64,000 bases of DNA from Tubiluchus corallicola (Eukaryota > Priapulida > Priapulimorpha > Priapulimorphida > Tubiluchidae). The stretch is from contig JAQGDQ010000019.1 in assembly GCA_030141605.1 (NCBI GenBank), positions 248,001 through 312,000 on the forward strand, in the 5' to 3' direction. Below the pieces are notes generated by a model. It saw only the letters and a program-made list of their open reading frames with translations. It made no database searches and was not told where the DNA came from. Both the position numbers and the translations under genes were made by a program. Every line of letters starts with the position of its first letter. The stretch's first letter is position 1. Positions 1 to 64,000 of the stretch are shown here, piece by piece.

Positions 1-289
1 AAAATCACTGTGTTTTCTAAATATTTTGCGACAAATCAATAAAGTCAGAAAAAGCAAAAGTGTCATATTTATTAGCAGAGGGATGAAGGCCTCTTAACCT
101 CAACCCCTGCTCACCCAACAAAGTTTTTGTCAATTTCGTGCGATCATGGATTGCCTATCACCGGTCAAATTTAATTGCTTTACACAGTAAGCTGTGGGAG
201 AGAAGGTGCATATAATCAAATGACTATATAACCACATATAATCACAAACTGTAATTTAGGGATACTGTGAAATACAATAAAGTTCTTAC
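1..289. other. Intron or unresolved 3' part of the PNLDC1-like gene
   Basis: The exon at 290-379 ends in a good donor (CAG then gtaaga, read on the minus strand), so this stretch begins an intron. The remaining C-terminal exon of the nuclease must lie here or beyond the window. I could not recognise coding sequence in these bases. Confidence 0.4.
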
Positions 290-3200
290 CTGACTAGGCT
301 TAAGTAATTGTGAAAAGACTCGCGTCTGGACAAATAAATATTGAGGTCTAATTGATGGCGGATCATCTCCTGCTAAATTCTATAATAAAATAAAGTTTGT
401 ACCTAGTTATAATAATCTAAATGTCAGCCACCTAATACCAATAGTGAATTAGATATCACATCAAAGTAATATAACAAACGAAAATAGAAAAGTTCTGCAC
501 AAAAACTGTAAAATTGGTTACCTGCTTGCACAAGAATACATTCCATATCAGTAATAATTTTTGGCTTTATATTTATTTAATTGCAATTTTCTCAATTCAA
601 TGCCATTAAGAAGTTTTAGAAAATATCTGTAAAGCTCACAATGCTTTTGTGATTCTTATGCACATATGGGGTGCAATGGTTAATTCAATTAACTCTTTAA
701 TGCATAGCAGAGATTATCAGTTAATGTGTGACAAATACCCTCAGTAAAACAAGAACAATGGGTGAAGCCTAAAGACTATCTGGAGCCCTATTACTTTAGC
801 AAACACTTCTTTAAAGAAGTTTTAGCCCTACTGTGGACATTAAGAACTAATTTTATCACAATACAAAGTTTGTTCAGATAACAACCAGTTTTCATAAAGC
901 AAACAAGAATGACAAAAAACAGAACACAAATTATCTTGACACTGTGCTGCTGTTTTCAAAAATTCAAAATGCGCTAAGGCAAGTAATCAGCAGCTATCAT
1001 GCTTTATCAGATTTCGGAATTTGACTGGACACTCCACATGTGCTCAAACAGCCAAGAAGCTAGTTAGCTGTTCTCCTATATTGCCATAATTAAATAGCAG
1101 CAGCATACTTTGACCAAAATTTACAAGTGATGAACCTAACAAGTGCCAGTTGAAGCAACCAGTAAGGCGTTCGAAAGAAACTGCATATAACCAATATGCA
1201 ATTCACAAGGATACGAGCCACGACTGCTTTCTTTGTGTTATTTCTTTCATCCTTGAATGAATTTTTTTCAATTTTGATATTCAGGCAAAGCCAATTTACA
1301 TAAATTGCTTTTATACACTGAATTTAAAGGTCCTCACTATGTCGTTTATGCTAGCTCTAATCAAGTTAATCCGGTTCATGTAAGGTTTCACTGCTTCAAA
1401 GTGTTGCACAAATCTTAGTGGCCTTGCTATGTGTAACATTGGATCCATGTCTTTCATTGCTTCTAAATGTGCCATCCTGATGAAGACTGAAAAAGATAAG
1501 CTTAAATGAGCATCAGTTTATAACGGATTCACTTGAAACTAGCATAATATACAGTCAAACCTCATCATAATGCCCCCTTTTATAACACCAACCTCAGTTA
1601 ACACCCATGTTTTTGGAAAACAAAATGCCCATATCCACATAGATGTGTATATTAATATAAACCTTGTTATAATGACAAACTCACTTAATGCCAACTTTTT
1701 TGCAGTTCCAAATTAGCAGTAAAAAGAGGTTTGACTGTACTACTAGTAGTATTAACAGCATTGGTGTTGCCATCTACTTAAACAGTTAATAGTGTACATT
1801 TAACCTAAACTAAATTGATATGAAGTGACCAAACCATAGACTGTAGTTAGTAAAATGATTTTTGTTGTTTTAGATTTAGAAAAAGTAGCAGGGCTAATTC
1901 CTGTGATAATTTATTAAAAAGTGTGTCTAAAAGCATTGTTCAATCCAGAACTTGGCAATAACTACAGATTTTCCTGAGACAGACCTGCCACATACTATTC
2001 CAAATTAAAACTTTCAAATGCCAAATGCAAAATTTCATGTCTAATTATTGCCATTTTTGAACTATCAGGAGATGATTCTATTTATCTATTGATAGTAGAT
2101 AAACTATCAACAATGTATGGTAAATTGATTCAAAATACCAATAATGTGAAACAAAATTATTTAAGTTAAACAGAAACAAAGATATTTCTGTCGTAAGTAA
2201 TCTGAGTGATTCTCAGTGAAGTTAAAATGTTTTCTGTCAGGTGAATGATGGATAACGTTTGTTCAAATGAAGGTCACGGTGAACTTATGATCCTGTTCTC
2301 CCTGGAAGTGTTCAAATGAAGTATGCGAAAGCATATTGATACTACAGTTCCGCACACTAAATAAGGCTTCTGCACATGTCATGTTGCCATTATTTAACCC
2401 AAAAAATTAAATAACCAAACTACACACAGAAAGCTCATTCTTTCGTTTAGAATGTACGTTAGCCAAATATGCAAGAAATGCGATAATTCAGCCGCAGAAT
2501 TGCTGCAGAATCAATATCAGTAACTTCAAAATCTACGATAGTGAATAAACTGATGCTTAATTAACAAGTAACTGCCTTGCCAGTCACATATTCTACCAAA
2601 CCTGTTGTCACCAAATCAATGCTTATAAATCACTATTGCACCACTGTATGTGTGTGTATGCCCATGCCACCTCTGCAGTGTATGCATAATACTAAATTAC
2701 TGATATAAATTATACTCACTACAACCAGCCATAAAAGCATCAAAACCAGCTTCATGTATTGGAGAGCTCTCACCTGAAATATTAAGTGCTACACCTTTTT
2801 CTGAAACATATTCTGTGAGACTACTAACTCACGTATAAGAATAAAACATCACAAATTTTTCTGTGTTGCATGTTATTACTTAAAAAACATTCATGTCTTT
2901 TGGTCATCAGATACAAGCTACCTGTTATTATGTTATAACAAATGTAAATGATCTTGAACTAAACAGTAACAGTTTTATATAACAATAATATGTAACAGTT
3001 TAACATGAGATGCAATATTAGTCAGCCTAAATTCACATTATGAGCCTGTTAAAAATACGAAAATAAAAAGAACAGAATTGGTTTATTTTTGCCAGTAGTA
3101 TGTATACGTATTGGTAGAATATAAATACATGAATAGTAGCAAATACTTCTTGCTGCAGGACATTACTACCACATTTCAGAACAATGAAATTGCAACAACT

Positions 3201-6200
3201 GCATCATTCATTAGATGGGTCTTTTGTAAACTAATAGTTGACCCATTCAAGGAAATCTAACACTCTTAGGGAATGACATTAGAATTTTCTAGACAAAAGG
3301 CTTACCCACAACATTGAAGAGGGTTCATTATTTTTAAACTGTAATGGTCGTCATAGTTTTTGTATCTTTATTGTTAGTTGTGGCTAAGACTCTTCCATTA
3401 CAACAAATAATACAAGTAAAATACATATTTGCCTCATACTACAAAAATTGTTTAGGCATGGAATGTCTACATTTTCCCACTAATTATTAAGCAGAATTAA
3501 AGGTGGTTAACAGTTGTGCTGAGTCGCTTTAATCATGTAGTGCATTTAATAACAATAAAGTGTGTAAATATGTTCTGAACTAAATAGCTTGCCTTGCTAT
3601 GTTCACTTAGTCTGAGGTGTGTCTGTTGAGAAGCAGCAATGATTTAACAATTGCAAAAATTCACTGCATATATCATATATGCATAAACTAGTACAAAACT
3701 GCACTTACTGTATTGCACATGATTATGTGCATGCTTTATAGATGGGCAGAACAGTACAGCACCAATCTTCATATATTCTGCAAATGCTAGATGTAAATTC
3801 TGTAAGCCGGTGTGATCAAACAATCCGGTATCTTTGTATGGCTGTAATAATAAAGGTGGCTGTATTTGCAAGTATACAGAAAAATGCAAGGAAAGCAAAA
3901 TTAGACAAAAAAAATTGTGTTATGAAACAAATCGATTCATGCGACTGTTTATAGCTTTTTCTTAAAAGAAAAACAGCCCACTTTATTACAAGAAGCTCAA
4001 AACATTTGTTTCAAAATTTACATGATTTCCAAACCTGTGGTCACCAAATCAACGAGTTTTATATTGTTTAATTGTTAATGTTTGTTTCAAAAACTTGTAA
4101 AAAACATCATGCTTAAAATATGACATTCCAAACTTTAGTGCAAACAGTCAGAAACTGACTTGTAAAACTTATTAGTAAATGTCGGCATCTACTAATTATA
4201 ATTCCTAATTACACCTTTTGTGGAAAATAAGCAAAAGTTACCTGGTACACAAAATTATATTTAGTGAATGAAAGATGAATATATTCTAAAACTCGAAATC
4301 TCATTAATGCATTGCACACACACACACAACACTACATGACTGTCAAAACTCTCATGTAACTAACTAATGAGAAACCTGAAATACCTTTCTAAAATTCGCC
4401 GAGATGTGTTTTGTGTCAAATACAAATGGAAAGAGAGCATTCACATTTTCTTTAAACTTTTTATAACTGTCTACAAAACAAATGCCAAAATCTAGATAAA
4501 AGCAATTAAAAGAATAAGGCAGTAAGATCAACAACAATAGTAATGGAAGATATGCGTTTTCAACTAATACAGCTGAATAAAATGTGCAGTTTAGCAACTA
4601 GTCTGAATGTTGAAACATTGGGCAACTCACTTATTGAGTTTTTTTTGTTCACAAGCCTGGATATGTCATTTAGAATGCCATTGATCATTGATACGGAAGT
4701 CATTTTTCGTAATTAACCCTATTATGACGTCACACTGTAAAAACTGGCCAAAAACTTATTATTTAAACAGCAACGAGAATGGCATTATGGCAAAACAGAT
4801 TGCTTTATAGAGCTACTTCGCAAGACAATAACCCAAAAAAGATAAGAATGAAATACTGAGAGATAGATACTACAACAAAAAGAATTTTAAATACTAAGAA
4901 GCATCAAGAAAATAACAATAAATGCCTAAACAATTCTAGTTGTATCTTCTATCAGTTCTAGCATTACTCACAGGAAAGATATCTCCAGCATAAATAGACA
5001 TCAAAGTCTTTCTTAAATTCTTGTGTTATAGATTTTTTATCCAGATTATCCGACCATGCTTATACAGCAAAGCACAGCAAAATTTTGAAGAAAGAAATTG
5101 CTTCCCTGAATATAACGATTAAGTCATGACATACAATTGCTATTCATCAAAATAGGTAGATTTTGCAATAACATGTGAAGCGTTACATACCTGGCAGGGG
5201 ATGGTAAAACTTGTCGTGCATCAGCATCAAATCCAAGAAGCAATTGTGTCCTATAAGTGGCTTCTTGTATTTCACCAACAAACGAAAAACACGTGTAAAA
5301 CCCAACATGTCTGAGACAATCCTTTAAAAAAGTTCAAGCAACAAATGTTACAAATAAGTCTAGTAACTAAATCTCATATGATATTTCAAAAAGACCTAAA
5401 ATTAATTTTAATTAATACAGATTTTTGTTATTTCTCACAGCACTGCTCCAACAGTTGTGTGTTGTGTGTTATGTCGATAACAGTGTGTGCTCTACGACTG
5501 ATGTGTATCATAGCATCATAGCATATTTCAACAACAAAACCTGACAGACAGGTTAACCATCAGTCCATGACATAAAATAAAACTGCTACATGGCTTTAAG
5601 ATCAAAAAGGACGATGACTTAAAACCAAAGACGTAAACCTAATGGCAATGCCAAAGATCTAGAAAAACTCGCGACACTGGACAGGCAGACAGGTGTGAAT
5701 TCCGGCAATTGATGACGTCATGCAACAGTTTGCCTAGTTTAAAACTTTTTCTGTATAGGAAATCAATAGTTCAACCAATAGAAAGTATCAATATGGGCGT
5801 CCTGTTTTAACACGGGGATAAAAACTTTATCCTGTAGGTTGGCTGGCCAGGTGTCCTTACAAAAGATACGAGGCACTCTCTCACCTGTTCAGTTCAATAT
5901 GATAAATGATGTCATCAGCATACATCAGGGCTGTTATCGTTATAAGCTGACAGATCACATATTAAGGCAACATGATATAGTAATTGGGAATAGGGTGGTT
6001 CTAGTGTCCTCAAGTTTACTGATTTGTGATTTATGGAAATTTTGGACATGCTTGGAAATTCAGGCACTATTATATGATCTTACTTGGGATAACCACAGCA
6101 TAGAAAATTCACTTATCTGCTTAGCACAAGCCAGCATTCCAAATGTAATTGAAGTGCTCCTCCTTGAACAAAGATGAAAATTTCAAAACTGGTTTAAGAA

Positions 6201-9200
6201 TAACTTCTGACTCGATTTTCCTCCCTCGCAAAAGCATCTATACTCTTATATTAATATTCTTGGTATATTTATATATATATATATATATATAAGATTCGAG
6301 GCTACAGCCCGGACGAGGGCACCATTTGCGGCGATCTATATATCAAACGAAAGGTCTCGATCTAGTGTCTTCTCATTGATGGTTTATTTTTCGAATCGGG
6401 CCCACCGGGAGGAACGGGGGGCGAAAAAAACCCAAAAATGGCCCCTTTTCGGCCGTTTTTTGCAAAAAATTGCAAAAGTTATACGGCTGAGATGTAGAGA
6501 ACGGGAACGGGCCGAGGGGGGTACTGGGTATGGATAGATAGCCCGTTCAGCGGTGGGTGTAGTAGGTATATTTAGAATTCGCGAGAGGGCCAGGGCACCC
6601 CGCAACGGGCGTTTTCTCGGACCCAACTCGCGATTTTTTCGAAATTTTGACCAAACAGCATGCGGGAAAAACGTTCTAGCGTCGCCCGGTGGGACTCTAG
6701 GAAGGAGATATATAGCTCATCAGAAAGAGGAAGGACAGGGCTACACGATGATGTGGGCTATATGTTAGGGCAGGTCCACCGAGAGGAGTACTAGCGAGTT
6801 AATTAGATGTTCTATTTTCGGCAGTTTTCGTTTAGAAAACTGTCCTAACGCATTCCATTGTGCTGACGTCATCCATTGTACTCTATAACTTTAATTCAGC
6901 AAAATGCTGCTCTGCGTTGGATAAACAGACATACTGTCACATACAGTAGGCATGATGTTACGGGCTACAGGCTTTGCTAGGTAAGTAGGCAGGATGTTAC
7001 GGGCTTTGTGTTATAAATGAGGACTAGGTAGGATGGTCGCGTATTATTAATTACACGTGTATTTATACGCAAAATCTTTTGCGGGGCCTTTGCTAGTTTT
7101 GTATTAATATGTTAATGTATTAATGTTTTAATATATACCTGTACAAATGTAACCCGTTGTTTCTTGGATTTATTTTTAGTTTGCATGTTGGGCTATGTTG
7201 GTCCAAAATTAATGTTCCACATATTATTTTCATTAGGAACTCATCTTCATAAGACTAGACTCGAGGTTTTGAACCAGATGCAGCTATCAGATGATGATTC
7301 AATATAATGATCGCACAATATAAACGAATTTCGCTAGATGATAGTATTGTATGCTATCAGACATATGCTAGCCAAGCAATACTTCATTATTGCAAGTTTC
7401 AATTCACTGAGAATAATTATTTTTTATGAATGTAGATATACTTGGCAGAATGTTACCGTTCTTTTTCCAGCTTATTTTCTTCTTCTATAGCAGCTCGTTT
7501 TGCTTCAGCAACCTTTTCACATTCTATCTGAAAGCATATTGATGTGTACAAACTGAACAGACAAAATGTTAATAAAAACAATATTATGAGAAAGATAAAA
7601 GACCTACAAGTTTTGAGTAACAGCAGACCAAACATGGTTCTTGAAATTGGTGACTATTAGCATTTTTATGGATTCGCTGCCCAGCTTAACAAAACGTGAA
7701 ACTGTTCTTGTTTGGAAAGCAAAAAGGTCAAGCAGTTTTGTTAGTTTGGTCATTTCTTTAGTAGCACCACAGTCTAATATGGAGCTTATATCCTAACATA
7801 GTAACATTAAATACAAAAAAAATAATCTTTATAATTATGCCACGTGGCTTTTTTTAATAAAATCTGAAAAAGAGTAGTAGGCTTTCTGATACGTATGCTA
7901 TATATGGTAAATACAAACTATAAAATAATTAAACTAAAATAAATCAAGTACTCACTGACATTTTATCTTTGCTCCGAGTCCAAACATTTGGAAAACACTC
8001 TCTTAATACTAAATGAATGGTATAATCAGAAACATCTGAAAAGAGACAAAATGCTTGTAAAAATAATCAGCAAATATGCACTTTGTCAGCATCAACTACC
8101 AGGCGAACGGAAAATTAAACAAAAAGTTTAATTCTGATTAGAAAATTAAAATTTTGCAAAATAGGTAATTTAAGATCTACTGTAATAGATTGAAACACTG
8201 ACAGATTTATTTTAACAGACTGTGCCTTTAACTATAACTTTCTTTCTACTTGAATAGAAAATCTATTGAGGAAGCATTCAATACATTTTCATAATGGTGA
8301 AAGCAGTCAAGATATGGTAAAAATTAGAAATCCGTATGTCACATGAATCACTTAGAAATCCGTATGTCACATGAATCACATTACAGTCTAGACAGCAAAA
8401 AATTGAGCAGAAATCTTGAATTGAGCAAGAAATGTGCATGATTTTGAAGCTGCAAATGCAGTTATTTTTATCATGATATACTCGTGTTCTGCATAACAAA
8501 CAATGGAATTTAGTATAACATGCTAATTATTTAGTTAGAATTTTAAATTATGTATAAATAAAATGATGATTCACAAAAGCATTTGCAAAATCCTGTATAC
8601 TGTTATGTGTGAATGCTCTCACGGGCATGTTAGGACCATTTAATAACTATCACTCTAGCTGACAATCTGTAAAAGACTACACATTCTGTGTGACTTACTG
8701 TTTCATTATGACCTACTGTGTGACCGATGTTTCCACATATCTTTTAGTACTTAACAAATCAAACAAATAAGGTATTTTCAATGAATGTTCTTAAAACAGA
8801 AAACAGTAAACACGAAAATATACATATAAAAATGAATTAGCAAAACTTACATAGAGGTTTTATTAGTGTCAGCTTGTCATCATCTTTGGCAGTGGCTAAC
8901 CACTCACTGACTTTTGAGTTCAAATCCTGCATCTGCCATTCATCATAATTGCTAGGAATACAAAGAATGTAAGACACTGTTTAGTAACTTAATATGATTC
9001 TAGGAGCGCATTCAGACTAGCGAGTTTTCTGTCGTGGGTTTTCTCTGGCGAGTTATTGTTGGCAAGAAATTGCAAACTCTGACAGTTGCTGCATGTTGAT
9101 TTACTGTCTAGCGCGAAAGCTCTGGCAAGTTACTTTCACAACTTCTCACAGCGAATAGGGAACTGACTGTCAGCTCGCACTTCCTGTCAGAATGTAACTT

Positions 9201-12200
9201 GCAGGAAGATTCGCTTTCTAGTCAGAACATGAGTCTTTCTAGTCTGTCTAGTCTGAACAGTATTTTGGTGAGAAAACTCGCTAGTCTGAATGAAGAATAG
9301 GGAAACAGATACCTAAATTGCTGGCAAAAGTGAATCAATAAATCGCAGCTTTGCAAACATAAATAAGACCAGATAAACAACATTTGATACCTCAGTATGA
9401 ATAAAAAATTCGGGCTCAATAATGCTACATTACCATTTATAATATTTTACAAAAACCCATGGAAATCAACAATGCCTCACCTCACATACTCATGCAAACA
9501 TTCACAAAATCATGTCTATTGTTTTGTGTACGAAATACCCTGACGGTCATTTAATGTCATTAAGTTAGAAACATTTAATAACTATCACTCTAGCTGACAA
9601 TCTTTAGCTGATATTCGTTTTAACAACTACTCGTCACTGCTATCTCAAGTCTTGTACTAGACCATGAACACCGAATTTACTCAGCATTGCCTTAACTTAG
9701 CCCTCAAACTTGTGTATAGAATTTGCAGCTAAAATAATCTAATCAATAAAGGTGGCTTGCCTGAATGAGAAACAATCACTGGAGCAATCAAGCTCCCCCA
9801 AACTTTCACTTCAGAGGTAATGATAATGGTTTTAGCAATCGGCCACAATAACAACAATCATTTGCCTATAATCTACATATTGTGCTCATATGTGCCTCGT
9901 ATCTCCTGATACACAGCAACTAGATTAAATTTAGTTGTAGTTTTCAAGTTTCACCATGTGTTAATGATGACCTCTATGTAAGAATATTAACAAATTAGTA
10001 AGCAAGGTCAGTCAAAAGCTGTTTGCTGTTTATGTCACACTCTTATCTAGACTAGAGGAAAAGGTGGACGATCTGGTCACTAATTAAATTATCAGGTATA
10101 AGCATCAGCCCAAATACTGTAGGTATGCAAAAGCCATGCAAAAGAAAAAGTATGTTACTGCAAATTGGTTTCTGTTAGGACAAAACAAAAATTTAATATT
10201 TGCCATTAATTTAATATTGGCCATTAATTTCCATTCATTATTTGCTCTGGTATTCTAAAAACAGACAGTAAACTATTTGTCAATTATGTGCTACTCATTT
10301 TTCATAAAATGCTAATATTCACTATTTGTACTATTCATTGTTTGGCAAAGGCATAATCAGCATCCATCACTTTTTTCATTCAAAATCACCCCATTATAGC
10401 AAAAAGAATGCATTTTTGGCATCGCTATCGTCACACCAAAAGGTTTATACATGGAAATGGGAAAATCTTTACGACATCTGATGACCCCAGCAAAACAGGT
10501 GAGACACAGCTTTTTACATAATAGCTCCCGGAACTTACAGCCAATTCTAGTAATAGCTGGAATAAGTGATTGGTTAACAACAGGCAGCAAGTAACATAAC
10601 TGTTGCTGAAGAAATTCTTTTAAACCTTTCATCATAATCATACCTGTTTTCACCTGTGCTGTGTGATCCCTCCTCAATGTTTTTTCTCAGTAGTTGTTCT
10701 TGTTCTTCGTTTAGGTAAGAAATTCCGCCATAAACAAACTGAAAGATTTGATGAAAAATTTCAGTAAGGCTCATATCTTTTTACTTTTTTTTGAGCTAAA
10801 ATTTCACAAAACTTCTGTCGCTGTTTACCACAAACAACTTAATCCTTTTTTCTTATTTTTAAAAATCAGATATAAAAAGTCCTCGTCCATTTACTATGAT
10901 GACAATACTTAAAAAAAGCTTATATTTTTTACATTGCAGCCTTCTAAAAATGGATTCCACAGATATATACTTTCACTTCTCTTCAAGCTGCCAGTTACAG
11001 TGTATGTATGTCAATATGATGTAAAGTGGCGTACTACATTGCTTGTGTGCGATGAACTTGTGCAATGCAGAAAAACCATTTTATCTCCCAAGAAAATTGA
11101 GAGAAAAAGAGACATCAACCCATCAAGCACAATTTACTGTATGAAAAAGGCACAATGGATGCCCTATATACACAAATGTTCAATGAATATATATATACAT
11201 ATTCTGAGCCATAACTCTGTGCAGCCATCATACATTTGTTCTTTAAGGTAACTCCTGACACCATGATTTAAAGAATTAAGTCCCATATATTTCTTGACAA
11301 GAAATCTTAGTCAGCGATTTATTTTCTGCGGTGAAGACTATGATATAAACTGGCTGATTTCTTTTTGTTTTGCCGTCATGAAATAAATACTTTGTACATA
11401 CTTTCTACAGCATCAAAGCTGTTTTCTCACTTGATGATTGGTTCCGACACTTAGATTTTGAACACGTAAAAGTTTCTCGGCCATAACTTAAAAACTACTA
11501 AAAATATAAACTATAATTTTCACAGCATAAAGTCAATGTATTGTAATATCATGCTGTTAAATTTCAACTTTGTAGAGACTTGCTTCTAACATTGTTGTAG
11601 TCTAAACTTCAGCATACTTGTGCCAAGCATTATAAAATTTAAATATTCATGCCAGGATGTTATGTCCTGCAGAAACACAGGATCACTTATGATTTACTAC
11701 AACAAAATAGTCATGAAACATAGACTACCTACAACACATTGAAATTGCATGCAACAATGTTACTAAAGTGCTCCTTTTTAAACAAGTGGTATAATGGGAG
11801 ATGCATATAACAAAATTAATGGTATCTCCAGGGACATTAAATGAACAAATAAATAAACATCAAACAAATGTATGAACAAACATACAAAGGACTGACTAAA
11901 CAAATGAATTAACAACTTACACCCAAATAAACATGTGAACAAAACAATAAATTAAGTAAACATTATACATTCTAAATATTATCAATTAAAGATTGACTCA
12001 GCTAATTACATCTTGGAAGCACTATGCAATACTTACCTTGTTAAAATCGAAGTTGTATTTACATAAGAACTCTAATGACGATGCCTAAAGTAGAAGCAAA
12101 ACTACATTAAAATCTTACACACTTCAGCAATTTTGTGGCACAAATATGATTTTTGTGTTTTTTGCTTCGTTTTCTTTTTTGCATTATGGTTGATCAAGCT

Positions 12201-15200
12201 CTCATTGATAAACAAACTGGATACCTTGTAACAACAGTCTTTTTGTCTACATTGTATGTTTGTATTTTCATTTCTTTTTCTTCATAGTCTCTTGCTCAAA
12301 GGCACACTTTATTCAACATCAACAATTTGCCACCATACAATAGGTCATCATAATTATCAAACATTCCCGTGTGTTGTAGACACAACACACATTATGACAC
12401 TAACTTTCGAGTTATTAACAAACTGACATACATGCGTCAACAATTACAATTAATAATAAATAAATAATGTGACGATTTCACTAGTTACATTTAGTAAATA
12501 TTATTTTCATTAAAAGATATTTATGCGCAATAAAATTTACCCAGTTAGTTATTTATTAAGTTAGCTTGACAAATACAGTGAAATATCTGCTGTATTACCT
12601 GGCATAGAAATTTAACGTCAGTGGAGCCAAAAGACCTTGGATAAAGGTAAAAATTAAAGGTGTGTGCTTCATACCTACAAATAAATTAAAATATTTCTTA
12701 TAGAAATATGGAAATAAACAAAAAGTATGATCTAGGCATACAACTATTAAAATATGAAAGACACTTACTGATTTTCATTTTCAACCTTTGTGAAGATGGA
12801 TAAGCCGAGCTGCATCATAGTGAACTGTGACACGTCCTTTCGCTTCTTCGCATACCTAGCAGGCCCATTGTCAAACAAACTGTCCTTTGTACTGACTTGA
12901 GATAGCAAACCAGTAAATTCAGAATCAAAGGCTACGAAGAGAAACAATTTGCCAGATTTTAGTTTTAATGCAATGATAAGCTGAACTGGACTTTGTCTTG
13001 AGACGTTGTCTTTAAGTCATGCAACAAAATACAGAAATTAACTATGCAAATATGTATTATCATGACACTTTTTTGTCAGTAGTCCACTATTATCAGCATT
13101 TTTGAATTACTGCAGATATAAAATTTCAGTGGTGTCAAAATAGTTTTTGTATCAATAATTTATCTGTATGCATAGACACATGATGCGACAAAATAATTAA
13201 GCTAAAAAATTTTGATTTGGTATAAGACTTTTCTGTAGAAACTGACAATAAGTTATTAATCAACAGGCCTGGTATGGTAGTGAATGGATGTAAGTTCAGC
13301 TGAACCAATGGAATAATGCAGGGTTCCGTCCTTGGACTAATACTTTTGATATTTATAACAATGACCTACCAGAAATTATAACAAACAAAAGTAAACTTTT
13401 TGCTGATGGTACTAAATCATGTGATGATTGAGTGTCCAGTGAAGATGACCAGTAGTGTATCCAGTCTATTATTAACAGCATTAATGATTGGTGTGGTAAA
13501 TGGCAATGGCTCTTAATCATGATAAATGTCAGATTACGACAGTGGGAAGAGCAAATATCGACACAAAGTGCACAATGAGCAGTGCCGCATCAATATCTTT
13601 TTGTGAAGATGGAATATGCAGGAATGAAAGGCAATCTCTTCGCATTGTTCCAGTATTGTGTGACAAACCGCTTTCAATGTGTGGTCTTGAATGGCACAAC
13701 CACATGCTGAAAATATGTTAGTAGTGGCATATCTCAGGGCTCCCTCAGTGGTCACTATTCTTTCCTAATCTTCATAAACGTTATTACGAATTGCATATTA
13801 AGTGGAACATCATTGTTCTTGCATTTTGATGAATTAAAGCCATACCATCAGATATGGTATGACAGTGATAGGTGTATGCTACAACTCAAACGCAATAACA
13901 TTGAAAAATGGCTATTGGAGCTTAAAAAAGCAGGAGCCATCTTTTGTGTATCCGTCCTAAGACACAAACTCCATATTATCTTAAAGACGGACCAAATGAG
14001 GATAAATCATCCATTAAAGAACTTTATGTTACAATAAAGAATGATTTAAATTGGAATGTCCATATAAGCAATATCACTTCACAAGCAAATCAGCATTATA
14101 GGTATCACATATTTGGTGATCAAACATTTATCACAGCCAGGAAAACCTCGGTAATCATCACACTTTACAAAGCTGTTGTGCACCCAATTCTTGAGTATGC
14201 TTTGGTAGTCTGGTCACCGCAGTATTCCACTCTTAAAGCATCTCTGGAAAAAACACAAAATCAATGTGTTCGACTAGCAGTCACTATCTGACGATGCTGA
14301 CCTTTCTACGATATCAACTCTGGAACAATGGAGAGAGACTACTAACCTCATCAAATGTTATAAGATGGGTCATCCATTCACCAGGAAGATGATTTTTCAT
14401 GCCCTCCTAAACCCCTCCAAAGTATTTGTTCCCTTTTCATCCTACTTTTTCGCCTCCCGTGTCATCGACACTTGCAACAAATTACCCAAAGCAACCACTC
14501 AAGCACCATCTTTCAATAATTTTAAATCGAATTTGAGAAGGGACCGTAACCGAGTTCAATTCTAGGTCCCCATGACTTTGAAATGCAAGATTACTAGGCA
14601 AGAAGAGACTGCTTGCTTGCTTATTGCCTTATCCAATACCTTATCCAAAGAAATAAGGACCTAGATGGTAACTATCTATAAACGGTCATCTCTTATATCA
14701 TGCAGGGCACTTTATTTATGACTTTAGTCATACATTGCATAAATAGCTTATTTAATACTAATTTCAGATTTTATTTATGACTATTTATGACGTGTCAAAT
14801 TTTGACCAAAAATGCCATCCTGAGCTAAAAAGAAATACATATTTTTAATCAGAATCTTGTATTTTGCCTTTCTTCGTTCTTCATTACATTAAAATGTAAT
14901 AAAAATGTCTACTTTCATCATTCCAAGGCCTGAAGTTTCTCGTATTGTTTTGCATGCAGGCATCCCTCCAGACTGAAATCCGTGATCGTGTTTCTATACT
15001 CATCTTTGCACATTCCAAGCAAGCTGAAGTCCGCTTCCACACTTGCGGTATTGGGGAAGGCGGATGCGAAACCACCAGCAAAATCCATCAGATTCGAAAG
15101 CATGCGAAAATCTTTCCAGGCGGTTGAAAATGGCAGAGATTCCCAGTTTGGGGTGTCCAAAGCTTCTTTCGTTGGCATCTGATCTCTGTACATCTTCAAT

Positions 15201-18200
15201 AGACTGTCGTGGTCTCTCTCAATCCCTTCTATTTGGTTCTGTTGCCATCCCGCCGCAGTCAATCGTGGGTACTGCTGAAGAATAAGAGCCGTCATTTCGG
15301 ACTTTTTCATTTTGACAAGTTTGTGTGGGTGAAGCAGTGGCAGATCCTTCATGTCAGCAACTGCGTCAGATTGAAGGATTCCGTTGATACCACCCACAAG
15401 CCCCGCCATCAGATTTCCAAATGAAGTGTCAACATGGTTGACCTCTTCCTCGCTGAAGTCCTGGATCAAGTTGTGAGCGAAGATACCAAGGTTTTCCCTG
15501 AACTCCCTTGCATCACTTTTTGAGCAGATCCAGTGTCGATTTCCGACTTCCACATCACAAATAGGATCTGGATCTCCTTCATTTTCTCCTTCACGACAGT
15601 GAATGGGACAGAGTAATTGCAGAGAAGTGAGAAGATCTTGAATTTTGTGTCTTTGCACCCCGGCAATAACATTCTTTCCTTGCAAAAAACGAACTGTCAA
15701 ATGCACTTCGGTTGCAATTGAATCCAATCCAATCAACAGTACCCACCAGACTGGGCGAGGAGAAGCAGCGGGCTTTGCCTCTTGCAAGTGATTTTGGATC
15801 GTCAGCTTGTGCTCAACCAACCAACCGGTGACTTTCTTCATTGAAGCCCATCTAGTGTCCACGAAACGAGGGCAAACAGTTTTCATTTCATTCTGAAGTC
15901 TCTTCTGCCTCCTCAAGTATCCGATCAAATTGAAAAGCTCGTTGAGAAAGAGTCCATCTCCAAAGTTCTTATAGTTGCTCTGCATCTTCAAATCCAATTG
16001 ATGCAAAGCGCACCAAATTCGATAGATTTCCTGTGTAGCGGTTGCTGCAAATCGAGTGGCTACACCTGACACACGTCCAGTCATGCTGGGTTCACCGTCA
16101 CTGGTGAATGCCAGCATAGTTCCTCTCCAACCTGGCAAAATCGTATCCAAGAGTTTCTCGCAAGCATTGTAGAGGTTCTCAGCTGTTTTCTTGCAATGAA
16201 GCGGGATGGCCAGGACATGAAAATTCTGAATCTCTCCTCCGTAGTGAAAACGAATCCTGAAATCTAAGTAGTTTGCATTGTGCTTGTTTCCAGCATCTAC
16301 AGCGAGTGAAAATGCCCAGCATCCTGCCAAGAGGTTTGCCAACTTTTGCAGGTTCAAAGCCACTAGAACTCGTATGTAAGAAGCACACTTTTCCTCGTTA
16401 CAGCCAACATAATAATGCAGATTCGTTTCTTCCTTTGTAGACTGAACAAATTTCGCGGCCTGCCTGAAAGTTGCTCCGTCCCTAACGAACTTGACCACCA
16501 ACCTGAATTGAGCTGAAGACTTCACGGTAACTTCAACCTCATCGTCAGTCTCTGTGTTATCAAAGAAGGCAAGAGCTCGAGCTGCTGAGAGTCCCTCTTG
16601 TTCATCCGGATCAAACAACATTTCTGCAATGATGTTCTGGACGATGGAAGATTTTACCCTGAACCGTACAGGAGCCTCACCTTCAAAATGAACTGCCAAG
16701 GAGTTAGAACGCGGAGTTCGTTGCTCAAAAAACGTTTTCTTCTCATCGTCAGACAGTTTCTGGTAGTCCTGCCACATCAGCTTGTGCTGCTTCTCATGAT
16801 GTTGGTTGTAAAGGAAAGGTCGAAATGTTGAGAAAAACTTGATGTTGTCAGTTCGTTGACGCTTTCCTCCAACGTTTTCTTCTCGTCCATAAAATTGGCA
16901 GAATTCGCATCGAACGCTTTCAACCCGCCTGCTTTGTGTATTGACTTGCACCACCTTCAACCCGAACTTCAATTCATGCCCGTTTTGGAATTTACTAGCC
17001 ATCAAGAACACCGAGTTGATCTGCTTATGCTACAAGCATTTAGGGAGTCATGATAGTAACCGATTATCTATTCGTTACGTCACAATCAACTATTGGCGAC
17101 AGTATTTTAAAGAAAAATTCTGTGTACCGACTTTTAAAAGCATCACAATTAGCGAAAACAGTGGCTACCAGGCTGGGGTAACGCCGCTAGGATGAGAAAG
17201 GCACTGAAATGAATGTGCAAAGAAAAGAATTAGAAGTGTAGATTTCTGTTATTGTGCAGAGCGTAGGTTTGAGGCAGCAGAACTTTAGGACATTAAAATA
17301 GGTAAGCTGTCTTTAATTCAAATTTTCGATGGAACGACAACGATTCTGTCGGTGCCTATTTATTTTTTCGCAGTAACGCGCTCATTAACTTTTTATTATT
17401 TAGGTTGCTTCTAGACGAGTTAATGACAGATAAACGCATCAGTTAGACAGTCTCAGTTACTGTGTTAGTCCACCAAACAGTCACGCGCAAGTTTCTTATG
17501 GACTGCCTGTGTGTGTGTGGGAGAGAGAGAGAGATGGTGGAAACAGTTTTCTGTACTGAATTTTTTGTTCCATTCATCGGGAAATGATTCTTTTTCTTTC
17601 GTTATTTATGACAAATTTGAAATCTTATTTATGACTATTTAGGACTATTTTGCAAGAAAAGTCATAAATAAAGTGCCCTGCTTATATGCCTTTTGAAACT
17701 GTCAACTAATGAAGCACTGATGGTTGATGATGAAAGATGATTCCATGGTCGAACTACACGATGCCCAAAGAAGTGTGATCTGATGTTGGTTGATCCACTA
17801 ATTATTTTGAAGCAGTTCACAAGGTCTACAGTCTCACGCCTTTGTTCAAGAGTAGAAATTGAAGCGGGATGAGTGCAACTATCCTGAGTTCTTTTAAGAG
17901 CATTCTTGAGAGTAGCATACTGGGGTGACCATAGAAAAGACAGGTATTGCAGAATGGGTTGAACAACAGCTTTATAGAGAATAATTACTGCTGCATTTCT
18001 CGATATTACACAACGCTTAATCGTGCCAATACACGGTTTGCTAATTGGTTTAATTTAACAGAGTAACATAGAATAACACAGAGCACATAATTTAAATCAC
18101 AAAAATCAAGGTGCCAAAACGTCACAAACCAATAAAAGTTGAGTTTTTGATACAGGTTTCTAAAATTTCAAACAAGTATTCGAAATTCGAGTTTGTAACC

Positions 18201-18208
18201 TCCACCAT
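290..18208 (-). CDS. PNLDC1: PARN-family 3'-5' exonuclease, PNLDC1-like (15 exons, C-terminus beyond left edge)
   Basis: This is a DEDDh-type 3' exonuclease of the PARN/PNLDC1 (CAF1) family. PNLDC1 members trim piRNA 3' ends at mitochondria; PARN trims poly(A). Exons, in transcript order: 18208-18130, 12931-12769, 12674-12599, 12084-12037, 10738-10644, 8951-8851, 8035-7956, 7792-about 7634, 7527-7457, 5321-5191, 4470-4385, 3841-3709, 2773-2720, 1486-1338, 379-290. Phases agree at every junction; only the 3' edge of the eighth exon is weak (a poor GT site was chosen). The catalytic set is visible: D29 and E31 in FDSEFTGL, D about 321 in LIGHNCFLDLM, H about 414 and D about 419 in HEAGFDAFMAG. 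The phrases EFTGL, LGFTRVFRLL and PYMNRINLIR look more like PNLDC1 than PARN. About 505 codons are seen against roughly 520-530 in human PNLDC1, so little is missing. PARN remains the alternative. The first exon is 5.2 kb from the second because of transposons. Confidence 0.85.
1552..1737. mobile_element. 186-bp MITE with CAGTCAAACCTC inverted ends, TA target duplication
   Basis: The left end reads TACAGTCAAACCTC and the right end reads GAGGTTTGACTGTA, an exact inverted pair flanked by TA on both sides (1550-1551 and 1738-1739). TA duplications and CAGT termini are typical of non-autonomous Tc1/mariner/pogo elements. There is no coding capacity. It lies inside an intron of the PNLDC1-like gene. 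Confidence 0.85.
6237..7096 (+). mobile_element. Non-autonomous Helitron, copy 1
   Basis: The element starts TCTATACTC directly after an A and ends CTAG directly before a T, the Helitron insertion signature. Ten bases before the CTAG lies a short hairpin, GCAAAATCTTTTGC. A second copy in inverse orientation at 46543-47343 shares both ends and most of the interior, so the borders are set by comparison. The core (about 6380-6700) is strikingly GC-rich for this window. A segment ending in a 'ttacgggct' phrase is duplicated near 6947-7010. No Rep/helicase is encoded. It sits in a PNLDC1-like intron. Confidence 0.8.
8324..8379. repeat. Exact 28-bp tandem duplication
   Basis: The 28 bases at 8324-8351 (beginning ttagaaatccgtatgtcac) recur without change at 8352-8379. 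It lies in an intron of the PNLDC1-like gene and looks like a recent slippage or duplication event. Confidence 0.9.
9009..9292. mobile_element. 284-bp MITE with 22-bp perfect terminal inverted repeats
   Basis: The left end (9009-9030) starts CATTCAGACTAGCGAG and its perfect reverse complement forms the right end (9271-9292, ending CTAGTCTGAATG). There is no ORF of note between the ends. I cannot see a clear target-site duplication, so the superfamily stays open. It is intronic in the PNLDC1-like gene. Confidence 0.8.
13265..13640 (+). pseudogene. Degenerate LINE reverse-transcriptase fragment 1
   Basis: Frame-broken translation gives QGSVLG, then NDLPE, then KLFADGTKS, where an intact non-LTR reverse transcriptase has a FADD-type catalytic motif. 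The second Asp is replaced by Gly. This is followed by a NxW..KW..LN.DKC-like segment. Stops and frameshifts are frequent, so it is dead. It lies in the first intron of the PNLDC1-like gene. Confidence 0.75.
13715..14575 (+). pseudogene. Degenerate LINE reverse-transcriptase fragment 2 (C-terminal part)
   Basis: A second copy of the same domain order restarts with SGISQGS and LIFIN, then IRPKTQTPYYLKDG, then the thumb/C-terminal block LYKAVVHPILEYALVVWSP, and ends with a basic tail near FKSNLRRDRNRVQF and a stop at about 14565. Frames shift several times. It belongs to the CR1/L2-type non-LTR group by motif style. It lies tail-to-tail with the minus-strand LINE piece at 14676-14702 and 17681-18000. 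Confidence 0.8.
14703..17680 (-). mobile_element. hAT-like DNA transposon, complete, with TIRs and near-perfect TSD
   Basis: The ends are inverted copies, CAGGGCACTTTATTTATGAC on the left and its reverse complement on the right. The right flank is CTTATATG (17681-17688); the left flank is CTTATATCATG (14692-14702), the same 8-mer with three extra bases. An 8-bp duplication is the hAT hallmark. A subterminal motif TTTATGACTATTTA appears inside both ends. It encodes one intact transposase. It inserted into a minus-strand LINE remnant, which reads on through the site once the element is ignored. Confidence 0.9.
14918..17002 (-). CDS. hAT-family transposase, intact single ORF (694 aa)
   Basis: This is an uninterrupted 694-residue transposase starting MASKFQNGHELKFG. 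A start at 17002 is chosen as the first ATG; the frame opens slightly upstream without one. An N-terminal CEFC followed by an HHEKQH cluster resembles a BED-type zinc finger. The RNase H-like core is seen in FSLAVDAGNKHN (first Asp) and FTSDGEPSMTGR (second Asp), followed by WCALHQLDLK. The C-terminal end has a region around FPNTASVEADFSLLGMCKDE that matches the hAT dimerisation segment with its conserved Glu. The family is divergent from Ac/hobo/Tam3 as I know them. An intact frame beside degenerate LINEs suggests recent activity. It lies in intron 1 of the PNLDC1-like gene, on the same strand. Confidence 0.85.
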   Translation of the reverse strand: MASKFQNGHELKFGLKVVQVNTQSRRVESVRCEFCQFYGREENVGGKRQRTDNIKFFSTFRPFLYNQHHEKQHKLMWQDYQKLSDDEKKTFFEQRTPRSNSLAVHFEGEAPVRFRVKSSIVQNIIAEMLFDPDEQEGLSAARALAFFDNTETDDEVEVTVKSSAQFRLVVKFVRDGATFRQAAKFVQSTKEETNLHYYVGCNEEKCASYIRVLVALNLQKLANLLAGCWAFSLAVDAGNKHNANYLDFRIRFHYGGEIQNFHVLAIPLHCKKTAENLYNACEKLLDTILPGWRGTMLAFTSDGEPSMTGRVSGVATRFAATATQEIYRIWCALHQLDLKMQSNYKNFGDGLFLNELFNLIGYLRRQKRLQNEMKTVCPRFVDTRWASMKKVTGWLVEHKLTIQNHLQEAKPAASPRPVWWVLLIGLDSIATEVHLTVRFLQGKNVIAGVQRHKIQDLLTSLQLLCPIHCREGENEGDPDPICDVEVGNRHWICSKSDAREFRENLGIFAHNLIQDFSEEEVNHVDTSFGNLMAGLVGGINGILQSDAVADMKDLPLLHPHKLVKMKKSEMTALILQQYPRLTAAGWQQNQIEGIERDHDSLLKMYRDQMPTKEALDTPNWESLPFSTAWKDFRMLSNLMDFAGGFASAFPNTASVEADFSLLGMCKDEYRNTITDFSLEGCLHAKQYEKLQALE
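17681..18000 (-). pseudogene. LINE reverse-transcriptase C-terminal remnant split by the hAT element
   Basis: The minus strand stays open in one frame: LYKAVVQPILQYLSFLWSPQ, then RTQDSC, LEQRRETVDL, FFGHRVVRPWNHL and DSFKRHI. These are the C-terminal blocks of a CR1/L2-like non-LTR element. The last codons (RDDRL then stop) lie beyond the hAT insertion at 14676-14702. A short deletion after RTQDSC is likely, as the usual R-L-.G linker is shortened. Confidence 0.8.
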
Positions 18209-20752
18209 TTTGCACAAAAACCAAGACGGGAAATCTGAAATTGATTTGTTATGTCAAAGAAAACGAAGAGCTCTCCGATTTCCGTACAGTATCAGTAAAT
18301 TCCAGAGCGGGTTTTTGCAGTTTGTGTATTTATGATTTTGTTAAAAGAAAAACCTTTTAATCAATAAAAGCAAAACAAGAGAGTAACACAGAAAGGAAGT
18401 GATATGTGAAACAAAGTTGAAAGTGTACTTCATAGTTGTGAGGTATTAATTTTAATATTAAGCGAAAATAATAGCTTTAGCTGCATTGTGTATGAATACG
18501 ATACTCAAACTTTCAAAGTTAGAAACAATAACAAAAATGTTTGACTAGTCACAAAAAGGGAAGTTTTGTGATCTGCATTAGTTGAAACCCGTATGTCGCT
18601 TTTATGAATTTTACAAATTTATTGTTAAACTTTATACACCTTTTTTGGGGTATCAAAGCATGGATAATACATATACAAATTACAATAGCTGTGGCAAAAC
18701 GTGAAAGCCGCTACAATAACGATCAATATTAGATCGAAGATCACAGAACAGTTGTAGCGCTGGCATCTAGTACTAACTGACGAAAGTTATTCAGTAACAT
18801 TACAAGCATACTGAGTTAATTGTCTCTATTAAACTGCAACATTATATGCTTAACAAACTTAGCTACATTTGACAATACTTTGATTTTTTTCACAACTGAA
18901 TAATTCACAAATTTTTACAGTACTGGGCCTGTTATAATAATATCATTTGATATATGTGTGCTTGCAAACCAAAACCATCCATAAGTCGGCATAGTTAAAA
19001 CTACGTTATGATGCTTCAAACTAGAAAGTACCAAAATTTGGCCAATGTAGTGTTTAATGTAAGTGTTTCTGTTTTCTTCACGATTGTGCGACTTGAACTT
19101 TTTTATAGTTATGGCATCCACGAGAATTATTTCCATAGCTCCAAGTACTTCCTAATATCCAGACTCACTCATTTTTTGTAATTGTATGTCCCTTGAGATC
19201 TTGTTTCATCTTTGAAGCTAAAAAAGTCTGCTATCCACACTGTCTATAGATATTTTAATGCTTTTAAATGCTTGTGTGAATGAGCCTGTGCTTTACGAGT
19301 GACTAAAATTTATTCCTTGTTTGTTGACATCAAGAGCCACCATTCTGGATATCACTTTAGCAGATCTATATTGTACTTCTAAAAGTGTAACACCTTTAAT
19401 GTGATGCGGATTCTAAACCAGAGAGGCTTGTTTGACAATTGGTTAAGCTTTGGAAGTGTACGTTCTCTATATCACTAGAGAACTTTTGTTAATGAAGCTT
19501 CTGTTGACTATCTTAAAAACTGAATTAGCTTTCGTGACCCCGTTGCTGGTTTGGATCCATTTGTAACGTTGACTCCAAGGTGGACTTCCTCATATATCTC
19601 AGAAATGGGCATTGTTCATGCAGTGCTCCAACTTTAAGTTTGCATGCCCCCTGTGCATTAGCTTCCATTTATCGTTTTGAATAATTTGCCACTTCATGAG
19701 CCACTGATGTAACCGAAGAGTTTTCAAAAAGAAACACATTCAGTTGTTAGAATGCGTACTTAGCAGAAGAGATTTGCAGAGCCCGTAGTTATTTGTACCC
19801 TGATTGGAATATTGTGAACAGTATAATAGCAGAACTTTCAAGGGATTTTTCTAAAAACAGTTTAAAGCCAATACACAGGTAATTGTTGTAATTTTGTAGG
19901 ACAAATGAAGCTCAGCCATTTCTTGCTTTTACTTTTGCTCATCTTTTTGTTTCTGCTCTTTTCATTAGTGTACAGTACTTTGGCTTTCACTGAAGCTTTT
20001 GCCTTTAGCAGTGTAAGTCTTGTTTATTTAAATAATATAAATGATCATGTGTATAATTTTTTTTCAGTGATTATATTTATATACGTGTGTATGTATGTAT
20101 GCACGATTATGTCATTGATTCACGTCTGATAGTTTTGAAGATGCAAATCAATGGTAAATTTTACTGTTGTGGTCACACTTACAGCTTAGGTCATTTTCGT
20201 GATATCTAACTAACTGCACATGGTAAATTTAAAACCCCAGCATAAAAATAATGGTGAGGTTACTATGAAGCAATTAAGTCATTACAGCATGAAAATGTAA
20301 CGTAAAGAAGTGCAGCAATACATCCTTAATTTGTTCTGTAGCTAGCCTTTTAATAACGCTGTGTCTAATTTTATGAAGCATCATGTTTTTTAGCAATTTT
20401 ATTCTAGCATTTGCTAGCAGTGTCAATCCTTAGTTATGTACACTGAATGATATAATGCATTGTATGATGTTTATAATCATTATTTTTTATGGCAAATAAA
20501 GATATTATATGTCATATATGTGTGCGTGCGTGCGTGCGTGCGTGTGCATATGTGCATTCGTACTCAGATTTTTTTATTATTATTGCAGGTGTTGTTGGAC
20601 AACGTGTAGAAGAACTTCACAAATAATGCAAAAATTGTAGATGGAAATCCACTTTTTACTCAGACTTGTATTGTGTAGAACAATTATAAACCACCTGCCT
20701 ATGTATTTTGACTTCAGAGGACTTACATAGCTTAGGCTGCATTGAACCAGTA
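18209..20752. other. Divergent intergenic region between PNLDC1-like and Eph/tectonic genes
   Basis: The two genes are transcribed away from each other, so both promoters should lie here. I see no conserved gene. A TGCG/TG microsatellite lies at about 20518-20546, and a T-rich acceptor-like site (attattgcag) near 20588 could begin the exon that carries the Eph/tectonic start. A short hydrophobic reading frame at 19905-20129 has no support. Confidence 0.5.
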
Positions 20753-21635
20753 ATGCAGTCAACTAATGCTGCACTTCTTATATTTCCTATGCTCTTGCTT
20801 TTGACAAAATCTGATGATTTTGTTATTTTAGACAGCAGAAACACAGGTGCAAGTTGGACAATGTTTCAGACAGATAAGGATGAGAGCACTTGGACATATG
20901 ATCCAGTATCAAATGCCTTTATGGTAAATTCTACCCTAACTGCAACTGCTCAAGACAATTGGCTAGTGTCACCATTTATTGCTGTTGAAGGATTATCCAG
21001 CATACATGTTCGCATAGAGTTGTTGTTTAAATGGTGTAACTATAGCGATAGCAAATACACTCTAGACAATTGTAAATTAGATATAGAATTGTTCCAGTTG
21101 CCATCATCTACACCCTTGGGCAATCTTATTAATCGTACTAATGACTTCATAAAAATAGATTCAATAAAACCCGACAAATATGATGTCAGCTCAGAAATTT
21201 TTATTGAAGACATTCCATTAACTACAGGCTTACCTGGTCTTTATGTGGCCTTCATTGATAAAGGTACAGAAATGTCAATTACAGGAATTGCTGTGACAAC
21301 AAAAGAATTTTGCCCGGAAGTCGTCACAAACCTTGTTCATTTTCCGCGTAGTTTGGCATCGCAAAATGTCACAGGAAGTTGTGTGCCAAATGCACGATCT
21401 TCGGAAACCTTTCAAAGGGAATGCAAAACTTCTGGTCACTGGGTGGTGTGGCTTTCGGGGTCCTGTGATTGCTTACCAGGTTATTTTGAATGTAATGACA
21501 CATGCATTCATCTTGATTGTCAAGGACAAACTTGCACAAATATTGATGCATGTGGAAAATTGCCTTCATTTTCTTGTCAATGCACAATGGAAAAGTGCAC
21601 CTGTCAGGATCTGGACCTTTTAAAGCAAAATGCAG
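20753..21635 (+). other. Exon encoding signal peptide, Eph ligand-binding domain and cysteine-rich Sushi/EGF-like region
   Basis: One exon carries the whole Eph-like part (294 residues). The start at 20753 gives a short polar start followed by LLIFPMLLLL and then SDDFVILD, where the mature domain begins as in Eph receptors. Upstream in-frame codons lack an ATG. The exon ends with one base of a Gly/Asp codon, which is completed exactly by the exon at 22690. The Eph domain normally binds ephrins; whether ephrins exist nearby cannot be seen. Confidence 0.8.
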
Positions 21636-24600
21636 GTATGGTATTTCTATAAAGCTTGTAGTGTTGTAGATGCTCTGCTACACACAGTTGTACTTATATT
21701 TCGTTAGGCCTCAAGTATTTTCTGTACTTGTTTTTCATATAAGAGTTGCATAGCAATGTTGTTTACAATAAAATGAGTTTTACCACTATAGTAAAATACT
21801 TCATTTCACAGATTCACTTAGATTTGTGTTTTTTTTTTCAAATTGTTGTAAGTATGTGCTTAGTGCACTATGTACTGTTGTGGAATAAGTTAAACTTAAT
21901 TGCATATCCAAACCTTGCATAGTATCAAACCATGCAGGAAGCCTCTACAAATATTTCTTTTTTCAATGCGTAATAGCTATATACCAGTCGCGGCTCGTGC
22001 ACTGTTTACTAGCGTCTGCTGCTAGGTAGAACAGTACTATCTCTGTCACAGTAACAATTGCCACATGTTTACTGTGCAGCATCATATTTTTGGATGTGAT
22101 AAAGTGTAAACTTAGCATGTGAGCTTAAAACATAAATTATTTAATAGTGAATGACATGCATCCCCAAGAAATAAGTTCTGTGACTGTAAGAGCAGCCCCA
22201 CTAATTTTAGCTACGTGCCACCACTGTTATGTACAGTGCAAGTCATTTTGGTCCAGTGCACCAGGATCTCAAAAATATCTCTGAGTGACCTTTGCATGTG
22301 AAATAAATTCACATAATGCATTTTCTTTTAGCTAAATTTTCAGTGGATGGCTTTTCACATTTTTTATCTGCAAAATTGGAATTTATAATGTTAGCTTCTG
22401 TTTGTGGTAAGACTGTTTGTAACATTATAAAATTTCAAAGATAGATTTTCCACTCTATATTACTTTAATTGTAGATTTGGTAATATATTGTACAAGAACC
22501 TGTTTAAATTTAAATTGTGTGAGAGTCACTGGAATTATTTATAACTATAATTCTGTTTTCCCAAATTGACCACTATGGAGAAAGTGTCTCATCTCAATTT
22601 CATTTTACTCAACTTTAATTTAAGATTAAGTTGTAATGCTACTGTATGATGTGCAGAAAGTTAAAGCCTGTCTCCTCTTTTCATTGCAGATTTTACAATG
22701 TTGAACTATCCAGCAACAGAGTTTGCTTTCAAAACAAATGATGTGTACTATTATGGTTACATCGAAATTCCACTAGACTTGCAGCCATTACAGCCAGATC
22801 TTGATGATATTGTTGCTGTAACCTGCAGTGCTGTGGAAACTTATGAACGGGAATCGACACAAATTCATTTTGAAACTGTGAATGTACCACCTGGCACAGA
22901 ATCCGTCATGGTTAAAGGTTGGATAACTCAGTATAATGCAAACAGCACACCTCGAGTGGCATGTTTTGTAAAATATGCTATTGCTAATCAAGATGATTAT
23001 ATGGGACCAAGGGTCTTTGTCATTGATTCAGAAATCAGATATAGGTACTTTTTTGCATATTTGCTAATATCCTTTAGGTTTTCAGTTCGTTAGGTTCTTT
23101 ACACTTTTTTTGGCTTGACATTATTAATTGAAGAATTATGATTTCTTATGTAGACAATTTAATGCTTATTGTGGTTGTGTTTATTGGCACAAATTTGTAA
23201 TTAAACACAAAATATGTATATAATAAGTGTTTGAAACAAAAACTTAAAGGAAAAACTGCACCCAATCTTAAACTATACCTCAAAACATTATAGCCTATAA
23301 AATAGTGAAAGGGAATGTACTATTGTTTCAATTACAACTTACGTAAAAGAATTATTGCCACAGAATGGTAATTGCACGTTCGCATGACTTGTTCTTCGCT
23401 GTTACTTGCATTTCACTGTTTGTTAGTTAGATGGACACTTGTGCTTGCATCTTGGAAAGGCTTTGCACAAAAAACACGTGCTGTACCCTCTGTTCAGTGG
23501 TGATGTAGTGCACACATCAAGAGCTCCTGCGAGCTCAAGCAGTAAAGTTGAAATTTAAATTTTTAAACTTAAAATTTGCTAAGTTTTTTGTATATCATGC
23601 TGAATGTTGTGCAGTAGTTTTGCTTTCGCAGACATGTGTAGCACCTTGTTGAAAATTATATTCAATTGTGTTGTCAACAGTGTGGGGCTTGCCTGCTTTT
23701 AATTGCGTGAGTGTGTGCATCTTAGTCTTTTCTTATAGTACCCACATCCTAAGCGTTCTTCATATAAAGTGCGTTAAAACAACAGCGATCTAACTACAGT
23801 TGAGATCTGATTACTGCTTGGCACGTCTGCCTTCATTTATCTATGGTAGTTTGACTGACGGGATTTACTAGGATGTGTAAATGCTTTAGAAATCATATTG
23901 TTTACAGCTTGAAGGTGGCAGATCTTTTTTTCTTATTAGTTTTCTCTAGCTTTTATGCTAGTGTTAAAAACTTGGAACAGATTGCTTCTTAGGTAGCATG
24001 ATGTATAGAAAGTAATGCCACACCATGAAATTGTTGCCACCTGTTACTAACATTTGGGTAGTACTTTCATAATTCTTATGATGCAGAAATCTCTTCATGG
24101 CATGAATAGATCGCAGTAAACGTTTTTCATTTTACACTATCATCTCAATGATTGCTCAGCTAGATAAAGCAACTAAACTGAACTTGGAAATTTTGACTAA
24201 ATTGTTTATAATAAGAAACCTTGTCACGCAGTCTATTTTCATTTATCAACTGCTGATTTTTTTAGGATGTTCACTCTTGTCGCAGCAAAAGCTCCGGTCA
24301 TTCAGTTGTGCGGTGATTTGATAACTGTTCCACAGTACAGTGATATGGATACATACATTGTGCAAGTCAAGCTTTCTGAAGCAGTTGAGAACAGCAGTGT
24401 TACAGTGACTTGTGCTATAGTTGATGAGCAAGGTATGTAGCTGCAGACTTGCAGCATTCAAAAAATAATGTATTATACATAGATACATTATGCTGTATAC
24501 ATTGTACACTAAATTATAATGTCGAAGGGGTACACTAATAATAGTCGTGACCTACTTGTGTTTCCTTATTAAGTGTGCGCTAGCGTTTGCATTTGTCTTA

Positions 24601-27600
24601 ATATTTCATTTTTTTGAATTGCAATTTTCTTGGGCTTGGTCATTAACTTAACCACAGTGATCATAAATCATAAATAGAATTCTGTAACATTGAAATCTGC
24701 TTTATTATAGAATATCCAAAACTTTTTAAAAGTTAATTATCATGTCTAAATTTATCTGATAAAAGTAGAGTTATAAAATTAGAACTACTGGATAAACATA
24801 TTACGTTATTTGGTAATATCGCTTAACATTGCAACCTACCGTAACACACTAACAGGAAATTTGTGCATTGATTTTTGTTTCACCACAAAAGAAAAATTAT
24901 AATTTGTAAATTACTAGCATTTAAAGTTATTTTTAGCGATCGGAAATATTTTTAAATGCACTGTTTTTGACCACAAGGGAGTTTTGGTGACCGTAGCTCA
25001 ATGTGACGCCTGGTAAATTATTCCAGCCATTTTGTTCATCAGTCAGTATTGTTTTACCTTGAGTTTCCTCAATAAAATAAATAATATTAATAATAATGAT
25101 AGTTGTATAAGATGCTTATCTGGCACTAAATTCTGCATTCTCTTTGTAGACAATGGCCTGAAATTATCTTTTCATCCTGCTGTTGCTGAGTTAGGAGCTG
25201 TTTTGTTGGACATATATTACAGTCTAATTTCCATTGGTAATCCAGTATTAGTGCAGTGTTTTGGTAACTCTAATTATGGTACACAGTACGTTAACAATAC
25301 ATCAGCTGGTAAGTGACAAAACCGCATTGTAGTTGTTTGCTTAAGTTGACTTAAGAAAATCAGTGTAACGATGTCAATTGTTTTTTCTTAAATTATTTTT
25401 GTTATTCTTACAGTATTTAAAAACTATTTGCCTGTATATAAATTATAGGTTTTTCACTGAAGATTTTTTTAGTTTTTGACAGATTAGCACAACTCACATC
25501 GAAACTTAAATGCCATCATACATTGGGAATTGAAGATTTTATGACTAGTTTAGGAATTGGATCAGCTTACTGTTCTGTCTAAAAAATGAATTTTCAGAGA
25601 GCTTACTTGAAGCCATAGCTTACATTAAAAATGGGTGTACAGAAGAGAGTAAAAAGCGTAGAGTAGGGGGAGTAGGGGGACATTTGTGCTTTGATATGAT
25701 GTTAAGCAGCACAGGTGGCTGGCTAGAAGAGTAGCAGGAAGACTACTGCTGGGCAATATGAGCTTTGAAATTACTTTTTATATAAGATATTTTCTTGTGT
25801 ATACGCATGCAAATGTGGCTACGGCTTTTCTGCTGTTTTAATGTCTCATCTCTGAGGTTTACACACAATGTCGTTGAATGGTGCTGTACCCTAGGTTGCA
25901 AAGTGTCAAACTATATACTAAAATTTGACTCCATAGAGCTTGTTTCATATGTTTTCAGGCTAGCCTTATATGTTTAAATGCCCACAGTTTGCATAGAAAG
26001 CTATTTTCTACATAAAAATTTGATTTTGCAATTGTTAGTGTTTATATTAAAATTATCTGACACTAGGTGAGTCGGTGATGTTTGTGCTGGATACTGGTTC
26101 CGTCCATTTAACTCCTGTTCAGTCTCCAGTCTACACTACAAAGATTGAGCTATTGTTGCTTCTCGATGCTGCATTGCCTGAAGGCGAACTGATTTTTCAG
26201 TGCTGTGTGGATTCTGTAAGTACAAATGCACATATAATTAAAGTTAACTAACTTTGGCAATAGTTAAGCAAAGAAATATCTCTAGTGTGAAGGAAAAATC
26301 AGATATGTCAGACAATTCAGCTTATCACATTAAATTATTTTCTTTCACAAAGACATCATCTGGTGCTGGTTGTTATATCCTATTTAATTAACATAATTAT
26401 ATGGAAATCTAGTGACATTAAAAACGAACGAAAACCAGTAACTGTGTTTTTCAATATCAACAATACAAAAATAAAAGCAGAGAGTTAATGTATTATCGCA
26501 GTGGCAAGTCAACCAGATAAATCCAAACATTCTACACACAACAAGTTGTTCTGAATTTTCTGTTTAAATTCTGACCAAAGAAATAATGTTTCAATGCTTC
26601 TGAAATTTAAACAATGAACTAGAAGTAAAATTAAGAGGAAATAATCAAGATCCTGACTTTCCTGGAACTTTGAATTGCAATATTTTGGATTCAGTTTTTT
26701 CTTGTTTTGATTTTTGCTATGCCACAATGCTACTTTAATTTTGGTTATAGGCAAGTTTATGTTTGTTGTAGGTATATTACCGTGCCTTGAAAAACAATTG
26801 CGAGAGTTGGCAGTATTTGTTTTAAGTGGGTATCGGAAAGGAGTTGCTTACTGCTTGTGTCGTTTATATTGTGCCATATTATGGCATTGTTAGTGTAATT
26901 ACAACATTTATTTTCTATCAGGATATTGCAGCAATCCAGGCTTTAAGTGGATTGAGTGCCTGCCAGTGTCTTGCAGATTACAGGGGCTTAGATGCTTCAA
27001 TGTTTGTTACCTCATTAGCAGATGAGGCTGTGATTAACAATGCGAGTGCAACATTAACTACCACTAACGTCATTGCTAACACAACAAACACTTTACACTT
27101 GGTGAATGAAACAACTGATGTAAATGAGACGGCACCATCCAATGAGACGACAAGCAATCTAACGACTAATGGTATATAGAGGAATTTATACATTTTACAT
27201 TAAGCTAGTACAGTGATATATTTAATTGATAACATAAGCCCCTATATAACAAGTGAGTTCTCCGTGTTTTTATTTATTTAGTATTCCATTTAGTATTTTG
27301 GTTCCTGTGTATTTAGAACCTTCTCCATGTTTTGCATATAGCAACATATTGTTTTCGTTTGGCTGCAAAATGTTCTGGCTAAAGACAGTGTAATGATGCC
27401 AGAATCAGTAGTATTACATGTTATGTCCATGGTCCCAATCCAGGGACTACTGCTGTCAGTCCCCTTGGGATTGGTGTAAAAGGCAATAATATACATTGTA
27501 CTTTAACAAAGCAAGTAACAAATTGTAACAACATCACTATTAAAAGTAGTATCTGCATTTTTGCACTTATGAACCTCTTACGTGGAACAGATTCAAGATT

Positions 27601-30600
27601 GCTGTTAAGCTGTAAAGAGTAGATCTTACCTGAGGGTTAGTTCTGGAGTCTAGTGTTTGTCACTGGTGGCTCTGGATGCCACTTGGATAGGTTAGAGCAC
27701 CTAGGTTAGAGAATTTCTCTTAAATTTAGAAGATACTGCACACTTGGAAATAATCAAATCAGTGTAGTGTATATAAATCAGGAAGTGGGGGCCCTGGCTT
27801 TTTAAAATCATTTAAATGATTCCTTAAATTGCAATTAGTAAATTTCTTTCTCCTGCAGGCACTGCATCGATCCCACTGGTGTCAAACAATGATGATGCTG
27901 ATAAACAAACGTTTACTGCCGAAACCAACATATCAACTGACAATGGTGTCTGGCAGCTTGTTGAAGACAAATTTTTATTTCAAGTTAGTGCTAATGTTAA
28001 TGTGTTTTTGGTAGAAGTTAATTGATATTTTTTATTATTCTTAGTATACCCACTGTATTTATGATGTTGATGTAGTCAACATGCTCAGCTGTAGTTAGTG
28101 TACATTCTCATCTTCCTGCAGATGTTTTCAAAGCTTTTCTTGTTTTAAGGTCTTGAAACATAAAAACCTTAATATTTAGTACTTTTTGGCACATTACTAA
28201 TAGTTCATCTAAAAAGCTGTTCGATTTTATACTGGGAAGTAATTTTTTTTGAAACTGATACCGTAGATTTTTACAGACGGAAAAAAAAGAAAAACTATAA
28301 ATTGTGCCCTTGTGCTAAATTTTCTCAGGTAGCCAAGCAAATGCCATTCCTTGCCAAAAAATTCATATCATTTGACTGTTACTCATGATGGATATGCATT
28401 TTAAAGGCAAATTTTCATGTTATTTTAATTTTCTTACATAGATATCTTGGTTGTTTTCTTCAGACTGACGAAGTATACAAGAAAATTCAAGTTGTTCGAA
28501 ACAAGTATACACAGAAACCTAGGATAGAATACGTGTCAGTCAGTTGCTGTGTTCCACCAGTTATCAACAACGTCGAAAAGTATATCAATATGACCGTGAA
28601 TTCCACTGTAGCTGCTGACATATCACCAACATGGCAGTTCAGCTGGAACAATACCACAGGTGAGTCATATGATATGAGTATGTGATAAAATTGAGAATTT
28701 GTCTTTATTGTTTTGCACAGAGAGCTGAAATCTTACAGAGTAGATGTGATTCTACTTCAGGTTTCACTTATACTGTTTTGGTCTGTCAAAATAAAGGGTG
28801 TCAGGGCCGAGGAAATGATTGCTCACTTCTGTACAGAAAGAAACTAACAACACCATGCCATTAATCACAACATAAGTGTCTAGTACTGTCATTAATCACA
28901 ACACTAAGGGCCATAAATGAATAGTGTGATTTATGTTAGTTGCGCAATGGTGTCGTCACTCTTTTCTTCAAAAACTTTGTTGATTTTTGATATCTCACAA
29001 TGAGAAGTGAAAAGAATTTAAAAAAAACATTAAATAAAATGTATACTAATGATTAAAGTACTTAAAATATGTTTATATCTATTGGTGATAACTTTTACTA
29101 TATCAGGTCTGTCATATCCTGACACCCTGCAGTTTGTATGGAATCTTAATGTTTGCAGTTTTTACTCTATTCTGTAATCACATTTCTGTTCAACTAACTG
29201 GTCCCCAAGACAAAAATAACACATGTCTACCTTTTCCTACAATTTATACAATAGTTTTTCTTCTTCTTATTTTTATTTTCTATTCTTGGAATGGCTGTAC
29301 AGTGGTAGCAATATGTTAATTTGGTTATAGTGGAAGAAGATCTGGAAACTGAAACAGAATTTCCTGAACCCGAATTTGTGGAAATCTCTCCTTGCACATG
29401 TGATGTTTACACTGCTCATTGTGATACAAACTGTTGTTGCGATAAGGTGAGAGCCAGCAGCTTTACTAATTAATGATTTTTTAATAATTTTTTATGCGCA
29501 AGCATCGTAACTGCTCCCGGAGGCGCAACCAGGGTTTCATTTAGCTAGAGTTGCTAAAGTTTTTTCTTCTTAAAGTTGTCTATTTGAGTTATTTGTCCAT
29601 TTCTCCATGTCTTTTCTTTCATCAGTAGTACCTTTTTGATTGGTGGAGGCATTGGAAATAATGGGAAATTGCGTAATCGTCCACAAAAGTTAACGAACTT
29701 GAGAGCAGCAGTCATCCCCTTCTGTGCCCAGAGGTAACTGGGAGTGGGTGGTCACACACACACACACAGTATAACCTCTAGCAGCACAGTATGTCATTAA
29801 TGGTGTCATTTCTGTGTTTAGTTCAGCTTCATGTAATGTTTTGCCACTTGAAGTGGGGCCCTTAATGCTTGCTGCCCCGGAACCCTCAATGGTTTTCGAG
29901 GGCCCTGGTGGTATTATGAAAATGCACATATCTTGCTCATAGTGAACACTTTTTGTGTAGTTTTTTGTGTTTTGTTCACTGAACTAGCATTTAGTTTTAT
30001 GGTTTGTTAACATTAAGAAACTCTGGCTTAGTACTTCCATGCGTGACTACAGATGATTCCGTTGTTAGTCGTCCAACCTTTGTCTAGCATTAATTAACGG
30101 TGGGAAGTAAACAATAACAGAAATGGCTTGTCAGAAGCAAATTATAGAAAAATACCCATTCATAATATCTTCTGTTTTGCTGCAGTGCTTTTAAGAAATA
30201 TTGCTGATTGTTTTATTAAGAAAACTTTGTGCCTGGTATGATATTTATTAATGTACATAGAAGTGTGGTAACAGGAACAATAACAAGATTATGGAACAAA
30301 TGAGATGGTAATTGTTTTTACAGGATTGTTCTGAAGACGCATTACATGTATTTCATTGTTTGCCAGACCTATTTGGTGGACAAGTTGCTGATCCATATAC
30401 CTATAACTGCTCAGCTCGTTCCCTTTATTCACCTGATTGGTTTTCACTTATGTGTGTGCAAGTCAGTAATACAGCTTATCTCGGTGAATACTTTTCAGTC
30501 GTTGAGGGATTAAGAAGTACAGCAAGGTGAGAGCTAGTATTAAAAAATCGGAAAAACACTTAAAAGGGTTTGTTATTTATTTTTGCACTTTGTTTTTATG

Positions 30601-33600
30601 TTTGGTACAATAAGTCTAAAAATATTTAAATTTGAATTATCTGTATTGCCGTTGCTTTCATTTCGTTATTCCTATGACCAAAGGTAAGCTTTCTAAGTCC
30701 CAGGTGAAAAGAACACAAGGTTTGCCACATTTTTAGTAAATCCATGTAGGATCATTCTATCCATGTTGTGCAGATTAGTTACTAATAGTTCCCAATTCTT
30801 TACTAATTCCAATTTACCAATTCCTAATTAGTTACTAATTCTTTACTGATTTTACTGGCTTTACTGCTACCTTTGCTACATTCAAATTTTACTGTTGTTT
30901 TGTAATTTTAGTTATGCCCAATTTGTAAATAACAGAAAACCTGACTTCGGCTTCCAAGAGACTAGCGAGAGAAATTTTGAAGGTAATGGACAAACTGAAG
31001 AAACAGCCGGCTACATACATGGCAAGTTTCATATCTTAATTTTTTACTTTGAAGAAAACTAGCAAAATTGGATTAGAATGAAGTAAGGAAGTAAACAGCG
31101 TTAAAGTGTTGATTTCTGTAAGCCGATTGTTTTTTTTTTGTATATTTAGAAACACAGCATCTGCTTGAGAAGCATGGAGGCTTATTTTTTAAATTGTGAC
31201 AATACTAGCTTTTTCTGTTGAAAATATATTTCTGGTTATTAGTCTTTAAAAAGTTAATTGTTATTAAGTCTTTAATTCTGTTTAATGTTACATCAAATTT
31301 CATTTACTATTTAGTTCACTAGAATATGGGTTACATTTTTATAGGTGTTTAACATTTACTTAAATGTTAATGTTAATTTTGATTTAGTTTTATGTTTTTG
31401 AATTTTGTGTAATGTTGAACAACTTCACTGATGAATAGTAATAATTCATTTGTCTTAGTAAGTTAGTACATGTACCAATCTTATGTTTGTCAAATACAGC
31501 AATAATAATACTTATAATGTCTAGGTACCACACTTAAGACAAGAGTGGAAATTAATGGTAAAATACAGACTGGATATCTTGCTCTTCCTACACGTTCAAT
31601 CAATGGGCAATGTACTATGGAATCTCCTCTTCGCTACCTTTTTGACTTCTCTGATACTTGTGTAAACACCATAAGCAGTCAACTCTGCAGCGAAGAATCT
31701 ATTTTAAATGCACGCATATATGTGCTTCCATCAGCTGTAACAAAGACCATGTGTCCTTTGCCACCATTGTTGTTAAAGGAACATAATGGAGTTGAAGTAA
31801 CTGACATTGTTGTCGACTATTTGTGTTTAAACAATAGCAACAGAAAGACTGAGAATTTCTCCCTCGCTTCCTTGCTAAATTTCAATACAGTGCTACCAAA
31901 TGGTTTTGCTGATGACCTAATAGACTGCCAATACGTGTACAGTCGCAACATTACTTTGCCACCCCTACCTACATTTAATTCTTCAATAAACATTTGTTCT
32001 AATGTTGTTCTTGATGTGAAGTACACATTTTTCTGGACGGGTACCATGATATCAAAACTTCATGCTTTGATTATACTTGGAAATATTTCTGCCTTTGATA
32101 CTGTATCAACTAAGCCAATTCCTACACAGATTATACAGTCATTTTCTGCTGCGTATCGGCACATTGGACGCAATACATCTCTAGAAAATGATGAGCCAAA
32201 ACACCGCTCTGGTATGCCAGGATACGATATTGGGAAACCCATCTTTAGTGGAGTACTGCAAAACAATTCACAAACAAATGACCAGTACATAGACACAAGC
32301 AAAGCATTCGCTATTATTAAAGCACATAATGATGGTCTTTGTCATAATTCTACAACAGAAGAAATATTATTTGGCTGGAATATTCACACTGGCTGTCTAG
32401 TGAAGCTTAGTTTGGAAGACTTGTCCGACTGTGATAATTTAAATAAGCAAGTGAAACAGTTCCTTGATAATCTTATTCCTTCTTCTCATATCAGTCGTGG
32501 AGGAAGTCCAAATAGGAATGTTCTTGCAGAATGGATTTCAATTATTAGGTAATGGCACATATTGTTTTAATAATTGACTGTTTTGTGCATATATTTATTT
32601 AGCGAATGTTAATTACGAGGTAGTCCTATATTTCATAGTGCTTTTGGTGAAACCATATTACATTTGCAAAGAATATGCTGTGTATATCTAACATGCATAT
32701 ACCTTTTATAATGTAACATTAAGAAAAAACAGAGTTGTAACTGGTCATCAGTATTTCTCATCCACAATTTGTGGGTTTTCATAGTCGACATGACATTGGT
32801 TACACTTGAACAAAAAGTAACTGCTACTGTGGGTGTGTGGTGCAAATTTACCAGGCACAGCTAATCAGTAGTCACTAATTTGAAGTTGTTTCTTATCCTG
32901 GATTTCCTTACATCTATTATAGTTGTATTAAAAGTAATTACAGTGAGTCTATACTTTATTATTGAGCTGTTAGTCTCAGACAAGTCACTCAAAACATTCT
33001 TTTTCTATATACATATAATGAGAAAGGGTTAGTTTTTGGAGCCCACACCAAAACAAGTCCTATTTGGTGTATACATGTGGCATCAATTTATTGGCCTAGC
33101 ACCTGCAAATAGTTCTCTAAGGTGGAATTGAAAGTTCTTGCATAGCTAACTGTTTTAAAATATTAATTTTTTAAATAGACCTAAAATAAAAAAGAATTAC
33201 AAAGAATAGTAGTTTCCTAGGCACCAAAAATAAATATTTTTTGGTACATGCAAAAGGCATATAAATTTGGCCAAATAATTCCAAATTAAGCTTTTGGAAA
33301 AGTTTCGATATTCGGTTCTAAGGTTTTGGCAAATCATTTTAGGCCCATGACAGTTAGAGAAGACAACAGTTAAAAGAGGATATTTCAGCACGTGCTTTTA
33401 GCTTTGCTACAAGCTCTTTCATGATTGTAAACATTTCTAGGGATACAAGAGAGAGTACAAACAAAACTGAAAATGTTACCAACTTTCACAAGAGTGACAC
33501 CTCGGCCACCTACTCCTTCCTTCAACAAAAGGTAAGTTCCAAACTCATCTTGAAAATGATACCAATTTTCAAAAGAATAACATCTTGGCCACTTACTCCT

Positions 33601-36600
33601 TACATATGATACGTGCATAATTATTACCGAAACTTTACATTATGATATTTACAATGATTACATGAGATGAACTGTATTAGTAGTTTACAGTAGTACAAAA
33701 CGATACGTTGGTCTTTTACCTTATAAAATAGTAAACGACCTAGCTCAACTCAGTACAGATTGCCCAGAAAATATATAAACGTGGACAAAAAGCCAATTTG
33801 GTATGAATAGGTAAATAACCTTTTGAGAAGTGATTAGGCAGAAAGCCATATAATAAGGCCTACAAGTTATTGATACAGAATGGTTGCACGTTCATTCATT
33901 AGCAAAGAGAAACTTGTCAGCATATCCAGGCAACCAATGTTGTTAGAAAATAATGACACCATGCCTCAGAATATGCCATGCTGGCACATTTCTCGAACCG
34001 GTAAGTTCCAAACTCATATTTTACATGGGGTGCTTTTCTTGCTGGATTTGGATACCTGATATATGGATGGATCGGGTATCCGGTGCATCCCTAATTTTAT
34101 GTAGCAGTCATGAACTTATGTACTCACTAGTGCTTCAGCATGTAAAGATGTACAGTCATTAGTTATTGAGTATGTGACAGTAATTTAGTTAAATGTTTAT
34201 TTATAAATGTTATTGACAGCAAGGATATGGAGCCTAAGGAATCTATTACATTCATTATTATTTAAAAATCAGAATATGAGATGTACATTTGTTAGTTATG
34301 CACCAGTAATTTATTTTAATGTTTATTTATAAAGATTACCGACAGCAAGGGTATTGAGCCTAGGGAGCCTAGGTTATTTAGAGTTTTGCCTCAACCTATA
34401 TGCGAAAACATAACAAGTGGAGTAATGATAGACATACTTTACACCAAAGCTGGTCAAAGCAATGGGCATTCAATATATGAAATAAATGGAGCTAAGCTAA
34501 AGTGAGTAACAGTATTAATTTAGAAAGGTAAAGTCATGCTGTGCATTTCAGAGTATTTCGACAGGCTACCATAAGACACTGTATTTCTGCTCAAGCTACT
34601 TTTTAACAGCCTTGGCTGATCAGTTTAATCAATGCATCTAGTTAACTTTTCAGCTGTTGAGAGTGTTTAGATTGTAGCCGCATCTATGTGTTTTTGACAG
34701 AAAGCCCTTAATGATTTTATAAAAGGGCGGCAAAATGCAGTCAACTCCCAGATAAATGCAAATGCAAACCCGGATACATTCACCTGTTTGCTTCTGATTA
34801 AACTACTCATTAAAAAGCACCTGTTATCTGTGAAAGCAGAAGCATAAAACAGTTTAATGTAAAAGTATAACAGATAGATTATTTGGTCTTGTCACCAAGC
34901 TTATCGGTCTGGAGAATACCACGATTTTCATATATGTTTAGGTGCTAACTATAGTGTTACACCTTGTGATATATGACAATTTTAGGAAATGTTATTCATC
35001 CAGCTTTTAAACTTATATACCAATTAGCCATAAAAAATTAAAACTTTTGCATTGCATTAGTGGCAGATACATTAATTTCACTAGTTGTGATTGTTTTAAC
35101 GAATTACCAGAATTTATCAGGTCAGCTGTTTTATTTTCTGTTTACAAGTAATTGTGCCTGCTATTTAAGGTACATGTACTCCAACTGGTATTTGAGTTGT
35201 TCTGGAGCAGATGCTATTCGTTGTCAGGGTAACATTACTGCCGTTGAATCATTTGTCATCTCTAGTGAAGTTACATTCACAGAAGTGCCACCTAAGCCAT
35301 TGCCAGTGCAAAAACGGTTAGTCTTTCTGTTATTTCTAAAGTTTTGTACATTTACCTGGCACATTTGTTACTCATAAATTACCCTTCTTAATCTGTTACA
35401 CAAATGCATTTGACAAGGGGAACTGTCCGAGCTGTGCAATAATCAGAGTTCGGCGAAGTCACATATTTTTCTCGGTGAACCACTTTCAGTCAAAGTTACA
35501 CTGAAAGTTAAACCCAATTGTTTCGTCATGACCACTATGTATTTTTCATCAATTCATTATCAGCTAAGTTCATTAATGACAAGATCATTATCAGTGTAAG
35601 ATAACTTTTTGCTGATTCCACAGTGATTTTTATGTAGTGACTAGTGACTACTGTATTATATTATTGGTAAGTTTATTGTTTATTTTACATCCCTATTTAC
35701 ATGACAGCTAGTAAAGCCCCGTACTGTACTGTACCATATTGTACTGACAATAATCTTTTAGTTACTGTTATCAGTTTTTGCCGTTAGTTTGACCTAAGTT
35801 TGTTAATAGTTTGAATGATTTTTCTACACGAAATGTATGCATTTCTTTCTCTTCCTAATATTGCCCGATTTGCCTCCTCGTTTTTACTGTAACCATTCTC
35901 TGGCTCAGAAAAGTCACTAAAAAGTACAGTCACCTCTGTAAAGTCTCTTCCTTGAAATATTCTAGTCAGAGTTATAAAAGGCAGTTCAGGCAGAGAGATT
36001 TTTGTGTGGGAAACTTTGATTAAGTAGTTTCAAACCAAATCCATCTGCATCCGCATCATACTTTACTGAATTGAGCGTTTCCAGCCATATTAGTTCGCTA
36101 AACTGCTATTTAATGATCCAGCTAGCACTGCAAGGAGCAGACCAAAAACAGTGGTTTTTGCATAAATTGTTCCCCCTAAAATATATCGAATTTAGCCATG
36201 TGCAGAATTTTGTGATTGCTTTATAACATGTGACAGTATAACATGTAAGAACAAATTCCGCTTACAGAATTTGAGGCGAGTTGTGTTGCAAATTAAACAG
36301 AATTGAATTTTTGCAGAGTAATGGTGAGTCTACTGCACTTTCCAAATAAGTTTCTTGTTGCTATAAATAGCCTTTGACTCTATGATTTTTGCACTCTCAT
36401 ATTATTTACATGTATTTTTTAGATATTGGGCAAAGAAATTACCAGCAAATTTATGTAAGTATGACACTTGTAGACAAGAGATACTTTATCCACTCACCAG
36501 TGCCTATCTAGGACAGAAACTTTCGTATGGTCTCGAATTTACTTTAATAGGTGTACTCTTCCTTTGTGGTTTGTTCATAGTTACTAAACCATGGTGGTGA
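20753..36600 (+). CDS. Fusion gene: Eph-type ligand-binding ectodomain + beta-repeats + tectonic domain (15 exons, ~1405 aa)
   Basis: Exons: 20753-21635, 22690-23044, 24266-24432, 25150-25308, 26067-26215, 26922-27171, 27859-27983, 28464-28659, 29331-29446, 30324-30526, 30912-31021, 31525-32548, 34346-34501, 35170-35316, 36423-36600. All phases join and the sum is 1406 codons. Residues 1-20 are a signal peptide (MQSTNAALLIFPMLLLL). Residues 23-200 match an Eph ligand-binding domain: FVILDSRN, NWLVSPFI, C95/C107, and FCPEVVTNLVHFPRSL. Then GSC...GHWVVWLSGSCDCLPGYF is Sushi/EGF-like as in Eph receptors. Residues 295-571 are beta-rich repeats and 572-761 an Asn/Thr-rich linker. Residues 762-1405 are tectonic: CDTNCCCDK, SGMPGYDIGKPIFSG, FGWNIHTGC, and a C-terminal helix ending KPWW. 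No kinase is present. Tectonics act at the ciliary transition zone; a ligand-sensing role here is inference. The alternative is two adjacent genes. Confidence 0.8.
31022..31524 (+). other. GC-AG intron
   Basis: Only a GC donor (CATG then gcaagt) keeps frame between the exon ending TAGYIH and the next, which begins at 31525 with GTTLKTRV. The rest of the donor matches consensus strongly, as is usual for GC-AG introns. Confidence 0.7.
34146..34372 (+). repeat. Duplicated 3' splice-site segment (decoy acceptor)
   Basis: Bases 34146-34243 and 34279-34372 are diverged copies: both contain atgtttatttataaa, then gacag and a following caagg.tat.gagccta segment. The second copy supplies the real acceptor at 34346. 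The first has an equivalent acceptor at 34220, but reading on from it gives a stop (SKDMEPKESITFIII then stop). Confidence 0.75.
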
Positions 36601-37680
36601 AGCATATAAGTGATATCAAACAATGAACATCCAAAGATCAAGAAATCACTTTGTGTATGATTAAAGTTTGTGATCATGACTGTCTACATTTGTCAATTGT
36701 TTTATGGGCAAACTACCAAAGACTGTGGATATTGTTACATGTTTGAAGCAGTTACCTAGTGCCAGGTGACTGAAAATAACAACCGAGAAAACTCCATTTA
36801 TTCCAAGAGCCAATTGATGACAATGTACTGTGACGGCCATCTATACTCGAAATGAAAATTTTCTATATATGGAATAACTTGTGAGAATAAGTAGAACAGT
36901 GTGTCATTTATCAGGAAGCAAATTTTAATGACATATTTTGATGCTCGCGCTGCACAACATCTGGTTGTATACAACCAGAGATGCTTCTCTAAATCTGATG
37001 TTAGTAGTAAACCAACTAGTACTACTAAAATGAATCAACGTGATAGTGCAACAGGACAGTGTTGCATCATTTGGAATGAATTATTTGTTTGCTCAATGCC
37101 GTCTTACTAAATCATGTTTAGGTCTAAATAATGCTAAGTTACTAAAATGAATATTCATTGAGCTGTGAAGGACATGCTACTATTATGACTTACTCCAAAA
37201 CTTTGAGTGGCATTGTTTTTAATGCAAATTTAATGAGCTGCCACACTAAACATGTTAGCAAAAGAATCAGTGCAAATTTTTAACTCAAATGGTCCAAGCT
37301 GGCTAGCACTTTTTATAAATATTCCGTGTACAGTTGAATCTCTGTAATACGATTCGGCTTCAGTACCCTGTGCCATCTAGACACTCTTCACCTGTGGCCA
37401 CAGTGATAATGTTTTTACAACCCATTAAGTCTCGTAATGTTATGCATGTATGTGCAATATAAAAAGCTACTCACATATCTCGCATAAGTCTCGTGAACAG
37501 CATTCAGGCAAATACTACATATTCAACGCTCAGTACAAAAGTTTAAATGAGTTCACGATAAGTTTTGCTTGTAAATCTGCAAAACAGAACCAGACCATCA
37601 ATAACGGTGCAGGTCCCCTGAAGAATAATTGTATAATATTATGTAAAATGGTGGTGATGCTCGATGTTTTAATGAACCAT

Positions 37681-37898
37681 GTCAAACCGCCTCGGCATAA
37701 GATTTATTTGAATATTTTACACAATATGTTTGTCACATTCCCTGTAGATGCCCTTTAGGTGACCCCAGCTGGGCCAAAATGTGGCAGTGTCAAACCCATC
37801 TCGCCGTAAGCTTTAATTTGATATATTACTCGTTATGATTGAGACATTCCCTGTTGATGACCTTTGGGTGACCCCAGGAGGGCCAAAATTTTGTCAAT
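37681..37898. repeat. Two tandem ~109-bp units (gtcaaac...gaccccag..gggccaaaat)
   Basis: Units at 37681-37788 and 37789-37898 share gtcaaacc at the start, cattccctgt.gatg.ccttt.ggtgacccca in the middle and gggccaaaat near the end, at moderate divergence. A third start (gtcaaaaact) follows at 37899. Confidence 0.8.
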
Positions 37899-38583
37899 GT
37901 CAAAAACTCTAGCATTACAATGTTTTCTGTACGTTGCATCTGTTTAGCCTCAAAATTGTCAAAGAATATGTACTTCATCTGTTTTAGAAGAAATGGTCAT
38001 GTTTACACCCTAGCAACTGTCAAATTAAGACCTTGTATACCACAGTAACTGCTGCACTTTTGAACGGTATTATATTATCTAGCGTCCAAAATTGCTATAA
38101 AGACATTTTGTTTACAAAAATACATCATGTAGATTTTCAGCAAAATGTGCAAAATCCCACATAACTTGAACATTCATGGTCCTCTGGGTCATGACCTTTC
38201 AATGCTTTTGACACAAGACATGCATCTTATGCCAAGGTTGGTGCACACCAAAAGTCTACAACATGAGAAAAAAGGTTTTGGCTAATTATAGAAAATTAAG
38301 TCAATTGTGGATGACGTTCAACAGATGCCAGATAACAGCAATGGATCCTCTGACTGGGAGGGACCTAATAAAACTAGTGAACATTTTTTGACTTTGTCAA
38401 AATTTGTGGCAAGAATTCTGATTCTATCACAGAAGACGCTTTAAATGACAGCTTTTATTTTGTATTTACAACTAAAAATGTTTTTCAAAATAGTTAATGG
38501 TATGTATGTAATGGTATGTTGTGTTTGACATTTACCCACCCAATTTTGGTTTTTTGCCCTTGGCAGGGTCAAGAATCAACCAG

Positions 38584-38865
38584 TCTTATACCATTTAATT
38601 CATCTCATCGAGACCTTTCATTTGAGGTACTACAAGCCCTGTTTCCCTATAATGGAAGCATTGGTGCCCTCAACCTTCAGCTTTGGTTCTTGATCACTAG
38701 CAGGTCCATTGAAGCTGTGCACAACTCATACCATTCAATTTGCAGAATCAATACCTTTCATTTGATGCACTACAAGCCACTATTACTTGACAATGAAAGC
38801 ATTGGAGTTCTTGACCTCCCAATTTTGTTTTTGCTTCCTAGCGGGAAATTTTTCCATATTCAAAT
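38584..38865. repeat. Two tandem 141-bp units (accatt..acctttcatttga.g.actacaagcc)
   Basis: Units start at 38584 and 38725. Shared blocks are ataccatt.aatt, acctttcatttga.g.actacaagcc, and aa.gaaagcattgg followed by cct. The unit is diverged. It may belong with the nearby ~109-bp family, as both contain acctttcaatg/acctttcatttg-like phrases, but I cannot align them. Confidence 0.75.
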
Positions 38866-40596
38866 GGCTCATATTCAGCCGTGCACAAGAACTGGACCCC
38901 ACCTAGCCAAACACCAAAAATTATGGCCCTAGCTTAAAACTGTAGGAGATCCAGCCTAATAGAATAAATAATAAACCCGACTCATTTCCTAATATTTGAC
39001 CTGTGGGTAATGGGTGGTGATAAATAAGAGTCTTAATTACTAATTTCTTCAAGTAAAAAGTAGAAGTAATAAAATAAAACTATGGGGAGTTAAATACAGT
39101 ACATTTTTACTTTGTTAATTTTTTTCAGGTCAAAAATTCAATCATAGAAATCAGCCTCAGTTCAAATCCCAAAATACGCAAATATTTCTGTAGGCTAATT
39201 AATTACCGCACTGAATATACAGTGTTTATAAATCTCTGTTGTTATAATATAATTGCCTGCAGTAAAATTGTTGATTTCCAAAAAGATTTTCAACTCTGAC
39301 AAAAATCAATCTTTATTGTTTAAATCACTTTTAATTGTTACTACCTCCCTATGCATAAATAGCTAGGTCTCGCTTGCATCATCGAGTTGCATGTATCCAC
39401 TTACATTACCAACATAGCAAAAAGCCATATACTGCAAACTCTTTCTGGTACTGCCAAGCCTCTTGTTTGCAGGCTTGTCTCTAAAACTGATTGACTGGTG
39501 TTGATATAATTTGGTAGTTTTTACTTTTGTCAAACGGGGGGTTAAACAAGCTTAAATTATGTTCACTGATCAAAAGACAACGGATGTAGCGACTACAGAT
39601 GTCAGTTAGTTGCTATTTTATTTCTACTTTGGAAGTAACGTGTAAGAAAGAAAACGACAAACTATTATTTCGTCAGCAGCTTGCTTTTAATTATATTACA
39701 ACATGGTTGCTTGCATTCCAGAGCAACTCGCCTCGTGGCGGATACTCATATTTTCCAAAACTCTAACACTTAAACAATTTATGGCTTTTATGCAGCACTA
39801 TCGCTAACATAACATATTATGAGTTAGTAAAAATGCAGGTAATGGATACTATGAAATACGTAAAAATATCTTGGTCCCTTAAAATCATATTACCAGGATT
39901 TAACTGTACTAAATGGTTAGTGTACTAGGTTCAGTTAATGTGACATTAGAACAAAATTAGAGTTAGTTACCATTAAAACAAAGTTAGATTTATGCACAAG
40001 TATTTCCGCCCAAAAAACTTAGTTCAATAGCATTTATATTGAAAGTGATTTATCTCAAACCATGCTGTGATAATTAGAAGGCTGTAAATGTCAGTACCGT
40101 TTCATTAGTATTCTGTTTGCATTTCCTGTTCATCACAATTGAATGGAGAGTAGTTAAAACTTATTTTGTGGTTGTTTTATTTTAACTTTGTGACAAAATT
40201 TGTTCAGAAAATTATGGAATAGCCTTCAATTAACAGTGGGTCAGGATTAAATATATCATTGATTCATAAGTCAACCATTTGTGTGGAGATCTCATTTAGA
40301 ATGATATTGTAACTGATTTTAAACCTATTTATTATTCTTCTTGTGCCGTCCAATTTCATTAGTAAATTTCCATGTATATTCAGTACCTCACAGTGTCACA
40401 ATATTGTAAATATTATTATTTTTATACATTAAGCATTGTGTTAATTCTCTGTTTACTTTTGTGAATTACATATGTCACACCTTTCTAGATCACCACCAAG
40501 CACCAACACCTCGGGTGGAGTAATTAAGATGCTTTACTAGCTCCAGCTACAGTAAATCTGAATAAGAACAGCAAAGTTTTAAGCCGAGAATGTTTA

Positions 40597-43500
40597 TCAG
40601 CTGTGTCCACTCTCTAGTTCATTAATGAGCTCAGCAAAATTGGTAACGAACCATTTGGATTCCTGTTGTACTTTTTGTCGCACCTGGTTTCCACCAAATC
40701 CTATGAATGCATCCTGGAATTTAAATTATACAAAAGGGTACTAGAACAAAAAGAATAGTTTCAAGAGTGGCCACAGTGACCATGACTAAGGTGATTGTGT
40801 TTAGTGACCAAGGTAGCACAACACATCTTGAATCAGGTTAGTAAATAGATAGGTAACCACCAAGAAAATCACTTCTGGCCAGTTATGTCTCCCACGCTGC
40901 CCCACCATTTATTTAGTTGAGGTAGAATATATATGTGGATAACATGGCAAAGATACTTTTGCCACATCAGTATTTTGTCTTACAAAATTATCCTTGATAA
41001 TGGATACAGCTGTAGGAAATAGGTCATGATTTTAAATGCTGAAACTGGTTTGGGTGTATTAAAAAAATTAAAATACAAAATGCACAAAGCTGGCAATAAT
41101 TTTTGAAGTAACCTGTACATGTTAAAAAGATCAAATATGTAAACGCAAAACTAACAGCGGTAACGATTAGCACTTGAAAGGGGGTGTAATGTCAGCTGAT
41201 TTTGCATGTGCAGTGCTAATTAATTTGTCTCAGTTTGCCTGTCAAATATGTCAACAAGTTCTAAACCTTGAGCTAAGCATAACACTTGGTAATACAGTAA
41301 GTCCTCTCTTAAAGACGCTAATATGTTCTTGTTACATATAATGTAAAAGCACTCTGTTGTATTCCAGGAGTAAAAATCAATACTCGTTAGTAGTGTAAAA
41401 GCATTCAGTTGCTTCCATTAGAACAGATCCAGTGGAACAAAAATCAGTGAAGCTTAGCTGTGTAAAAGTGAAAAGTGTTCAAATATGTTGCATTCAATTA
41501 AACACTATAATTTCAGTGCTTACAGTTCTAGCATCAGGCGGCACAGAAAAATAAGTGCTGAAATATAGATTGCAATAATATTGAACTGAATGGCTTACAA
41601 AGCTGAAATTTCACAGCATGATATTACAGTGCATTAACTTTTGGCTGTTAAAACTACAAGTTTATATTTTTAGGGGTTTCAAAGATGATCAAAAAGTTTT
41701 TGCACGTTAGAAAATTAAATACCAGAAGGCAGAACTATGTCAGCTAATCATCAACTGAAAAGCAGCCACATTTTGTAACTTTAAAGCATTCAGTATATGG
41801 AGTAAAAGAATAAAGGAATCAACTAGTTTACATCACGGTCATCACCAGAAAAAATAAAGCATTGATAAAGATTTGTTACCAAGAAAAAATGGGACTAACC
41901 CAAATTAAAAAGTTAAAAAATTAACTACCAGAAGGCAGAACTACGTCAGCTAATCATCAACTGAAAAGCAGCCACATTTTGTAACTTTAAAGCATTCAGT
42001 ATATGGAGTAAAAGAATAAAGAAATCAACTAGTTTACATCACGGTCATCACCAGAAAAAATAAAGCATTGATAAACATTTGTTACCAAGAAAAAATGGGA
42101 TTATTGATTAAGAATTGGGCTTTATTTATAGAATGCGAGCGCAGTAAACAAGAATCAATACTTAAAGCTGAAAAATTGTTGTTAAAACAATATATGAGAA
42201 GTGGTGCATCATTGAGTGAGGACTTGCAATATAACTGAAAGATAGCTTTCTGACATAAAACAGGCTTTCAAGAGACCAACATTTAGTAGTGTCAATTGTT
42301 TTCTTTAGGTTGGACTCGAAACAGTGTTATATTGTATGTGTTAATCTTTTTTCGTGCAATCTTTGGGCTCATCATTTCTTTATTTGCGCTCAAAAATTGT
42401 AAAGATTTTCACAAGTATTTGCAAATTTATAAAATAGAAGGCATTTAACAAAAAAGAGCTCTGTTTCGTGACCTGATGCAAACTGTCAATATTAATGAGC
42501 TTAAGTAATTTTCATGCCAACTTTAAAATGTTCAGTTACAAAACAAATAGCTTTGTGAGAAAATTTTTTGTACTTACTGCATAGTCAGGAAATGTCTCCA
42601 AGTCTGTTGCTCCATCTCCTATCATGACGATCGTTTCATACCCATGTTTTTTGCGAAGCACGTCTAAGACTCTAGGCTTGCCTCCTGATTCTGACGTTGG
42701 CTGCTGCAGATCAAAACCTACATAGCAACCTGAAATACTATCATTATAACAGTTTCCATATGAAGTGCTGTCATTATCATTAAAATGGACATTCAGAATT
42801 AAGGTATTCCAACAGAATGAGCAAATTTGCATTTTGTGAAAGTTGTGTGCTGTGCCAGTTTGTTTCTGTATTACCAATGTTGACTCAGTTTTGATGCACC
42901 AAGCAGCCAACAGCACCCTGTGATTTGCTATAATAAAATCAATTTCAGCTAATCTGGTTAGATGTAGACAAATTATAAACTCACAGGAATCATTAAATGG
43001 TGTTTTCCTGGATAGCACCAGACATGTAAAAAATAAAAGGCACCAAAATTCACTATATACAGGAGGCACCGCTTAATAGACTCACTTTGGGACCGAAGTG
43101 TTTTGCCACAATTAACCGACTGAACCTATCAACCGATGGTTGTAGTATTACTGGTATAGAAGTATGAGTCATCAGCTTAGTATGCACTGCAAAAGTTTTC
43201 AATGAATTTTAGAAATGAAGTAATGCCTAATTTCCTTTCTACAGTTAAAAATTTAAAAAAAAATATTTTAAAATATTAATTTATATAAGTGAATTAGCAG
43301 TAAATTAAAAAGTATACTTTTCTAAAGCACACAAGTCTGTTTATTTGCAAAAATTACAAAAATTCCTTCAATGTCGGCTGCTTCATTTCATTGTGAAGAA
43401 GTTGGCTCACAAAGTTCTCAAAATTATAAAATGTTGAAAATCTGTTGTTTTTTATGATGCACAAATTCTCCTAAAATACTTTGTGCTTGGCATGTTTATA

Positions 43501-46447
43501 CTGTTGGTGGCAGTTATACCGAGTTTTCCTGCAGCTTCATCTGAATTATTGGGTAACGAGGTTAACTGCAGTGGATGACAGGTCAAAGCAAACCATTAGG
43601 CTAGCATAATTTGTGTATGATAAACGTTCCTACTTACAAACAAAATGGTACTTAACATGATAGGACAAAAGCAAACTAAAATTATATAAAAGTCATGAAA
43701 GCTTTTAGTCACACGAAAGTGTCTTATCGAAGCAAGTGTGTTGAGATAATTATGCAGAGTTATTCGAGTCAACTGTAGACAGTTTTTATGTGCATTTGAA
43801 TAGAAGCGGCCTGTACCAGACGTTTTTGAGTCATTTAAGTAAAAAAGTGATTGAGTCTATTAACCGCGAGTCTATTAAGCGGCGCTTACTGTACATATGA
43901 TTTATAGCTTATACTAAATTTAATACTGACACACCATTCCTTTAATACAAAGCTGCACAAAAATGCTGCGGTAAATGCAAAAAAGAAGCTTTTTAGAGCT
44001 TTTTTCCACTGTCAATGAAAAAGGTGTGGAATCCATATTGGTGATTTGAAAACATAATCAATGACCAACCAGAACTAAAAAAATCCATTATGTGATAATT
44101 AAGCGAACCTATAATCAAGAGATTAACTAAAGAGTTTACTGCCACTTAATGCACAACTATCAACTCTACATGTTCGTTTGAATTAGAAGTCGTTTTTAGG
44201 TATTTAGCAGTTACCGAGCAGGGCTGTTTCGAGAGATGGTCTGCCTTAAATTTATATTGACATAAGCCTTATCTAGGTCCTGAAAAGCTTTCAGATGAGT
44301 GCTAAATCTTATAAGTCAATAAATTTATATGCTACCTTCCTCAATTGGTATTTTACAGTACTAAACTTACCATTGCTATCAAACTGAAGCTTGTTAGCAT
44401 AAACATTCTGGGAAGGAATGTGTAAAATATTTGCTAATGGAATGAGGATTTCTTGAAAGCCACCAGAAATGAGGTACACAGCAACCAACCTTGATTGCAG
44501 CAATGAAACTAAATCCCTAAAATCAATTTAAAAATCATAAGCCAATCACTCAGAAATTTTGTACTGGCAGCAGAAATAATACAAAATACAACCTGGCAAG
44601 CTAACTCACACTTCAGCACTGGAAAGTCAGCAGACAGAAATGAACAAAACAAAAAGCAGTTTATGGCATTTAGAGAAGCACACCAATCATGAATCTTATT
44701 TCTGTCAAACAATGGTGGCACATGCTTTTTATACAGTAGCACACCACGTAAAGCATGCATGGCATTAAGATCTACAATCAATGCCAACTACTAAATCATT
44801 ATCAAACTAACAAAACTTTGTGTATTTCTATAATTTAGAAATTTAATTTCAAACATGAAGATATCTATATAACAAAGATAACTGTTATTAATACCGATAA
44901 TATAAATAAAAACCGTGGTGCAAATTTTATTTTATAAAACGATGAAAGTATGGAATACGGTAATACAGTAAATGCTTATATATAGCGCTATAAGAAAATT
45001 TTAATTAAACCACTAACATCCTATAGCACTTTTTTGCATATGGATAAATGAACTGATGTTAGATCAGATAATTTAGGTGCTAGATTATTAGTGGATGACT
45101 ATGCACGGACTCAACTTACTGTCATACTGAATAGAAAAAAAGATTCCATTACATCATGTTAAAAGATTTGCTGCAGGAAATGAATGAAAACTTTAACAAA
45201 GAAACGTTTATAACAGAAGTGCACACAAATGAAGTTATTCTTACTTGATACCAGGTGTCAGTCTAGGCGGATGTTGTCGAATGAAGTCATGAAGCTGATT
45301 CCTAGTCGGCTTCATCAGACAAAGCCGCTGTTCTAAAGCTGTCCTGTAAGTTACGCCACCTTTCATTGCATTAGCTGTCCTGAAAACAATGCAATTGCTA
45401 GTACCAAATGATTTTCACTGAAATCTATATCTTGTATCATCTATTATTTACATTGGGTAAGGATTTAAATCTAATCTAAACTCAGTCTTTGTAACCGCCC
45501 CTATCTTAACCCCTTTTGAGTCATCAAGCAAAAATGCACATAAAGGTCAAATGCAGTTGTGGAATGAGTCCACCACCATTATTTTTTTAAACCAAAGCCA
45601 ATGATATAAAAAAACTGAAAGTTGTGAGAATCGAGGTTCAGCCCTCGACTTTTCTACGTTTCTTTTTTCGGTCGAGTTTTGGTTTCCAATAAACTTGATT
45701 GAAACATTTCACCATTAATTAAAATCTTACAATTAATATTAAAATAACTAACGTAAACCAAATGAAAAGTCAAATAAAATGTGCACAATTTGGGGACGTA
45801 AATGCGATTAAACGGGTCTCAATAAAAACTTTGTCCTTTTGCAATGTAAACATTGATAAAATTTGACCGTTATTTTGCAGTGACTCCCAGTGGACTCAGT
45901 ACTGACAGAGTGTAGCTACTGCAGCATGTACAATCTGTAGATTTGGCATTAAAAAGAACTAGAGACTAACGATGTACTTTCCAAAAACCTTAAATTACTT
46001 TACTTATAATTATGCAAAATTAATGCATATGTATTTTAATGCAATCCTTGAAAACATGATGGGTGCTAATCTGAAAATCTCCAAGACTAAAAAGCACACT
46101 TAAAAACTCAGTGCAATTGTTATGATGCATTCAAAAAGACCTGCTCCAAACATGTGCTATGATGTCAATATTATTTTTCTAAAAATGTATTTTTATTATT
46201 AAAGTCCATTTCTAGGACATATTATTCTGTAACAGTTAGTGTAACAGACAACCTAATTTGTGAACATGGTATAAGTACTGTAGGCACTATATACGCACAG
46301 TTCAGCAACTTGCTTTCCACAACCGAGAAATGAGGCAAATTCGTCAATCGCTTCATCTATGCAAACTGTAGAATCAACATCGAAACAAACTGCATCGCAT
46401 ACTCTCCATAAACGTTTTGTCTCCTCTTGTGTACTCATTGTTCGCAT
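40597..46447 (-). CDS. PSPH: Phosphoserine phosphatase, 5 exons, complete (232 aa)
   Basis: PSPH dephosphorylates L-3-phosphoserine to serine in the cytosol, the last step of the phosphorylated serine pathway. Exons in order: 46447-46299, 45379-45245, 44516-44371, 42729-42578, 40713-40597. All phases agree and the sum is 233 codons including TGA; human PSPH has 225 residues. HAD-family residues are all present: D23 and D25 in FDVDSTV (nucleophile and acid/base), S112 in LISGGF, K161 in SGGKPR, and D182/D186 in GDGATD. The final exon gives DAFIGFGGNQVRQ and WFVTNFAEL, as in the family. Two in-frame ATGs lie at the start (residues 1 and 4); the first is given. Introns carry a 206-bp tandem repeat and a pogo-like MITE. 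A Helitron ends about 95 bp upstream of the start. Confidence 0.93.
41711..42101. repeat. Recent tandem duplication, ~185-bp units at 206-bp spacing
   Basis: Bases 41711-41894 and 41917-42100 are almost identical (ccagaaggcagaactaYgtcagc... through gttaccaagaaaaaatggga), differing at only a few positions. They are separated by about 20 bp. They lie in the last intron of PSPH. Confidence 0.9.
43060..43891 (+). mobile_element. pogo/Tc1-like non-autonomous element, copy A (832 bp)
   Basis: It starts CAGGAGGCACCGCTTAATAGAC and ends with the reverse complement of CAGTAAGCGCCGCTTAATAGAC, with TA on both sides (43058-43059 and 43892-43893). A second copy in the same orientation is at 57554-58517. 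No transposase is encoded. It lies in the third intron of PSPH. Confidence 0.85.
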
Positions 46448-46542
46448 TTTCTACAAAATTAAACTACATTTAAATAAAATATTGGCCATATCACATTCCT
46501 TTTAAAATTTAAATCAAGATATATTATTACATTATTATTATA

Positions 46543-47343
46543 CTAGCAAAGGCCCCACAAAAGATTTTGCGTAAAAAACCACGTGTAATCAATAATACGC
46601 GAATATCCTACCTAATCCTCATGTATAACGCAAAGCCCGTAACATCATGCCTACTGTTTGTTTAACTAACGCAAAGCCTGTAGCTTTTACTGAATTAAAG
46701 CTATAAGATTATAGACAGAGTACAATGGATGACGTCACAACAATGGCTTTGCGTCAGCAGTTTTCTAAGCGAAAATTGCCGAAAATAGAACTGGTAATTA
46801 ACTTGCCAGTACTCCTCTCGGTGGACGTATCCCAACATATAACCCACATCATCGTGTAGCCCTGTTTTTTCTCTTTCTGATGAGCCGTATATCTCCTTCC
46901 GAGAGTCCCACCAGGCGCCACTAGAACGTTTTTTCCGCATGCTGTTTGATCAGAATTTCGAAAAAATTGCGAGTTGGGTCCGGGAAAACGCCCGTTGCGG
47001 GGCGCCGTGGTCCTCTCGCGAATTCTAAATAGGCCTATGACACCCAACGCTGAACGGGCTATCTACTCACACCCAGCACCACCCTCGGGCCATTCCCATT
47101 CTCTACATCTCAGCCGTATAACTTTTGCAAAAAACGGCCGAAAAATGGCCATTTTTGGAGGTTTTTCGCCGCCCGTTCCTCCCGGTGGGCCCGATTCGAA
47201 AAATAAACCATCAATGAGACGACACTAGATCGAGACCTTTCGTTTGATGTATAGATCGCCGCAAATGGTGCCGTCGTCCGGGCTGTAGCCTCGAATCTTA
47301 TATATATATTAAGATACCAAGAATATTAATATAAGAGTATAGA
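46543..47343 (-). mobile_element. Non-autonomous Helitron, copy 2
   Basis: It is inverted relative to copy 1 (6237-7096). On the minus strand it begins TCTATACTC after an A, and ends with GCAAAATCTTTTG, ten bases, then CTAG before a T. At 801 bp it is shorter than copy 1. The GC-rich interior matches copy 1 closely. It sits immediately upstream of the PSPH start codon and so may lie in that gene's promoter or 5' leader. Confidence 0.8.
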
Positions 47344-48412
47344 TAGATATAATGTCATTGAGAATGTCTTGAAATTCGCATGCACACATATAATATAACA
47401 TCCACAAAAGAAAAATACTGTAAATCTATTACAATAAATAAACACTCTAAAATTAATGAATTTTGCAATCATCATTTTGTTCACCCTCAGCAAAATATAC
47501 AACAGAAAATAACTGCCCCTGTCTACTCCTTCAAGTAAGTATATGTTTGGCACACTTGAAAAAGTTACACTTGATGATCAATCTAGTGATTTGTGAAGCA
47601 TCCAGCCTTACTTAGCAAAAAAAAAACTCTACTAATATTGTCAAAGGTTGTTATATTTTGTCACTGTATTGTTAGTAAAATAGTAACATATGGTTTAGTC
47701 ATAGTGGGTGCAATTATAACCAAGACACAATTATCTTCATCTTTAACTTCAATGTGTTTTGGTTCTTCACCACCCCGACTCTATATTCATTTATTAATCT
47801 TTCACACACAAAGCACTTTACATGAAAAAGGGAAGAATAAAATTGCTAAATTGAAGTGACATGATTTCGGTTAATAATTAAGAATTAACAGTTAGAATAA
47901 AGGTAATAACAATGCATGGTGGCCATGATAATGGCAAAAAAATATGCTTGCTGAAATGTTGGAAATTAATATTATGATAATAAAAGATGCCAGTTAATTC
48001 TTGAGCACCTGTTATCCCCTCTATTCTAAAGGTAAGACTCCCAGGTCACCATATTAGCACTTACATAAAATATTCCCATGTCAGATAAAGCTTTAGCCTT
48101 ATTGTTATTACTCAGTTTGGTAATAACACTTGACTTAACAGATAAAATGTCTAGCTATTGCTGATCGGACGCCAAAATTTAATGACAGCTATGATGCAAA
48201 TTTCCTAACAAAAAGGCAAATCTTAAATAAATGGATGTGATGAACATAATTTTGATGGGATAGACGTCTGTCTATTCACTATTTTGATGGACATTGTTAA
48301 AATTTAAATCATGTGGCAAAAAATGCACATAACATATGGACTTCATTAAAGCTAATTAAACCCACCACGTCAACAATTATGTAAGTCCATTTATTTACTT
48401 TAAATTATTTTG

Positions 48413-48930
48413 TGAATGGATACTCAAAATTACGTCCACCGCGGTCAGATGCACTGAGTAAATAGCCTTCAATTTAGTGAAAGGATGCTCGAAGTTACGT
48501 CCAATATTATGTAGGTCAATCAGTTTAGTAGACGAACATTCAACTTACGTCCAAAATCACGTTGAAGTGCATCGAAATAGTAAACGAATGTCCATCAGAC
48601 ATAGACATTTTATTTATCTCCTCATTTACACCAGAATACAAGTAGACTATTATTGCTATAGTTATTAATTAAAAAGGATAAATTATGCATAAAGGAAAGA
48701 GTTACGGGCTGCAGGAGAAAGGGAAGCGAAAGACCAATTGGTCATCAAGTCAACTACCCTTCTCAGGTTAGTGTAACTTGTAAAAAATTTGTAGCGCTGC
48801 TAATTGAAAGGTGTAATATAATTATGAAGTGGGTTAAGAAAATCAACTGTTAACATAAATTTATAGCCATTAAACTTGAAAGCGAAATAACTAAACAGGA
48901 GAGTGAATGGACGCTCAAAATTACGTTCAT
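48413..48930. repeat. Degenerate repeats with a GAATGGAnnCTCaAAaTTACGTCC core
   Basis: TTACGTCC occurs at 48430, 48495 and 48545, each preceded by a related 'ga..g.a..ctcaaa' phrase, and once more as TTACGTTC at 48921. Spacing is irregular (65, 50 and 376 bp). The function is unknown. Confidence 0.6.
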
Positions 48931-49382
48931 TAATTCCATCAAACTAGGGACACCCCAAAAAGAATATGGTGATATAGAAAAATATCCAGGCGGGTTATTT
49001 TTAGTAAAAGGCGTAAATGCAGACCTCTCGACTCTCACGGTAATACCGTGAATCTCACACTCACAGTATACTTTTGCTTTCTCAGGGTAAATAAGAAGAT
49101 CGGTAATTTTGATTTTGATGAAAGATACTAAAAGAAATACGAAAATTTTCTTCTACGAACCACCTTAACAGTTCTGCCATATCCAAAGACCTTCTTTAAA
49201 AAACTCATTTTGCATCGAAAGCAACCATGATTAACGAAATTTAGGAACGTACAAACGAGTAACAACAATTATCTTTTTAGAGAAAAAGTTTAAATTCGAT
49301 TCAATTCAAGTTTTTTGCGCAAATGATTGAATTACAGAGCATATTCTTCTCTAATAATTGAGAACAGCAAATTCTAACGAAG

Positions 49383-49493
<111 letters not shown>

Positions 49494-52447
49494 CATGCAT
49501 ATACTCAAATACATAATTATGGTATAATATATTTATGTATGTGGATCCAAATGTATCAAAGCACATGTATCGAATGCAAAACCTCCAGCTTTGAGGGCAA
49601 CTAGTTACTAGTATAGATAATAATCATTACACCACAGATCGGGGTACTCTAACTTTTCAAATTTAGAAATTTACAATATCAGCCACTAGAGATCATACAC
49701 GGAATCATAGTTCCTACCAGCAGGCCTTCACATCATAAAGATAATAGTAAGGTCTTTATAGCTTTTTCTAACTTTATGAACCACACTGCTTCAAGACGCA
49801 GTGTGAAATCAAAACACATCAGTAAATACATGATAACAATACTAAATTAGAAGGTTGAATGTCATTCACTTTTTAAGAATTTGTTTTTGATCAATTCTTT
49901 TTTTAAATTCTTAAGAAGCTAGCACTCCAAAATTAGTTTTATTATTTTATGTTATTCTACGAAAACCTGGAAGAGCAACAGTTGATATAGTATAAAGGCA
50001 CTGAATATCCATATTGTTCTGCCAGGGTCTTAGCAATCACACTTTGAAACATTTCTATCGGTAGGCGAGAGGCCTCGGTTTGAAATCAACATCCTGATCA
50101 CCAGGGAGGATCAAAAAGAGTGGTATAAGGCCCGTCTAAAAAAAAACTTAGCTTAACTTACTAACTTTGCAATAAACTAGATTCTTACTGTTGAATAAAG
50201 TTCTCTACTCACGACCGAAATATACGGCTGGCTAACCTTGAAAAACACAAAAAACCAATCTACCCTTGAGGGTCTACCACTTCCTCACATTATGCTGAAA
50301 TAGTTGGAAGACAGGTCCTGGGAGGATGGGTGCAGTTTAGTGTAACAAACAGTTGTCCTGTTTAGTGTAACAAACACCAGCAACCACCAAACTTAAAGAA
50401 ACAGGATGCGGCAGTAAGTCTTGTATTTATAGACTTGCAGGTGAAAACAGGTGAGTATTCAAATTTAGAACCAATCAGAACACGGGGTTTATGAATCCCA
50501 TTCAGGTAAGACTAGTACCTTTCGAATTTTTAGGGGTGTTTTACTTTAACACGACTCGAAATAACATACAAGCCACATATCTGTGTCCTTGAGTGAGTGA
50601 AAAGTTTGAACGCAAAACAGAGTGAAGCTCAGCCCCATAACAGTATATGTACTGAGATTGGAATAACTTAATAGCGGAAAATTTCAAACTGTATGTAACC
50701 AAAACAGTCTCTTCTTATGTATGCGTTTGTAAGGTTTTCCCGATAAAAAGAAAAGGTATATGCAGAACTAAAATATGTCCATTACTGTTACAAGAATGTA
50801 ATTTGAATTTTAAACTCAATTATAATTAATTAGGCAATTTCTAATTAACTGATTAGTAAATTACTAATTAATTAATTGACTAATTTACTGAAATTAATTA
50901 TGTAATATAAATCCCTCAAAAAGATTTATTAGTTAGGAGTTAACAATTAAAGATTATAGAGAGTCTGGTAACATAATTATTATAAACTTAATGTGATTGG
51001 GCTAGAACTACTATATCAAACCAATGTGGCTAGTTTAGCCAACCCAGGCCTTTTAGAGAAAGTAAGAATGTACATTAGGAATAGAAACTAGTTTGGCCTA
51101 TTTAAAGGTAATTGAAAATGGTAGTTAATGTGGCCTAAACTCACTTTATTCTGTATGAGATTTACATTGGTAAAAAATATTAATACACTGAATTGTGCAA
51201 ACCAGGGTGAGAAGGTGAGAAGCAGTATACAACGAGTTACAACAAAAATTAAAACAAGTTTCTCGAAGATGATATGCCATGCACGTACACGCACAGGTTT
51301 CACGACACAATTTCAACTGTTTTTTCCCAATCTTATGTATTGCACTCGCTTCTTGTTTTTCTCATATTATTAGTTCATCTTAGTGTTAATTGCATAACTT
51401 AGATCAATTGTAATTTTTTACGTGCTAGGCGTGCAGTTGAAACTTAAATGCTGGATATTCATTTTTGCTCTGATGGGTTGTAATAACATGTAGTGTATGC
51501 GTCAAATGACTGAAATCACATTACGGCCATTTTATTGGAAAAGTTGTACCCGTCAGTCGTGACAGGGCGTGACGGTAGTCGGTAGCCAAGTTTATGTTTA
51601 CAACACCCAAAGTCTTGGAACTTGGGAGGAATTAAATCTGTCCAATTCAACAGTATTTCATCGTTTTTTAGCAATTTTCTATTATCAGCTTGATAACGCC
51701 ATCTTATTTCTCTGTTATTACGATAATGGATTAGTTTTTGGCTGTGGAAGTCGATTGTTTACGCGTTGAACTATACATACGGTACGCTGCTTTGGACGCA
51801 TCAGTTTGTGTCAGTTTCTATTTATTCCAATGTGCTAGGTTTTTTAAAGGCCGATTTAGGTTTACAAACAATTGCTTTAAAATGATCCTTTTTACCATGA
51901 TATAAGTAGCTGACACAGCGTTTAAAAATGTTCGTCACTAACCGAAGGGCAGCTGATTAGATGACCAATTGGTCTTTCATTGACTTTTCTTCACAATTTT
52001 TTTCAAATTATTATTTGTATTATAACTGTAGCTTTGTTGCTTTGATTTTTTATAGCATGAGTGGTTAGTGCATAGTACTACATTGCATGTATAGTATAGC
52101 TAAGCCTATTAGCTAGAGTAGTGATTATTAATTATTTATTAATTTCTTATAATAAATCAGTTCACTGATTAGCCTGCAGCTACGCTGACTTGTTTTTGGA
52201 ATGAACAAAGATTTCCAGACAATTGAAACTGTACCTAAAGGTACAGACCTAACAACAAATGCTTGAATTATCGTTAGTTTCGATCATTTAATAGAAACAA
52301 GACTATATTTTTACATTTAAAGTTGTAGATAAGCTCCATAAGCCTTTCGTTGATTCAAAAATACAAAAAGGCAAAAGCATAATTACTGTTAATATGTTTG
52401 TTGATTTTTTTCTGTGATCTTTAATTCGAATAGCTGCAAAATGAGCA

Positions 52448-54877
52448 ATGGATGAGGACGATTTGGAATACCACATCACATTTCCTTCACCAGGGCTTGA
52501 AAATTCTGACGATTCTGGAGAAGACAAAGAAACAGTTGTACTAATTCTTGGCTGGGCTGGAAGCAATGATAAACATTTGGCAAAATATAGTTTGCTATAT
52601 GAGCAAAAACGGTTAGTAACTTAATCTAGGTTTTTTCATACAACTTGGCACACTGCAAACTGGGATGAAGCACTCAGTGTAAAGGTCTACTTGATGAGGA
52701 TGGTTACTTCTAGACTGGATCATTGTTCATCATCAAGGATAATTCTCTAAGATATAACACTGATTAAGCAGAGGTTAGAATCAGTATGACAAACAAAACC
52801 ACCAAGAATGAGTATAGAACCATGGTGATTCGCCATTTTTGTGCTGACTAGCCTCTGCATTACTTAAGTCATTTTTGAGCACACACTGTGACCATTCGGT
52901 TAAATACCCGTGCTATGAGGCAAAAAGAACAGCATATTGTACAGGGATGAATTTAATTTTTCAATGTATTTTTAAATTTTAATATATATGCTGGTCCACT
53001 GCAATCATTTTTTCCACATTACAGTGTTACATTTTAAGGTGTTTTCACTATCATCCACTATGACTGCGGAGCTATATTTATGCAAACTTATTTTAAATTT
53101 ATGTAAGTCTTTTATGTGTATACTTGTGTTGCGCAATAGGCTATAGGTGACACTAAATTGTTTCATTTTCAATTGTTTTATAGCAGAGCCTATAACTATA
53201 TGACTGTACTGTTTACCCTTCTGGTTATTTGTGAAATGGTTTTGAAGAGTGGCTAGTACTGGCTTCTCTAATAAATGTTTGGTTTTCAGTTTTCGCCCAG
53301 TCTTACTGTAACAAAAAATACTCTATAAGCTTATCAGACAGAAGTGACTACCAGCTGTACTGCGCTATTTCGCAGATGCTAGGCCTAGTTAACAATCTAC
53401 TGAGTGCAGCTGGTTAGAACTTAGAACTAACTAATAAACTGCCTGTTGCATTATTGCACAGGCAAACAAATAGCCCATTTTTCATTAAAGGCTGTGCCAT
53501 TATATATGTATCATTATATATGTATCATGCTTGCTTGTATTTTTTTGTGTAGAGCAAAATTAGAGTAATAAATACATTTTGTATTTCTTGAATTGCGTGT
53601 AGTGCTAGCCAAAGTGAATAAAAATTCGCAAACACAAGCAAACGGGTAGCATGGTGTGACACAAATTCCACTAAATTCATCTCTACTGTACTAATTTAAC
53701 GTTAAGTGAAGTGAAATGGTAATAGCCTGAATGAAAATTGATTGTATAATGCATATGCTTGAATTCATGCTTACATATGCTTGCATGCCACACAATGTTG
53801 ATAGCGAAGTCAAGTTAAATCACTTGATGGTGAAGCCTATGTACTAAAGCCCTGCATAGTGCTTTTTGTACTATAAAATTGGAATTTTTTGCTCTGAATT
53901 TAAGCAGTGTTTGACAGGGACAAAATATTATTGTCATAACTACTGTTGGTCCTTAGGTACTTAGTTGCAAAAATTTTAATTCCTAAAGGGCTGTGTTTCT
54001 GCACGGGTTGTCTGTATGTAAAGTATCCTAGAAATGCATATGTTCTGCTAATTGGAGAGTTTTGTAATGAATGCCACTTTATTTGATACTAGACATGTTA
54101 TGTATGCAAAACATATGGCATTATTTTTTAATGAAGAATAGTAAGCATTATATGTTGGTGCCTCTTCAAATTGCCTTTTATTTCATTTATTCCATTTGAT
54201 TTATTCACACAGTTTTTATTTGCTGCAGGTGCATAACAATAAGATGTTCAGTATCGATGGAGCAACTACTTTTCAAAACAAATGGCGCAAGAAAGGTGGC
54301 AGAAAAACTACTTGAACTACTAAGTGATCTAAGTTTAGACCTCAACCCAGTTATGATCCACCTTTTTAGCAATGGTGGAGGCGGTGTCTATCGTCAAATC
54401 TCGCAACTTGTTCACCAGTCAGATCCACCATTACTTAACATAAGAGGTTGCATTTTAGACAGTGCACCTTCTAAAGTTTCCATTTTCACAGCAGTACGCG
54501 CTTCTTTTAGAGCTATTCAAGTGAAGCTAACGTGGTTGCGATACCCAATAGCAGCTTTCATATTTCTTGTAATGTCTACTATCTATCTGTACAATTTTAT
54601 TGCAGCACTTTTGGGATTGTCTACCACGCAGAGACATTCCTATTATAGAGCCATGAAGGAAGACAAAGCTCGCTGTCCTCAGCTTTACCTTTTTTCAAAG
54701 ACTGACGATCTTGTACCACATAAAGATGTGCAAGAAGTGGTAGACTATAGAAAGAGTAGGGGTATTGATGTGGAAAGTATTTGTTGGGATGATTCACCCC
54801 ATGTTCAACATCTTCGTGTATACAGAGAAGCATATATCACGGCTGTCTACAATTTTCTGAATAAATGTTTGGCGTGA
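52448..54877 (+). CDS. TMEM53/DUF829-family protein, paralogue 1 (2 exons, 270 aa)
   Basis: This is an alpha/beta-hydrolase-like membrane protein of the TMEM53 (DUF829) family; human TMEM53 (277 residues) sits in the nuclear envelope, and its enzymatic role is unproven. Exons 52448-52611 and 54229-54877 join in phase 2 (an Arg codon). An in-frame TGA lies six bases before the ATG, which fixes the start. Family marks are VVLILGWAGSNDKHLAKYS near the N-terminus, HLFSNGGG (Ser of a possible triad), DSAP, LFSKTDDLVPH (Asp) and DSPHVQH (His). A hydrophobic stretch IAAFIFLVMSTIYLYNFIAAL lies mid-protein. Its neighbour downstream is a paralogue with the same intron position, so they arose by tandem duplication. 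Confidence 0.88.
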
Positions 54878-56575
54878 GGAACTGCCTGTGTAGTGCTTGT
54901 TTCTCAAAATCTGAAACAGACTCACTTTTGGTGTTTAAGTGAGCTGCAATAGAAAAAACAAGGTTATTTACTGAGAATGAGATAACTATGTATATTTAGT
55001 ATAAAGTACAATTTTTGTGCCTGTGTGATATTCATTTCCGTCCATGATTGCATTTACAAATGACGTAATTCGTATTGTATTAATTTTGTTAAAACATAAA
55101 AATTTAATCTGTGTACATAAAATTTGAACATTTAAAGTGTGCATTACTTGACATATAGAATGATAGTATTTCGCTTAATGTACAAAGTACAACTTTTGCT
55201 GAGGGAGCTGAGTAGTCTCTCACACAAATGCAGTTGCATTTGTCTTGCAACTGTGCAGTATCTCATGGATAAATTTGATGGGATTCACATCGCATTTTGC
55301 TATCAATTTTCTTGTATTTGCAAATCATTATTCACTTTGACTAGCTCTAGATTCGATAGAAGAAATATGAAATTTATTTATTCTGATTTTTACCAAAGTG
55401 AGTCATTATTCACTTTTGGCTAGCTATAGATTCGATAGAAGAAATACGAAATTTATTTATTCTGATTTTACCATACTGAAAAAATGCAAGCAAACGTAGG
55501 TCTAATACATACTTTTCCCTTGCAATAAAATAGGCTGTTTGTTCATAAATGTAATAATGCAACACACAAATTTTCTGGTTAGTCTTAATTAATCGCAAAT
55601 TTCAACATATTTTTAATTAAGCCTACCATTTGTAAAATGTCACAAACATGGTAGTCGTTTCTTGTTTGATGGCTGTTTGTTAAACATGTGACCTAATTTG
55701 TTCCTTCTATTACAATAACCAAACTGAAAACCAAGAGTTCATTACTGTAACCAGTAGACCTACTATCTGTGGCCTATACTTAACCAACTATAATTTAATA
55801 AAAATTTAAAAAGGAAGTGATTCTGATGAAATTTCCCATGCTACATGATTTCAGTATGGGATAGCACCTTAAACATTTATCTAATTCAATGTAAGTGATG
55901 TGATATGAATGCCTGATTCTTTGCCCGCAGCTACTACTGTGGTAAAAACTACTTCAGTACGTGACTTTTCTTCGCTGTCTTTTTTTCATGCTAAGTATGG
56001 TGATAATTATTTACGTGATAAACTTTGTAATTACATAGTATTTTAAATTAACTGGCACTTTGTTTTTTTTTGTCTATACTACTTTATGTGATTAAAAATA
56101 AACAATTGTACTATAAATACGTTGCTTTTTTTAAACATCAGATCTTCAAATCATAGGAAGATTTTAGTACTGCTTAGTCAACAGTTATTTAGGTCATTAT
56201 TGCCAAATGCCAAGATGACAACAATATGTAATTTAGGCACTAAGTAAGTTAACTAAACGATTCTTTCGGGGATAATTTTGTTGCTAATTCATTACCTTTG
56301 TTCATAGTTTTTTCAGTGCCTTCAATGCAAGCTAATAGAGTTACTTTTTGAAAATATTGGTATTTCAACGTGATTCGTAATGTCATATTGGCAGTCAAGT
56401 CTAGTTCCAATAGACACACAACTATAGCTAGTTTTACGTACTATGTGTAGATTTTGTGACCTTTGTCTAATAATTGCATGTACTAATATTGATTTAATGA
56501 TTATCTCTTAATGCAGGTTGATCCTTTGAGGTTTAATAAAACAATTGCTGTGTAACAAGTTGGAAATATTTCAGC
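54878..56575. other. Intergenic region between the two TMEM53-like genes
   Basis: This holds the 3' flank of paralogue 1, a 78-bp tandem duplication (55325-55478) and AT-rich DNA. No coding signal was seen. An AATAAA lies at about 56096. Confidence 0.5.
55325..55478. repeat. 78-bp tandem duplication
   Basis: The unit from tcattattcacttt through attcgatagaagaaata.gaaatttatttattctgattt occurs twice, at 55325-55402 and from 55403, with only a few differences. It lies in the 3' flank of TMEM53-like paralogue 1. Confidence 0.9.
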
Positions 56576-58938
56576 ATGAGAAGAGTAACTGTTAATAAAT
56601 TCACCACAATATTACAGCAAGTTGGTATTTACAGAAGCACCTTAAGCAAACTTCGAAAAATGTCACCATGTTTGCCAGATATTGCTGCACCACCGTCTTT
56701 TCTTTCATCAAAGACTTCTCTTCATAATGTCAATGGTGTAAGTATAAGATTAAAGCATTTTAAATTTTATAAAACAGTTAAAGTTAATATAAATATTAAT
56801 GTTTTTGCACTTGAGCTCTGTAGTTATGGACACAACATTTCGCTGCAATTAATAGAATCAATAAATAATTCAAATCCAGTTGAATCCCTTATAAATCGGC
56901 TTTTGTATAAAAGTGCTTTTCGATAACACCTTAGTTAATAAAGATCTTGAACTTTTTTGTTGTCAATGTGTTTTTTTTTGTGCATTAAGTGTGTATTTAT
57001 TGTTGTTTAAGGTAATTACTCAAACACTGGATAATAATACTGATTTTTTATAATACATCACTAGCTGCAAAAATACAATTCCTGCAAATGCATGGCAGTA
57101 AGAAATGTGGTGTTTTGTGTTTGCAGTTTGAAGTTTGATAATGTTACATAAATTTGTGTGAGCTTGGTTAAAAAAGGACAGGACAGTTTTTTGTACTGTA
57201 GGACATTTTGCAGATTGATTCATATATTTTTAAATATCAGCTTAGTAATTTCTGTAACAGCCACGAGTGTAATTAGCAATAAGATAACATCAATGTTTCA
57301 CATAATTATTCAACGACAGGAGTCTTACAGGTGCTTGAGGTGCATGTTTCTGAAAGTTAAAATTGCAGTCGGCCACTGAAGCACAAAAACCATCATAACT
57401 TTGTTGACTCAGTGGCCAGTTTTTAGCCATTCTTCACTTTACCTAGCTTACATTTCAAAACTGAAAAATGACTTATTTGTATCAGTTTTGGCATGGGTTT
57501 CTCTCAGCAGCCATAAAACAGTATTGGTACTGTTATCTGTAACAAAATTAGTACTGTAGGCGCCGGTTAATAGACGCACTTTGGAACCGACGTGTTTTGA
57601 CCCATTAACCGATGGGTGTAGTATTACAGGTATAGAAGTATAAGTCATCAGCTTAGTATGCACTGCAAAGGTTTTTAATCAATTTTAGAAATGAAGTAAT
57701 GCCTAAATTCCTTTGTGCAATTAAAAATTAGAAAAAATATTTTAAAATATTAATTTATATAAGTGAATTAGCAATAAATTAAAAAGTATGCTTTTCTAAA
57801 TCACAGATTTTTCTAAGTCTGTTTATTTGTAAAAAAAATCCTTCAAAGTCGGCTGCTTCATTTTCTCGAGAAGAAGTTGACTCACAAAGTTCTCGTAATT
57901 AAAAAAACGTTGAAATTCCGTTGTTGTGTGTGACTAAAACAGTTCTGAATCGTCTGCTCATTTACTTTGCTCTTATTTGGTTTAGGATGTTTACTCTTGT
58001 AAGTCACAACGAATACCAGCTGATTACTGTACCTGCATCTTTGACTGTTAACTCATTAAGCCTGAAAGCGTGATTTGCAGGGAGAGCATCAAAAGGAAAC
58101 CGCTAGACAAGTGATTTTAATCATGATTTTAAAAATGTTTACCTTCCAGAAATTCTTTGTGCAACAGTGGGCGAGCCGGTAACAGATTCAAAGCAAAACC
58201 ACTACGCTAGGGTATTAGCGCATGATAAACGTACCTGCTTACAAACAAAACGGTACTTAACATGATTGTTTCTGCATACATAGTGCACAAACGGAAAGTA
58301 AAGATGACATAAAAGTAGGAAAGGCTGTTTGGGCACACACAAATATCTTATGTTGAGTAGGTGAAGGAAAAATATTGAGTAGTTGTGCGGAGTTATTTGA
58401 GTCAATTACCGATCGTTTTTATGCATTATTTGAATTGAAGCGGCCCGCCCCAGGCGTTTTTGAGTCGATTAAGCGATTCAGTTTATTAACCGTGAGTCTA
58501 TTGAGCGGCGCCTACTGTATTGCCTGTCATTACCATTTAGCTTACACGAAAGTTTTACATCTAGCTGTGCAATTACCAAAGTCATAACAACTATGCTAAT
58601 AATATTGTCTTTCACTTTGTATCAAATGTCTATTTTTGGACAGGTTCATCTTTTGCATTCGCTGGCAGTAGATGACATTCATATCAACCTTTCTTTTCCC
58701 GAAAAAAACATTTCTAGTCATTTAGACAAAAAAGAGGCTCTGCCAGTGATTATACTTCTGGGCTGGGCTGGCAGCTCCATTAAACAGTTGTCAAAGTATG
58801 CAGAATTCTACCGCAAAGAGGGGTAGGTTTGTGATTCTACATAATTATCATGTATTGGTGTGATAATAATTACAGACAAAAGTTCTCTTTCTCTTCTTTT
58901 CTCATTTATCTTTGACTTCCTGGTTTTCTTGCTTATTT

Positions 58939-59011
<73 letters not shown>

Positions 59012-59967
59012 TCCCTCTCCCTCTCCCGCTCCCTCCCCTCCCTCTCGTTCTTCCCTTCTTGTGTTCCCCCTTATCTTTGCTGTATTACCTATTTCATTAC
59101 AGTATTAGGTCGTGATTGGGCCTCTTTTTCTCTACATTATTGTTACCGTTTTCATTGTCCTCTGCCCAGAATTTTGAACTGGTGAATTATTAGCCTGTTG
59201 AAACTTGCAGCAGTACTATGCACTGGAAAAAATTTTTCCATACGTATCTATTAAAAAATATTGTATTTTACAATGAATTTGATAAGTATTTTTGATTTTA
59301 CAGGTGCATTACCCTTGAATGCTGCTCCATAAATATGTGGCAGCTGATGTTTAAAAGAATTCATAGGTCAAATCAAGTTGCTGACAGCATTCTGGAAGTG
59401 TTGCAGGAATTTGATGTTGTTGAGAATCCAATATTTTTTCACTTATTCAGCAATGGTGGTGCTGTCATATACCTGCAAGTTTTAGAAAATTTCTACCAAA
59501 GGTGTGGAAGAAACCTTGATCTAAAGGGTTGTATTTTAGACAGTCTGCCAGGAAAATATTCAGCCATTATCATCATGCGAGCAACATTTAATGTTTTCAC
59601 ATTCAAGTATAAGTTATCATATTATGTCATATCCACTGGTGTATTCTTTGTTTTGTTGATGTACAACATGCTCTGCAAAATCACTGCATACCTTACGAGA
59701 AAACCACATATTGCTGTACATTGTTATTATGATCGTATGAAAAATGACAGAACTCGCTGTCCTCAGCTCTTTCTCTTCTCAAAATTGGATGTTCTCATAC
59801 CTTATGAACATGTACAAGAAGTGATAAACTACAGAAAATGTCTTGGAGTAGATGTAAAAAGCATTTGCTGGACAGATTCTCCACACGTTAAACATTTTGT
59901 TGTACATAAGGAAGCGTATTCTGCAGCTGTTCGTTCATTCCTTTTCAACTGTTTGAGTAGAACGTAA
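56576..59967 (+). CDS. TMEM53/DUF829-family protein, paralogue 2 with extra N-terminal exon (3 exons, ~334 aa)
   Basis: Exons 56576-56737, 58644-58822 and 59304-59967 join in phases 0 and 2 and total 1005 bases. Exons 2 and 3 match paralogue 1 in order: IILLGWAGSSIKQLSKYAEF, FHLFSNGGAV, ILDSLPGK, RCPQLFLFSKLDVLIPYEH and DSPHVKHF, giving the same putative Ser-Asp-His set. Exon 1 encodes 54 residues (MRRVTVNKFTTILQQVGIYR...) rich in Arg, Lys, Ser and Thr with almost no acid residues, a pattern like a mitochondrial presequence. An alternative start without exon 1 is an ATG at 58593 that reads straight into exon 2. A pogo-like element (57554-58517) fills most of intron 1, and a CT microsatellite lies in intron 2. 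Confidence 0.8.
57554..58517 (+). mobile_element. pogo/Tc1-like non-autonomous element, copy B (964 bp)
   Basis: Inverted ends CTGTAGGCGCCGGTTAATAGAC and the reverse complement of CAGTAGGCGCCGCTCAATAGAC are flanked by TA (57552-57553 and 58518-58519). The interior aligns with copy A at 43060-43891 from the left end through tttaaaatattaatttatataagtgaatta and again near the right end, with about 130 bp of length difference. Confidence 0.85.
58938..59046. repeat. (CT)n microsatellite
   Basis: About 110 bases of near-pure CT grading into CCCTCT repeats lie in the second intron of TMEM53-like paralogue 2. Serine/leucine-rich frames across it are artefacts of the repeat. Confidence 0.97.
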
Positions 59968-62900
59968 GATGTGGAGTGCTTTTTTATATCTGATTTTTGT
60001 TTCTGTAATAAGTGATATGAATGTTATGATAATATGATAACCACGCCTGTTATTGTGATTATTTTGTTAAATGTGGATTCCTAATTATTTTCAGTCAAAG
60101 TTATCGGTTAACGACAGATTAAATGAATAACTTAAAAGTGCTGGATTGGTTGAAAAGCAATAGCAATTAATGTAGTGTACCTGGTGTCTATGGGATAGTA
60201 CACTCGCAGATAGGTGGCAGATCTTCGATGCTGCAGTATACGTGTCATTAAAAATGACTATGAAATGTAATATTTACTACCACGAAGCTCTACAACTCAT
60301 CCTTGCATAATATATGTGTGTGTCCATTTGTGTGTACTTATTTGTGGTGCAACATAAACTTGAATACTGAATCTATGATAATTGCTACGTTTATTAAATG
60401 GCTAACAAAAATATCCAAGCGTTTAGCAACGTATACTATAATTCTTGGCTAAGTCCAATTTATTAGAATAAGTTGTAAGCATACATCAATCAGTTCTGTA
60501 ACCATACATTTAACTTGACAATGGTAACTATAGCTTCATTTTAATAAGTGTTCAGTTTACAACAGAATTTGTAGTGTTTTAATAAATATGCATGCTACTA
60601 AGCTTGTATTTACGAATGCGTATAGCTCTTTCCATTTCTGACAGATTATATACAGCGGTAACGATAGCGGTAATAATTTTACAAGATTGCGCAACACTAT
60701 AATTTGTTCATGCTAAGTTGCTTTTGGACAATATCTCGCAGTTAAAATATAATTCATCTGCTGAACAAATGTTATAAAGTTTAAGAGCATATGAAAGCTA
60801 AAATAATTTTGTGTTACTACATAACCAGCTGCACGTCGTCCTCGGTTACATATCGGGCGATTGTGGACTGAATTTTAAAACGAAATACTTTGCGCGTACA
60901 GCTGAATCTGTCTTTCCCCAAATGGATGTTGTGCGTGTCCTTTTCAAAATGGATATCTCGCCTTTGTTTTTATTCTGTTTTAACGTGTTGCAAAACTGTT
61001 GTTATGCTAATTCAAATAAATTGAAATTGAAAATTGTTTTCTTATCTTTCACCCACCTGTTACCTTGCGGCTGGTACGATCGAGATAATTATAACGTTTA
61101 ACTTAATTCTGTCCCGTTCAAGTCGCATCCCTATAATAACATGCATTCCAGGATAGATAAGGTAAAAGTTGTGCCTAGACCTTGTACCAAGCTGCGACGG
61201 GATAATATGTGTTGGTGATATTCCATTAAAATCTATGTGTAAAATGCTCGAGCAATATCTTTTGCTTAGATGAATGTGACAATTGTTCAATTGCCTATTG
61301 TAATTTCCATGTACATAAAGCCCAACTCATTACATTAACACCTACTTTGATCAGAAGCAGCTATATAGCTTGCCTGTCACTACTGATCGATTATATGCTT
61401 TGACTTGTAATTCAATTGCCTCTGGTTCAAATCCAGATTCGTGCTCGACTTTCACATGTCCCTTTCGGTTTAAGTAGGCTCTTCCATCATTAACCATACA
61501 GTTACCAAGACATGATAATCATACAGTCTTGAAATTAAAATGATAAACAATTGATCGACCTCAGATTACTCTAGATTTTAATTATAAAAATTAAGCTGCA
61601 GAATTATTTTAGTGTGAATTTTTAGACTGATGTGCAATGAGGATTTAATTAGGACCTGTTCTGAACACAAGATGCTGTGATATGCTTATAACACCTTAGT
61701 TAGACCTAGAATGGATTATGCTTGTTGTGCGTGGAGCCCTTATGCCCAGCGTAATATCACTAACTTGGAAAAGATTCAATGCCAAGCAGCCTGTTTTGTT
61801 AAAATGAATATCGCCGAGAAATTGACATTGTGACGTCACTACTACAACAACTAGAATGGAACACTTTGGAGAACAGACGGTTGCTCCACCAAGCCACAAT
61901 ATTCTATAAAATTCAGTGTGGAGTGGTGAATATACCCTTTCCTATGCGCGTTGTACCATCCTCCTTATGCACCCGTTCATGCCATCAGTACAAATATGTC
62001 GAAGTTCCTTGTAGTGTCCTCTTCTACATATATTCCTTTTACCCCCAAACAATCAGGATATGGAACAGGCTTCCAGCCATGGCAATAAATGCTAGCTCCA
62101 TCAAGACATTCCGACACGTGACTCTTGATGCCATTAGAGGCATGGAGCCGCCCGTTCATATGGAAAGATTGTAAAAGAATTACATGTTTTTAATGCAGAC
62201 TAATAAACCACTCCTAACGCCTTGTACCATTAAGCTATCGAGTGGACATTTTTGGTTGACGCATGGGACACGTTGACATCACTCGATCACCATTCCAGTT
62301 CAGCCATTTTGAGCTTTTACAATTATCGATTGAACATTGAAGATGAAATAAAAAAACTCGTTCGAATCGAATTCGGACGTTCAATGTTCACCCCTAACAA
62401 TAGGTGGCGATGATGTACATACTTTATACCCTCTAGGTACACTGTATAGGAAATGATCATATCCCCAATTGTCTTCTTCTTCTTCTTCTGTTGCTCTAAA
62501 TACCTGCTGCAGACATTGAGCACCTATCCTTTATTAGAACACCTATTGTTTCCCGTTTGAAGCTACAACTGCTGTAAATATTTATTAATTCTTGATGTCC
62601 AAGCTGTTTTTTGTTTGCCTGGGGGCCTTTTAGCAGGTTTCAACACTTGTTTAATGTTAACCTTACTGATGTTGTTTCATTAAACTCATTAAATGTCCTA
62701 CTTACCTCAGCATTCTGATTCTAGCTTTAGTGTTCCATTGTTCTTCTTTAATTCTGTTGTGCTGCTGCTCATTTGAAAAGATATAATGAGCAATGTATTT
62801 CTAAGAATTTTTCTGATTAAACACCTCTCTGGAACACATCTATTTCTGTTTTCTGCATGAGTTGCAGCCAAACTCCACATTTCACTATTACATGAAGATA

Positions 62901-63169
62901 CTAATACATATGCATTAATTTGAAGAGTCACAGTCTTGTTTCGAGGGGTAGTTTCTTGTTACATATATTCAGAATTGATGTATTTTGAATAAACCGCACA
63001 TGCCCAATAGTGGGCTTAGTGATAGTCAAATGTGTCACAGTACGGTGCGCCACGTACATTTGCTTTAAAATATGGTTGCGCCCGTAAAAGTTAAGGCGCT
63101 TCTTTGTTGTGTTTTAAATTAATTTAACATTAATGATGTAATAATTTTTATTCAGTTCAAAACGAAATA
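59968..63169. other. Intergenic region between TMEM53-like paralogue 2 and HIRA
   Basis: The main recognisable content is a LINE remnant (61615-62175) and a small TTC microsatellite near 62470. An imperfect inverted repeat (tgaacattgaa / ttcaatgttca) lies at about 62330-62390. The HIRA promoter should lie in the last kilobase. Confidence 0.5.
61615..62175 (+). pseudogene. LINE reverse-transcriptase C-terminal remnant
   Basis: Translation gives AYNTLVRPRMDYACCAWSP, then LEKIQCQAACFV, a frame change, then LEWNTLENRRLLHQATIFYK and PQTIRIWNRLPAMAINASSI, ending at a stop near 62174. These are the C-terminal blocks of a CR1/Daphne/L2-like non-LTR retrotransposon. Only this 3' part is present, as expected for a 5'-truncated insertion. 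Confidence 0.85.
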
Positions 63170-63269
63170 ATGAAACTTCTCAAACCAAGCTGGGTGTCAC
63201 ACGGAGGTAAACCTTTGTTTTCCGTCGATATACACCCAGATGGATCTCGTTTTGCCACTGGTGGACAAG
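63170..63269 (+). CDS. HIRA: HIRA histone chaperone, first coding exon (rest beyond right edge)
   Basis: The 33 codons begin MKLLKPSWVSHGGKPLFSVD and continue to FATGGQ, the nearly invariant N-terminus of HIRA, the start of its first WD40 repeat. HIRA with UBN1 and CABIN1 deposits histone H3.3 independently of replication. The exon ends with one base of a Gly codon and a gtttgt donor, so a phase 1 intron follows. No second exon is visible before the window ends. Confidence 0.9.
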
Positions 63270-64000
63270 GTTTGTGTAACACTTTGTTAGCCATTTAACA
63301 ATAACGTCAGACATTAAGTTGGCAAATATGACTATCCCACTTTTGCCTATTATTATGTGCTCTGTAAAGTGAGTTGTAGTGGTAATTCGGGTGACAATGT
63401 TAATCACAATTTTCTCCCAATACTTAGTACATCTTCTTAATTTTAGACGTCAAACTCCCTCTATTAAAATATTATTTTTAGACATATCTAAATAAAATAT
63501 GAGAATTTACATGCATGGAAGATTAGTTTTACGTTTCACTAACCTACAAAAATATAGTTCCAGAACAGATGGGCCATTAGTAGATAGCTGGTTCTGCTAA
63601 AGTCTCAATTCACTTTTTTCCTCACCTGTTGTCCTTTGCCATCCTTTGAAATTTGAAAATCCAAACTATATTTACGCTTTCTGCTAAGGTACAAATTTTG
63701 GCTGCCGCAGATGTGGTGTTACCACTATAATATAGATCCACACTATAGGCTTAGGGCATACAGCAAGTTGGACTCATCTAAAACTTTTCGTCCCTGTGCT
63801 AAGTGTTGGTGGTAGTATAAACTCTAATTAAATTAAATATTGTTAGAAAGCTATGTAGTTCCTCCTCAAAACACAATTCATTGGTCGAATCATTTAAACT
63901 GACTGTGCTTTCACTAATTTAAGTCAGTCTTATCGACAATCACTATAAAACTATTAAAGTTGTATGTGTGCTTAGAGTTTGTTTCTTGCAACAAGCTTCA
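63270..64000. other. First intron of HIRA (partial)
   Basis: No sequence resembling the next HIRA segment (the end of WD repeat 1, normally with a VVIW-type strand) is seen, so this is taken as intron. Confidence 0.5.

Follow-up and report, generated by a model that had tools for sequence, protein, structure and literature searches.

Contact between neighbouring cells is sensed by Eph receptors, and tectonics act as guards of the cilium entrance, TCTN2 being laid out with a signal peptide and a C-terminal transmembrane (TM) segment. Tctn1 is described as extracellular and glycosylated, and the tectonics as members of a transition-zone membrane complex (PMC10500017); in Chlamydomonas, both the N- and the C-terminus of TCTN1 are reported to contribute to transition-zone targeting (PMC12723291). 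Two disulfides of the Eph ligand-binding domain (LBD), corresponding to C105-C115 and C70-C188 of EphA2, are stated to be invariant, and Eph-LBD proteins without a kinase are recorded from sponges, cnidarians, ctenophores and a choanoflagellate, some of these records being, according to the authors, fragments or partial gene models (PMC6485061). A literature search joining Eph/ephrin with tectonic terms returned no paper on the combination, as judged by titles.

The window analyzed here, the whole stretch of 64,000 nucleotides, contains a locus spanning 20753-36600 on the + strand that we consider likely, as read from the DNA, to be a single gene whose product joins an Eph LBD to a tectonic-2, lacks a kinase and would act as a receptor at the base of the cilium. 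Sixteen exons were spliced by hand and checked by script, and all of them are in phase. The exons and the domains of exon 1 are as follows.

20753..21635, + strand: exon 1; signal peptide, Eph LBD and Cys-rich (sushi/EGF-like) region; donor phase 1
20825..21295, + strand: Ephrin_lbd (PF01404), aa 25-181; Pfam E 2.7e-12, 47.6 bits, cut-off 27
21311..21607, + strand: Cys-rich region that follows the LBD, aa 187-285
22690..23044, + strand: exon 2; in the linker/middle region, modelled as all-beta with low-to-medium confidence
24266..24432, + strand: exon 3; middle region, from codon statistics and exon-chain scan
25150..25308, + strand: exon 4; middle region, coding score weak
26067..26215, + strand: exon 5; middle region, a reverse-strand frame outscoring the model frame
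26922..27171, + strand: exon 6; N-glycosylation sequons abundant
27859..27983, + strand: exon 7; middle region, from codon statistics and exon-chain scan
28464..28659, + strand: exon 8; final middle exon, donor CAG|GTGAGT
29331..29446, + strand: exon 9; start of the tectonic Cys-rich DUF1619_N
30324..30526, + strand: exon 10; remainder of DUF1619_N
30912..31021, + strand: exon 11; GC donor
31525..32548, + strand: exon 12; large tectonic exon, TCTN_DUF1619 starting at aa 1133
33441..33531, + strand: exon 13; optional, skipping keeps the frame given acceptor 34346
34335..34501, + strand: exon 14; further part of the tectonic domain
35170..35316, + strand: exon 15; end of TCTN_DUF1619
36423..36600, + strand: exon 16; C-terminal TM stretch at about aa 1414-1434, short tail ending in KPWW, stop TGA

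The 16-exon model comprises 4320 nt and encodes 1439 aa plus a stop, with no internal stops; 14 of its 15 introns are GT-AG and intron 11 is GC-AG. A first-pass annotation had counted 15 in-phase exons and 1406 codons, and this is exactly what is recovered when exon 13 is omitted and acceptor 34346 is used (4218 nt, stop included). A degenerate copy of exon 13 downstream of it was suspected, which a repeat search did not bear out. By hydropathy, 19-residue windows exceeding 1.6 begin at aa 7-8 and at aa 1414-1421, with a marginal one at aa 479 (1.63). That two loci were joined by an assembly error is extremely improbable, given that one 16-kb piece of a 1.32-Mb contig carries all exons in order, separated by introns of 385-1221 bases.

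The ectodomain is recognizably of Eph type. Pfam reported three families in the 1439-aa protein up to E 1, each above its cut-off, and the Eph LBD profile that had been proposed as a check (PF01404) is among them at E 2.7e-12. All 35 distinct PDB sequences matched by exon 1 at E<=0.01 (phmmer) are named Eph receptors, the best being the EphA4 ectodomain (7.6e-17), whose alignment covers query residues 63-285 and thus both the LBD and the Cys-rich region to its end. Of the ectodomain claimed beforehand, the LBD is supported by the Pfam match and the EphA4 alignment, and the Cys-rich region, as a probable one, by the alignment. Ephrin_CRD, fn3, tyrosine kinase and SAM are all absent from the Pfam matches up to E 1, and the protein ends after its TM stretch, in agreement with the proposed lack of a kinase in the gene model; a scan of the window for kinase motifs, run without a positive control, found none. 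The fusion LBD keeps the pair of C105-C115 type (columns 74/86) and lacks the pair of C70-C188 type (columns 38 and 162), there being no cysteine before residue 95 of the protein and none between 107 and 187. The absence of this pocket disulfide suggests a changed ligand. The predicted structure of exon 1 alone was unusable (pLDDT 36).

The tectonic half carries DUF1619_N (PF25752) at aa 767-851 (Pfam E 1.9e-14) and TCTN_DUF1619 (PF07773) at aa 1133-1334 (Pfam E 8e-19). With both domains and the C-terminal TM stretch present, and a signal-peptide-like stretch at the N-terminus of the protein, the description of this half as a complete tectonic holds. An alignment along it to a human TCTN2 sequence, to be taken as a lead only, scored 451 compared with at most 61 in 200 shuffles, and a PDB sequence search with the tectonic part gave no match up to E 1.

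Between the Cys-rich region and the tectonic lies a linker of about 470 residues. Codon statistics trained without exons 2-8 favor the model frame over the other two forward frames in all seven of these exons; a reverse-strand frame scores higher in two of the seven, namely exon 4 (3.6 vs 2.7) and exon 5 (8.1 vs 6.9). The exon-chain score of 21636-29330 is 41.8, with 200 first-order Markov resamples giving a mean of 0.4 and a maximum of 10.4, and exons 4 and 5 were missed by the stiff scan of this interval. That scan replaced one with a low exon cost, which overpredicted (22 exons; 119.6 vs a mean of 57.8 and a maximum of 89.5 in 60 resamples). The middle region has no significant PDB sequence match (up to E 1) or Pfam match. 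Exon 2 alone is predicted as all beta (pLDDT 65), and given that Foldseek with this model returned nothing at E<=0.001 (best E 6.9e-3), its description is limited to beta-rich. Two further ideas were dropped: internal repeats suspected by eye in exons 2-8 were not significant in any of six comparisons, the best being reached by 86 of 500 shuffles, and homology of the middle region to the N-domain of TCTN2 was likewise not significant, 36 of 300 shuffles matching the best piece and 152 of 300 the whole middle.

The first-pass annotation regarded transcripts that start anew just before 29331 as a sign of two separate genes, and a candidate for such a start does exist within intron 8, together with a repeat that encloses it.

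28877..29150, + strand: dispersed repeat in intron 8; at least 40 further genome matches at 69-81% identity (40 of 74 candidates scored)
29049..29106, + strand: rival signal-peptide-like exon in intron 8, inside the dispersed repeat

At 29049 an ATG opens a signal-peptide-like 19-mer followed by an in-phase donor that ranks 9 among 527 GTs, and neither strand of the window has another such element at the thresholds used. The lax exon-chain scan likewise calls an exon at 29059-29106. In a two-gene alternative, a tectonic-2 gene starting in intron 1 or 8 would adjoin a gene for a secreted Eph-LBD protein, made of exon 1 only or of exons 1-8 with read-through to 28683. Reading through exon 8 meets a stop at this last position, with an AATAAA at 28790, and reading through exon 1 meets an in-frame stop ending at 21652 with an AATAAA at 21767. 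The separate start at 29049 looked strong at first, but it was weakened by its membership in the dispersed repeat: 37 of the 40 scored matches overlap 29049-29106, and among nine copies compared the frame is open in four and the ATG present in three, while the donor GT is kept in only one of the seven copies that reach it. Being part of this repeat, the element is probably not a real first exon. The ATG also stands in a poor start context with an overlapping ATG upstream, and the coding score of the exon is -1.4 by codon statistics. No Met is encoded in exon 9 itself. The donor of exon 8 ranks first among the 527 GTs of the region and is in phase with exon 9. Intron 1 offers one weak in-phase alternative start at 21773 (hydrophobicity 2.06, donor 4.3). 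We accordingly regard two genes as unlikely; the in-phase joining of exons claimed earlier is supported throughout, the whole splice chain being open.

A somewhat less probable arrangement again would be a long fusion transcript accompanied by a short tectonic transcript, which would be initiated by a promoter within intron 8 and use the repeat-derived signal-peptide exon. This exon is in phase with a usable donor and would supply a tectonic without the Eph part, which was otherwise not detected in the 343.5-Mb genome with exons 2-16 as query, but its non-coding-like score and poor start context speak against this use as well. Returning to the fusion model, its weakest link is the junction of exon 1 with exon 2. 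The open frame of exon 1 runs from stop to stop over 20690-21652 with its first Met at 20753. A signal-peptide-like frame at 19905 was also considered; its phase 0 donor is unfit for exon 2, and joining it at 20720, in the exon 1 frame, only lengthens the N-terminus.

Searches of the genome place this gene among its relatives. A search with exons 2-16 gave 15 scored matches up to E 1, every one an exon of the fusion gene, which leaves this locus as the sole matching place and exons 2-16 as single-copy, and a PF07773 profile search found one place at E<=0.001. Four LBDs occur in the genome: that of the fusion, those of two canonical Eph loci (C44 and C28) and a second divergent one (C2085, locus L007). 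The fusion LBD is closest to the last (33.3% vs 27.0 and 28.2% to the canonical two), and the second cysteine pair is kept in both canonical loci and lost in both divergent LBDs. Since the second divergent LBD is followed by EGF, Ig-like (below Pfam cut-offs) and TM exons (the TM exon by eye), LBDs seem to have been recombined onto other membrane proteins in this lineage; the tectonic half has no significant match in the 30 kb around L007. In a protein database, neither the whole protein (best 7987 candidates scored) nor exon 1 nor the tectonic half had a match at E<=0.001, and as that database gave no tectonic whatever, this null result is uninformative about animals.

The product would be a type I membrane protein with a signal peptide, an Eph-type LBD, a Cys-rich region, the linker, a complete tectonic of tectonic-2 type and a C-terminal membrane stretch with almost no cytoplasmic tail. 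Its tectonic half may place it in the MKS/tectonic complex, on the outer side of the membrane of the ciliary transition zone. The Eph-type domain would be held outward there and could bind either an ephrin or some other ligand presented by an adjacent cell or by the matrix. Lacking a kinase, the protein would contribute adhesion or ligand sensing to the ciliary gate rather than kinase signalling, and we infer a receptor for guidance or adhesion located at the base of the cilium. More tentatively, it can be speculated that the sole detectable tectonic-2 permanently carries an Eph-family ectodomain, in which case the ciliary gate itself would bear a contact receptor, and that two divergent LBDs with the same disulfide loss were recombined onto different membrane proteins.

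With the Eph part and the tectonic in one polypeptide, a direct physical link of contact sensing to ciliary gating would become testable at one locus. Confirmation of the fusion by transcripts would tie cell-to-cell contact sensing directly to the ciliary gate and show that recombination has joined Eph ligand-binding domains to membrane proteins unrelated to Eph receptors. Should the animal have no other tectonic-2, building its ciliary gate would always require the Eph part. The two disulfide-lacking LBDs, if truly so related, would form a kinase-free branch of their own within Eph-type recognition.

Compared with Eph receptors (EphA4, EphA2 and the C44 and C28 loci), the fusion likewise has a signal peptide, Ephrin_lbd and a probable Cys-rich region in that order and shares one LBD disulfide pair (columns 74/86), but the second pair of the canonical loci (columns 38 and 162) is missing and a tectonic replaces the rest of the receptor, including FN3, kinase and SAM. 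The C2085 gene has the nearest LBD and the same cysteine loss, but goes on to EGF exons, Ig-like exons and a TM exon of its own. The kinase-less Eph-LBD proteins described previously likewise combine an Eph LBD with the lack of a tyrosine kinase; no tectonic partner is mentioned for them, the word tectonic occurring 0 times in the main text of that survey (PMC6485061). Tectonic-2 (TCTN2) and the fusion have DUF1619_N, TCTN_DUF1619 and the C-terminal TM in common, and the fusion adds about 760 residues in front of them, including the Eph-type ectodomain.

The predicted fusion gene comprises 16 exons on the forward strand from window position 20753, which together give 4320 nt and 1439 amino acids with no internal stop, and 14 of its 15 introns are bounded by GT-AG, intron 11 being GC-AG. 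The 1406 codons of the first-pass annotation, which had joined an Eph-type ligand-binding domain (LBD) in frame to a tectonic, were recovered as a chain of 4218 nt in which exon 13 is skipped and acceptor 34346 is used; because this chain also stays open, exon 13 is optional, with the frame unaffected. A second copy of the beginning of exon 14, together with the flank preceding it, lies 126 bp upstream (window 34171-34245 against 34297-34371, 81% identity), and a donor-like stretch at 33531 is repeated at 34000 (86%). A frame of signal-peptide character, very hydrophobic and ending in a phase 0 donor, lies some 0.7 kb ahead of exon 1 (window 19905-20012); it is a possible alternative first exon of this gene or part of another gene.

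Three Pfam families were matched in the 1439-aa product, each over its own cut-off, and they bear out both domain assignments of that annotation:
aa 25-181, Ephrin_lbd, E 2.7e-12 (exon 1, the Eph part)
aa 767-851, DUF1619_N, E 1.9e-14 (tectonic half, exons 9-16)
aa 1133-1334, TCTN_DUF1619, E 8e-19 (tectonic half)

All 35 distinct PDB sequences matched by exon 1 at E<=0.01 carry Eph receptor names. The top match is the EphA4 ectodomain (7.6e-17), and since this alignment spans aa 63-285, the Cys-rich region after the LBD also matches, although Pfam reported no Ephrin_CRD for the fusion protein. Human TCTN2 can be aligned over the length of the tectonic half, scoring 451 where 200 shuffles reach no more than 61, a lead suggesting that this half is of tectonic-2 type. 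Hydropathy windows indicate a hydrophobic N-terminus and a strongest hydrophobic stretch starting at aa 1414, with a marginal window at aa 479 (1.63 against a cut-off of 1.6). Pfam and PDB sequence searches gave no match up to E 1 for aa 295-762; exon 2 by itself has an all-beta predicted structure of medium confidence, for which a fold search gave no match at E<=0.001.

With exons 1, 9, 10, 12, 14 and 15 as the training set, codon statistics placed the model frame best of the three forward frames in all seven middle exons (2-8), while exons 4 and 5 scored higher in a reverse-strand frame. A dynamic-programming exon scan of 21636-29330, with splice matrices taken from the tectonic half only, reached 41.8 against a mean of 0.4 and a maximum of 10.4 in 200 first-order Markov resamples; it recovered exons 3, 7 and 8 exactly, gave exon 2 a different start, extended exon 6 and missed exons 4 and 5. 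Among 527 GT sites, the donors of exons 1-8 rank 5, 18, 4, 3, 17, 25, 8 and 1 in order, by a matrix that includes these donors.

The sharpest rival to the single gene of the first-pass annotation is a separate tectonic gene starting anew within intron 8, and a candidate start before exon 9 is indeed present: an ATG at 29049 is followed by a hydrophobic stretch of 19 residues and by a donor in the right phase, which ranks 9 of 527. With hydrophobicity 2.5 and a donor score of 4.9 as thresholds, both chosen after seeing it, this element stands alone on both window strands; at looser limits seven such elements, this one included, occur in 128 kb of strand, so that about 0.04 would be expected by chance within intron 8. 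The candidate exon is, however, a piece of a dispersed repeat. A genome search with intron 8 found, besides itself, at least 40 matches over about window 28877-29150 (69-81% identity; 40 of 74 candidates scored), and 37 of the 40 other repeat matches listed overlap the candidate exon. The frame over it is open in four of nine copies read, three of which have the ATG; the hydrophobic frame is thus a property of the repeat. GT occupies the donor position in one of the seven copies reaching it. Most of the candidate's weight is thereby removed, though this repeat copy may still have been recruited as an exon. Read-through of exon 1 meets a stop at 21652 and that of exon 8 a stop at 28683, and some 110 nt beyond each stop lies an AATAAA, as separate genes would have it; the stretch scanned contains 29 copies of AATAAA or ATTAAA. 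The sole in-phase start candidate in intron 1 at the limits used (21773, hydrophobicity 2.06) is weak. The junction of exons 1 and 2 thus rests on phase, donor strength and the lack of a good alternative start, homology not being among its grounds. Intron 1 also holds a short dispersed repeat (window 21999-22190), for which 40 of 314 candidates were scored, giving at least 39 other long matches with 85-89% identity.

The 64-kb window lies within a 1.32-Mb contig of a 343.5-Mb genome. When exons 2-16 were searched as protein, every one of the 15 matches obtained up to E 1 fell on this gene's own exons, and PF07773 found the fusion locus alone at E<=0.001 (four candidates scored); a stand-alone tectonic-2 is therefore not visible in the genome, and the search could have overlooked a TCTN1 or TCTN3 that has diverged strongly. 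Ephrin_lbd found four loci up to E 1:
two canonical Eph LBDs (loci C44 and C28), Ephrin_CRD being present at each, E 2.4e-49 for one and 2.4e-48 for the other
fusion gene LBD, E 3.1e-11
C2085, LBD of a second divergent gene (L007), E 5.0e-7; G000:C2085:571001-581000, segments 922-1540, 2842-3003, 3742-4113 and 8199-8333

Downstream at C44 come Ephrin_rec_like and an fn3 match slightly under its cut-off; kinase exons of the canonical loci were not seen within the stretches read. In the C2085 gene, the LBD and Ephrin_CRD are followed by an EGF exon, by Ig-like exons whose best match, 4.2e-6, is under Pfam cut-offs, and by an exon that looks by eye like a putative transmembrane helix; a scan of 30 kb, run without a positive control, found no kinase motif.

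The EphA2 C105-C115 and C70-C188 disulfides are called invariant in Eph LBDs and are also described from choanoflagellate ones (Krishnan and others, PMC6485061). In an alignment of the four LBDs, the canonical two carry all these cysteines; in the fusion gene and in C2085 the C70-C188 type pair (columns 38 and 162) is missing and the C105-C115 type pair is kept. This paired loss argues for a domain that is folded, yet altered, and possibly for common descent of the two divergent LBDs. The fusion LBD is closest to that of C2085 (33.3%), the canonical LBDs standing at 28.2 and 27.0%.

Other features of the window are:
54200-54877 and 58473-59967, plus strand, two adjacent DUF829 genes, presumably TMEM53-like and probably a tandem duplication
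14918-17029, minus strand, a 703-aa open frame resembling a mobile-element transposase by eye, with no Pfam match at E<=0.01

One description of Tctn1 (PMC10500017) makes it a glycosylated, extracellular member of a membrane-bound complex at the transition zone, and both termini of Chlamydomonas TCTN1 contribute to transition-zone placement (PMC12723291). The tectonic half would most likely anchor the fusion protein externally at the ciliary base, with the Eph half reaching outward to a ligand; lacking a kinase, the protein would, as a component of the ciliary gate, serve in adhesion or ligand sensing. A literature search, with most subscription journals outside its scope, found nothing relevant on an Eph/tectonic combination, and 'tectonic' is absent from the main text of two Eph surveys (PMC6993872, PMC6485061). 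According to these same sources, Ephrin_lbd seems restricted to Ephs in vertebrates (Arcas and others, PMC6993872) and early animals possess kinase-less Eph architectures (Krishnan and others, PMC6485061). Set beside these, the gene described here is a well-supported prediction, from one genome, of a gene-level fusion of two known kinds.
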